From Sipunculus nudus (taxonomy: Eukaryota; Annelida; Sipuncula; Golfingiida; Sipunculidae), in assembly GCA_026874595.1 (NCBI GenBank), contig CM049308.1, positions 50,268,124 through 50,332,123 on the forward strand: a stretch of DNA of 64,000 nt. The letters run 5' to 3'. A model generated the notes under the pieces. It was not told where the DNA came from. It made no database searches and was given only the letters and a program-made list of their open reading frames with translations. A program made the position numbers and the translations under genes. This document shows, in pieces, positions 1 through 64,000 of the stretch (within the stretch, counting starts at the first letter, position 1; each line of letters opens with the position of its first letter).

Positions 1-66
1 ATTCCTAAATCATATTTTTTAATCATATATAACAGCTGAGCGCCGTGACCCATAGGTCCCTTGTTT
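1..66 (+). repeat. 3' tail of a family-1 hairpin-CTTGTT element
   Basis: The stretch ends with CAGCTGAGC (33-41), a GACC..GGTC hairpin and CTTGTTT. The same tail recurs at about 9486, 13472, 37982, 38406 and 48392, so it is the right end of a dispersed element whose body lies left of the window. It sits in the CCT4 intron before the first visible exon. Confidence 0.75.
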
Positions 67-377
67 ATGATTATGGAAGTCCCCAGTCGCAAGCTTCTTT
101 TAATTATGTCACTTGAAATTACTAGAGTGCAAATATTAGAGATTAATCTTTCTCCTCTGTCAATATAAACACATGTCAACATACAGAGGTTGTACCAGCA
201 AGACCAGGTTAACATAATACCACTGTTGCTACATTAATGCTACATAAAGAACATTTGCTCTGTGCATCAGTAGTTTTATGCGAGTGGCTATTATTGCCTG
301 CTTAATATACCAGAGACACCTGCTGTCCCTGTGTAAGGTATTGGGTATAGGAGGTTGACAGATGTTGTTCTTTGTAG

Positions 378-513
378 GGGTACAGTAGAGGATACAGAGC
401 TTGTGGAGGGACTCCTGCTGGACCAGAAGGCTGCTGGTATACAGGGACCGAAGAAAATAGAGAAAGCCAAGATCGGTCTCATCCAGTTCTGTATCTCTCC
501 ACCAAAGACTGAT
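378..513 (+). CDS. CCT4: CCT4 exon a (first visible)
   Basis: It follows a TTTGTAG acceptor and ends GAT before GTATGT. The first base completes a split codon; translation runs [17 protein letters not shown] and later [18 protein letters not shown]. This matches the CCT4 segment where the chain passes from the intermediate into the apical domain. Confidence 0.95.
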
Positions 514-3500
514 GTATGTCATTCTGCTGTTATGCAGATAATTTAAAAGATATTGCTTAAAATTTCAGCATTAATTTACACCAGGATTAGCCAATAGAAT
601 AACTGTATGAATTGCAGAGATATTTATTATTCACTTATTATATGTATTATGATAAAAAAACTGGAGGGCACTTTAATGGTCATTACTGCTTGATACTTAT
701 CCTTTCTATCTATTTCTTAGTGAGGTAATTGTAAGATGGACCAGTGTTATAATTTCATCAGCTCAGTATTCCAGTGTGATGTGTTGCAAAATATTATGGT
801 TAGAGACATGCATTGCTTCACATAATATTATAAATGTATGGAATAAGAAAAGTTTGTCATGCTGTTTGACCATTGTCATATATCATGGTTAATCTGTTGA
901 TCTTTCAAATCCAGTGGAAGCACTTAAACCTAATCTTTGCTGTGGTGGAGATGTTCAAGTTGGGAGATGTTGGTGATAGGTTGTACAGTGTCTTGATATT
1001 AATTTTCCCACTTCAGATGGAGAACCAAGTAATAGTGTCAGATTATGCCCAGATGGACCGTGTACTGCGTGAGGAGAGACAGTATATCCTTAACATTGTT
1101 AAGCAAGTCAAGAAAGCAGGCTGCAACGTACTACTAATACAAAAATCTATTCTCAGGTAGGCATGTGTCACATCATCATTCCATATTAAAGAGTTGTAGT
1201 GGAATTTAGAGTATGAATCTTGTGTTGTATTCATAATAAAGACATAGTGTTATAGTCCAAACTACAGAAGTAATGTGTGATCATTTCATGGTGTAGTACA
1301 CCATGGCTGATAAGCCCTGTTTCATGGGACTTGGTTACCTTGTTGTTGTACAGCATGGCTGATAAGCCATGTTTCTTGGGACTAGGTTACCAGTTAGTAT
1401 CTTATGTATTGATAATCAGTGGCTCTTGGAACAAATGTTTCTAACTTTTTGATAATTATTGGGTCATATGACTCGGGGGGGGGGGGGGGGGGGGAGTACT
1501 TGTAAAACATTGTTTGAAGTCCCATTTTTAAACAACAGAGTCATTTCATGATTGAAAACCGACGGTCATGCTTGTTTTTCTGTTTGCTGGTAATTCTTTA
1601 TATTTTTATAATATACTTTTATATTTGTTACAGAGATGCTGTTAATGATCTTGCCCTTCACTTTCTGGATAAAATGAAAATCATGGCAGTTAAAGACATA
1701 GAAAGGGAAGACATAGAACATATTTGTAAGGTAATGATTTTGTCTGTGAATCGTTTCAGAATAAATACTCAGTTAAGTTTTATTTTTGCAAATATATAAA
1801 GGAAGTTTTCAGAAGAATCACATATCAAATAAGTATAGATATGCCTTCTGTAATTATATGTATTAACGCTTAACTGACCAAATGATGTTGTTAAGAAAAC
1901 AAAACTTTGTTTGCATTATCTGTATAACATCAAGAGAAGCATCACTGAAGAGCAGTCTCCTTATTGCATTAATTAATGCAAGTCCTTGATGATTACAGGC
2001 ATTAGGTTGTAAACCCATTGCAAGCCTGGATCATTTTACTCCTGAAATGTTGGGGACGGCTGACCTGGTGGAGGAGATCCAGACTGGGACCAGCAAGGTT
2101 ATCAAGGTGAGATCAGTCTGCTCCAGTGTATGTTTGGTTAAACAGGATCTTTGAAAGTGTTCATAGCATAGATGTTAGGGAAAAGAAAGATGTGCAGCAG
2201 GACAGGGTTGTTATCAAGGTAAGATCAGTCTGCTCCACTGTATGTTTGGTTAATCAGGATCTTTGAAAGTGTCCATAGCATGGATGTTAGGGAAAAGAAA
2301 GATGTGCGGCAGGACAGGGTTGTTATCAAGGTAAGATCAGTCTGCTCCACTGTATGTTTGGTTAATCAGGATCTTTGAAAGTGTCCATAGCATAGATGTT
2401 AGGGAAAAGAAAGATGTGCTGCAGGACAGGGTTGTTATCAAGGTAAGATCAGTCTGCTCCACTGTATGTTTGGTTAATCAGGATCTTTGAAAGTGTCCAT
2501 AGCATAGATGTTAGGGAAAAGAAAGATGTGCGGCAGGACAGGGTTGTTATCAAGGTAAGATCAGTGTGCTCCACTGTATGTTTAGTTAATCAGGATCTTT
2601 GAAAGTGTCCATAGCATAGATGTTTGGGAAAAGAAAGATGTGCGGCAGGACAGGGTTGTTATCAAGGTAAGATCAGTCTGCTCCACTGTATGTTTGGTTA
2701 ATCAGGATCTTTGAAAGTGTCCATAGCATAGATGTTAGGGAAAAGAAAGATGTGACGCAGGACAGGGTTGTTATCAAGGTAAGATCAGTCTGCTCCACTG
2801 TATGTTTGGTTACTCAGGATCTTTGAAAGTATCCATAGCATGGATGTTAGGGAAAAGAAAGATGAGCAGCAGGACAGGGTTGTTATCAAGGTAAGATCAG
2901 TCTGCTCCATTGTATGTTTGGTTAATCAGGATCTTTGAAAGTGTCCATAGCAAAGATGTTAGGGAAAAGAAAGATGTGCAGCAGGACAGGGTTGTTATCA
3001 AGGTAAGATCAGTCTGCTCCACTGTATGTTTGGTTAATCAGGATCTTTGAAAGTGTCCATAGCATAGATGTAAGGGAAAAGAAAGATGTGCGGCAGGACA
3101 GGGTTGTTATCAAGGTAAGATCAGTCTGTTCCACTGTATGTTTGGTTACTCAGGATCTTTGAAAGTGTTCAAAGCATAGATGTTAGGGAAAAGAAAGATG
3201 TGCGGCAGGACAGGGTTGTTATCAAGGTAAGATCAGTCTGCTCCACTGTATGTTTGGTTAATCAGGATCTTTGAAAGTATTCATAGCATGGATGTTAGGG
3301 AAAAGATGCGGCAGGACAGGGTTGTTATCAAGGTAAGATCAGTCTGCTCCACTGTATGTTTGGTTAATGAGGATCTTTGAAAGTGTCCATAGCATGGATG
3401 TTAGGGAAAAGAAAGATATGCAGCAGGACAGGGTTGTTATCAAGGTAAGATCAGTCTGCTCCACTGTATGTTTGGTTAATGAGGATCTTTGAAAGTGTCC

Positions 3501-6500
3501 ATAGCATGGATGTTAGGGAAAAGAAAGATGTGCAGCAGGACAGGGTTGTTATCAAGGTAAGATCAGTCTGCTCCACTGTATGTTTGGTTAATCAGGATCT
3601 TTGAAAGTGTTCATAGCATAGATGTTAGGGAAAAGAAAGATGTGCAGCAGGACAGGGTTGTTATCAAGGTAAGATCAGTCTGCTCCACTGCATGTTTGGT
3701 TAATCAGGATCTTTGAAAGTGTCCATAGCATGGATGTTTGGGAAAAGAAAGATGTGCGGCAGGACAGGGTTGTTATCAAGGTAAGATCAGTCTGCTCCAC
3801 TGCATGTTTGGTTAATCAGGATCTTTGAAAGTGTTCATAGCATGGATGTTAGGGAAAAGAAAGATGTGCGGCAGGACAGGGTTGTTGCCGAGTATTTAGA
3901 TTTCTAGGATTTAAGAATTTGTGAAAGAGATATTTGATATGTATTAGTGATGAGTTGATGATTAATTATAATAGAAAAACATTCTGATGATTAATCTTGT
4001 CTTAATCAGTTTAAGAATTTTGCATTTAATTAAGGCCTTGTGATTAGGAAATGTGTGCTTTCATATAATTCATTCCATCAAACTTAAAAAAATTCTGTGT
4101 TCACTGATAATCTCATACCTTAGTTCACTATATACACATGTAGACTATAGAAATATTATATATATCAGCCAACATCTCAGTTGAGATTATATACCAGATA
4201 TATATGGTCAGAATTTTCATTCTCCTAAACAACTGATTATTACCAACATTAGTATGTTTTATCAGTTGAAAAAAAAATTAAAACAAACAAAAATCCAATA
4301 ATTGGTATTTTGCACAGATCACCCTTACACACTTACAATTAACATAATTGGTATTTTGCACAGATCACCCTTACACACTGACAATTAAAATTTTAATTTT
4401 GTATCACCTTTTTTATTTACATAAGGTACAACATTTTACATGTAAGATTAATTTGATATGTTAGTTCCTGGTTAATTTGTGAACCTACCTGTGTGAATCT
4501 TTAAATATGTTATTGTTTGTAATATGAGAACCTGAACTATTTTGCTTTAAACTTGACAGGTGACTGGTATTGCCAATCAAGGTCGCACAGTGTCTGTGCT
4601 GGTGCGAGGTTCTAACAAGCTGGTTCTGGAGGAAGCTGACCGCTCTATACATGATGCCCTGTGTGTCATCAGGTGTCTGGTCAAGAAAAGGTAGGAGTCC
4701 AACACCAGTAGGACCATCAGTATATATAAACTACAACAGACCAGAAGTCAAAAGTAATAAAAAGAACTGCAGGTGCTGACACTGAAACTCATTTTCCAGA
4801 AACCAAGCAAGTTTTGGTAGTAGTGTTACAGATACTGTTTGGCATCTCTTAGTTATGACCATTACATTAGTAACAAATCTCATTTCCTCACTCAAACCAG
4901 ATGTGGGACTTGGGATCTGCTAAGTTAGTCTCCCTATATTGGCTTAACTTGAACATTGTACTGTTTGACCTTTCTTGTAAATTATTTATCCACCCAGTTA
5001 TACATGATGTTAGCTGTCCATGTGTGCTGTTACTGCTGATCCAGATGCATTCAAATAGTGATTTTTCAATGGAATGAAAAATTTTTTTTTTGCTTAGGAT
5101 AAAAATGATATTGTCATATTTTCCAAGAGATAATCCCACAAAGCATATAACATGTTTTCTACTGTCAGGGTGCTTGTCACTTGGGGATGGGATGATAAAG
5201 TTTCTGTGAATGAGAATGGGTTCCATGGTCCTACCATTAATGTGTACCCGACTGATTTACAGGGCTTTGATAGCAGGAGGTGGGGCTCCAGAGATCCAGC
5301 TCTCACTAGCACTAACTGAATATGCCAACACACTGACCGGTATGGAACAGTACTGCTTCCGTGCCTTTGCTGAAGCTATGGAGATCATCCCTTTCACGCT
5401 CGCTGAAAATGCTGGTCTGAACCCCATTGCCACGGTGACAGAGCTGAGGAACAGACACGCACAAGGAGAGACCACTGCTGGTATCAATGTCAGAAAGGTA
5501 AATGGCTTATACACTCAGGTCCAAAAACAGTCTTAACTGTAATGTAATTTGGATGCAAAATATTGAGTTGTGAGAGAATGTGTATCATTCAGGTTCAATT
5601 GTTTTGGCACATGTGTGGCCAGAGGATGATCTGGGCTTGCAAACTTAGTTTACACATTATCTGTCTGCTACTTGACCCATCTGTGGCTGTATATGTATGA
5701 TACTTACCTAGAAGGCCATTACCACCTCTGTGGTAAATGTTAGGTACATTCTTCTCAAGCTTACATAGTCAACTCCACCTCATAGTCTCTCCAACCCTCT
5801 GTCCGTAGATTTTAGTTCATGGTGCAGTAGGTTCAGAGTTCATTGAGAGGGATTGATTTGTTGGCTTATCTAAATCTCCTGGCTTCTTTTCAGTGTGCCA
5901 TCACAAACATCTTAGAAGAGAATGTGGTTCAACCTTTGTTGGTTTCCACTAGTGCTGTCCACCTGTCTGCTGAAACTGTCAGGAGTATACTGAAGATTGA
6001 TGACATTGTAAGTATACAAACAAAACTTACTGAAATCGTTCTGCATTATATATTCAGAATAAATGCACATAAATGACTGCTTAATAATATAAATAAAAAG
6101 TATATAAGTAAATAAAAAAGTATTGTTTACATAATCATTTCTCATTTGAGTTGCTATCTTTGTATTCATCATTTGTACTTTGCTATAATTCCTGGTAGGA
6201 TAAACATGTTTGCTATAATTCCTGGTAGGATAAACATGTTTGTTTGTTGTCATTTTTGAAGTGAAAAACTGCATTTTGTAGCACTTATTCCAGAGAAGAC
6301 CCATATCTTTAAGTAGTAATATATCTTTTTAGACCATTTTTTGATAATAGGACCATACCTTATTTTGAAACAATTTCTTTAGGAGGCCAGTAACTTTTCC
6401 AGCTATAGTTCTATCATCATACTAGGACAAGGCCTCCTTATGTCACTATTTTCATGTTAACATTATACGTTTAGAAAATAAAAGCAGCATTGGCTTAGAA

Positions 6501-6581
6501 GAATGTGTGCATGCCAGTGATTCTTCTGTGGATCATACAATTTGTGTATTTGTGTTTCAGGTGAACTGTATGAGGTCCTGA
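378..6581 (+). CDS. CCT4: CCT4, T-complex protein 1 subunit delta (3' part of gene, eight exons)
   Basis: Chaperonin TRiC/CCT delta subunit, a cytosolic ATP-driven folding machine for actin, tubulin and other substrates. The eight exons (378-513, 1017-1156, 1634-1730, 1999-2106, 4560-4690, 5263-5497, 5894-6007, 6561-6581) join in frame to about 326 residues, roughly the C-terminal 60% of the usual ~540. Visible landmarks are the intermediate and apical stretch with [14 protein letters not shown] and [11 protein letters not shown], then the equatorial return with [18 protein letters not shown] and AGINVRK. The N-terminal ATP-binding half lies left of the window. All junctions are GT-AG and keep the frame with no internal stop, so the gene looks functional. 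The identification rests on recognising conserved CCT4 segments; the exact ends were read from splice sites. Confidence 0.97.
1017..1156 (+). CDS. CCT4: CCT4 exon b
   Basis: The acceptor is CACTTCAG. Translation starts [19 protein letters not shown] and continues to [10 protein letters not shown], then two bases of a split Arg codon before GTAGGC. This is apical-domain sequence. An open frame runs upstream into the intron, but the acceptor and the alignment set the start at 1017. Confidence 0.96.
1634..1730 (+). CDS. CCT4: CCT4 exon c
   Basis: The acceptor is TTACAG. The first base completes the split Arg codon, then [17 protein letters not shown] and [13 protein letters not shown]. It ends at a codon boundary before GTAATG. 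Confidence 0.96.
1999..2106 (+). CDS. CCT4: CCT4 exon d
   Basis: The acceptor is GATTACAG. Translation is [13 protein letters not shown], then [14 protein letters not shown] and TSKVIK, exactly 36 codons. The donor is AAG|GTGAGA. The last bases of this exon and its donor are the seed of the 112-bp minisatellite that follows directly. Reading past the donor in frame meets TGA at 2152-2154. Confidence 0.95.
2098..3886 (+). repeat. 112-bp minisatellite carrying repeated 5' splice sites
   Basis: About 16 near-identical tandem units with a 112-bp period fill the start of this CCT4 intron. The first unit begins in the coding end of exon d (GTTATCAAG) and its real donor GTGAGA. Every later unit contains GTTATCAAG followed by GTAAGATC, for example GT at 2219, 2331 and 2443. 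Units differ by scattered substitutions; the one near 3300 lacks about 7 bp. The array stops where GTTATCAAG would be expected, replaced by GTTGCCGAG near 3886. The unit length is not a multiple of three and the units contain stops, so they do not code. Confidence 0.97.
3887..4559 (+). other. CCT4 intron remainder with a 46-bp direct duplication
   Basis: AT-rich intron without coding sequence. A two-copy direct repeat (period 46, about 4298-4389) contains TTGGTATTTTGCACAGATCA in each copy with one mismatch. Nothing else is recognised. Confidence 0.7.
4560..4690 (+). CDS. CCT4: CCT4 exon e
   Basis: The acceptor is CTTGACAG. Translation is [19 protein letters not shown], then [17 protein letters not shown] and two bases of a split Arg codon before GTAGGA. 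The [11 protein letters not shown] stretch is highly conserved among group II chaperonins. Confidence 0.96.
5263..5497 (+). CDS. CCT4: CCT4 exon f
   Basis: The acceptor is GATTTACAG. The first base completes Arg, then [20 protein letters not shown] and onward through [20 protein letters not shown] to AGINVRK. It covers the nucleotide-contacting GGGAPE loop of the equatorial domain. It ends AAG before GTAAAT. Confidence 0.97.
5894..6007 (+). CDS. CCT4: CCT4 exon g
   Basis: The acceptor is CTTTTCAG. Translation is [20 protein letters not shown], then [13 protein letters not shown], 38 codons, followed by GTAAGT. This is the C-terminal equatorial helix region. Confidence 0.95.
6181..6240 (+). 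repeat. 30-bp perfect tandem duplication in a CCT4 intron
   Basis: Two identical 30-bp copies stand side by side (6181-6210 and 6211-6240), each beginning TGCTATAATTCCTGG. It lies in the last CCT4 intron and is a recent slippage product by appearance. Confidence 0.95.
6561..6581 (+). CDS. CCT4: CCT4 exon h (terminal coding exon, 7 codons including stop)
   Basis: After GTGTTTCAG the reading frame gives VNCMRS and TGA (6579-6581). With exon g this makes the tail DDIVNCMRS, where vertebrate CCT4 ends DDVVNTR. The match in position and phase supports this tiny coding exon. Confidence 0.85.
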   Translation: MNCMRS

Positions 6582-6705
6582 GTAAATCAAGCAGGTTCTT
6601 GTGTACACTGTTGCTGTATTGGACCTAGGTTACGTGAAACAAGGCAAAGAATGGTCATCATACATGAGGCAACTTGTGGAAACTCTGCCCTGTTGAATCA
6701 AGCCT

Positions 6706-6711
6706 AATAAA
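6706..6711 (+). terminator. CCT4: Poly(A) signal AATAAA, CCT4 proximal
   Basis: Canonical AATAAA about 125 bp after the CCT4 stop. Further AATAAA hexamers stand at 6926-6931 and 7182-7187, so the 3' UTR may have alternative ends. Which one is used cannot be seen. Confidence 0.6.
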
Positions 6712-7181
6712 TTAGTTGGAGATCTTCCAGCTGCTTAAATCAGTCTTGGGATCTGTACATGTTGGAAAGGCTTTGAATTTAAGTTTGGCTTGAAACTATC
6801 TCACACATTTAATAACCATGTGTACCAGTAAATAGCTGGAGTATTACATGTATACACCTTTTGTTCAAAGGTAAAATTATTGGACTGAATTCCTTTTTAC
6901 CAATTTTTTTTTTTTTTTTCACTCAAATAAATTTGTAAAATACATGACATGCACACAGGAAAAAGTGTACTTGTTGGGTAACCCTTCCAACACATATTAC
7001 TGTATTACTGTATTAACCCTTCCAATACATATTAAGTGAATTAACTATTGACCATTTTGCCTTCCAGTAGACAGTGATACAGAGTGTTTTGTGATGTTTT
7101 TGTTTCCTGAATGTTACATGTGCTAACACACTATCAGGTGTGGACATAATTTAAAAAAAAATATTTGTATCACGAGCTCAG

Positions 7182-7187
7182 AATAAA
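7182..7187 (+). terminator. CCT4: Poly(A) signal AATAAA, CCT4 distal
   Basis: Last AATAAA before the first repeat element begins at 7316. It is a plausible distal 3' end for CCT4. Confidence 0.45.
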
Positions 7188-7315
7188 ACCACCAGTAGAT
7201 GGATTCAGTGTTTCTTGTTGCAGTGAATAGTTATAGATCAACGGTTGCCAAAGTGAGACAAGTTTTTAACATTTTTTAAAGGAATTTCTTTACTTGCATT
7301 TTCATTTTAGTTTTT

Positions 7316-9486
7316 AGCTCAGCTGACTATAAGTCATCTGAGCTATAGTCGTGGTCCATTGTCCGCTGTCTGTCTGTCCATCCGTCCCTCTGTCGTCCGT
7401 CCAAGGATGTGGCACATTTTGAAACCGTAAGACCTAGGAATCCAAAATTCGGCATAATGTTAGATGTCCCCAAGATCTCCTGCCAAACCTAAAACTGGGT
7501 CTTTGCAACTTTGTTCCTTTGAGAAATTCAGGAACACCTCAATTTTTTATTAAAAACCTATTTTAACACTTCAGGACTGCCTAATATCAAAACCACTTAT
7601 CTGTTTTTCCTCATATTTACCATATATATTCCTCTATATAGTTCCTATGTACATGCCAGAAATTATGTCTGTATTATATAATTTAAAAAAGTTATGGGCC
7701 CAAACATAATGCATTTTGTAAAAAATTGGGAAAGATATTTGATCACTTAACACAAAACATATTAAAGCTATGGACTTTTTTTACAGTAATATAACTTTAA
7801 TTAATCAAAATTAAATTGTATGACCAAAATTAGATCAAAATCTTTTAAATTTTTTAAAATAATAACAAAAATGAAAAATTTGTACCTTTAATTTTGCCCA
7901 ACTTTGACTGTGGCACGTTTTTTTCCTGTAAGTACTGTGGATTTAATTTTCACAGCACGTTTTTGTCAGCATTTTGTCTGTTAACACCAAAAATTTTAAA
8001 CCAGTTGATCAAAAACTGTAGATTTTATTCAAGTTTTCAAGCACCATGTAACATATTGTTTACATCAAGCCAGTGTTATGCAGTTTGCAAGAGCTCAGCT
8101 CCCCAGTTTCAACTCTCAGTTCCTAAAATTTGGCATACAATTAGATGTCTCCAAAATCCCCTACCATGCCAAGAATTTGGTCACTAGGACTTAATACCTT
8201 CGAGATAATAATGAAAAACTTCGTTTTTCCATTACAAACCCATTGTTACACTTCAAGACTGCCTAATATCAAAACTACTGATCTGACTTTAATCATATAT
8301 AATATACACCTTTTTCTATACATTTTCTATGCACATGCCAGAAATGATGTCAGTATTGTGTAATTGTTTTAAGTTATAGGCCCAAACATAATGCACCTTG
8401 TAAAAAATCAAGAAATATATTTACTCCCTTAACAAGGGGATTGCTGAAGCTAGAGATTTTTTGTCAGGGATGTAACATTATTTAATCAAGATTCAATTGA
8501 ATACCCAAAATTAGTTCAGAATTTTTCAAATTTTATAAGTTATTAGTATAAATATAAAATTAGTACCTTAAATTTTGCCCAACTTTGACCATAGCACGTT
8601 TGTTTCCTGTGAGCACTGTTGATATAATTTTCATATCTTGCACACATAAGGATTTCAGCTTTTTAGTTTAGAAAGCTGAAAGAAATTGGCCAAAAATTGT
8701 AGCTTTTATTAATGTTTTTATGAGACCATGTCAGACCTTGACTCTCTCCAGCCCCTCTTGAGTCACCTGTATGTTGACCTTGTTGAACTTTCAGCAAATC
8801 ATGCATGCTTGAGGTGAGACATACACTGGGGCAGCCTGGCAGTTTATGGCCAGCCACAGTTGATCCAGGTGTCCAACCCAACTCATCTAGTAGTTTTAAC
8901 CAACAGCATAACAATAAACAATAAATTAATAAATTTTTATTGGTTTTTAATAACAAATTAAAGAAAAATAGAAAAAGAATTTGTTAGTTTATAATAACAG
9001 GAAATTAACTTACAGTTACTGATGATATAGGAATCTTGTATCGATGGATAGAATGTCATGTATTCCAAATAACACCATGCAGTCACCTATGTTATTTTTC
9101 AGTTTAATTTTAATGATAAAAAGGTAAATCATATTATTCATTACTAATCATTAAGGATCATATGATTTTTAATAAAAATTATATTTGGGACAATATTTGT
9201 AATTTTTTTTAATAAATAGTTAAACTCTTATATGTTCTGCTTATAAGTTATATGGCCAAGTCAAAATCTGTGTGACAGTAGTACTCCATTTGTTAATAAA
9301 ATAAATGAAATCAATCCTCTTCCCTGTCTCCAAAGGTACTATCAAAATCATACATAAGCTAAACAACAACAACTCATAATACAGCTTATATTTATTACCC
9401 CACAAAACTAGCATGTGCCTCATTTCTAAATCATATTTGTTTATCTTATATAACAGCTTAGCGCCTTGACCCATAGGTCCCTTGTT
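7316..9486 (+). mobile_element. Family-1 hairpin-CTTGTT element, nearly full length
   Basis: The head AGCTCAGCTGACT (7316 on) is one arm of a hairpin whose other arm is AGTCATCTGAGCT, after a T-run. The tail is CAGCTTAGC, then GACCCATAGGTC and CTTGTT, ending near 9486. The head CTCAGCTGA is inverted relative to the tail CAGCTGAG found in better copies. The 2.2-kb body has no coding capacity and contains several internally similar blocks. Head and body recur at 9930, 13881 and 43855. Confidence 0.75.
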
Positions 9487-9929
9487 TTGTGTATTGCATA
9501 AGGGGATGCAAATCTGATATTTTCCAAATGTTTAAATCAAGATCAAATTTTGATGATTAATAACAAGATACTTAAATCTTAGGCATGGACCTTTTTTTGG
9601 GAGGAAAGGAATTTTTACCTTTTTATTAACCCAAAATTAGGTCACAGTGACTTCTTTCTTTTGAGAAATTAAAAAACCTCCATGTTTCATAAAAAAAAAC
9701 TTGTTACACTTCAAGACTGCCCACTGAGAAACTGCTGGTGTTGTTTCATTTAAATTTAGTAAATATGGTCCTATGCACTTGCCAGAAGTTAGGTCAATAC
9801 TGGTTTAGATGGTACAGAAGTTATGGACCCAAACATAATATACCTTGTCAGTTGTCATCACATCAGGAAACATATTTACCTTCATTACGTGTTAATGGTT
9901 GAAGCTTGAGTCTTTTTTTTTTTTTTTTA
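9487..9929 (+). repeat. Body fragment of a family-1 element
   Basis: The sequence resembles the middle of the element at 7316-9486 (for example GACTGCC and CATGGACC blocks) but has no head or tail of its own. It ends in a T-run against the next head. Confidence 0.5.
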
Positions 9930-12900
9930 AGCTCAGCTGACTATTAAGTCATTTGATCTATAGTCGTAGTCTTGTCCGACCTGCCGTCAGTTCGTTAACA
10001 GGGCACGTTTTGAAACCGTTGGACCTATGAATCAAAAATTTTGCATACTGTTAGATGTCCCCAAAATTGGGTCACTAGGACTTTATTCCTTCGAGATATT
10101 AAGGAAAAACCTCTGTTTTCCATAAAAAGCCATTGTAAGACTTTCAGGCTGAATAACATCAAAACCACTGATCTGTATTTGATCATATTAAGTATTCATA
10201 TTCTTCCATACATTTTCTATGAACATTCCAAAATGTTAGATCAGTATTGTGTATTGTTTTGAAGTTACAGGCCCAAATATAATGCAATTTTAAAAAAATC
10301 TGGAAATATATTTTTCCACTTAACATGAGAATTGCTGAAGCTGGAGACTTTTTTTCAGGAAAATATCTTAATTTAATAAAGATTCAATGGTTTACCCAAA
10401 AATAGATCTGAATTTTGCAAATTTTTCAAGTTATTAGCATAAATAAAAAACAATACCTTTAATTTTGTCCAACTTTGGCTACGGCACATTTTTTACCAGT
10501 AAGCACTGAAGATTTAATTTTCACAGCATATATACATAAGGATTTAATCTTTTAAAATCTGAAATTTCAAAGGAAAAGGGAAGCTTTTATTCAAGTTTTC
10601 ATACACCATGTCAAGTCATGTTTACATTTAGCCCACCTAGTAGTACAACATTCACTTGTGTTATGTAACCCGCCCAGGCAGCTTGCCTTGGCTCAGCTTG
10701 GCCCCTGCTAGCAGGCTTTCCCTCTGCCCTGCACCCCCCCCCCTTCCCCCCTTTCCCCCAGAGGGTGCATTAACTAGATGAATGTTATAATTTTCTGTAT
10801 TTTACTCATTCTTATTCTTGGCTATGCTACATTTTAGATTTTGTATTGTACCACAAGGGTTACAGTGATTAAAGTGCACATTTAATTGTGTCCACTAAGT
10901 GGTGTATTGATATGGAAGTGTGGATATTCATCAGATAAGTAATTCCTTACTTCAGCTCAGAAGAGTAAAAACTTCACCAGGTGTGAAATTGACTATTAAT
11001 TCCAGCAATAAATTATTGCTGAAATAGTAATTAGCACAATTATTTTGTTTGTCCTCATTCAACCAACAGTGTGTATACTTTGATTGAAAAGTTTTTAGCG
11101 AACCTGTGAGCTTATGCGATGGTGCAGCGTCAGTGCATTGTGCGTCGTCTGTACGTTAACCATAGCTATCTCAAAAACGGCAGGAGCTAGCATCACCAAA
11201 TTCAAATAATCAGTCATCTGAAAAACTCTTTCGGATTTTGTTTATTTTTTTCTAACTTCATTTTCTCAGATTTAATAGGAAAAAAAGCTAAAAAAAAGCT
11301 TCTCCAAAACTGTCCAGCAAAAGTGTCCAATATTTCACAGAAATGATCCCTAGAACAATCTCTCTCAGGTTTGTTCGAATGGTTCGAGTTTGGAGATTTT
11401 TGGTCGAGTTACAGGAGATTGAACTTAGTCATCTGTCCAAAAAAGCACACTAAAATTAAAATCTCAGAAACGGCTGGACTTATCATCACTAAATTTTATG
11501 CGATGGAGCAGCGTCAGTGCGTTGTGCGTCGTCTGTACGTTAAACATAGCTATCTCAAAAACGGCAGGAGCTAGCATCACCAAATTCAAATAATCATTCA
11601 TCTGAAAAACTCTTTCGGATTTTGTTTATTTTTTTCTAACTTCATTTTTTCAGATTTAATAGGAAAAAAAAAGCTAAAAAAAAAAAAAATTAAAAATCTT
11701 CTCCAAAACTGTCCAGCAAAATTGTCCAATATTTCACAGAAATGATCCCTAGAACAATCTCTCTCAAGTTTGTCCGAATGGTACGAGTTTGGAGATTTTT
11801 GGCCGAGTGACAGGAGGTTGAACTTAGTCATCTGTCCAAAGAAGCACACTAAAATTAAAATCTCAGAAACGGCTCAACCTATCATCACTAAATTTTGTGC
11901 CAAAGTTTGTCACATAAGTCATATCTGAAATTGAGGTATTGGTGGCGTCACCTACATAAATCTGTTTTTACAAGTAAAAATTTAATTTTAGACTCTTCTA
12001 GCTTATGCACTGTTTTATGATGAAACTGTTAAGCTGATTGGTTAAAACTTTGCAAGAATTATTCTATGGTAGGGTTCTGCCAGTTTTATAAGAATAGATT
12101 GGGTAAAAGCATGTTTAAAAAAGCAGTGTAGCCAATTGAAAAAGGCTTTCATTGTTTGAAAACAGATTTGGCAACATGCAAAGTTTCAACAGCCAAGTCA
12201 AGAGTCACTCAGTTCAACCAGGTGAGGTCCAGACATCACCATGGCAACTGACCTGGCTCTATCTGGTGTCTAGACGATGTGCATCATCTATACGTCTAGA
12301 CACATCATCTAGACGCAGATTAGAACAAGCTTATGGGATGGTGTTGCGTCGTCAGATGTGCTTCATAGCTATCCCAAAAAGGGCAGGAGCTAGCATCACC
12401 AATATTTTTGCAAATAAATGAGTCATCTAATTCTATTGGATTTTGCTTATTTCTTGGCTAACTGCATTTTCTTATATTTTATAGGTAATAAGCAAAAAAA
12501 TATTTTAATGTTCTTCTCCGAAACCATGCTGCCAAATTGTCCGTTCACCTGTCCCTATAATCCTCCCTGGCAAAAAGAACATATCCAAAATATCCTGACT
12601 GATACATCCTTGTTTTAAAATGTCCTAGTCTGAAACGTACAGGTCCGAAACGTCCATTTTGCTGAAATATAATGACGAAGAAAGATACGCAGGACATAAG
12701 AGGATCAGTATTAAATTTTAAAAATAAACCTCCATTCATACTCCCAAACTTTGCACAGGTTCGCATTAGGCCTGTAGGCCTCGTTATTTTATCAAATTTA
12801 CTGAATCTTTTATTTTATTTCGGTGAATAAAATTAAGCATGTACTGAAAACTCCAATGTGCAAAACTTTCAAGGAATAATCTTGAAGATGCCATGTTGTG

Positions 12901-13472
12901 GCATTGTTTTCTTTAAAATTCAGTTTTAACATTTGTGATTTAAAAATAATAAAATATATGTGTATGCATTATATGACCTAGTATGAGCTACACTCTGGAT
13001 ATATAATGATTGCAACTTAGAATTATGATATTTAACTTATTTTTCAGAAATTTTTATTACAAATTTATAAAACTTGTAAATAAATAAATGAATCAGATAA
13101 AAACTATTAATCGGAAAAGTGGATATGCTAAAAACAATAGGCTTATGTATAAACTTAAAAGCATTATTCCCTTGAAAGTAAAATAAAGGTATTATTCCAT
13201 TCTGTCCACTTCCCTGTCCATCTGTAAATTTTTCTTATACATCACAGTATCTCAAAATGTTTACTGTTTTTCTTCATGACAGTCTTGTCAGAGTATTAGT
13301 TTTGCAATCTTATGTTTACAACTTTACAGTAACCAAGTAAAAAAAACCCTTTCCTCTTAGCTTCTCATATGTTTATATACATGAAAAACATTACAATAAA
13401 ATTTTTGAATAGTTTGCATTTGCAAAAATTTCAAACTTCAGCTGAGCGCCGAGACCCATGGGTCCCTTGTTT
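9930..13472 (+). mobile_element. Composite family-1 element with an internal insertion
   Basis: The head GCTCAGCTGACT is at about 9931 and the tail CAGCTGAGC, GACCCATGGGTC, CTTGTT ends at 13472. The tail hairpin arm here is a perfect 12-bp palindrome. The interior is interrupted at about 11.1-12.4 kb by a different repeat (GCGATGGTGCAGCGTC type), and holds a C-run near 10733. No protein coding is recognised. Confidence 0.6.
11112..11880 (+). repeat. About 387-bp tandem duplication of a second repeat family
   Basis: Two adjacent copies begin GCTTATGCGATGGTGCAGCG (11112) and TTATGCGATGGAGCAGCG (about 11499). Both continue through AAAACGGCAGGAGCTAGC. Diverged relatives occur at about 12300-12420, 18690 and 19160. 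Non-coding. Confidence 0.85.
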
Positions 13473-13478
13473 TTAAGG

Positions 13479-15432
13479 ATATAACTAATTTATTTAGTTT
13501 TAATCGATTACTAGAAATTGGATCAAAATTTTGTAATTTTTTAAATTAGCATAAATGTGAAGTCAGTGCCTTAAATTTTGACCATGGCACATTTTTTGCC
13601 TATGAGCACTGTTTAATTTTTACAGCTGGTACACATAAAGATTAAATCTTTATAATCTGGAATCTTAAAGCAACTGGTCAGAACTCTATATCTTTTTTTT
13701 TTTAAGTTTTCAACCACCATGTAAAATATTGTTTACATCAGGCCAGCCCAGTACAGTGGTATGCACAATGAGTGCTACAGCCCTGGCCTCCCAAGCTGTA
13801 CGTTACACAACTCCCTTCACTCCTGGGCAACTAGCTCACGTTGCCTTGCTGAGTTAGATTTGACCTCTGCCTCATTTTTTAGCTCAGCTGACTATAAGTC
13901 ATCTGAGCTATAGTCCTGGTCCATTGTCCGTTAGACTGGCACGTTTTGAAAGCGTAAGACCTACGATTCCAAAATTTGGCATACTGTTAGATGTTCCAAA
14001 GATCTCCCACCAACCAAACCGAAAACTGGGTCACTGTGACTTTGTTCCTTTGAGAAATTAAGAAAAAAACTTAATTTTTCATTAAAAACCTATTATCACA
14101 CTTCAAGAATGCGTAATATCAAAACCACTCATCTGTTTTTCTTCATGGTTACCATAAATATTCCCCTATATAGTTTATGTGTAAATGTAAGAAACTAAGT
14201 CCGTATTCCAAGTTTATAAAAGTTATTAGCCCAAATATAATGCACTTAGTAAAAATTCAGTTAAGATATTTACTCACTTCATTTGATAATTGTTGAGGTT
14301 ATATACATGTTTAGAGGTATATAAATTTATTTGGTCAAGATTCAATTGCATACCCTAAATAAGATCAGAATTTTGTAAATTTTAAGTTATTAACATTAAT
14401 ATAAAATAAGTACCTTAAACTTTGTCCAACTTTGACCATGGCAAGTTTTTTCCTGTTAGTACATTTCATTTTTACAGCAGGTACACAGTAATTAATCTGT
14501 TCAATTCTGATATTTGAAAATCAAAGCTAAAAAATTAGGCTTGTTATTTGAGATTCTTTCAGAGGCTCCATTGTATTCATTTGCGTCCCCAGGCTGCCCA
14601 CTGTCATCACTAAAGCCCGGCCTGGGTAACCTTATTAGTGATGCAACACTGGTCCAGCCCCCTCCCCCCACCAACTGTCACAGGTGTACAGTTATTTTCA
14701 TGTCACCTAACCCCCCCCCCCCCCCACACACACACACACACTACCACCACCAAGTGTATTGCAATAATTGTTATTGTTCTATAATGTATTCTTTTAATAC
14801 TAAAGCTGTTTCCACTCCAATTTACAAAACATTTCTTGAGTAAAATTTTTAAAATGCCATGTTGTGGTAATGTAGCAATTTTAAAGAAATTAATTTCCAT
14901 TTAAATCATTTAATTAAAATATATAACTAATTTATTTAGTTTTAATCGATTACTAGAAATTGGATCAAAATTTTGTAATTTTTTAAATTAGCATAAATGT
15001 GAAGTCAGTGCCTTAAATTTTGACCATGGCACATTTTTTGCCTATGAGCACTGTTTAATTTTTACAGCTGGTACACATAAAGACTAAATCTTTATAATCT
15101 GGAATCTTAAAGCAACTGGTCAGAACTCTATATCTTTTTTTTTTTAAGTTTTCAACCACCATGTAAAATATTGTTTACATCAGGCCAGCCCAGTACAGTG
15201 GTATGCACAATGTGCAGTGGCATGTCACCTACCCCCCCCCCCCCCCCCAAACACACACACCACCACCACCAAGTGTATTGCAATAATTGTTATTGTTCTA
15301 TAATGTATTCTTTTAATACTAAAGCTGTTTCCACTCCAATTTACAAAACATTTCTTGAGTAAAATTTTTAAAATGCCATGTTGTGGTAATGTAGCAATTT
15401 TAAAGAAATTAATTTCCATTTAAATCATTTAA
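13479..15432 (+). repeat. Nearly identical duplicated modules (A-B-A'-B')
   Basis: Module A (13479-13769) is repeated almost exactly at about 14925-15212. Module B (about 14744-14907) is repeated almost exactly at about 15263-15426. The copies differ by only a few bases, far less than the general divergence between family-1 copies. This points to a recent local duplication or gene conversion inside the element cluster. Confidence 0.85.
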
Positions 15433-16425
15433 ATAAAATATAATTAAACGCATCAGTAGGCATAATTCGATAATATGTGAGCCAAATCATGGATATATAA
15501 AGGTACAATTTAAAATTGTGAATTTATGAATCAAGTGTTGTTTTTAGATGTATTGTCTTGCACATTCAAAAAATATATTTTATAAAAAAATAAATACATA
15601 TGTGCGCATTATGTGATGTCACCTGACCAATGTAGCTATAAAGTCTGGTGCAATTTAGAATTGTTAATATACTTAAACTTTTAGATATATATGTTATACT
15701 GTTAATGTAAAGTAAAATTTATAAGCTTGGAAAAAAATTAATGTAATATAAAATGAGGATCTAATGCAAACATTCGTTCATTATTCTCCTGCCCAAGTGG
15801 CATTGGAATTTGCTATGTTTTTCCATCTTTCTGACTGTTTTAAAATAATTAATAATTATGAATACTTTTTTCTTTAAGCACTGTTGAATGAAATTTAATG
15901 CCCTCTATGTATATGCAAAGGCGTAATAACTCCCACCATCCCTACCCCCCCCCCCCTCCCCCCTCCCCCAAGTCCTTCCACCTGAGCACTGGGGACAATG
16001 TTTTACTACAACTGCGTAAAATATATAAAATAAAGAAAATATTTATAGAAAGGTACAGAGGTGTTGTAACTCCCATCTGAATCCCCCCAGTGCACCCACT
16101 AACAAGTCCTTCCACCTGTGGACTGGGGACTTTATTGAAACTGTTCATATTTTACAAAATTGAAGAATAAATAGTTTTATAAAAAAAATAGGATCTAACT
16201 GATAATTATGTGTAAACTGCTGAATTGTCAACAGCTTATCAAAAAGCCAACCAATGAGCATGGAAACAGTATAGATCTCATATTTACAAACTTCCTACAT
16301 GCTTCAGTTTCAACATTAGGAAATATATTGACAGATCACAAAATATTATTTTCAATTTAATATTATTTTAGATTTTTAACTTTAAGGTCAACTTCAGCTG
16401 AGCACAATGACCCATGGGTCCCTTC
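13881..16425 (+). mobile_element. Family-1 element containing the duplicated modules
   Basis: The head AGCTCAGCTGACT starts at 13881, after six T. The tail CAGCTGAGC is followed by GACCCATGGGTC and a decayed CCTTCATT near 16425. It includes C-runs at about 14711, 15231 and 15945, which are an internal feature of this family. Short polyproline or polyhistidine reading frames here come from those C and CA/CAC runs and are not genes. Confidence 0.65.
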
Positions 16426-17552
16426 ATTATTATATTTTCCCAAGCATCACTCAGCCCATACTAGAATTCTATGGGCCTTTAGCGGGGCCCTTCCTGACCT
16501 GTCAGTATTCATCTACTATCATGAAATTACGGGTCCGAACATTATGCACTTTGTAAAAAAATAAGGAAAGATATTTACTCACTTAACATGAGAATTGTTG
16601 AAGCTGGGGACTTTTTTCTTGGACATAACTTTATTTAATCAAGATTCATTTGTATACCCAAAATTAGATCTGAACTTTAAGTTAAAGTTTTGTTTAAGTT
16701 ATTGGCATAAATATAGAATCAGTACCTTAAATTTTGCCCAACTTTGACAACAGCTCGTTTTTTTCTTGTAAGTACTGTGGATTTAATATTCATAGCTTTC
16801 ACACATAAGGATTTAACCTGTTAAAAACTGAAATCTGAAAATAAAAGCTAAAGAATCAGGGTAGATATTGAATTTTGTTTTTGAAGTTTTGATTGTATTC
16901 ACTTGCATTGTCAAGCAGCCCACTTTGGTCACTGGAGGACATTCAGTACAGTTCTCTCTGCTTACCTGATTTGCAATTGGTCAATGGGGGTGCAGGGGCC
17001 ACAGGTGTACAGTTATTCTCATATCACCCTCCCCCACCCATCCCCACCAAGTGTAATGCAAATATTGTTGTTTGAAATGTTTTTCCTTAATTGTACAACT
17101 GAATGCATTCCTGTGCACAAAACTGTTCTAATTCAAGGAGTAGCCTACAATGTCATGTTGTAGTAATGTAAAATTTTTAAAGAAATAAATTTCCTTTTAT
17201 ATAATTTTAACAAATTTATAATTAAACCAACCAGAAAGCATAATTTGATAATATATGAGCCATATTATGGATAATATTAGGTGTAATTTTAAATTGTTAA
17301 TTGTTTTGCAAATTTATAATATATATATATTTTTGGTAAAAAATGTGTTATTATCTGACAAAATGTGTTGTTATCTGACAAAATGCAAAATGATATGCAA
17401 ATATTTCCTCTTTATTTTCCTGCTTCAGAAGAATATGAAATAAAGTGATTGTCATTGTTTGTCCATCTCTCTCTGTTTTTAAATATTTAATAATTATGAA
17501 TTAACGTTTCTTTATCTAGGCACTGTTGCCTTATATTTCATATCCTGTATGT
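16426..17552 (+). repeat. Family-1 body without head
   Basis: Sequence typical of the family-1 interior (TATGCACTTTGTAAAAAA, then AAATTTTGCCCAACTTTGAC) continues up to the LTR insertion. No coding sequence is seen. Confidence 0.55.
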
Positions 17553-17556
17553 ATAT

Positions 17557-18408
17557 TGTTACAGTTGCCCCTTTTTATTGTGTGCAGCGGTCTTACAAAT
17601 GAGTGTTTTATTGTGCACACGGATGTTCCATGTGTTATTGGCATTTTGTTTGTGTGCCACGCGCAGCTCTTGTTGTGGCGACCTCGCCTGGCCGGATGTT
17701 GCAGGCTCGGTTTAATCCGCATTGGTTGAACCGTAGATAAACAGGGTTCTTTGTTCTGGTATGTTCATTGAACGTGTGTACTGTGTTTGATTCTTTAGAA
17801 TGTTCGAGCAATGGAAGGTTCTCGGCTGGAGGTGAAAAGTTATAAAAACGGGGCTGTGTTTTAGAGCCAAGAGAGAGGTGAGAGAATATTCCAGCGGACA
17901 CAGAAGCGTGTATGTCAGTTTGTGGGACCTATTCCGATAAATGCGGCAATTATAGATTTTCTTAAGATTTTCTTCTGGATTTTGTGACGAATCTTATTTG
18001 GTCTTCAGTTTACTTTCGGGACTGTGTCAAGAGCTTTACATTGAACTGTTATTCTCCGAGAGAATTTGTGTGAACTGTTCGTCCGGCTTATACATTTTAA
18101 AGGACTTATCACTGTGACAGTGGTGGTATCCAGGTACTGTGCACTTTGTTTATTTTACTGTGTGATTGTATTGATTTTTGTAATACTGCTGTAATACTGT
18201 GTAATTGTATTGATTTAGTATATTGTAATGTTAGGGTTGTTTTAAGAATAAATTATAGTTATTTGTTAAAAAAAAAACACTGACTTCTTTATTCATTCCC
18301 CTAGACATTTCACGCTGCCTAAAGTTACAGAATCTGATTTTTTTATCTCCCTGACAAAATTTATGTTCGTCACGCATGCGTGATCTGTTGATATTAGGTT
18401 CCGTAACA
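17557..18408 (+). mobile_element. Solo LTR of an LTR retrotransposon (Gypsy-like)
   Basis: The 852-bp unit opens TGTTAC and closes GTAACA, a 6-bp terminal inverted repeat starting TG and ending CA. It is flanked by ATAT at 17553-17556 and again at 18409-18412, a 4-bp target-site duplication. Inside are a TATA box (TATAAAAA from 17841), an AATAAA (18247-18252) and a downstream A-run, in the order expected of U3-R-U5 on the + strand. Related family-1 sequence continues on both sides, so it inserted into an older element. No internal gag-pol remains. The superfamily is inferred from the 4-bp duplication and termini only. Confidence 0.85.
17841..17848 (+). promoter_or_regulatory. TATA box of the solo LTR
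   Basis: TATAAAAA within the LTR, about 280 bp from its left end and about 400 bp before its AATAAA. It would drive transcription rightwards if still active. Confidence 0.5.
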
Positions 18409-18412
18409 ATAT

Positions 18413-20744
18413 GCCGAGGTATTGTAACTCCCACCATTAACCTCCCCTCCCCCTTGCTATTGAGCCCCTGCACCTCAGGACTGGCCCATTAGTTTTATAG
18501 AAACTGTATAAGGATTTATTAAATGAGAAAAAAAAATAAGTGAAATAAAATAAATAAGGATCTAATTGAAACATATATTCTTGCCTCAGCAGAAATGGAC
18601 ATAAAGTGATCAGCTCTTTCTGTCCATCTCTGTTTATCGTTATATATATACTAATTATGAATCATTTTTTTTTTAGCAAACCTGTGTGCTTATGCGATGG
18701 TGAGGCGTCGTCCATCGGCTATCATCCGTACGTTAACCCATACTAACTAAAAGACCAGCAGGAGCTCGCATTACCAAATTTTATGAAAAAAACAGTCATC
18801 TAAAAAATCTCGGATTTTGCTTTTTCTTTCTTTCTTTTTTCTTTTCGCTATCTGCATTTGCTTAAATTTTATATGGGAAAAGCGAAAACAAAACCTTTAA
18901 AAAATTCTTCTTTGAAACCGTCCAGCCAAATTGTTCAATATTTTACAGAAATATTCTCAGTGAATTTTATCCGAGTTACAGAAAGCTGAATTTAGTCATT
19001 TTGCCGAAAAAAGGATACCAAAACAACAATATCAGAACCGGCTGAAGCTATCATCACCGAATTTTATTTCAAAAGTTGGTCACATGACTCATATTTGAAT
19101 TTGAGGTATTGGTGGCGCCACCTGAATCAACCTTCTTGTACCGAGGTCATCAGTTATCAGTATGGTGTGGCGTCGTTCGTCGGCTATCGTTTATACGTTT
19201 ACCCATACTATCAATTAAAATCGGCACGAGCTAGCATCACCAAATTTTATGCAAAAAACATTAGTCATGTAAAAAACTCGGATTTCGCTTCTTTTTTTTT
19301 TTTTTTTTTTTTTTTTTGCTATCTGCATGCTTAGATTTTAATATGGGAAAAGCGAAAAAAAACTTTAAAAAGCTTCTTCTCCGGAACTGTCCAGCCAAAT
19401 TGTTCATTGTTTCAGAGAAATAATACTAGTATCTAAAACAATTTCTCTAAAATGTGTTAAAATGGTTCCAGTTCGGTAAATTTTAGCCGAGTTACAGGAA
19501 TTTGGACTTCGTCATTTGGCCAAGTAGGTATACTGACATAACAATCTCAGAAACGACAGGAGCTAGCATCAAGTTTCGTGCAAATGTTGGTCTGATGACT
19601 CATATTTGAAATTTTAAACATCAAAATTTGGCTTAAAGTTAGATGTCCCAAAAATCTCCTATCATACTGAAAATTGGGTCACTAGGACTTCGTTCCTTCG
19701 AGATATTAAGGAATAACCTCAATTTTCCATTACAAACTAATTATTACACTTAAAGAAGGCCTAATATCGAAACCACTGATCTGACTTTGATCATATCTAA
19801 TATACATATTCCTCTTTACATTTGCTATGCACATGCCAGAAATTAGACCAGTATTGCAATTTTTTTTTTTGCGCTATGGGCCTGAACATTATGCACTTTG
19901 TAAAAATCAGAAAATATGTTAACTCACTTAACAAGAAATTTGCTGAGGCTAGACTTTTTTACAGGGATATTACTTTATTTAATCAAAAATCAATTGTATA
20001 CTCAATAATATATCTGAATTTTGCATTTTTTTAAAAGTTGTTGGCATTTATATAAAATTAATTCCATAAATTTTGCTCAATTTTGGCCACGGCACGTTTT
20101 TCTTCCCTGTAAGTACTAGCTGTGGCTTTAATTTTCACAGACTGTACACACAAGCATTTTGGGGAGCTTTTATTGAATTCACTTGGATTGTCCAGCAGCG
20201 AACTTTGTTCACTGGAGGTCATTCAGTACAGTTCATTCTGCTAATCTGACCTGTTGGCCATGCACCCTGCTGGGCTTGTTAAGGAAGGCTGATTCTAGGT
20301 CAGGCTGCTTGAAGTGAGCACCCCCTCTGTCTGTCACTCTCTGCCTCTCTTTCCCTTACCCTCTCTCTCCACCCCATCTAATCCAGTTCAATAAACAAGT
20401 TGAATCTTAAATGTTATGTTTTTTTTGTATTTTTGATTAATTTTTTTTTTTATTTTTTTTACAAAATAAATTTTTAGGTCTGGCTACATCTTCAGTCAGT
20501 CAATTCCGTGTTCTACATATTGCAAATTTATAATTTTTTAAATAATTTTTAGTTATTTTTTTTTTTAATGTGATAAGTTTTAGATTCTGACATGTCCTAT
20601 TTGATACATTTTAAGGTTTAATGATGGCATTAAACCTTATTGCTTTATTAAATGGTTTCAAGCCATAATTCTCTGGTATTGCACAGTAAAATGTATATAG
20701 TTGTCAAATGTAGTTTATGCTTATTTGAAAATGGAAAATTCTTT
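18413..20744 (+). repeat. Mixed repeat fragments (second family and family-1 body)
   Basis: At about 18690 and 19160 two diverged copies of the GCGATGGTG..GCGTCG family occur, each containing a form of GGCANGAGCTNGCAT and AAAAGCGAAAA. A perfect GGTGGCGCCACC stands at 19111-19122. From about 19620 to 20400 family-1 body returns. Long T-runs occur. No gene is seen. Confidence 0.55.
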
Positions 20745-20891
20745 GGATTTTTATGAAACTCATATTACATATTTTCCAGTAATTTTTCACCTCAATTAAC
20801 TTCTCACCAAAATTCACGCTAATTTAATGAGGTCAGAGGTCACCAGATACACGACGGGCATATTATGCACGTTTGCGGTGCTCTTGCTTAA
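20745..20891 (+). repeat. 3' tail of a family-2 element
   Basis: It contains AGGTCAGAGGTCA (20830-20842) and ends CGACGGGC, then a hairpin ending GCGGTGCTCTTG. The same tail closes the fuller element at 22731-23270. Confidence 0.65.
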
Positions 20892-21630
20892 ATATTCAAT
20901 TGTGATGAAACATTAGGATCTAACATAAGTGCTCATTTACATGTTTGAATATATATAATAAGTTGAAAATACTTTGTAGCATTTTCATTATATATCTTAA
21001 AGTTTGCTAGACCTTGCTAGGAATAACACTGGAAGACTTAATCAGGAATATTCGGCAAATTTTTACGGGATTTAATTTTTAGTTCAGATGGCCATATATT
21101 TTACTGTTGAGAACTGTTACATTTTAAATTCGTATTTTTTGTTATTTAAATATATCCTTTCATATAACAGTTAGGCCCATTTATGATAACTATATTTTTC
21201 TTGATATCATTAAATGGTTTCAGGCCACAAGTTTTATATATTGTAAAGTGCAGATGCAATGTGTACCTTATTGTCTTGTTTTAATTTGCTTATAAAATTT
21301 AGTTTATTCTCATTTGAAAATGGACTCTTTTTTAATTTTTTACAGCATTTTGTTTCAGATAATAAATTGTGTATTATTATGATTCAGCTCATGTCCATTT
21401 TTCTATAATTTACAGGGTTTCGTTATATACCGTTGGATATATTTACATGCACATTACAATCACTAAGTGAAATAATGAATCTTTAATCAATCGTGTGTGA
21501 TCATCAGAGGCTCCTGCATCTCAGTTTCATGTAGTCCCATAAAAGTGCACAGTCAACACAACCACGAGAATTTATACAAATATTCTCAGAATCAATTTCA
21601 GCTGAGCGCCATGATCCACAGGTCCCTTGT
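20892..21630 (+). repeat. Family-1 3' portion with tail
   Basis: An AT-rich body ends in TCAGCTGAGC, then GATCCACAGGTC and CTTGTG at about 21630. No head is present. Non-coding. Confidence 0.6.
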
Positions 21631-22730
21631 GTAAACGTTAATGAGGTTAGGTGTAGCTACCGCTCAAGAAGTATTCCCCTGTGGAGAATCTTTATTAGTA
21701 AATGCCAAGATGTGTCCAATAGAAGTGGCACACCTGGTTTCCTTATGGACCGCTAGGTGGCAGCAGTAAGACGCCTAATCCTCAGCCTTCAGGTCAAGCA
21801 AACGTATTCCAACTCTCATAATCACTAATTCATTATAATTAAAAAATTAATATTAAGATTTTACATAACCTGAACCGAATGCCAGGTAGAAAAAAAACAT
21901 TTTTCCTATTTATTTTATCCACAAAAAAAAAAACACGAGGTTGTTGGATTTGTTAAAAAAAACTATTGGCAGTTTGGCACATCTATCAGCACTGTCGACT
22001 CAACAGTGACGTCACCCTCAGGGAAAACCACAGTGAATTAAAATTCTAGATATCATCAAAAGCTGAGTGTTTCTGACACTGTAAGTCCCATAATTTCAGG
22101 GAAGAATAAAAACATGTATTGCAAGATTTAAGTCATTTCTAAAGTTTGCCAGTGGCGTCATACTTTGTGCACAATGCTCCCTGCACATATGCACATATCA
22201 CCACCACGTGCTATTAAGGTTTACCAAACCTGTACTAAAAGGTGTCTGAGAAGTTTGACGTGATTTAAAAATTAAATATCTAATATCTTTAAAATTAATA
22301 TTTCACACATGCAACTGGTTGAGAGAGAGAGGTTTTTTTCCCATAATATTGTTTGATTCTTTTTTGGTAAAAATATAGTATTTTTGGCTTTCTCTAACAT
22401 TAAAGTGAGGGTGCATTTCTGCAGTTTTTGAAACCTCGACCACAGCCAGCTCTAGTGCTCGTTCACTGTTATTGTACACCTACCCATTAGTTATCAAAAT
22501 GAGTAATACTGTTTTCTTCTAATATCCGGTAAAAAATATTTTGATTCCTAAAAGCCCTCTGTAAATCTGGAAATTTGCCAGTGGGTAAATTCAGTGTAGC
22601 ATTTATGGCATTTTATAAAAGGTGTACGCGCGACGTTTTCCAGTATGGTGCAAACTATAGCCAATTTATTATTTGAACTGCCTTTCCCACTGAAATGGGT
22701 AAGGTTACCTAATATAGGCTATTAGATTTT
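21631..22730 (+). other. Spacer, no gene recognised
   Basis: About 1.1 kb of AT-rich sequence without a supported reading frame, RNA gene or recognisable element. Confidence 0.6.
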
Positions 22731-23270
22731 TATACGCCCGTCTATGACGAGACGCATTATGGTATACCCATGTGCACTGTCCATCCGCCCGCCCGTTAAC
22801 TTTTAGTTTCACCGTGATAACTTAAGGGGCTTGATGGATTTTCACCAAACTCACCATAACTACTTCCCAATAGATTGTCTCGCCTGAGTTCGATTATTGG
22901 CTACATACACACATATTTAATAATGTCAGAGGTCACTAGGCTACTTTGTGGTGTCGACGCGATTACTTACCAAGAATAATGGATTTTAATAAAACTCAAC
23001 AGAAATATTAATCAATATATATCTCGCCTAGGTTCGATTTCCAGCAAAATTCATGCATATTTAATGAGGTCACAGGTCACCAGACTTTGGTGGCACCGTG
23101 ATGACTTACCAAAAATCTGATGGATTTTCATGAAGGTCATAATGAATATTAACCAATACACCTTCTCACCTGCATTACATTCTAAAGCAAAATTCACGCA
23201 TATTGAATGAGGTCAGAGGTCACAAGATATGCGACGGGCCTAAAATGCACCATTTGCAGCGCTCTTGTTG
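22731..23270 (+). mobile_element. Family-2 hairpin-CTTGTT element, about 540 bp
   Basis: The head TACGCCCGTC is inverted relative to the tail GACGGGC, giving subterminal inverted repeats. The tail ends GCACCATTTGCAGCGC and TCTTGTT. The interior holds repeated blocks with AGGTCA direct repeats (perfect DR1 at 23067-23079 and 23210-23222). A related head lies at 36913 and other tails at 20891 and 39395. No coding sequence. Confidence 0.75.
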
Positions 23271-23959
23271 AAAAAGCTACATCAGTTCAACTTCAAATAA
23301 GCCCCAGGACTTTCTTATAACCAGAATGAAACTGATACTTGTTTAATTGGCACTTGGGACACGTCACATGCCGTGCAATGCATCGATTGTAATGCCATCT
23401 GCCGACAAAGTCTCTTACTACATTTGCTCCATGTCTTGTGGATACCGGTAATTGTCACACGGACAAACGACAGGCTAAGAGGGTCCCTACGTGTCTAAGA
23501 CTGCACACGCAAGACCATTTTCAATAAACACCTGTCATGGAGCACCCCCTTCTCAAATTCTTGACCAGCTGCTTGGAATCATCTGGGAAGCATATCATAG
23601 CTAGTGCTATATTGGTACAAATAATTTACTATATACATCAGATAATTATATATAGATATCCCAAGTAATATCTGAGTTTGGGTTAAACAGATAAATTAAC
23701 ATATAAAATAATCAACTCTGACTGGCTTATACAATTAGCTTGTCGGCAAGTCCCGCGAGGTGTACACCGTTCTGGACAGTAATTGGACGACTAGAACGGT
23801 GATCAATCAATCCCTCAGACTGATATATTCATTTACTTATACCTATATATATGTCACCTATACATGTACACAATTCCTCAGAACATACCACCATTACATC
23901 TTGCACGCATTGTACTCGTGCAAAACAAAAATTCTAATCTAAACATTTGTATTTTACAT
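23271..23959 (+). other. Spacer, no gene recognised
   Basis: Low-copy sequence by eye. No supported gene, RNA or repeat structure is seen. Confidence 0.55.
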
Positions 23960-24165
23960 AGAGTGTTCAAATAGTTAATACAACTTATCCGGCACTTTCC
24001 ATGACTCTTCATGGTGGTGGTGTTCGGTAGTGTCGAGAGGTACAGGAAACCCGAGCTAGCCACCGGCCTTGGACGGGCCTCCACAACCGACTCTTGTATA
24101 GCCATGCCAGGGATCGAACCCGGGTAAGCCGCGGAGTGAGAAGAGCGTCTTCCCTCTCGAATGTC
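23960..24165 (-). repeat. tRNA-derived SINE-like fragment
   Basis: On the - strand, GGTTCGATCC (complement of 24111-24120) is a canonical pol III B box within a CCGGG/CCTGG T-arm-like stem. An A-box-like GAGGGAAGACGCTC precedes it at tRNA-like spacing. About 130 bp of further sequence follows before AT-rich DNA. A functional tRNA is unlikely because no acceptor or anticodon stem could be drawn. The 3' boundary is uncertain. Confidence 0.5.
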
Positions 24166-25070
24166 CAGGTCCCAATACTTTATGTCAATTTAACAAATAT
24201 ATACGGGAAAATCCATGCACAGGGACAAATCCAGGATTTCGAAAAGGAGGGATCCAACACAAAGAGACTAACGAGAAAACTTAATATAACTTAAAACAGC
24301 ATTCCTGAGTTCTTTTTTCTCTATGTCCTCGGACTTTACTTCAGCTGAAAAAAGGGACGGTGCTCGCTTGACGGGAATGGGTGATACAGTTATTAGGGTT
24401 TTGGTGGACAAGATATGCAATCGAAAAGACATAAAATTTGTATTTTGTTTTTGTTTTTTTTCCTTGGCGCATTCCCTAATTGCCCTAAAGATTTCATGAC
24501 ATTCCATTTATGATTGCATGCGTGAGTTATGTTGTGAACATACACAAACACACACGAACGGGGACCAATGCATACCCTTCTGGTGGAGGCAATACATTTT
24601 GAACGTCCCTAGGTTTTTGACAGCTATTTCCGTTGATGATTTCGTGATTTATGTTGTGAACAAACGCACACAAACACTCACACGAACGGGAATGAAAGCC
24701 TACATCCTTATAGAGGAAATAATGCGATCTGAGTAACTTAGTTGAAACCAACCAATTATAAACATTTCAAGATAAGGTCAGTTTACTCCCGTGCCTATAT
24801 AGGCTGTGCTTCTGTATGGACCAGTCTGAGCTTTAGTTCACTATATAAAACTAAAACATGTCGAAAATGAACACTTTGATGCGGAGATACTGCTTTTGAA
24901 GTGGAGACCATACACCAACTACAATTATACCACTTGGTTATATATTTCTCATAACACTGCGCATGAAAGTGTTATGACAGCGGAACACTTATATACATGT
25001 CGGTTCTGATACAAAGTCAACAATTTGTAAAAAGAGAGAGGGGGCAAAAAACTTCATGAAATAGAGGCAC

Positions 25071-25074
<4 letters not shown>
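24166..25074 (+). other. Spacer with a diverged approximately 110-bp duplication
   Basis: Two similar stretches near 24525-24600 and 24640-24715 share TATGTTGTGAACA, CACACAAACAC and CACGAACGGG. Otherwise nothing is recognised. Confidence 0.5.

Positions 25075-25139
<65 letters not shown>
25075..25139 (+). repeat. (TA)n microsatellite
   Basis: About 32 uninterrupted AT/TA dinucleotides. It lies 29 bp from the hammerhead motif. Confidence 0.97.
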
Positions 25140-25143
<4 letters not shown>

Positions 25144-25167
25144 CTCTTAAGAAAAACAACACTGTAA

Positions 25168-25215
25168 ATTCACAACAGTCTGTTTCACGGGATACGACCC
25201 GATCATCAGGTGAAT
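25168..25215 (-). ncRNA. Minimal type I hammerhead ribozyme
   Basis: Read on the - strand, the 48-nt motif has stem I ATTCAC/GTGAAT (complement of 25210-25215 and 25168-25173, 6 perfect pairs), the invariant core CTGATGA, and stem II CGGG/CCCG with a 6-nt loop. GAAA follows, then a 3-bp stem III ACA/TGT with a 3-nt loop and a U at the cleavage position. Self-cleavage would fall between the complements of 25174 and 25173. Stem II is preceded by a T-T mismatch instead of the usual G-C. The very short stem III is the form described in Penelope-like elements and retrozymes. No reverse transcriptase is visible nearby, so this is probably a remnant or a non-autonomous copy. Confidence 0.9.
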
Positions 25216-27479
25216 GCGGTTAGAATGAATCTAACGGCGCATAACGGCGTGTTTTTATATATATACCACAGATGTGAAGTGGACAGGGACAGAGCAATAC
25301 GCTGCATGCAGGGCCGGTATTGCTGGATATAGACTACCGAACGCCATTATTGGAGCCATGGAGAGTGCCTTGATTAGTTGAAATAACCATTTGTACAATC
25401 CATGTTAAATAAATATAAGTTTATATATAGAAACTGGATAATGTGGATATCCTTAAGACATATATATACCTGGAAGATAGATATGCTGGACATCATTAGG
25501 CATAAACATATATACGTGATTGACTTTTTGTCAATGAAAATTTAGCTCTTAGGCAAACAGATCTGATCTTTATAGCGTATAAGAAGGGGTTTTGTCAAGC
25601 ATTTGTTTACAAGGGCCTAGAGGCAATAACTAGTCCCCCCCCCCCCCCGGAAAAAAAGAAAAAAATGTCTTTAGCTAATAATGTGCGACATCAGTGACAC
25701 CCAAATTTCCCAAAATTTGGCGAGGGCCCCTTTCAAAGTACTTGCAGTTGCAAAATCAAAACTGGATCTGAAAAAGAAAAAAATAATGCATGATAAAAGT
25801 TTTAGTTATCAAGATGACCCTGTTTGACTGGGAGCAATGAATGATGTAATTTATAAACTGGACAGATTTGAACAAGAGACTGAGGCACAGGTTATCAAAA
25901 ATATAGATGACTTTCATGCATGGTTGTAGCCAAGAAATATGCCTGTTACATTTTATGCTATCAGTTCCTGCTGTTGCTGAAATATTTGGCACTACATTTA
26001 ACAATATATATGCAAACACCTGCAGCTTGATATCGTAAAATTCCGTGATTGGTAGGTTACGTAACATTTGAGTTTGCATGATGAAGGACCCATTTTGAAA
26101 ATAAAACATTCAAGTCACACGCATTTAATTTCCCTTGGTCTTATACTCTAATTAAGACACAGTTGACCATGATAGGAGACAAAAATTTACTTTTTTCTGA
26201 CTGGTTGAGGAATAAGCAGAAACACCATTTTAACTTACACAGAATGAGCTATTACAAGTAGTGCAAACATCACATAGCAATGAAATGATAAAACATATAT
26301 AAAAGATTTGGTATAATGACTGAACAAGTGTTCATGAAATAAAAAGGTATTAGATTTTGCACTATATATGAGACGTGTGAAATCAGAATATTCCCCGGTC
26401 AGCAAAATTCTAACTTTTGTGGAAACATCAGTCTAAAAATGATTCTATTCAATATAGTATTCATTGAATTCCCCTGGCTCCAAGGATTCCTTGCATATAT
26501 ATGATGTGAAGGCTAAAGTATTTCTATATAGTATACTGACATATCTGAAGGAAAGTGGAAAAGAACATGTTGGACCGCAGAAAGTCGTTATATATACACA
26601 GGTGAAGCCACCTGCAAGTTTAAGTCACATGGAAGTCATGTGCCGAGCAATCTGATTTGGCTACTTTTTCTTATATTGAACTAGTAAATTATAAACAAGC
26701 ATATTAAATTTATTTATGAATATCTTAATATCCAAATCGCAAATATGAATACCACGTATATATATATAAAATAGGCAACCTAAAAATAATGTGTGACACA
26801 CGTACAGGATCATGAAGTCTAAGTGTCCGCGCGCGTTGTGTCTGTCTGATCATGACCCGGATGATGCACTATGATGCAACACATAAATTAATCTATAGAT
26901 ATATATCATATTTTCTATATATATATATTGATTCATAAAAAATTTGAACCATCTTTTTTATCGCGCCGAGGCTGTTGTCTATATTTGCTTGGCCTTGGCG
27001 AGTCTAATATTGAAACAACAATATTAATAAACTTGTCTGGATCATTTGACTCGACAGGCCAAACTAGCCGGGTGTGTTTTACAGTGCTGTTTCTTTGGAT
27101 GTGACGGGACACGTGTTTATGTTTTAATACCCCCGTTACGCTGTAGTATATCAATGTCAAAACCTTCATACATGAGCAATGGCCGGCCCTCTTAGCGAGC
27201 AAAAAGAACGGAATAACGTGTTTAACAGGTGTGACATAAGCCATTTACAACTGTATGGCCACAGGCTGCTTAGTGTGACAGATAGCACACAATAATGATC
27301 TCCAGTGAGACTGGGATCGCTGTCCATGGTGTAGACATTCCAACCTCTGCAGTATTCAAGCCTGTCTGGGGCCATGTCCACGGGTGGGAGCATTAAAGGT
27401 GATTAACCACATGTTTTCATCCGTTCACACTATCTCTCTATCTTTCATATATCGGCTTATTCCTTCGAGGTGTTTATCA
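25216..27479 (+). other. Intergenic spacer upstream of MTA
   Basis: Contains a C-run near 25636 and short TA tracts near 26758 and 26920. Antisense reading frames at 25756-26109 and 26933-27393 were examined; none resembles a known protein and none has visible splice support. Confidence 0.6.
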
Positions 27480-27487
27480 TGACGTCA
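27480..27487 (+). promoter_or_regulatory. CRE palindrome TGACGTCA
   Basis: A perfect cAMP-response-element palindrome about 700 bp upstream of the MTA start codon. A second copy lies at 28012. Function is inferred from the motif only. Confidence 0.45.
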
Positions 27488-28011
27488 GGTCAGTTACCAA
27501 GGAACATAGTCTGTGCTAGTGGCGCATAAATATCAGTGGTGAACCAGTTTGAGGCCCCCGTGCACATCTATTGTACAAATCAATGCGTGCTGGGGGCTCA
27601 TGAAGGGGTTTACATCCAAACACATTACCGTGCAGGGAGCAAGCACAAAGCCGGAACGGACAGCCGTTGGGGCAAATTTTCATCCCCTTTTAGACCTCTG
27701 CCTTGTATGACAGGTCTCAATGCCACTTTCTGGTGGTTCCTGTATCGATTAGCACACCCTCTAAAATAACAGTTCAACGTGGCAATTTATTTGAGAGAGA
27801 TAGTATATATATCCAGTGATCCACCAGTTATAGGTAGTCAATTTTTAAACAGATATTAATAATTTATATTGACATTTTGGACATTTTGATGCTTTAATCT
27901 GACTTGCCGAAATTGTGAGCTCTCATTTGAGGTATTACAAGGGTGGATCGTGGAGTGACCCGCATCACCCTTGATGTGCACACTAAGGACCGAGCTGCAC
28001 CGAAGGACGCA

Positions 28012-28023
28012 TGACGTCACGTG
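28012..28023 (+). promoter_or_regulatory. MTA1: Overlapping CRE (TGACGTCA) and E-box (CACGTG)
   Basis: TGACGTCA (28012-28019) overlaps the E-box CACGTG (28018-28023), about 170 bp upstream of the MTA ATG. This is the place expected for the promoter or 5' UTR. CREB/ATF and bHLH-ZIP factors bind such sites in animals; use here is inferred. Confidence 0.5.
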
Positions 28024-28192
28024 TGAAAAGAGGAGGAAGACAGCAGACCGGGGAAATGGCGATCCATTGATCTCCAGGCATAACCCTTCGAGTTGACACC
28101 AATGTGCAAAAGATTTCTTCTGGGACATCTGTGACGCCCTGTAGGGGACTTTTTCCCGCTTCAAGTCGCGGATTTACCATTAATTCTTGAAA

Positions 28193-28220
28193 ATGGCTGC
28201 TAATATGTATCGAGTCGGAG
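28193..28220 (+). CDS. MTA1: MTA exon 1
   Basis: ATG begins MAANMYRVG plus one base of a split Asp codon; the donor is GGAG|GTATGT. The protein start equals that of vertebrate MTA proteins. An open frame continues past the donor but loses all similarity there. Confidence 0.95.
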
Positions 28221-31200
28221 GTATGTATGTACGGGATAGCGTGGATTGGGACCTTGCCTATGGCGGCAGAATATGCATTAAAGCAATATTGATAATCATT
28301 AATATATTTGGACCGCATATGTCTCCAAAATCAAGTATTTCGCAGATTATTGTAATCTTAACTTGCTGTGTAAGTTTGAAAGCCAGTTTTACAAGAAAGT
28401 TTTGAGAAATTCAGTGACATTTAGCTCGGTTCGTCAATAAGGGTTGTGATGCGGTCCGTGGTCGAATACGCAAAATTTCAGGGCGGAATATCTCAAAAAC
28501 TTCTTGTGGAAGGTCATAAAATTTTTTCATTTTTGGAAATTTAGTGCAAATGTCTCGTAGGAAATGACAAGTTTAGCATAAAATTCTCTGTTAAATTATC
28601 TAAACTTGTGACTGAGGAACTACTTTTTGTCGCTGATATATATTGCAACCCACTGGGCACAAAGACCTTTTTGTTGTTTCTTGCAGATTATGTGTTCTTT
28701 GAAACATCATCCACTGGTCCGTATCAGGTTCGTCGAATAGAAGAATTAAATAAGGTATTGTATGATAAACTACTTTTACTTTATTCCCTCGAATTTCTCA
28801 CTTTGTTGGCTGATTGGATCTTTCCAATCATGACAGATCAATATTGATTAGACCAGTAGTATTGCTGTACTGTAATACCAAGCCAGTGTGCCAGGCTGAC
28901 TGGATTGCTTATCATATTGCAGACGCCCAATGGCAATGTTGAGGCCAAGGTGATGTGCTTTTACAGAAGAAGGGATATTTCAAGTTCATTGATACTTTTA
29001 GCAGATAAACATCAAAGTGAGTACAGTTGTTTATATATTTTTTTGACACCCAATTGGTCACATGGTTGAACTTAACCCATGCTTCTCTGAGTGTTTATGG
29101 GTGGTGATGGGTGATGTGAGGTTGATAAATATCATCTCAGAGCTGTTTTATTTTACTTACAGGGTCCTGAAAAGACTTTCCAAATAGTTTCTAGTAGTAC
29201 TCTGTGAAAGTAGTCCCAGTATGGGCAAATCTGATTGGCCAAAAGCTGTGAGAGGGAATGTTGAATGAATGGTGCAGAAGTTAGACACTCCTGAAACAAC
29301 TTGCCCACAAACTTGCTGTTTTTGCAATTGCATTTGTTGTTTCTGAAGTAAAAAAATTACTTATACTTTGTCAAGAAAGCAGAGATGATGGCTATGTCCC
29401 AGGCTGAATCACATACTGCTATTTAGAAGGGCCTACACCGGGTATGACAGTGTTTATTGAAATACTATTTTGATGATGTGACCTATCAACTAAATATGTG
29501 TAGTATGGGTGAAATTTTACTTACAAAAGCAACAATTAAAAGCAACCAGAGTTACATTTTAATTTAAATTTCAACCTTCATGTATGTATGAAAATTCTAC
29601 TTTAAATCTGACTTTAACGAAGATCATCTACTTGCACATTTGGAGGATTTCCTTTTTCAGATAAAGCACTTATGAGAAATGGTGATGGTATGTGATATGT
29701 ATTTTCTGAAATCTTTTGTTATGATATTTCTTGTATGATAATTCATTAGAAGTTTCTTTTCTGTACTTAATTCCTCAAAACATGTGTATAATGACTGGAA
29801 CTGGCTATTGAGAGAAAATTAATATTAATTTCCTCCAAATGTCAGGGTCAGGTGTATGAAATCAGGTGTCAAATGTCAGATGTATGGTATTAATATTTTA
29901 TGAAAAGAGTGTCTGTAAATACTTTTATAGCCACCTGTACCAATACTGCTGCTACTTTGTGGTGATAGAACTAAATTATTATCAGAAGTGTAGCATGGCT
30001 ATATTGAAGCCTTGAAAAAGTTAGCTGTTTCAGCTAGCTGCAGGTACTTTCCTTTGATGATATCTAGTGGAACTTGATAGTTACAATTTTTATTTTAAAT
30101 TTCCTTTTAATTGTGCACACTTAGAATAATCCAAACCTTTCTGTTGTACCAGTTTATAATATAAACTTTGTATCTATTTACGTATTGATTCTTGTTGAAG
30201 CATCTCAAAGTCCTCAGTAATTAATTTGATGCTTGTGACTCTAACATTGTGTTACATCAAATAGAAGAGCCATTATAATCATTAAGTTTTGGTCATTGTC
30301 ACCAATATATTATAATATTATCAGTCATCTTGTATCTTTGGTAAATCATGCCAGCTGAAATACTGCTTAACCAGCGTGAGTTTTATCCTCCTTGTGACAA
30401 CTGCACTAATTTATTAAATAAGAGGATTTTGGAGTAAAGCTTTTGTTTTCTTGTGACTGCTTTAGTGGCTAGATGTTTGCAAGCATGCTGTTTTCTTTAC
30501 ACATAGAAACATTTTATTCTACTGCAAAGACGTGTTGTAAGTTTGTATGATTGTTCTGAATTATGTCATTTGACATTCACTTTGAAAGTTGAATTTAGTG
30601 GGACATTGAACAGTAGAGCCAGTTGTGGCTTACATGGACAAAACATTGATGACTTCATGCTCAGTCAGTTATGCAGCTCAACTTGACAAAAAGTTACCCG
30701 TCTTCGAAATTTTATTGAAAGGAGGTTGGCTGCCTTTTTAAATTTAATACACTTTCTTTAACTGTCCTTGATTTTGTTAATACTTATGAGTTATCTTGGT
30801 AATTTTGTTGGTCAGCTAAAAAAACTTTGTTTGTGCTTTTCATCTTCCAGAGAACCAATTTTTTTCCCAGTTAAGAATAGGTTGCAATAAGTTGGCTCTC
30901 TTTAGCTTTAAGTAATCATGGCGGTAATCCGAGATAAACTAGGCTTGGTTCAGTTTGAACCTGTCTCAGCTCTCAGTTATGGAAGTCAAATTTCCAACCC
31001 ACTTTCTGAAAGGAAATTGTCATTTTTATCATGATATTCACTTGTGGTAGGAATCTTTTGTAAAATAATATTCATTGAATGAAAGATAAGAAATGACAGA
31101 TGATCAATTATTAATCGTTTATTTCATGTACCGTCTATGATACCATGAAATATGCTGTATATAGGATTATACCTAAAATATTGACAGAATTCATTCAGTA

Positions 31201-34200
31201 TCACTTGTACACCATGCACAAAGGTCAAGATAATGGCCAGGTTGTTGACACTTATTCGTTGCACAACATTAAGTTTTAATGCTGATTGTTGTCTTTCTTA
31301 TATCTCTGATGGGCTAACATGACTTCTTTTGATGTTCATATATATTATGATTTGTGATCAAATATGCAACATGCATAGTTAAATCGATTATTATTATAGA
31401 CAACATCCAGTCATTGATACAATAAATTATTTGGCCCACTGCTAATAATCACATTCAGGATAAGATAGCAATGAACATGCACATAGTAAATTTTCAGGGC
31501 CCTGTTTGAAAAAAAAAGTGGGTGCTCTGTAGTAATCAACTAATCACCAGGTCTGTCCATCTGTTTTTCAACTCATTTGTTTACGGACGATATGTCTTGT
31601 TTGGATTGACCAATTGGATTCAAACTTGTTCTTATATATGACACACTGCAGTTGTGAAAATCTTTTATATTTCAGGCTTCAGCTGGTCAAACATCAGGGT
31701 CACAGGTTAAAGTAATTCATATTGTGTAAACAGATATTGATTCAGAATCAAAAACATAATGCTGTGATACTGATGGCTCGGATTAGCTCCAGCTTTACAT
31801 CATGAGAGTCCTTAATTGGATCAAACCACAACTTCTGTAATTAGGTTAATGTGACCTGTATTCTCTGAGTTTAAGACACAGCCTTCAATGCTTTAGATTG
31901 TTTTAAAATTTATACACATGATTTCAGATAAAACTCCAGTTTGCATGGATTAGTTTGCATTGAACAGTTGTGTTTACAGTTACTGATTCAGGGCAGAAAT
32001 CATTACAAGGAAACATGAAATGAGGTTATTGTGATCTATATTTTGTAAGGAAATTACAAAATACATGTGTTGAAACAGAGTTTTCTTTTACCCTTTGGTG
32101 GTAGCCTTTTTCGGTCAAAATAAAAAAAAAATCATTCAAAAGGCCAGATTTCTCAGGAACTCCTGGATTGATTTTCCAGGTATTTAGTAAGCTTATCCTG
32201 AAGAACTTCCATCTGTTGCATGAGACTGGTGTTGCTGTCCATAGTTTCTCTTTGTTCTACATTTATAGTTTTGGGGAAGGATAAGTTACATTATTTGTGA
32301 CCCATGGCAGAAGGAAGATTTCTAATAAATTTGAGGTTGTTCACAAATTGTTTTTTCAAAGGGTAACATTCGTTGATAAATTGTCTTCAAACTTTAAGCT
32401 GGAACCCTGCTGATTATAATGTAAGATCAAACTCTACAATTAACAGTACACAGGCATGTAGCAAGACTTTTTCAACAGTTTTGCTTTTTTATTCATAGTG
32501 CCACATGTACCATATGGATAGATAGTGTGGATACATGTTTCCAACTTTTTCTTGTGAATGCAGATTGCAGTGTATACAAGACCAGGCTAAGTAAAAGTGT
32601 CTTCTGCAGTGGTTGTACTGTTCACAAGGGCTACATCTCGTACGCATTATTACAATCACTCACGGAGGATTTGATGATCTGCTCGGCCAGTAGACCCATT
32701 CAGTCTGCCTGTAAACTTAAAACCAGTTCTTAAATACACTTGTAATTAGCATGAAAAGCGCATTTTTAGTCTCAATATCTGATTAGGTTATGGTGATTCT
32801 AATAAAAACTTGATCATATTGTATTTTGAGCCTTTCATTAGAAAATACACAATGACTGATTTTCACAAATATGCATTGCAAAGTCTCTGTTCAGTTACAT
32901 GCAGGGTTGGGTTTAGCTGGCTAATCCCGGTTTCAGCCATCAGCCATGGCTAAAACTGGCTAAAATATATTTTAGCAGTCTAGATTTATCCACTTTTACA
33001 GTTAAAGCCGGCTTAAAGTCTGCTAAAACTGTCAAATATTCAGTAAGAACTACTGTAGTGCTTAATTAGTTGCAAGAAAACACAAAAACAGAGTATCATG
33101 TTTATTTTTAATTAAAAAACTAAAAATCATAATGTTGATGCAGAAAATAAATAAATATATGAACACACTTAAAATCTATGGTACGTCACTGTGAGACATG
33201 GCTACAAAATCCAAATAAATGTGATATTAAACGGGTCTACATATTTGGAAATTCGTCCATACTAAGTTTTTCTCATTGACTAACCTTTGGTCCTCTCAGA
33301 ATTCTAAACATAAACACTGCCTTCTGTATATAACTAATAAACCTGGTATACCAGACATATTACCGCGGTTGGGGAGTTCTATTTACTGAGATGTGGAATG
33401 TTGGCTCATTTTATATGCTAAAAGTTAACAGAGAATATAGGTTTTCAGTGGGAAACTGTCTCAATAAAATATGTATAAATATTTTTTACATTTTTTTTTT
33501 GAGGCGCTGTGTGCTTTGCAAGAAATTCATAACCCTGTATGTTTACCTTGACGACCTGGTCAGTGATGATGTTTACTTTGCGAACTGGAATGAGATGCAG
33601 GGGGCATCAGGTTTTCAATGATATGTGACTGGATTCAATCGTTTGATGTATAAAGATTAGGTTGATGTGAGGAACATATGAAAGATTTATTAAATGTACG
33701 TTGCAAGGAAACTGTCCCTGAAGAAAGAAACAGAAATATGCATACCTCGTAAGTAGCAGAAGCGGACCCAACGGGACTCCATGCAGAGGGTCAGTATCCC
33801 ATTTTCAACCACCGCAACCTTTTATTTCATCATATCAGACAAATTCTGAGGCCCGAAACCCCCACCACCACTCCATCCCACCCCACCACTGTTCCCGAAA
33901 TTAGGACCTTGAATTAGGTTTTGTCATTAATCCTCCTGGATTGAACTCTCCATTTCAAAAAGTGAGAAATGTGTTTTTTCTCTTTTACTGACCATGCACG
34001 TGGGTGAGAGCCTTTTCAAATGCAAATACAGAAATGCTTAAATCCTTCACTGAAAGCAAGCATTATTCATATGAACAGTAGTCCTTCATTCAGAGTGTTT
34101 GAGACTGAGTAACCACAATGCACGCATTACGGTCATTGCTGAAGGCAGTTCAGCTGTAGTCGGTTGATCTAACCTCCATGCAAGTAAGTGAAACAGAAAA

Positions 34201-37200
34201 ATCACTCAAAATTATATGTACATTAAAAATTATTTATTCTGATATCACGTGTCACAGCGAGGATAATAACCTTTAACATGATGAATGGCACAGTAACTTA
34301 CACAATGCAGTTTTAGAGAATATTGTGTGAACAAAATTCCTCATAAGTTTTAGATTACCATGTCTGTTGTGTAACTTAGTCAGCACAAGCCCAAAGCTAC
34401 TGAACATCCTCTCCAAGGCTTCTGATGAAGCCACTGAAGACTGTAGAGTCACCATCATGTGAATGAAGCCATCAGGCAGGTCAGATGTTGAAGACCTTTT
34501 GATCTCAGACTGATTACAAAAATATCACCCAAATACTGTTCATTGCTTATATTAAAAAAATAACAGAAACAAATCATCAGACACACGTGAGTGTTCAAAC
34601 TCACATTCAAGGTATGGTTTTCACACTGTGGAGTCTCAACTCATATGACACCCTGTTCTGGGTATGAGTTGTCCATATATTTAGATGAAATGCATATTGT
34701 GGACCATGATGATTTAATGGTTTACAGGGTTTTCAACCTGTTTTAGCCACTTTTGGTATTTTAACCACGTTTTTAACCAGGTTTAACAGCTGGATGGCTA
34801 AAGCCATGCAACCCTGGTTATACCATTCAAGATCAGTGAATCTTAGATTGATTATAGGGTTTAAACCTGTTAAACCACTTTAGGTGGCTAAAACTGGTTG
34901 AACCTGTTTTAGCTGGGTTGGTTTAACCCACTTTTATAAAACCAGCCAACCCTGACTTACACATGATTAGTTTGCTTTATATAAAAAAAAATATTTATAT
35001 TGAACAAATTGAAAAATATAGCAGATGCATGTATCAATACTTTATACTGGAGACAAGGAGGGGGTTGTTATATGTTGATATGATGTGATATGAAAAATAT
35101 GAAGAGTATTGTAATGTTAAATCATACACTTTCTGTGTGCCCAGTAAGCTTTTAAAGACCATCAAATGCAATAAAAAGAGTATTTTATCAGTATTGGAAA
35201 ATTATGTTAATTGAATTTTAAAATGAAAATGTCTTTTCAAGGTTGAGTTTTTATTGGCATCATTACATTTTTAGAAGACCTGTCTGTCTTGAATATACTT
35301 AGCAGGTTAAGGAATGACCATACTGTTTTGGTCTTTTATATGAAGTTTTCATTGATATGGTTTGTATTTCCATCACCAGGTGGCACTGATGTAGGATAAA
35401 CACTGGTGCCTTACTGACCTTTTGACCTAACTCAGCATGTTATCTTGGGAGAAGCCATTTAATGTCACAGCAGGGATACCTGGAGTGCATGTCGGAGGGC
35501 AGACATTTATTATGAAATTAAACATATCTGGCCCTAACTTAGTCATGTCTGGACATCTTTTTGACCTTAAATATTGCTTGTTTGTTTACAAATTTGGCTT
35601 GTATTTTATTAGATTATGTTAAGGTTTAAATGTATCGGCTGTTGCTATGATGCTGAATTAAAAAAACATTTGAATATAGAAGGAACATATCATACCTACA
35701 TAAATGGTAAAATACTACTACAGAAATATTCAATACAATTATTGCATATTGTATTATAATCATGTGTGATAAATCTGATCATATATATCAATCTGTATGT
35801 TTCCTTGTGATAAATATTGCCCTCAGGTTTGGTCATTGGTCTTTTGTGCATTCTGTAAATTTATACTGTAATTAAATGAAATCCTGAAGTCCTCGGATTA
35901 AAATACACAATTCATGTTTAATGCCATGATATTGCACTGAAGTGTAAACTATATGATTAGATAACACTGAGGCAGTGTTATGGCAGGACAGTTACAAAAA
36001 TTTAATTAAATGGGATACTCATTTGCCATGTCTTGACCTAGAATCTAGTCATAGCTTGGTTTTGATGAGCCATTAGGACATTTTAAAGCATGTGTGTGAT
36101 GAGCTATGGTAATTCTTGGTATAGCCAGGATTGTGTTCATTCCTCTTGTCAGTCAATAATTGTATCCCCAGACAAAGTCGGGATACTATGATTTAATTGT
36201 CGCACCGCAGCCGCAGAGATTGCATGTGGACATGATCACTCAAAAAAATATTTTTACAGATCTTTACCAAATTTGACATGTGCATAGATATGGATGACAG
36301 GACAAAGCCTATTTACAATGGGGTCATGACCTGTAATAGGAAAGTGACTTTGACCTTGAATATTGCCATATATGGTGAAAATTACACAAAATCATTAATA
36401 TCTCAATAAGGGATGCATGGATTGGTCCAAAAATCAACGTGACCGAAGATCTTGGATAGTGTTGTCATGTACCAGAAACTGATAGCGCCACCTGTTATTC
36501 TTCTACTTGTTTTCGTGACGTTTAATACCCCATCATTGCCACTTAACAGTACTATGAGCATTATAAGTCAAAAACTATCAGACAGATTTCTTTCATATTA
36601 TGCATATACATAGACATGGGTTTAGGGGATGATGTATAGTGAAATAGGGTCATGACCTTTTCTATGAGTGTGGTCTGATATTAATTGTTGCTGAAGACGG
36701 GGGCCTATTCTTAAAGGGGGGGGGGGGGGTTAATTGTCTGGGGATACTATGGCACCTGCGGTGCCAAGAAATATCTAGTTAAAAATTTGGTGCAATAGCT
36801 CCAGTATCTGTATAACTAATGCATTGATGACTGTGATTATTTGCTGTGTCATGTTTCATCAGTTCCTTTAGACTGGTGGCGCCACCTGTATTTTTCAAAT
36901 TTGATCGCATTTTTAGACGCCCGTCTTAAGACAAGAGTAAAATAGTAAACCCACCATCAGTCTGTTTACTTTTAGTGTCGGTGCGATTCTTACCGGGGCT
37001 TTGATGGATTTTCACATAACTCACCATTAGTACATAAGGATTTTATCTGTTAAAATCTGAAATTTGAAAATAAAAGCTGCAAAATTAGGCTAGTAATTGA
37101 ATTTATTTTGGAGGCTCTTGTTGTATTCCCTTACATAGTCAAGCAGTCCACTCTGGTGACTGTAGGTCATTCAGTGCAGCTCTCTCCACTGAGTTGAGCT

Positions 37201-40200
37201 TGATCAGGCTGTCTGCAGTTAATACCATACCACAGGGAGCCTTTTTCTCTGGCAACCCCCGCTCCCCCATCCCACCCCATTCTGTTGACAGACCTGTACT
37301 ATGAACTAGATGAATCTTAAAATTCACATTTTTTTCAGCAACGAGCAGTAACAACGGAGACCCCTCCCCCCACCCACCCCTTCAATACACAGGACTTATA
37401 AACAAGATGAATCTTATAATTTTCATGTTAAATAAATTCTTTTTGATGAGACTTGGACAAGTTTGATTGTTTCAAAGAAAAAAAATTCAGGAATTTAATC
37501 CTAATATTCAAATGTGATAAAATATTAGGATCTAATGTAAGTGGCAACTGACAAGATTTAAGAAGATATAAATTCTTTGTAGCATTTCATTCATATCTCT
37601 TAAAGTTGACAGGGCCTAGGTGTGAATAACACTGTTAACTTAGTATTAAAATTAGGAATATTGGTCAAACTTTGTTGGATTAACTCATATGGCCATATAT
37701 TTAACTTTTGAAAATTTAATTACCTTCACACATTATTTGTTTATGAAATGTTACTTTTATATAACACTTACTGTAGGCCTATTTGTTCCCTTGGTGCATT
37801 GCTAAATGGTTTAGCTCATGTCCATTATTCTATAATTTACAGAGTTTCATTTTAGCAGGGCCATTTTCTCATAGCTTTTCTAATGATAATATACATGAAA
37901 AACCAAAAGAAATAAAAATATTTTGCAGTTACTAATATTTTCCAAAATTCAGCTGAGCGATGTGACCCATGGTCCCTTGTTTTCTCTGGCAAATGTATTT
38001 GAAAAATAAATAGTTAAAACTCTTGTATTATTTATGCTAGTGCTACTCTTGGGTAGGGATAACCTGAAATTATTACAAAAACAGTTAACTCATTTGTAAA
38101 AAGCATAATCAACATAACTGATAATGGACAGTTTTTTTCCAAATACTGCAATGTAGATAAAGTTATATGGCCAAGTCAAAACCTGTGTGACACCATTTCC
38201 AAATGTAAATAATATAAATGACATCAGTCCTCTTCCTTCACTCCAAGGATATTATCAAAATCTTACATAACTTGTGTTAAACACCATCAACTCATAATAC
38301 AGCTTATATTACCACACAAAACCAGCATTTGCCTACCTCCTCTTCCAAATCATATTTTGTGATCATATATAACAGCTGAGCATTGTGACCTGTGGGTCCT
38401 TTGTTTAGACCTTCATTTAAAGCAGTTGTCTGTTAACAGGGCACAAATAGTAACTGTTGGACCTAAAATCTCCTCATCCAGCGAGTTCCTAGGCCAATCT
38501 CCTTGGAAACCCTAAATTAGGTCTTGGTGACCTATATTTTGTGAATTACAGGCTGAAAACATGATTTTTAAGCACCAGGTGAGTCAGATGGGGCACATAT
38601 TGTATCCATTTGGCCTAGAATCCTCATACATGATTTTCAGGGAGGTCCACATAAAAACTCCTTGGAAACTTGATATAATGGTAAGGTGACCTATTTTCTG
38701 CAAGTTGTGTAAAAGAACATGATTTTAACACTCTATTAGTCAGATTGGCGCAAATGGTCGCAGCTGGATGTAGAATAAGGTCACTGTAACCTATATTTGA
38801 GGTCTATTGGCAAAATGCATGTTTGAATGTATATTCATTATGTAATAAGTGTTAATTTTGCTTCATGGTATAAACTTTTGTGGAAACATAGAAGGTACTC
38901 AAAGTGGGAACAAGCCTAAAGCCAGCAGTTAGCTTTTAAACTTGAAGATTAGAGGAACTCTGATTCATTAACACCTCAGCTTGGATAGTCATTGTACATG
39001 GTTGATCCAGTACCTCCAGTTTGTAATTGTTATTTTCTGTAGAATCTACTTTAATTATTCATCTATATATTCAACATCACTTGGATCTCATCTATTCATC
39101 AACAGACCAGCATATACCAAAGTGTCACAGTGATAATATTACCAATATAATCTCTCATCTAATATGGTTCCCGGCAAAATTCATGCATATATAAAGAGGT
39201 CAGAGGTCACCAGACCTAGGTAGTGTCATTATGATAAAAAAAAATAAAAACTGATGGATTTTTATGAAACCCATAAATATTAACCAAGAAAGTTCCTCAA
39301 CTAAATAAAATTTAAAATCATGCATGTAATAATGAGGTCAGAGATCACAAGACACACAATGGGTGTATTATGCACCTATTCTGTGCTCTATTTATTGTAT
39401 CGGCCAAAACAGAGTTTTGCGGATACTATGTTTTCAGGCCGCCGCCGCCCGCGTAGGTGACCAGAGATCACTTTTTGTAACCGCTGGGCGGAATTTTACG
39501 AAACCCGGGATTATGTTCGGGTCCGTTTGAACTGCTGCGACATGATTTTGTTTTGACCTCTGACCTTTCCTCTCTCAATTGCGTCCATCTGTGCGCCATG
39601 GGATAAAATCTCTGCAATGGTTGAACTTATCCACCTGAAATTTGCATGTGTATACATCCTGGACAGCTTCCTTGATTTTATGACCGGTGGGGCCACCTCC
39701 ATTCACGTTTACACTGCAGACATCCAAGCTCATATCTCAGGAACCGTTTGACTGATTGGGCCAAAATTTGCATATGTTTAGATCTCACATAGCTTTTTGT
39801 CATACGCAAAACTGGTGGCGCCACCTGCCACCATTTTTGCACAGCTTCCATCTGTTTGTCTGCCGTGGGATAAAATCACTCATATCTCAGCAGTGGTTTG
39901 ACTTATCTGCCTAAAATTTTGCAAGTTTATACATCTTGGATAGCTTTCTTGATTTTATGACAGGTGGCGCCACCTACATTCACATTTAAGCTGCAGACAT
40001 CCAAGCTCATATCTCGGGAACCGTTTGGCCGATTGGGCCAAAATTTTGCATGTGTGTAGGTCTTACATAGCTCTTCATCATATGCAAAACTGGTGGCGCC
40101 ACCTGCAACCATTTTTTGCACAGCATCTGTCTGTTTGTCTCTGTCTGTTTGTCTGCCGTAGGATAAAATCACTCATATCTCAGCAGTGGTTTGACTTTTT

Positions 40201-43200
40201 GCATTTGTAGACAACTTTGGTAGCTTTCTGGATTTTGTGGTAGGTAGCACAACCTTCATACACATTTCAGCAGCAGACATCCATGTTAATATGCAACACA
40301 CTTCACTCTATTTCTCATTATTACTCAATCCATGCCTCACTTCACCCATCCCACTCTCATTTGGGCGGATACACATAGTCACTTGTTGACTACCTGTATT
40401 CTAGTTTTAAATAATCTCAGAGAAAGCCAGCATTTTCATATATTTATGAAGACAGATTCAAAATAAATGGTCCTCAGATACTGTTTTTTAGTTCAGCCAT
40501 AAAGTATGTCACCTGAGCTATAGTTATTTACCTTTGGGAAATCGTACGTTGTCAGTCCGTCTGGTTGTCCATTTAGATTGGCTAGTTTTGAAACCCTCAG
40601 ACCTACGCATCCAAAATTTGACATACTGTTAGATGTCCCTTACTTTTAGCATAAAGATACCTCTATATATTTCCTAAGTACTTTCTAGAAATTAGGTCAA
40701 TATAACTTAATAATCTGTAAAAGTTATGGACTGGAACATTAGGTACCTTATCAAAACAGCCAGAATTATATCTCTCACTTATCATTGTAACTGTTGAAGC
40801 TAGACTTTATAAGGTTATAAATAAATTTGTTATAAAGATTCAGTTGTACACCAGACATTAGATCAGAATTTTGTGATTTTAAGTTCAGCCAAGGAGTTTA
40901 TATCCCCCTTGGTTCAACCGTCCAAGTCACCTGAGGTATATAGTGATGGTGCTTTGTCCATCATCAGTCTGGCTGTATGGACATTCATTAGCAGGGCACA
41001 AATCCTAAGCTGAGGGCTAGGACTGCATTGGAGATTCTTTATAGGTCTCTCTGGAAACCTGAAATGAGGTCACTGTGACCTGTATTCTACCTGGAAGACT
41101 AGTGTCACCACCTAAGATCTTCTTAGGTTTTGAACCATTTAATACCCCCCCCCCCCCCCCATCACTGCCACTTGAAAATAGTAGGGGTCAGATTTCTTTT
41201 ATATTGTACACATCCTATTAATCATAGGATGAAACCTATTTGGATTTAAGTCATGACCTTCAATGTGAGACTGAGAGTGGTATTTATCATGAATAATTCA
41301 TTATTTGGTGAAAATCTGATTAAACGTTACATCTCTCAAGAAAGGGTGGATTGGTTTTTATGAAAATCAGAATGATGCAAGTTCAAGGATAGTAAGTTCT
41401 TAGATTTGAAAAATGGTGACCTTGATCTTTAATATCAAGGTGGCCACAATTAAGGATAATTATGAACCTCAACTTTCAAAATACTGCATAATTTTTTCTC
41501 AAATTTGTTTCATCTATTGTTTGTGATTTCCAAAACTGTTAACCTTGAACTTTATTTTTAAGGTCAAATCATTGGAAATTTAAGATATTTATGAACCCTT
41601 AATGTTTTGAAGTAATGGTCAAACTTTGATGTCACAGTTTCCATCTTTCAGAAACTCCTTACCAGATAAAAGGGGAAGAATACTGTGTATTTTGAGTTCA
41701 CATAGTCAAAGGTCAAGGTCAAAGGGTCCACTTATTTAAAATTGTGAGGAAACAATAACTTGAAATTTTGGAAAATAGGGCAAGGAAAGGTCTCTCTGGA
41801 CATGGAGTCCAGTAAAAGCTGAACTCCAGCTGGACATTAGCAAATTTTGTGAAAATTTCCAGTGGTCCATGTCTGATCTTCAATATAAGAAAGTTAAGGC
41901 AATAAATATTATATCTTATCAATGATGTCATAGTCACCTGATGAAGCAGATATCTCTGAACCATGAAAAAAAATATTTGTTTTTCATAATGCTGGGCTCC
42001 GTTCACAGCTGAACTCTTCCTGGACATATGCGAGTTTTGCTTTGGTCCTTTGCTAATTTTGCGCCCTAGTCTGTGTCTGATCATTATTATAGGAAAGTAA
42101 AGGCAATGAATTTTAGGCTATTATATTGATATTATAAGTTAGTTCTCACTAGTATTTCCATGGTAACCTGATCAAGCAGCTGTCTCTGACCCAGGAAAAA
42201 AATGTTTTCATGATGTCAGCTGTTTAGATTGTTTGAAGTATTATCATTACATCCTGTGCTTTCCTAAAAGGTGCATCATCCTCAGAAAACACTATTACAC
42301 CCTGCGTGCTCCGGTATTTGGTTTTATCTATAAAAGCATTAAGAGCTGGAGGGATCAGCATCATTATATCTTGGTGGTTATAATCCAGGTTAGGCCATTC
42401 TTTTCCTGCTGACCTGGCATTTTCATAGCTATCTTTTTATAAGCCTACTACCAAGCTGACATCCCTCTGTTGTCCATGACTGGCATTTCTTATAACTAAG
42501 AGGCATCTCATTCATGAGTTGTTCATTTAAAATATTGACAAGCAATACTGATCACATTGTTTTTATGTGCTGGAAACACCTACAAAAAACTAACTAGATG
42601 CTCCCAACATTTTATTTCTTTACCCAAGTGTTGTTGTTATGACTTGCTTGCAGCAGTGTATTTAAATAACTGTGACATGTGACTTTCAATAAGGCATACA
42701 AGGGTGTCCATTTAAATTAGTAGTAAGATGTATTGCTTTAAATTGACCCTTGGGCTCCTGTTATGAACTTGAACTAGCCATGTGAAACACTAACAAGAAC
42801 AGTGGCTTGTTATTTGAAAATGTCACTGATAACACGTTATCCTTATTATACTCATTAATGTCACCATCTGCATACATGGTGCTGTTAAAAAATATAGAGG
42901 TCTCCATAGCAACATGGACTGGATGGAGAGGGGCCTTTGAGGCAGGGACTACTTCCTTGTGTCTGATGCAGGAACTATTTCATGTAAGGCATGGCAAAGG
43001 GAGTAATACATTGTGATGGGGCTCCCTTTGGGAGATGGTTGCAAACCCTTCCTTGCATATGTAATCAGGATGTGTTCTAAAAATAGCTGGGCTCACCCAG
43101 GTCCCTATGTGTAAAGGTGACAGATAAAATATGGGAGGTTAGCAATTGTGAACAAGAGTGAGGGAGCGGTGTCTCACTGCCAGCTAGCACCACCTCTTTT

Positions 43201-46200
43201 AAACTAGTGGCCAGCCAGTGTGCAGTGTATATGAAGGCCATTGATTTTATTGTTCAAATAGGGGAGGGGGATGGTGATAGCAGGTTTCTGTGTGTTAATG
43301 ATTTCAGTATGAGTGCTGGTTTCAGATAGGCCAGGAGGTTCCAGAGGTTCTGTGGAACTGACTGGTAGTCTGTGTGTGAGCTGGGCAGTGGGCCTCCAAG
43401 GGGGATCGTTGTTTGAATGTATGTGTCACTCACATTATTGGACAAATAATATTGCTGTGTTGCTGTGATCATATTCAGTATTGATCTTGTGACGGTGCCA
43501 GTCTTAAGACCATCTGTGTTGACTTCAGCTTAAAACAAACTCTGTAGCTCACTAGTAGACCCAACAGTACCTCTTAACAGATCCATACCTAAGATTGAAG
43601 AATGCATGTGTATGTATGTACTTTGCACCATGTTACTGATGATGTAATTTCCTGGTGGTGATTATCTGATGGGTTTATCAAGTGAAGGTACATGTCTTGT
43701 CATGTGTAACCATTAAAAAAAGTGATCCTGTTACTTTAACACTGGAACCCCCGCTCCTGCCACCCACACTTCAGTTTATTACTGGTACAATATTTCGATC
43801 ATTTTGACAATCTGTTGAAAAATGAACACTATAAACATTCTCTGAATCATTTTTAGCTCAGCTGACTATAAGTCATCTGAGCTATAGTCGTGGTCCATTG
43901 TCCGTCGTCCGTCTATCCATCCGTCCGTCCGTAGATGTGGCACGTTTTGAAACCGTAAGACCTAGGAATCCAAAATTTGGCATAATGTTAGATGTCCCCA
44001 AGATCTCCTACCAAGCCGAAAACTGGGTCTTTGCGACTTTGTTCCTTTGAGAAATTAAGGAAAAACCTCAATTTTTTATTAAAAACCCATTTTCACACTT
44101 CTGGACTGCCTAATATCAAAACCACTCATCTGTTTTTCCTCATATTTACCATAAATAATCCTCTATATAGTTCCTATGTACATGCCAGAAATTGGGTCTG
44201 TATTATATAATTTAAAAAAGTTATGGGCCCAAACATAATGCATTTTGTAAATAATCAGGAAAAAAATTTGATCACTTAACACAAAACTTGTTAAAGATAA
44301 GCACTTTTTTCCAGTAATATAACTTTTATTAATCAAAATTAAATTTTATACCCAAAATTTGACCAAAATCTTTTAAATTTTTTAAAATATTAGCAAAAAA
44401 TAAAAAATTGCTACCTTAAACTTTGCCCAACTTTGACCATGGCACGTTTTTTTCCTGTAACTGCTGTGGATTTAATTTTCAAAGCATGTTTTTATTAGCA
44501 TTTCAACTGTTTACATTTAAAATTTGAAACCAGTTGATCAAAAACTGTAGATTTTATTCAAGTTCTCAAGCACCATGTCACATATTGTTTACATCAACCT
44601 AGTGTTATGCAGTTTGCTAGAGCTCAGCTCCCCAGCTTCAGCTCTAAGTTCATTAAATTAGGCATACAGTAAGATGTCTCCAAAATCCCCTACCATGCCA
44701 AGAATTTGGTCACCAGAACTTAATTCCTTCGAGATATTAATGAAAAACTTCATTTTTCATTAAAAACCCTTTGTTACACCTCAGGACTGCCTAGTATCAA
44801 AACCACTGATCTGACTTTGATCATATATATAATATACATATTTTTCTATACATTCGCAATGCACATGCCAGAAATGATGTCAGTATTGCGTAATTGTTTT
44901 AAGTTATGGGCCCAAACAAAATTGACTTTGTAAAAAATCAGGAAAAATATTTACTCAGGTTACATGAAAATTATTGAAGCTAGAGAATTTTTTTTTTCAA
45001 GTATATAACTTTGTTTAATTAAGATTCAATTGTATACCCAAAATTAGATCTGTATTTTGTAAATTTTATAAGTTATTAGCATAAACATAAAATCAGTACC
45101 TGAAATTTAACCCTACTTTGACCATGGCTCATTTTTTTCCTGTGAGTACTGTTGATTTAATTTTCTCAGAATGTAAACATAAGTATTAAATGTGTTTAAA
45201 TCTGAAATTTGAAACTAAAAGGTTTAAAATTAGGCTAGTTATTGAATTTTATCTTGAGGCTCTATTGTAGTCACTTGCTTTGTTCCAGATGCAGGTAAGC
45301 CACTCCAGGTCACTGGAAGTCAGCTATGCCAGAGTTCCTGATTTGTTTCAGTCACTGGGGGAGATCCCCTGCTGTGACAGGTGTACAATTGTTCTCATAT
45401 CACTCCCCCTTCCCCCCATGAATATATAAATATACATTTGTATGCATGATGTGGTGTTACATGACAAGATTGAGATTTATGATGATGCAATTTAGAATTA
45501 TGAATCAACGTTTATATTCAGAAATATATGTTAATATTGGAAATGTATACAAATTAAACTTAAAATAAAAAAATGAGGATCTAATACAAACATGTGTTCA
45601 TTATTTTCGAGCCTCAGCAGAATTGGAGATCAGGCTTTGTTTGCCCTGAATGTTTATGCAAAAGTGTTGTTAATCCCATCTCTTCCTCCCCCCCCCCCCC
45701 CCCCCCCCCCCCCCCGGCTGACATTGATCCTTAGCATCTCACCGTCACCTGTGCACTGGGACATTAGTTATTATTGCAAATGTGTACAATTTTTTTCAAT
45801 TTGAAAGATAATTGGATTAGAAAAGATTAAGATCTAATATTGAAACATATTCTTGCCCCAGGAGAATGGAACATAAAGTGATCAGCTCTGTCTGTCCATC
45901 ATCTCTCAATTATCATTAAAATATATACTAATTATGAAATCTTTCCTTTAAGCACTGTTGAAATAACTGTCATATGCTGTATGTGTATGGATTTAAGCCA
46001 TTAAAGTCTGAAATTTGAAAGCAACTTATGTATTCAGATGTGTAATATTGCAGATGAAAAACTTTAAAATATTAAAATATATTATCAGCTTTGTTTGTCT
46101 AACAGTCTGTCTATCCTTTTTTAAATATTATGTAATTGTGAATGAACTATTTAATCCTGTAAGTATTGTTGAATTAAGTGGAAATCCTATATGTATATAC

Positions 46201-49200
46201 ACTATGTTAATACAGAGATGTTGTAACATTCCAGCCCTCCCCCCCCCCCCCCCCCCCAACCACCACCACCAGGTCCTTGCATCTGGGGACTGGAGACATC
46301 AGTTATATTTTCAACTGTATACATTTTATAAAATAAAAATACATATATTTAATAATATATATTATGTAAAATAGATCCAATTGAGCAAATGTGTAAACTA
46401 CTGAACTGTCAACAAATTATCAAAAAGCCAGCCAATGATCATGGTAATAATATACATCTTATGTTCACAAACTGCTCACATGCTTCAATTTTGACATTAG
46501 AGAATGCATGGTTTGGTCACAAAATATTATTTGCAACAATTTCTCACTCATCAATACAAACCAATCATGTCAACCAGCCATGGCGTATATTACCTTTTCC
46601 TCTTAGACTTGATCTCCATTATTATTTTAGATTTTTACCTTCAGGGTCAGCTGAGCACAGTGACCCATATTTATAGAACCATGTCTTGAATGTTTACATC
46701 AAGTCATTGGTTAACAGTGTTCCAGGCTGTTACATATCACCTTCACTCCTTGCCTACTGCTGCTGTGAGTGTCTGGGTCAGGCTGGGTCAGGCAGTAATT
46801 ACCAGAGAGCCTTTCTCCTCGCTCTCTTTCCCTTTCTCTCTTTCTAGCTCTCTTTCTCTCTCTCTCTTTCTCTCTCTCTCACCCCTATGCCTCCCTTCCT
46901 CCCTCCACCCCATTCTGTTGACAGGTACTATAAACCTAATTTATTAGATATATATGTTGATGCAATTAAGAAATGTGAATCAACTGAAACATTCACATAT
47001 ATGTGTTATACTCTAAATGTATAGTTACATTTTCAAACCTGGAAAAAAATGATGTTATGAAAAAAGGAATTTATGTAAAAATTGTTCATCATTTCCTGGC
47101 TCAGAAGAATGGGAATTAAAATTATTTGCTTTGTTTCTCTAGCTTTCTTGCCTGTTCTATATATTTAATAATTATGAATAAACTTTTTTTTCCTGTAAGC
47201 TCTGATTAATTAAATTTCATATCCTGTAGGTAAATGCAAGGGTATTGTTACTCCCACCATCCCCTTCCCCCACCCCACTAAGTCCTTGCTCCTTCGCACT
47301 GTCAACAATAGTGCTATAGCTATAGCATAAAATTTAATAATTTGAAGAAAATATATACAAAGAGACAGAGGCGTTGTAACTCCCATCATAACCCCCCCCC
47401 CCTCCATCAAGTCCTTCTGCCTGTGGAGTTGAGACTTTATAGCAACTGTATACATATCATAAAATAGAAAAAAAAGTTTAATTAAAGTTTAAATTTAAAA
47501 AAATTGGATCTCATTAGACAAATGTGTAAAATGTTGAACTGTCAACAGCCTGACAAAAAGGTATCCAATGAAAACGCAAGGTCAGATCTTAAAATATTAT
47601 TTGCAACAATTTCTTCAATCATATCAACCAACCATAGCCTAGATTACCTCTTTCTCTCAGACTTTATCTACATTTCATAATATTTTAGATTTTAACCTTC
47701 CAGGTGTTTAAGTACTGTTGAATGCTCCGTCCCTCTCTCTCTATCTCCTTTTCTCTCTACATCCAACCCTCCTTGCTGCCCACACTGTTTCCTTCCCTGA
47801 ACCCCATCCCAATGTCAGCCTCAGTAAACGAGAACAAGTTGAATCAGATATATTCATATTTTTATATATTGTATAACTGTTTGTTACCTATGTACGTGCC
47901 AGAAATTATGTCAATATTGTGTAATATATATAATGTACCAATATAATGTACCTGGTCAAGACCTAAGAGATATCATGTCATACAGTCACAATTCATAAAT
48001 CCACTCTTCAGCATAGTTAATAATAACATTATATATGTCAAATTGAAATCTTGCGGACTTCCATACACTATAGATCCTTCAACAAATAGCCTTATCATCA
48101 TTCTACCACTGCTTAGTGTACTGTCATTGCATTCATATTTGCTCAAATATATCGCTATTTTCAAAAGCTCCCAAAAAAATAAAAAATAAACCACTACATT
48201 TACTCCATATTAATCCATCAGTCAGGTAATTTCATACATGATTTACTCACATATTACATTATATTCCTTTATAATAGCCTAATAGGTCCATGATATTCAT
48301 AAGGTTTGTCGACTAAATATAGTATCACAATGGTGATACATTTATAGTTCAATCATGATCAGCTGAGCGCCGTGACCCATAGGTTCCTTGTTGTTTTCAA
48401 GTAATCTGAAAAAAAAATATTTTGTATATTTACTGTCTTAGTCATATACTGACATAGGTAAATTCCATCCTTAGGTTAAAAAAGTGCAAGTTTTGATTGT
48501 GCAGCACCTGTGTATCAGATAACACTGTTCATTTTAAATGTGTCTCATATGTACACTAAACAACAAACCGTCCCATCATGAGCCGGTTCAGCTTCACTGG
48601 TATCGTGAATGACTGTCATAATGCTTGTCTTCTTAATGTATAAGTAAGTGATAAAGTGCAGAGTTGTAAAAGAAAAATATTTTTTTATTGTTTTCTGTAT
48701 GGTGATACTAGGAACTAATCCCATGGATTTATCAAATCTTAACATGCATACTTGGATGTGGGTTCTATATGAGGTAATCATACATGACCTTCAAATCCTA
48801 TCAATCCAGGTGAACGTTTGCATATTTTGGATTGTAGGAAGGCATGAGATAATTGTGGTTAGCTCTGGAGGTTTTGGTGTCACTGTATGTTTATGTGGCT
48901 ATGGTTATTATGTGATGGAAATCATGATGAGAAGACACTAGACACTCATTTGTTTTTCATGTACCTAACAAATATGTAGTTGGATTGCATCACATGAACT
49001 CAGTAGACTGCAGTTATGTGTATTAGGGCTATGTATGTAATTTCATCTTTTTAAGCACGGCTGACTTAGTCTTCTCAGCTATGTGATGGTGCTTTGTCCA
49101 TTGTCTGTGTAGCCATATAAACATCTGGACATTAACAAGGGACAGATTGTATCAGTCACAATCCAGTTAGTGTTCAAAATTGAGGAATAAAATTTTCAAA

Positions 49201-52200
49201 CTGAATGATAAATTGGAAAGTTGAAATAATGTGCCTAATCCAAGCATATGAGATTGTTCTGAGCATTGAAATATTGAAGAGTACCAGCCCAGCCAGCTGT
49301 TTTAAGATGTAACCACTAACGACCAGTTGTAACATTTTAATCTCTGCATGGTTTATAAGTTAGTGTGGCCAACTATCTATTAATTTTGTTTTTGCCCCTT
49401 CAGAAATTTTTAGAGAGAGCAAATGATCACCCACAAATATTGCTGGTCCAGGTTATGTCTAGAACTATTGCCAATGATAAGCCAACATGAACTTGTTAAA
49501 AACTGAAAATATATTAATTAGGTTGTCGCCATTAGTAGCCTTTACTAAATTACTATTCCATTCTACACATAAAAATTGTCACTTTAAGATAGATATTAGG
49601 TCAAGAGGTCACAGGTCTGGGCAGCTGAGCCTTTGGTCACTTTTCAGGAACCGGTAAGATTTCCACAATTTATGTCTTGATTGATTAGTACATATTTATG
49701 TTTTGTTAACTTAATACATATTGATGTCTTGATAATTAATTTAATACATGTGCTACCCTTTTATATCCTATTTACCTAATCATATTGGTTATAATAAATA
49801 TTTCCTTATTGAAACTTTCCTGTGCATATCTCTGATGTCCTGTCTGTGATGTAATGTATCATTCTATCACACAAGCCATATTTCAGGTTCTATTTCCCCT
49901 GTTGTAAAATTAGGGTTTCCTGACACTTCCTGTGTTGAAAATTTATGAAAGCTGCAGTTATACATTTACCTTTGACCTATGTCAAAAGAAGGTTTGTAAC
50001 ATTGGTGTGATTAGTTTGTATTCACGTGGGACTTAGTTTTTCAAAGTACAATTAACTCCTGCCCAAGTACCAGAAACTAAACTTGTATAGTGGGAATAAA
50101 CAAGTGAAATGAAGCAGATAGGGATCTGGTAACCAATGACCTAGATAGCTGTTAATGATGTATGGGGCCAGAGAAAAAGGCATTGTGTGAGTGAGCTTGT
50201 GTACACCGTGGCTGCAGACAGGTGACAGTTGGTTATCACTCAGTGTGTGACGCTACATGTCAGAGTAATTATAGGTACTGGCATCAGTGTACACCATTCC
50301 TTTGTTAATGTTATCATTTAGAGGTTCTACCTCCCATTGTTATGTTCCATGAATTGTACTTTGGTGTTATTGTAGGGGAAATCCTTGAAATATGTATAAA
50401 AAAAATAAGTGTATCAATATTTGAACAGACAAGCAGCGGCCATGTTATATCTATCCATCTGTTTGCTTGTATGTGATTCAGCTCTGAAGAAATTGTGTAG
50501 ATCTAAATTTACTGATGAAAATCTGTATATAATTGTCTTTGTAATTGAATACTGCTTGTCATCAGGTTAATTTCTTTGAGACCTGTATTCAAGATGTCCA
50601 ACCTTTAATGATCAGAGGGCACTGTTGATCTGAAATAATAGGAAGTGTCAGGTATCATCTGCATTAATTGATTAGTATTGCACATTGAATCAAATTAAAA
50701 AAAAACACTGGTGGAGGTACTATGAGACACAGTAGTACACAGCGCATATATTCAGAAAACCTACCTTATTTACTTAATAAAGACAGTGAGGATTTTAAAA
50801 AAATTCAGTTTACCTAAATGTTGATAGATAGTATATCTGATATCATGCTTGTTTTGAATACTATCTGGGGTTTTTGTGTTTTCACATATAATGATAAAAA
50901 ATAATTAGATGAGCATTACTCTTTGTTTCTTTCAACACAGCACATTCTTCAAAGTGTTGTTTATTTAGTTAGTCAAATAGACTTCTTGCCAAAGAATATT
51001 CAAGTATTAACTTTTTTATCCAGATTTATCAAAATATTTATTTAGATATTTCATATCTAAGACATGCAGCATGTAATTTATTATGTCATTCCTGATGTTC
51101 TGGGGTTTCACTCTCTACCACATGCTAAACACTATTGTGAAAATTGATGAATATGGGTAATCACAGTAAGAACCCTCAGAACAGTTTTGTGATTGTTGGA
51201 AGGTAGAATCTTACAGGATTTTAATTAATTGAAGGATTTGAATTTAAAGGAACCCATAAGCCCAATGAAAAAAAATAACTTTCCAAGAAAATAGACCTGG
51301 TGTTTCATCCTTTCCATTAAAAAAAAAACATTTTCAGTATTTTAAAATTTGTTCCTCGATGTTATTGATTTCTTTGTACCCTTCAAATTTCTTTAATAGG
51401 CAGGGCTATTTGGAACATGGTCACTAAACTCTCATACATTGGAGGGACAAAATGGTTCAAAAATAGATGAGAAGCAGAGGAAGCAGTGAAGGGCAATTTT
51501 TATACTTGTCAGTCTGGGACATCAGCTTCTATTTTTAACATCCAGACCTCTCACATTGATTGACAGTTAGTTTTCATTAAGGGTCATTAAGGGTGAAAAA
51601 CGTTTTTTCCAACTACACATCTTTGATGTTTGTAAACCTGTTTCTTTTCAGTATAAATATCATAAATTTGAAACAGCCACAAATATAAAACCATCATTGT
51701 GTCAAATCATTTGCTAAAGTGTACAAAGACACTTACATGACTACATTTATTAACATAAAATGCATACATCATACATCTCATTTAGATGCTGACATTCTTC
51801 TTGCAGCCACACATTCCAGTACACCTTTCATAACTTCCATATTAAAATAAGGAGTCAGACTGCCTGGTTTCCTGTTCTTGAAGCCAGCTTTACAATAATG
51901 CTGAATGTTAACATTTTTGTGCCACATGACTGGCCTTCGTTTACCAATATTGTCTTGCTGCAGGTTGGGGCATTAATTAGAAGCTTGTTCATTTATTTAA
52001 TGAGAAGCTTATTATCTTCATGCCTGGATATGCTTTCCAGTTGAGAGATAACAAATTTCCCTGTTAGTAGACAATTAAATTTGCAGACAGATATTACATT
52101 GATGAATATGCTGGTAACCATGGTAACATGACTGGGTGTAACAGGACCATCAACTCTGTCTGCTGGTGGTTGTAATTTATAACAGCCAGGCATTGAATGA

Positions 52201-52677
52201 GATACCCAATGGTTAAATTTGATTAAACAAATAGCTAGTTTATTTGTCTTCTACACATTGACCTAGCACAAACTGCCTACTGGGCAGCCACGATACAGCA
52301 CAGAATATGATCAGAACTGATTGAAAAAAAAAGACACAAATCAAATCTGGTCTGGGAGAATTAGGAGCATAAAATAGATAGCCATATTTGCATAATGTAA
52401 ATTTCAGTGGTTTTAAATTAGGCAAGATCATGCAAGATTGTCACAGTTGCTTGACTGGTGCCGTGCACATTATCATGTGTCACACATGTATTTATTATAT
52501 AAATATGACATATGCATATTCAGTTGGTTCTGATGTAAGTTAACCAGGTGATATGAATATTTATATAAAGAAGCATACAGCCACAGTTGCTTTGTAAGCT
52601 TGAGGGCCTTATGTGATCCTCTAATGTAATCAGATGCCATGAATATTCATATAAGGCAAGTGTGTGTGTGTGTATGT

Positions 52678-52724
<47 letters not shown>

Positions 52725-55700
52725 CATATATAATCTCACTTGCAGTCTGTTGGTCAGGGCTTTTAAGTATCTGTATATGATACAGAATTAACTTGACCAT
52801 TGTTAGGTTAAGGAGCATTACCTAATCAGATGTTCTGATTGTAATTGTGTTAAACAGGGTTGTAAGATATGCTGTAGGTTAAGCATATGCCAGAACATAT
52901 AAACTGACAAACAATGGCTGTTGACAGTCCACTTTGTTGAAATATTTTTATTTTGTCATGATTCAGTGAGTTACTGAATTAATATTATCTTTTTTCCCCG
53001 CTTCTGAAGGAAGGGGAGACATTGATTTGGGTAGGTCTGTCTGTCTGTCTGTCACTTGTGCTTCTTTTTCCAAATATTCTCCCTAAATATTATCTGATAT
53101 CATTCGAATTTTATACCATGGTCCCTTTAGGAGTAACTTTTATTGAATCACTTATTTTCTGCCAGCTAAATGATCTTTAATACTTTTACCCAGAAAAGTA
53201 AGAAAATGTGTTTATATTTAGAATTTATTCAATGGCTAAGTATTTCTTCGAGCAAGTGAAATAAGATGGTATGAATTATTAAAAAATGATGTTTTCATCA
53301 CACTCTAAATTGATGGTGCAAAATAGGTTTTTGCATGTTAACTTTATAAGATAATATTGTTTACCTATTATCAAAGGAGCATCTGTAGCTGTCAACACCA
53401 ACCTTTACTGCCACACTATTCTTGTGTGTGATTTAAAGAGGCAGGTGGCACCACCTGTGTTGATATTTCTGTGAGCCAAAATAGGACTGCCACTGACAAA
53501 AACCAAGCAAAGTATGTAAATTCCATGAATTTGCTGTAAACCTTTTTATATAGATACATAACATGTACTAAAACATGGCAGTCTGGCCAGAAAATGTATT
53601 ATACATATTGCCTTTTGGTCAATAGTTCTTGTAAAATGTAATAATTTTATTACCCCATGGCAGTGAACATATGTCAGTCCACCAGATAAAATAATAACAC
53701 ATTATTAGTCCCCTGCCTCAGAAATAAGACTACTAAAATGGTTCATGTCTTTTAGTCCATCTGTCCATCCCAACACATTCTTTTACCAGATACCTCTAAA
53801 ACCTCTGCTGCTTTCTTCATCAAATTGTCCAGATATTCACCTCACTGGACTGACATATGATGATAAGGTGGCACCACCTCTGTTGAACCACTTTCTGAAA
53901 TCTAAAATGATCTTTTCCACTCTCCTACTGAAAAAGTCAGTTAAATAGGAGTACTTTTGCCCTCATACACAAGGATTCAAGGAGCTGGGGGAATTAAACA
54001 AATACAGTATTGAATGGAATTATTTTCTAAATGATTTTTCAACAGGACATTGAATTTAGCAGATCACAAAATTTTATAATTTCACATCTTTGCTTATATG
54101 GTGCAAAATCATTTACCTTTTATCTCAGGTACAATAGCACAAAATTTGACAGACATTGGTAATGTGATTGCTGCGTGATTTTTCCCTGTAGATGGCGCTG
54201 TCTGTATTGGCATACTATTGGGGGGGGGGGGGGGGGGGGGGGGTTTATTTCTGCTTATTCCTGAATTAGTCCAAAAAATAATTTAATTTTGCCTTTCCTG
54301 TTATGGTCAATTGTATCTTAGAACAAGGGCTTCAAAATTGCTTTTTCAAGTAAATGTTGCTAATCACAGCATTTTATGATTTCAGCTGTCTGCATACATT
54401 AAAGTTAAATCTAGTACGAAATATCCCAGCAACAGCAGGACAGAACCACCTATTTTTTATAATAGTTGAAATGGTATTTTCATTTTCACTGTTTGAAGTC
54501 AGGTTTTCCTTGTTTCCTTATGATCAGGACTTTTATTGCATGCACTAACCATGGATGGCTCGAGATAAATAACTGCCAACTAACTGCTAATGGTGTGTGC
54601 CCAGTCAGTCCATGTGGTACATGATTGTATCATTCTGTCCAGCGTGGATATAACCGCAGCAAGTGTCTGCAGGTAATTGATCTATATCTACTGTACTTCT
54701 TTGTTGTCAGGTGCCTTGGAAGAGGACCAAGAATTGGGCACCGATGAAGATCTAACAGAGAAACAGCGACACCAGCTAAAACACCGTGAACTCTTCCTCT
54801 CCCGCCAGGTGGAGACACTCCCTGCTACACACATACGCGGAAAGTGCTGCGTCACTCTGCTCAACGAAACCGAATCCTTCCTCTCGTATCTCAACAAAGA
54901 GGTCAGTTATCAGTATTAGAGTTAAAGAATATAAGTTTTGAAGGGGGCATTCTTTTTGGACTCAAAATTAAAGGGGGGAAAGAATATTACTTTTTCCTGA
55001 GAGACATTTTTGTGTTACTGTACATAATCATAACTCCCATTTTGTATGTTCTGTGCTGCCAGTGATATTGTCTGATTGCCTTTCAAAGAGTATTAGATCA
55101 ATTAGTGTCATGTTTGTGCTCTAGGTGGCAGGACTGACTATATTTCAGGTTAGTGTTCTTAGTATCAGGTAGGTGGCAGCACCTGCTTGACTACAGCTTT
55201 CTCTTCAGGAAAACCAGGTGCCATCTGTCAGTCAGTATTTTGAATTTTTGTTTTGTTTATGAACACATACAGTTAGAATATGTTACAGCTTCAACAGAAC
55301 TGACAACATAGTATCACTTGAGCATAACATACATGTACAAATACAAAGTGACTGCTTTGGAAAAAAAACATGGTTAATGTTGTGAGATAAGTTGGCCAAC
55401 AATTCATGTGATCACCTGAAAGATCCTGTCTGCATCAGAATATAATCATATTCAACCAGTTAATGGACATCTTTCCAGTCCCCAAGATCTAAAAATGATT
55501 CAGCATGACTTGCTGAGCTGTTAACAGTGAAAGGAAAATTTAAGAACGTGCTTGAATGATGATGATAGAACACAGACCTGTACTGAATCTTGTTGAAGAA
55601 ATGTTCTCTGACAAGCACTTCACTATCCAAATATGTAGCAGAGTATGTTAGAATGTTTATCAGTTACATTTGAGGATTCAGTAACCAGGGTCCTGGCCTG

Positions 55701-58700
55701 GATTTACAGCTCAGATGACTTTTGTCATCTGAGCTGTAGACATCACTCCTTGTCCGGCGTCCGTCTGTGTCTGTCCTTTAACCCTGCACAAATCATCACA
55801 ACTGGACCTGGAATCTTCTAACTTGACATCCAGAGAGGTCCATTAAAAATCTCCTGGACACCTCAAATTAGGTCTCTGTCGCCCATATCCCCCAAGCTAT
55901 AGGACTCAGAAGTAACCCCCCCCCCCCCCCCCAAAAAAAAAAAAAATTAAAAATTTGATACAAAAGCTTCAGAATTTAAACAACTATGCATCAACCACCA
56001 TGATTATTTGCATGCATTTTCATCACGGAATGTTCCATCAGTTCCTGCAGACTGGTGGTGCCACCTGGCTTTTCTAATTTTTACATATTTTTTCTCTATT
56101 TTTGAGACCTTTAAAGATGCGGTCATCTGTTAACAGGGCACAATTCATAACCATTGGACCTGGAATCTTCTAACTTGACATCTAGGGAAGTCCATGAAAA
56201 ATTTCCTTTGAAACCTGAAATTAGGTCTCTGTTACCCATATCCTCTGAGCTATGCTTCAGTTTAATTGGGATACCATTTACAAAATTTGGCATTCAGATG
56301 ATAAAATTCCTTTTGTGAAGGTCTTCCTACTGAGCTGGGCATCATGACCCCTGGGTCACTTGTTTCACAGTGTAACGACAGTTAAGAAAAGTATGTCCAG
56401 GGGAGGTCAGGGGGATGTAGCCCCCATGAAGCTTGAGCTCATTCAGCATGCCCAAATACAACAAAGTGCTATCTAAGACAATAGAATTTCGTAGTTAAAA
56501 CAGTACTTTGTATTTTAAATACTCTTGTAAGTGGTAAAATATTTTGATTTTTCTGGAATACTTCTTCCACAAAAATTTGATAATTTTGGCCTAATTCCCT
56601 CATCCTTCAGGGCCATTGTTCTCCTGCTAACTCAACAATGTTTATTTTAAAATTTTTACTTTCCCTTGTCTTTAATTTACTCAATTATCAGATGTCTTAC
56701 ATTGTCTGAAAGGATAAAATGAAAGGTGTCGAGCTCCCTTTATAATTTTGATCCGTAGATAAATAGTGGCAGGTGATTTTAATCATGGACGTTTCTGATA
56801 AAACTGTGACATTTTTGTGCATGCACATTTAATGGAATGCAAGTATTTTATATGTGCTTGAAACTTTCTATATTCATTTGCAAAAAGCTTTTGTAACATC
56901 AAGCAATATTACTTTGCAAGACGATATGAAATACATGTAAGTTTTATTATAAAGTCATTTCTGCAGTCTTGGACAATTTGGTAATGATACATGGGTGCCC
57001 ACTGCTGTTTATCGTTCTCATTTTGTGAGAAATTGATTGTATTAGCATAAAACTACATGTCACATGATTGGTGGAAAGACCCCCTTCCGAGAACCAATCA
57101 GTGACTCATTGTTTACTACATGCCTGTGGGTTGTTTCATTCATGGTATTTTTTGGCAGGAAATAGTCCGTGCACAATAGTTCTGAGCAGTGTCTACAAAT
57201 GTGATATCACAAGCAGACAATCGGCGATGATCTGTTGACTTTCGAGATGGCATGTTTTCAGGAGTCAAGGAACCTGAATCCTCATTAATGCAGGGGTAAC
57301 ATACAGAAGATTTTACCATCAACAAGCCTGTCAAAACAATCAAGAGCTCCTAGGATTTGTGCGGGATTCAAACTAAGACTGTTGACACTGTCTTCATCAG
57401 AAACATGGTCATAAATTTGCTGCTTATAAAAAATCAGCATAGTGGCCCTAATTACAGCGTAATTTGAAAACATACAAAGAAATTACCTGGTGAGGACCCT
57501 GAATAACTTGAGTTGGGGGGGTAGTGGGGTTGGTTGTATTAGTAATTGCAACAGTGCACTTGAGACCTGTAGACATTTGGACTGGCTTTTAAATCAGTCC
57601 AGTGAAACCTAAGTTTGACATCTGAAGTGTTTACACAATATCTGACTGATATATTTCCACTTTTGAAATTGCTTGCAAGCTTTAAGTATATGTTGTGAGG
57701 CTAATCCTTCCTTTGAATTTATGTCATGAACCTTGGCTTTTGTTTTTGTTGATTGTTCAACAGGGTCGGGACAAGTGAGATATTGCACCACTTGTGTATA
57801 AGTACTAGCTAGATACATGAATTCAAGTACATGGGTATGAGTATAAATACGTATGGGTGGTACTCAGAACAAGTACAGAGTTGTTTATTTCAAGAAAAGT
57901 ACATAACATATACATATATTCTTTCCAGTTCCTTTCTTTATTCATGTTTTGTACATTTATACCACATTACACACTATATTTAATATTTATTTATTACAGT
58001 GAAACCCCTCTATAGTGAACGGTCATGGGACTGATTGTTTTGTCCATTATAGCAGGGTGTCTGCCCAAGAGAGATCAGGCCAGGTGGTCTTGTTGGGGCA
58101 AGATGTAGGCAAGGGACTTTGATTTGGGTTTTGTGTCCCATTGGAAATTTGTTGATTGATTTGGGACTTTTGTCCCATGGGTAACTTGATTGATTTGGGT
58201 CTTGTGTTCCATGGGTAACCTGTTGATTGATTTGGGTCTTGTGTTCCATGGGTAACCTGTTGATTGATTTGGGTCTTGTGTTCCATGGGTAACCTGTTGA
58301 TTGATTTGGGTCTTGTGTTCCATGGGTAACCTGTTGATTGATTTGGGTCTTGTGTTCCATGGGTAACCTGTTGATTGATTTGGGTCTTGTGTTCCATGGG
58401 TAACCTGTTGGTTGATTTGGGTCTTATGTTCCATGGCTAACTTGTTGATTGATTTTGGTCTTGTGTTCCATGGGTAACCTGTTGATTGATTTGGGTCTTG
58501 TGTTCCATGGGTAACCTGTTGATTGATTTGGGTCTTGTGTTGTTGACTACAGGATGCCTTCTTCTACTCGCTGGTGTATGACCCTTCACAGAAGACACTG
58601 CTGGCAGACAAGGGAGAAATCAGAGTGGGCAGTCGTTACCAGGCTGAAATACAGCCACTTCTCAAAGAAGGTAAGTCGTTACTGGGGTGAAATGCAGCCA

Positions 58701-61700
58701 CTTCTCAAAGAATGCCACTTGCAAAGTATGTCAACTGTATCTTACTCCAGAGCACAAAGAAGCAAAATAAATTTGAAAAGGAAGTTTTATGGTTATGTAT
58801 AGCATTATCTCAAACAAAGATGTTTATGAATCCTGCCTGACATACCTTTAAAGCAAGTAATGAAGAAAATAAGAACAACGTGGACGCTTACAAATGTAAT
58901 CAAACATGTCTGTAGAAACTAACATCAAAAGAAACATGAGAAACCCAGTGCTTGTGTGATGAAAATACACAGACCTGTACTGAACAACAGGAAAGAAAAA
59001 CCATGTCTGACAAGCACCTAATTTTCCTGCGGATCACTCTTGTAAAAGAGGAACCTCCTGGTATATAATGTTGCATAGATTTGGTAAATTATAGTGTACA
59101 TTCTAGTGTTTATTTCACAGTGTTCATTTCAAAGTTGACCAGTGATGTTATTTTTATTTTGCAGGAGAGACAGATGGCAGAAAAATTGAAGAACTGGAAG
59201 AACTTATATGGGATCCGGTTAATAACCTAAATGACCGACAGATTGACCAGTTTATGGTGGTAGCAAGGTAAGTCTTCTGGTGCTACTAGTGGCAGAACGT
59301 AAGAAACAAAAGGGAAACATGTTTTTTACAGCTGGTGCAAGCTACAATAGGAGTTTGCTGCCCCCTACCCCCTCCCTTTAAAACTTAATTGGCATCATCA
59401 TTTATTTCAGATAAACTCAGTGGCTCACAGCTAAGGGAATGCTGAAGGCAAAATGCAGTGTTAGAAAGCTTCCATGAAAAAGGATGACTTCTGCATTAAT
59501 CTGAAAGTTTGACACTGACACTGACAGATATGTAGTAGTTCTGTTGTTGCTAGCATGTAACTCTCCTCTAAAAGTTGGGTAAACCTTAAACAAAGCAAAG
59601 GGTTGCTCTATATTGCATAAAAAGGATTAACAGGGATCAGATTTCTTGTAATTAGTTCATAGGTGAAAGAAAACACCATATTCTTATGACTTTTGTAATA
59701 TTCCAATACTCCATGCCTGTGGCAACATGGTCCCCTTCATAAACTTTGTATGACCTTTCAAATATATTCAGATCATGAGTGACATTTTACAAGGTAACTA
59801 TAGCATGTTATAAATAGATGGATCCTTTAACTCATTTTAAATGCCACTAGATGTCTTATAGAATTGCATCCATAAATTTATCCTGTGTAAATAAATCCCA
59901 TAGGGTCACATTTAATACAGGTATTACACCTTTATTGTTATGTACATACATCTTTTCATTGGCTAAAAGTTGTTGAGCAGCCATTGAGTTTCTTTTGCCA
60001 AGCAGCATAAAAAAATGCCAGTCACTTCTGGTCAGTCCTGCTTGGTGTGAGCATTCTCTGGCATGACCAGTAAATTAATTTTTCCCTATTTGAAATGGAC
60101 AGGGCTCATGAAAGAATTATATTAATTATAAAAGTGCAGCTTTGTTATTGATAAATGATAAGCAAAATACCAAAACTTTCATGTGTGCATGAATGATGAT
60201 AAAACACAGACCTGTACTGATAAAACAAGAGGAAAAAACATTATCTGATTTGCACACATAAGTACATTATTTTTAAATCCCTGAATGGGACTTATTCATT
60301 CAAAACATACTTTCTGTATGATACAAGTCCTAATTTTTTCTTGAATTATATATATATATATATATATTTATATATTTATAATATATAATTTGATCATCTG
60401 TTTAATCATGATTTTATAAATAATGAGTCCTGTTATCTCGTGGACATTTCCCCTTCACGGTGGCCATCTTGTGGTTTGTGTGTTTTAGGTCTGTTGGGAC
60501 ATTTGCCCGTGCATTAGACTGCACTAGCACAGTTAGACAGCCCAGTCTACATATGAGTGCTGCAGCAGCATCAAGAGATGTTACACTGGTAAGTACAGCT
60601 TTGTCAGCTGCAGTTATCCCTGGCATCTCTATAACTGTGAGATACAGAGGACATATAAGTGATATGCCGGGCAATATATACCATGGTATAACACTGGACT
60701 GAGATGACATTCAGTATATTTCAGTAAAAGTTAATATATGATCCGTGTATGCTGGTATAGTATAAATCAAGTATTTATTTTTTGCATATTTAAATCTGAG
60801 TAATAATATGAATAACCTTGTGCATGGTATGTTTCAAAACACTCCATACCATGTTCACCACTCTGAACTTGTTAATGTTGTCACTTTTGACGAATGAATC
60901 TAAGGGTAGCCTGCTTCACTTAAGCAGGAGTTTAAGCACATTTATTATATCCCCAGACAAAGTCGGGATACTATGGTTTCACGACATTCCCGCCGCCGCC
61001 GCAGAAAAACCTTGTGAGCGGGATAACTAAAAAAATACTTCACTGATCTTTTTCAAACTTTACATTTGTATAGATATAGGTAAAGGGACGTAGCCTATTT
61101 AAAATGGGGTCATGACCTATGCTAGGAGAGTGACCTTGACCTCGAATAGGTCCATTTTTGCTGAAAATAACACAAATTCTTAAATATCTCAAGTAAGCTT
61201 GCATGGACTGGTCCAAAAATCAAGGTGACCAAAGATCTTGGATAGCCTTGTGGTATACCGGAAACTGGTGGCGCCACCTATTATCCTTTCCTTGCTTTTA
61301 ATACCCCCATAATTGCCACTTGACAGTACTGTAAGCATTATAAGTCAAAAACTAACGGACAGATTTCTTTCATATTATGCACATGTAGTGAGATGGGTTA
61401 TGGGATGAGGTCTATTTACATTTGGGTCATGACCTTTACCATGAGAGTGGCCTTGACCTTTAATGTGTCTAAAGTTGGTGAAAATCATGCACCTCTTATG
61501 ATATCTCCAGTGTTGATAGCCATATGGATTTCAAACGTGACTTATGTATGGCTAACCACTAAAGTAAGAACCCTATAGGTTCTAGGGTCATGAGGTCAAA
61601 GGTCAAGGTCACTGGACTAGCATCTTAAAAGATACTGTGGATGCATTTCAAGCCAAACTTTCATCCCAGATCTTTCATCTTGAATATATAGCTCTCTTGC

Positions 61701-64000
61701 CAATAGTGGATGATCCATATCAATTTTGGGGTCACAAGGTCAAAGGTCAAGGCCACAGGAGCTATCTGTCAAAAAATTAGTTTCTGGATGATAATTCCTG
61801 CTTTTATTGATGTATTGATTTCAAACTTGACTTATATATGTCCCATTGGAAAAGCAAGACCCAAATTGATTTTGGGGTCATGAGGTCCAAGGTCAAGGTC
61901 ACAGGTCACATCTTTAAACAGGTGTGGATGCATTTTCAGCCAAACATTTCATCTCATATCTTTCATCTTGCACATCACCTGCCAAGAGTGGAAGACCCCT
62001 ATCAATTTTGAGGTCACAAGGTCAAAGGTGAAGGTCACAGGAGCCATCTGTCCAAAAATTAGTTCCAGAGATGATAATTCAAGCTTGGATTAATATATCA
62101 ATTTCAAACCTGACTTATATATGGCCCATCAATAAATCTATTGATTTATATATAAAAGTGGATGATCAATATCAATTTTGGGGTCACAAGGTCAAAGGTC
62201 AAGGCCACAGGAGCCATCTGTCAAAAAATTAGTTTCTGGATATTAATTCCTGCTTTTATTGATGTACCAAGTGTCAGTATAGGCTGCTAAAAATGGGGGC
62301 CTATTCTTAAAGGGGGGGCCGTACTATGTCTGGGGATACTCTGGCACCGCAGTTTAACATGCAATCAGCATAGATTACAGAAAAAAATACAACGACAGAC
62401 CTGAGATTTTACAGTGAAATTCATATAACTGGTATGATGAGATTTACTGGTAAACCTGTAAAAAAAACCAGTGAAACTGGTATTTTGATATCCCAGACAA
62501 TAAAAACCCATGAAATATGAAATCCTAGCATTCCATATAATAATGGTATATGACCACACTCTAGATACAATCTACATATTTCTTATAAGCAAAAGTTGAT
62601 GTAGGCCTAGTGTGACCTTTATTTATGGAATGGATTAAAAGTAGCTTCTTCTCGTATTTGAGCAGTGACTGGGAACACGTGTCACAGTTTGTAGAAAGTC
62701 TATGTTTGTATGATGAAATTACACAGACCTGTACTGATCCACAGGGAGGAAACCCTATATATCTGATGAGCATAGACACCAGCATAGCATCAACTGTGAC
62801 ACATGCCAGTCATTTAATGAATTTATGTACCAGCAAAAGTACAAATTAAACCAAAATTTGATAATTAAACTAAAACATTTTATAATTGAAGTATGTTTTG
62901 TTTTTATTAGCTCTTACATAGAGACAGTGTTATATGTAAGCCACAGGGTGAACATAACACAAGTGCAACTAAAGTGGAATCTGGTCCTTTGCATTGATTT
63001 TGTAAGGTTATATCAAATGTTTTCTTTATTTCTTTTTAGTTCCATGCAATGGACACCCTCCACAATCACAAATACAATTCGTCCAAAGCCATTTCCAGTC
63101 TAGTGCCTCCCGGTGGCCCAGTGTTATGTCGAGACGAAATGGAGGAATGGTCAGCATCTGAAGCCAACTTGTTTGAGGAAGCTCTTGACAAATATGGCAA
63201 AGACTTCAATGACATCAGACAGGACTTTGTGAGTAGTGAAAAATTGTGTATTTTTTGTACTTAGTGGTAACTTTAAGAAGAACATGAAAGAATTTAATTC
63301 AGAGGTTGATTCATGTGAATTTTTTCCCCGGTTGATTCTTTCTTTTTAGTGTGAGGGAGGGATAAATAACTAATCAACTCCAGGTTAAAGGGTGATCTTC
63401 ATATATATGCCATTTGTTTGGATTCTGTGGGTATTTTACAGGTAAAGCAGGATCAGTAGTAGTAGTCCTAACATCATTATGATGGTAAACTGATTTTAAA
63501 ATAAGATGATGTATGAAAATATCAGTGCAGAAAGAATACCTGCTTGCATGATGACATCACACAGACCTGTACTGAATATGTAGGAGGAAACTTTTTGTCT
63601 GACAAGCAGTTAGAGACCTGTGTCACCAGACACAGGCAGTCTTAACATATTTTATGTAGACATAGGGACAGATGTTATGAGATTGTTATAGATCTTTAGG
63701 TTATATTTCCAAATTTGTGAAAGGTCGACCTGTTCTAGAGACAAAATTTGGTATGATAACTCTCTGCTGAGGGTTTTACCTTTAAAGTTCTTGATCTGAG
63801 GAAGTCTGTTCTGCCTGATACACTGATCACATCTAATGGACAAATCATTCACATGTGTATTCAAGTCAAGCTGGAATATCTGTATACCTGTAGTCCTGTA
63901 AATTTTCTTTAAGATACTCTCTGTCTGTTTCAGTTACCATGGAAGTCGTTAAAAAGTGTGGTAGAGTATTATTACATGTGGAAGACCACAGACAGATACG
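28193..64000 (+). CDS. MTA1: MTA-family NuRD subunit (MTA1/2/3 orthologue), 5' part, nine exons
   Basis: A nuclear scaffold subunit of the NuRD nucleosome-remodelling and deacetylase complex. In the family, ELM2-SANT binds and activates HDAC1/2. Exons 28193-28220, 28687-28754, 28923-29016, 54711-54901, 58553-58670, 59165-59267, 60489-60588, 63040-63228 and 63934-64000 join in frame to 319 residues plus one base. Order: BAH domain (about 1-147), ELM2 (about 148-262), then SANT (from about 269). The start MAANMYRVG equals the vertebrate N-terminus. The gene continues right (GATA zinc finger and C-terminal part not seen). The acidic BAH-loop linker ([20 protein letters not shown]) is shorter than in vertebrate MTA1. 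Introns 4-8 each host a C/D snoRNA. Invertebrates usually have one MTA gene, so MTA1 is used as a family symbol. Confidence 0.96.
28687..28754 (+). CDS. MTA1: MTA exon 2 (BAH domain)
   Basis: The acceptor is TTCTTGCAG. Translation is (D)[19 protein letters not shown], then LNK, ending AAG|GTATTG. It is the core of the BAH domain. Confidence 0.96.
28923..29016 (+). CDS. MTA1: MTA exon 3 (BAH domain)
   Basis: The acceptor is ATATTGCAG. Translation is [20 protein letters not shown], then [11 protein letters not shown] and one base before GTGAGT. The RRRDIS stretch is diagnostic of MTA. The single leftover base pairs in phase with exon 4, 25.7 kb away. Confidence 0.96.
29017..32901 (+). other. 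MTA intron 3, first part: no element recognised
   Basis: About 3.9 kb of AT-rich intron without the hairpin elements that crowd later parts. Only scattered short T-runs; no coding or RNA gene is supported. Confidence 0.6.
32902..34954 (-). mobile_element. Decayed hAT DNA transposon
   Basis: The termini CAGGGTTGG (32902-32910) and CCAACCCTG (34946-34954) are perfect 9-bp inverted repeats of hAT type. The flanks AGTTACAT and ACTTACAC agree at 6 of 8 positions, a possible aged 8-bp target duplication. Subterminal regions repeat TGGCTAAAAC-like motifs on both ends, as hAT elements often do. The interior encodes a hAT C-terminal dimerisation segment on the - strand. The rest of the transposase is not recognisable. 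Confidence 0.8.
34273..34512 (-). pseudogene. hAT transposase C-terminal (dimerisation) fragment
   Basis: On the - strand the frame reads ...[12 protein letters not shown], then [29 protein letters not shown]. This is the SSxxxERxFSxxGLxxxKxRNRxxxxK pattern of the hATC dimerisation domain. The open frame extends upstream of the first ATG (34456-34458) to about 34512, where TTTTGTAATCAG could be an old acceptor. Only a C-terminal portion is left, so it is treated as a relic, not a working or clearly domesticated gene. Confidence 0.8.
34955..36162 (+). other. MTA intron 3 spacer
   Basis: AT-rich intron sequence with no recognisable gene or element. Confidence 0.6.
36163..36767 (+). mobile_element. 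Family-3 inverted-repeat element, about 605 bp
   Basis: It opens TATCCCCAGACA and closes TGTCTGGGGATA (36735-36746), a perfect 12-bp inverted repeat, followed by the hairpin GGCACCTGCGGTGCC (36751-36765). A longer relative is at 60948-62352. The interior shares blocks such as GGTCATGACCT. Non-coding. Confidence 0.85.
36913..39395 (+). mobile_element. Family-2 element split by family-1 sequence
   Basis: The head TAGACGCCCGTC starts near 36914. Matching tail blocks (AGGTCAGAGGTCA at 39197-39209, then GGGTGTATTATGCACC) end near 39395. Between about 37030 and 38406 lies family-1 body with two tails (CAGCTGAG at 37950 and 38373, each ending TTGTTT). The order shows family 1 nested inside an older family-2 copy. 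Confidence 0.6.
39398..40387 (+). mobile_element. Family-4 element with two internal tandem blocks
   Basis: The head is TATCGGCCAAAACAG, then GCGGATACTATG; the end is GGGCGGATACACATAG, then CACTTGTT. The interior has two tandem blocks of about 265 bp (roughly 39595-39860 and 39865-40140), each with ATCCAAGCTCATATCTC and GGTGGCGCCACC. Perfect palindromes stand at 39814-39825, 39963-39974 and 40092-40103. Non-coding. Confidence 0.7.
40487..43854 (+). repeat. Degraded family-1-like fragments and intron spacer
   Basis: A decayed head (AGTTCAGCCATAAAG, then CACCTGAGCTATAGT) starts near 40490, followed by family-1 body to about 40890 and further related blocks to about 41300, with a C-run near 41146. 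AGGTCAAGGTCA occurs near 41710. From about 42200 to 43854 nothing is recognised. Confidence 0.45.
43855..48392 (+). mobile_element. Composite family-1 element, about 4.5 kb
   Basis: The head AGCTCAGCTGACT starts at 43855 after TTTT. Near-identical head and body blocks match 7316 onward. A decayed tail occurs at about 46648 and a final good tail (AGCTGAGCGC, GACCCATAGGTTC, CTTGTT) at 48392. It contains a C28 run (45688-45715) and others near 46240 and 47391. Proline-rich or serine-rich reading frames here are artefacts of C-runs and TCTC tracts. Confidence 0.65.
49050..49660 (+). repeat. Decayed family-1-like head fragment
   Basis: A head-like CACGGCTGACTTAGTC is followed by a CTCAGCTATGTGATGG stretch and GTGCTTTGTCCATTGTC, as in other heads. 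No tail was found. Confidence 0.4.
49661..54219 (+). other. MTA intron 3, last part
   Basis: Mostly unrecognised AT-rich intron. It contains a GT/TA microsatellite (about 52661-52723) and two GGTGGCACCACCT near-palindromes (53446 and 53870). No gene is seen. Confidence 0.55.
52661..52723 (+). repeat. (GT)n/(TA)n microsatellite
   Basis: GTGTGTGTGTGT followed by long TA alternation. The antisense frame rich in IYIY comes from this repeat. Confidence 0.95.
54220..54243 (+). repeat. G24 homopolymer
   Basis: Twenty-four consecutive G about 470 bp before MTA exon 4. A G20 run also lies in a CCT4 intron at 1475-1494. Lengths may be affected by sequencing. Confidence 0.9.
54711..54901 (+). CDS. MTA1: MTA exon 4 (end of BAH domain)
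   Basis: The acceptor is TTGTTGTCAG. The first two bases complete Ser with exon 3, then [54 protein letters not shown]. It ends [18 protein letters not shown] and PATHIRGKC are MTA signatures. The acidic linker is short; a cassette exon inside intron 3 could exist but none was seen. Confidence 0.96.
55548..55618 (+). ncRNA. C/D-box snoRNA copy 1 (SNORD127-like, MTA intron 4)
   Basis: Terminal stem GTGCTTG/CAAGCAC; C box ATGATGA (55556-55562), D' box CTGA (55583-55586), D box CTGA (55608-55611). The guide before D' contains CACAGACCTGT, complementary over 11 nt to 18S rRNA ACAGGTCTGTG. By the D+5 rule it targets the first G of AGG, human 18S G1447, the SNORD127 site as remembered. It lies about 650 bp downstream of exon 4; a transposon and a minisatellite later filled the rest of the intron. 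Confidence 0.93.
55708..56364 (+). mobile_element. Compact family-1-related element, about 657 bp
   Basis: The head is a hairpin, AGCTCAGATGAC and GTCATCTGAGCT, at 55708. The tail is CTGAGCTGGGC, then GACCCCTGGGTC and ACTTGTTT near 56364. It contains C and A runs at about 55917 and two similar internal halves (each with TGGACCTGGAATCTTCTAAC). Non-coding. Confidence 0.75.
56365..58117 (+). other. MTA intron 4 spacer
   Basis: AT-rich intron. Antisense reading frames near 57140-57820 show no recognisable protein features. Confidence 0.55.
58118..58541 (+). repeat. 37-bp minisatellite abutting the exon 5 acceptor
   Basis: About 12 tandem units of 37 bp (GGTAACCTGTTGATTGATTT, then GGGTCTTGTGTTCCAT). 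The first two are diverged; the central ones are nearly identical. The last unit breaks off at GGTCTTGTGT, directly followed by TGTTGACTACAG and exon 5. The branch-point and pyrimidine-tract region is therefore made of repeat sequence. Since 37 is not a multiple of three, antisense frames show a shifting pseudo-periodic peptide; it is not a gene. Confidence 0.97.
58553..58670 (+). CDS. MTA1: MTA exon 5 (BAH to ELM2)
   Basis: The acceptor is GACTACAG. Translation is [20 protein letters not shown], then [13 protein letters not shown] and PLLKE plus one base, GTAAGT. GEIRVG.RYQA is the conserved start of ELM2 in MTA proteins. The bases just after the donor partly repeat the exon (GTCGTTAC, CAGCCACTTCTCAAAGAA), a small direct duplication. 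Confidence 0.97.
58948..59017 (+). ncRNA. C/D-box snoRNA copy 2 (SNORD127-like, MTA intron 5)
   Basis: Terminal stem GTGCTTG/CAAGCAC; C box GTGATGA (58956-58962), D' CTGA (58980-58983), D CTGA (59007-59010). It has the same ACACAGACCTGTACTGA block as the other four copies. The D box is about 155 bp upstream of exon 6. Confidence 0.93.
59165..59267 (+). CDS. MTA1: MTA exon 6 (ELM2)
   Basis: The acceptor is TTTTGCAG. The first two bases complete Gly, then [20 protein letters not shown] and [13 protein letters not shown], two bases of Arg and GTAAGT. ELM2 domain. Confidence 0.97.
60181..60259 (+). ncRNA. C/D-box snoRNA copy 3 (SNORD127-like, MTA intron 6)
   Basis: Terminal stem ATGTGTGCA/TGCACACAT, 9 perfect pairs of a sequence different from copies 1 and 2. 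C box ATGATGA (60193-60199), D' CTGA (60217-60220), D CTGA (60245-60248). Same 18S guide before D'. It ends 230 bp before exon 7. Confidence 0.92.
60489..60588 (+). CDS. MTA1: MTA exon 7 (ELM2)
   Basis: The acceptor is GTTTTAG. The first base completes Arg, then [20 protein letters not shown] and [13 protein letters not shown] before GTAAGT. Strongly conserved ELM2 segment. Confidence 0.97.
60948..62352 (+). mobile_element. Family-3 element, about 1.4 kb, with AGGTCA repeats
   Basis: It opens TATCCCCAGACA (60948) and closes TGTCTGGGGATA (62327-62338), then TCTGGCACCGC. The inverted ends match those at 36163. The interior has four or five diverged modules of about 140-150 bp, each with AGGTCAAAGGTCAAGG and a TCTGTC..AAAATTAGTTTC stretch (about 61590-62240). 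A GGTGGCGCCACC stands at 61267-61278. It is larger than the other copy because of the extra modules. Confidence 0.85.
61593..61611 (+). promoter_or_regulatory. AGGTCA direct repeats (DR1 plus adjacent half-site)
   Basis: Three AGGTCA half-sites in 19 bp: 61593-61598, 61600-61605 (one-base spacer, DR1) and 61606-61611. Similar DR1 pairs occur at 61737-61749 and near 61882, 62016 and 62190. DR1 is the known site type for HNF4, COUP-TF and RXR partners; function here is inferred. Confidence 0.4.
62698..62777 (+). ncRNA. C/D-box snoRNA copy 4 (SNORD127-like, MTA intron 7)
   Basis: Terminal stem GTCTATG/CATAGAC, again a different but fully paired stem. C box ATGATGA (62710-62716), D' CTGA (62734-62737), D CTGA (62763-62766). 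Same guide block. It ends about 260 bp before exon 8. Confidence 0.92.
63040..63228 (+). CDS. MTA1: MTA exon 8 (ELM2 end, SANT start)
   Basis: The acceptor is TCTTTTTAG. Translation is [63 protein letters not shown], then GTGAGT. It holds the HDAC-contacting linker and the first SANT helices. Confidence 0.97.
63540..63609 (+). ncRNA. C/D-box snoRNA copy 5 (SNORD127-like, MTA intron 8)
   Basis: Terminal stem CTGCTTG/CAAGCAG: compared with copies 1 and 2 both strands of one pair changed together (G-C to C-G). C box ATGATGA (63548-63554), D' CTGA (63572-63575), D CTGA (63599-63602). Same guide block. It ends 324 bp before exon 9. Confidence 0.93.
63934..64000 (+). CDS. MTA1: MTA exon 9 (SANT), cut by the window edge
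   Basis: The acceptor is CTGTTTCAG. Translation is [20 protein letters not shown], then RY and one base. This is the last SANT helix; the exon or gene continues beyond the window. Confidence 0.95.

Follow-up and report, generated by a model that had tools for sequence, protein, structure and literature searches.

Intron-encoded C/D snoRNAs are released through splicing, debranching and trimming, and fibrillarin methylates the residue paired to the fifth nucleotide before box D or D'. Of the human C/D families with several members, 59.5% are reported to keep every expressed member within a single host gene. In chicken, the paralogs described are attributed almost entirely to within-gene duplication; the novel ones lie in neighbouring introns, and guide and structure are conserved whereas the remaining sequence is variable (PMC2653536). 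The human chromatin remodeller CHD8 is listed as host of both SNORD8 and SNORD9, which are directed to U6-A53 (PMC6466398), and old snoRNAs are described as relocating between broadly expressed hosts (PMC3511168). For human U25 (SNORD25), 18S-G1490 is listed as the target and SNHG1 as the host (PMC6466398). Yeast snR56 is given as serving 18S Gm1428 (PMC5199042), and entries in two tables equate the snR56 site with human U25 and plant snoR19, one of them giving Gm1490 (PMC8817022; PMC2780460).

In the window, which is the whole stretch of Sipunculus nudus DNA analysed (64,000 nucleotides), five elements are located in consecutive introns of an MTA gene. Judged by their sequence, they are very probably intron-encoded U25/snR56/snoR19-type C/D snoRNAs, paralogs within MTA that would direct methylation to the 18S counterpart of human G1490, and the most likely mode of their spread within MTA is cis-duplication. 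The features are as follows, where L007-L009 are the next 30 kb beyond the window:

28193..64000, + strand, MTA host gene from start codon to window end, continuing to about L009:9369 beyond the window
54711-54901, MTA exon E4 (splice-junction exon model)
55548..55618, + strand, U25-type C/D snoRNA copy 1, in MTA intron 4 (54902-58552)
58553-58670, MTA exon E5 (splice-junction exon model)
58948..59017, + strand, U25-type C/D snoRNA copy 2, in MTA intron 5 (58671-59164)
59165-59267, MTA exon E6 (splice-junction exon model)
60181..60259, + strand, U25-type C/D snoRNA copy 3, in MTA intron 6 (59268-60488)
60489-60588, MTA exon E7 (splice-junction exon model)
62698..62777, + strand, U25-type C/D snoRNA copy 4, in MTA intron 7 (60589-63039)
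63040-63228, MTA exon E8 (splice-junction exon model)
63540..63609, + strand, U25-type C/D snoRNA copy 5, in MTA intron 8 (63229-63933)
63934-64008, MTA exon E9 (splice-junction exon model)
L009:8371-8445 (C3:50360494-50360568), outside the window, sixth U25-type copy, diverged, in the last coding intron of MTA

Human U25, to which these elements are likened by published site, is also an intron-encoded box C/D guide for the snR56-equivalent site; its host is SNHG1, whereas the host here, MTA, is a protein gene that carries five intact copies and a sixth that has diverged. Yeast snR56 (RF01188) has in its Rfam consensus a guide and D' identical to those found here, and its sequence outside the boxes and guide differs. 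Human SNORD58 (RPL17), SNORD12 and SNORD53/92, together with the chicken paralogs, are reported as further cases of one guide repeated across introns of one gene; these three human families have other guides and hosts and are credited with three expressed members each, against five to six copies here. SNORD8 and SNORD9 in CHD8 are similar in having a chromatin-remodelling host and one site, and differ, as listed, in using two guides and an snRNA target. With one-host families in human, within-gene paralogs in chicken and two guides in CHD8 on record, the sequence-only reading of this DNA was mistaken in treating the arrangement as without precedent; it is ordinary in kind, and within-gene copying is common. 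The literature searched gave no report in which MTA is a host or in which a single gene carries U25 in five introns, although such a report may exist.

The MTA exons were searched for with the human MTA1 protein as the bait, and 12 exons, the last three of them in L007, were joined to give a product of 408 aa. BAH, ELM2, Myb/SANT and GATA domains were found in this order by domain search, and the product matched human MTA1 (7ao8_D) with an E-value of 6.3e-210. By both its domain order and its similarity to MTA1, the host gene is MTA.

Several repeats were also observed along the gene. A tandem array with a 37-bp unit and 11.5 copies (58119-58541) is present in MTA intron 4 directly before exon 5, a 43-bp direct duplication (58631-58712; 1.9 copies, 89% match) extends from the end of exon 5 and the donor site into intron 5, and a 282-bp unit in 1.9 copies (61585-62129) is present in intron 7. 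A palindrome near AGGTGGCGCCACCT recurs at 11940, 19110, 26600, 36874, 39685, 39813, 39962, 40091, 53443, 53866, 55171, 56053 and 61266; the pattern AGGTGGCNNCACCT, allowed up to 2 mismatches, gave 32 strand matches where 2.63 were expected, and flanks shared by eye were seen for the site pairs 11940/19110, 36874/56053, 39813/40091 and 39685/39962 and not for the others. Upstream of MTA, an open frame (5210-5536) is, by eye, a candidate CCT4 chaperonin-subunit-like fragment.

Each snoRNA copy is 70-80 nt long and is composed of a stem, a C box (RTGATGA), the guide, a D' box (CTGA), a D box (CTGA) and the second strand of the stem, and a C box RUGAUGA and a D box CUGA by the terminal stem are intact in all five window copies. 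The 17-mer ACACAGACCTGTACTGA, covering the guide and D', is exact at 55570, 58967, 60204, 62721 and 63559, all on the + strand. At up to 3 mismatches, one extra match was found in the window (16943, minus strand, 3 mismatches), and 100 shuffles gave a mean of 0.16 and a maximum of 1 match at this tolerance. Thus, the box C/D character of the elements, seen in boxes, guide and stems, their presence one per intron in MTA introns 4-8, on which the 17-mer matches and the exon model agree, and the identity of the guide and D' block in all five were reproduced as first proposed, and the terminal stems quoted at that time (GTGCTTG/CAAGCAC, GTCTATG/CATAGAC and CTGCTTG/CAAGCAG among them) were found in the sequence. 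Copy 1 has two overlapping C boxes, at 55556 or 55559; the first fits the common stem register with a spacing of 10 nt from C box to guide core, versus 7 nt in the other copies, while the second has the 7 nt spacing but is located outside the common stem register.

Conservation is concentrated in the guide, and the drift of the remainder that had been described was also observed. When the five window copies were compared in all 10 pairings, identity was 170/170 in guide and D', 106/110 in the C and D boxes, and 230/413 (56%) in the remaining snoRNA. The segment before box D varies among the copies, which makes a shared second guide unlikely. With all six copies aligned to the boxes in a single register, 41 of the 42 cells in the inner 7 stem pairs were standard pairs, and pairing was 19-57% when the register was slid. 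The covariation claimed for the terminal stems is present and is modest, with only 2 of 7 pairs changed on both sides, a count reached by 33 of 500 shuffles; the covariation score was matched by 5 of 500 shuffles, and both values are supportive only, since the stem structure was derived from the same sequences as were scored. The folding-energy z-scores of copies 1-6 were -0.31, -3.30, -2.96, -3.35, -1.19 and 0.01, strong in three of the six.

The series in introns 4-8 stands as first reported, but it does not end with the window, as a sixth copy was found within the 30 kb that follow, in the intron that separates the two final coding exons of MTA. Its guide block is ACGCAGACCTGTTCTGA. Of its two changes, one converts an A-U pair with 18S to G-U and the second falls outside the 18S duplex, so that pairing is retained at 11 of 11 guide nucleotides. 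The stem is retained with G-U pairs, but the C box is altered to ATGATTA, and this copy is probably weak or decaying.

The copy number was then considered over the species' own assembly (1.4265 Gb, 153 contigs). A model, R1, was built from the six MTA copies, whose scores of 79.9-88.7 bits follow by construction; it gave no additional copy in the window and the next 30 kb, and over 113,901 bases nothing except the six copies scored above 15.1 bits. The exact 17-mer occurs six times genome-wide, in the five window copies and once on contig C4, where the match was taken as chance, with no C box in the sequence around it and an R1 score of 15.1 bits, compared with 79.9-88.7 for the MTA copies. 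A pattern of TGAT plus guide core gave 13 rows in the genome, of which nine were registers of the six MTA copies (reversed-pattern control, 0 matches), and a G-U-tolerant pattern gave nine rows, six of them the MTA copies (reversed-pattern control, 1 match). The other rows were rejected: those of the TGAT pattern (L012, L022, L023 and L024) scored at most 18.7 bits with R1, L012 giving no match, and those of the G-U-tolerant pattern (L025, L026 and L027) at most 24.8 bits, L025 giving none. L027 (C14:63838117-63838144 of the same genome, G000) has a C box and the near-guide CACAGGCCTGTACTGA, but neither a CTGA in the box D position nor a paired stem; its 24.8 bits correspond to an E-value of 5.9e-05 when 9 kb of loci preselected by the same pattern were searched, and it may be a chance match or a relic copy. 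No further convincing copy outside MTA was found by the pattern searches of the 1.43-Gb assembly, and within the limits of such searches and of the stretches they covered MTA is the only host seen. A U14 16-mer, intended as a baseline for multi-copy snoRNAs, had 0 matches in the genome.

Comparison of the 400-nt flanks between copies by blastn gave only chance-level matches outside the snoRNA (E 0.16-0.56), apart from the match of copies 4 and 5, whose flanks physically overlap. This lack of flank similarity suggests old or small-scale duplications and not fresh whole-intron copies. The dissimilar flanks, as well as the damaged C box of the sixth copy, would also fit a mobile repeat of snoRNA origin that landed in MTA by chance and is now present as dead relics, an explanation we consider very unlikely, since the pattern searches place the copies in one gene of 1.43 Gb, all on the sense strand, and guide and boxes are preserved while the remainder is at 56% identity. 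The location in consecutive introns of a single gene could also point to a main role in cis on MTA splicing or transcript stability, with the rRNA guide as a by-product. This is even less probable, because the best-conserved part is the 18S guide and D', which a cis role does not need, and because the distance from snoRNA to 3' splice site ranges from 147 to 2934 nt among the copies.

The reading as U25-type guides for 18S depends on the target and the family. In each of the six copies, the guide forms a duplex over 11 of 11 nt with the 18S stretch ACAGGTCTGTG, positioned one nt upstream of D' and with one G-U pair in the sixth copy, which reproduces the 11-nt pairing reported previously; this stretch is a presumed conserved 18S sequence and not the species' own. 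Counted on the 3' end of human 18S, the residue selected by the D+5 rule is presumably G1490. Three conserved patterns for the species' own 18S had 0 matches each in the assembly, from which rDNA may be missing or collapsed, and the target therefore rests on the presumed conserved sequence.

In Rfam, no gathering-level match was obtained for the window copies. In a permissive search, all five matched snR56 (RF01188) at 31.5-36.3 bits (E 0.037-0.27; cut-off 54), and the consensus of this family has the identical guide and D' block ACACAGACCUGUaCUGA. All five also matched DdR1 at 24.5-33.5 bits, below threshold, and SNORD100, SNORD101, snoR38 and other C/D families gave similarly weak E-values. 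The SNORD25 model (RF00054) had no match over its cut-off in the species' own genome, and the MTA copies were not listed in this search, in which 67 of 152,896 candidates were scored. Six sub-threshold SNORD25 matches in the genome were set aside as noise, as none contained an R1 match and 12 of 14 prokaryote controls matched as well. On L007-L009 and L011, four Rfam matches were obtained (E 0.38-0.69), far below the cut-offs, one of them being the sixth copy to DdR1. A score over the Rfam cut-off was thus reached with neither RF01188 nor RF00054, and the block identical to that of snR56, the published site and the count on the human 18S end all point to yeast G1428, human G1490, as the equivalent of the selected residue.

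Least likely of all is the family and target first named, SNORD127 orthologs guiding methylation of the 18S G1447 equivalent, with which the RNA class and the rRNA agree and for which nothing specific was found, since published site tables, in the entries concerned, refute it by giving Gm1447 as the target of SNORD127 (PMC11084827, PMC5597630) and Gm1490 as that of U25, the selected residue counts to the G1490 equivalent, 43 nt away from G1447, and the guide block is that of snR56, with U25/SNORD25 as the human counterpart. G1447 is reported to be located in ES9S of h39 (PMC10164566). SNORD127 was not among the 30 permissive Rfam matches, a result that counts only if Rfam includes SNORD127.

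For U25-type snoRNAs encoded in MTA, we infer the following order of events. The MTA pre-mRNA would be transcribed and spliced and its introns debranched, and each intron would be trimmed to a core protected by 15.5K/Snu13, Nop56, Nop58 and fibrillarin, so that one MTA transcript could give five snoRNAs, with one U25-type snoRNP per intron. The D'-linked guide would then form an 11-bp duplex with 18S ACAGGTCTGTG, in which the residue corresponding to human G1490 (yeast G1428) would be methylated at its 2'-OH by fibrillarin. The copies have drifted everywhere except in the boxes, in the guide and D', and in the ability of the terminal stem to pair.

In human HCT116 p53+/+ cells, methylation is reported as 0.16 at G1447 and 0.94 at G1490 (PMC5597630); as G1490 is highly methylated in human, a story in which many copies rescue a poorly methylated site would be wrong. 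It is also unlikely, on present sequence evidence, that MTA is the sole source of the U25-type guide, with the copy number raised to five and the 18S mark tied to the expression of a NuRD subunit; if this were true, one 18S methylation would be tuned through MTA, by alternative splicing or by retention of its introns. The U25 site is described as common to yeast, plants, Dictyostelium and human (PMC8817022), and the MTA copies give the U25-type guide a host that is protein-coding and chromatin-related, together with a series of copies within one gene. With the guide fixed in five copies and the rest at 56% identity, they are a compact natural experiment on what is essential in a C/D snoRNA.
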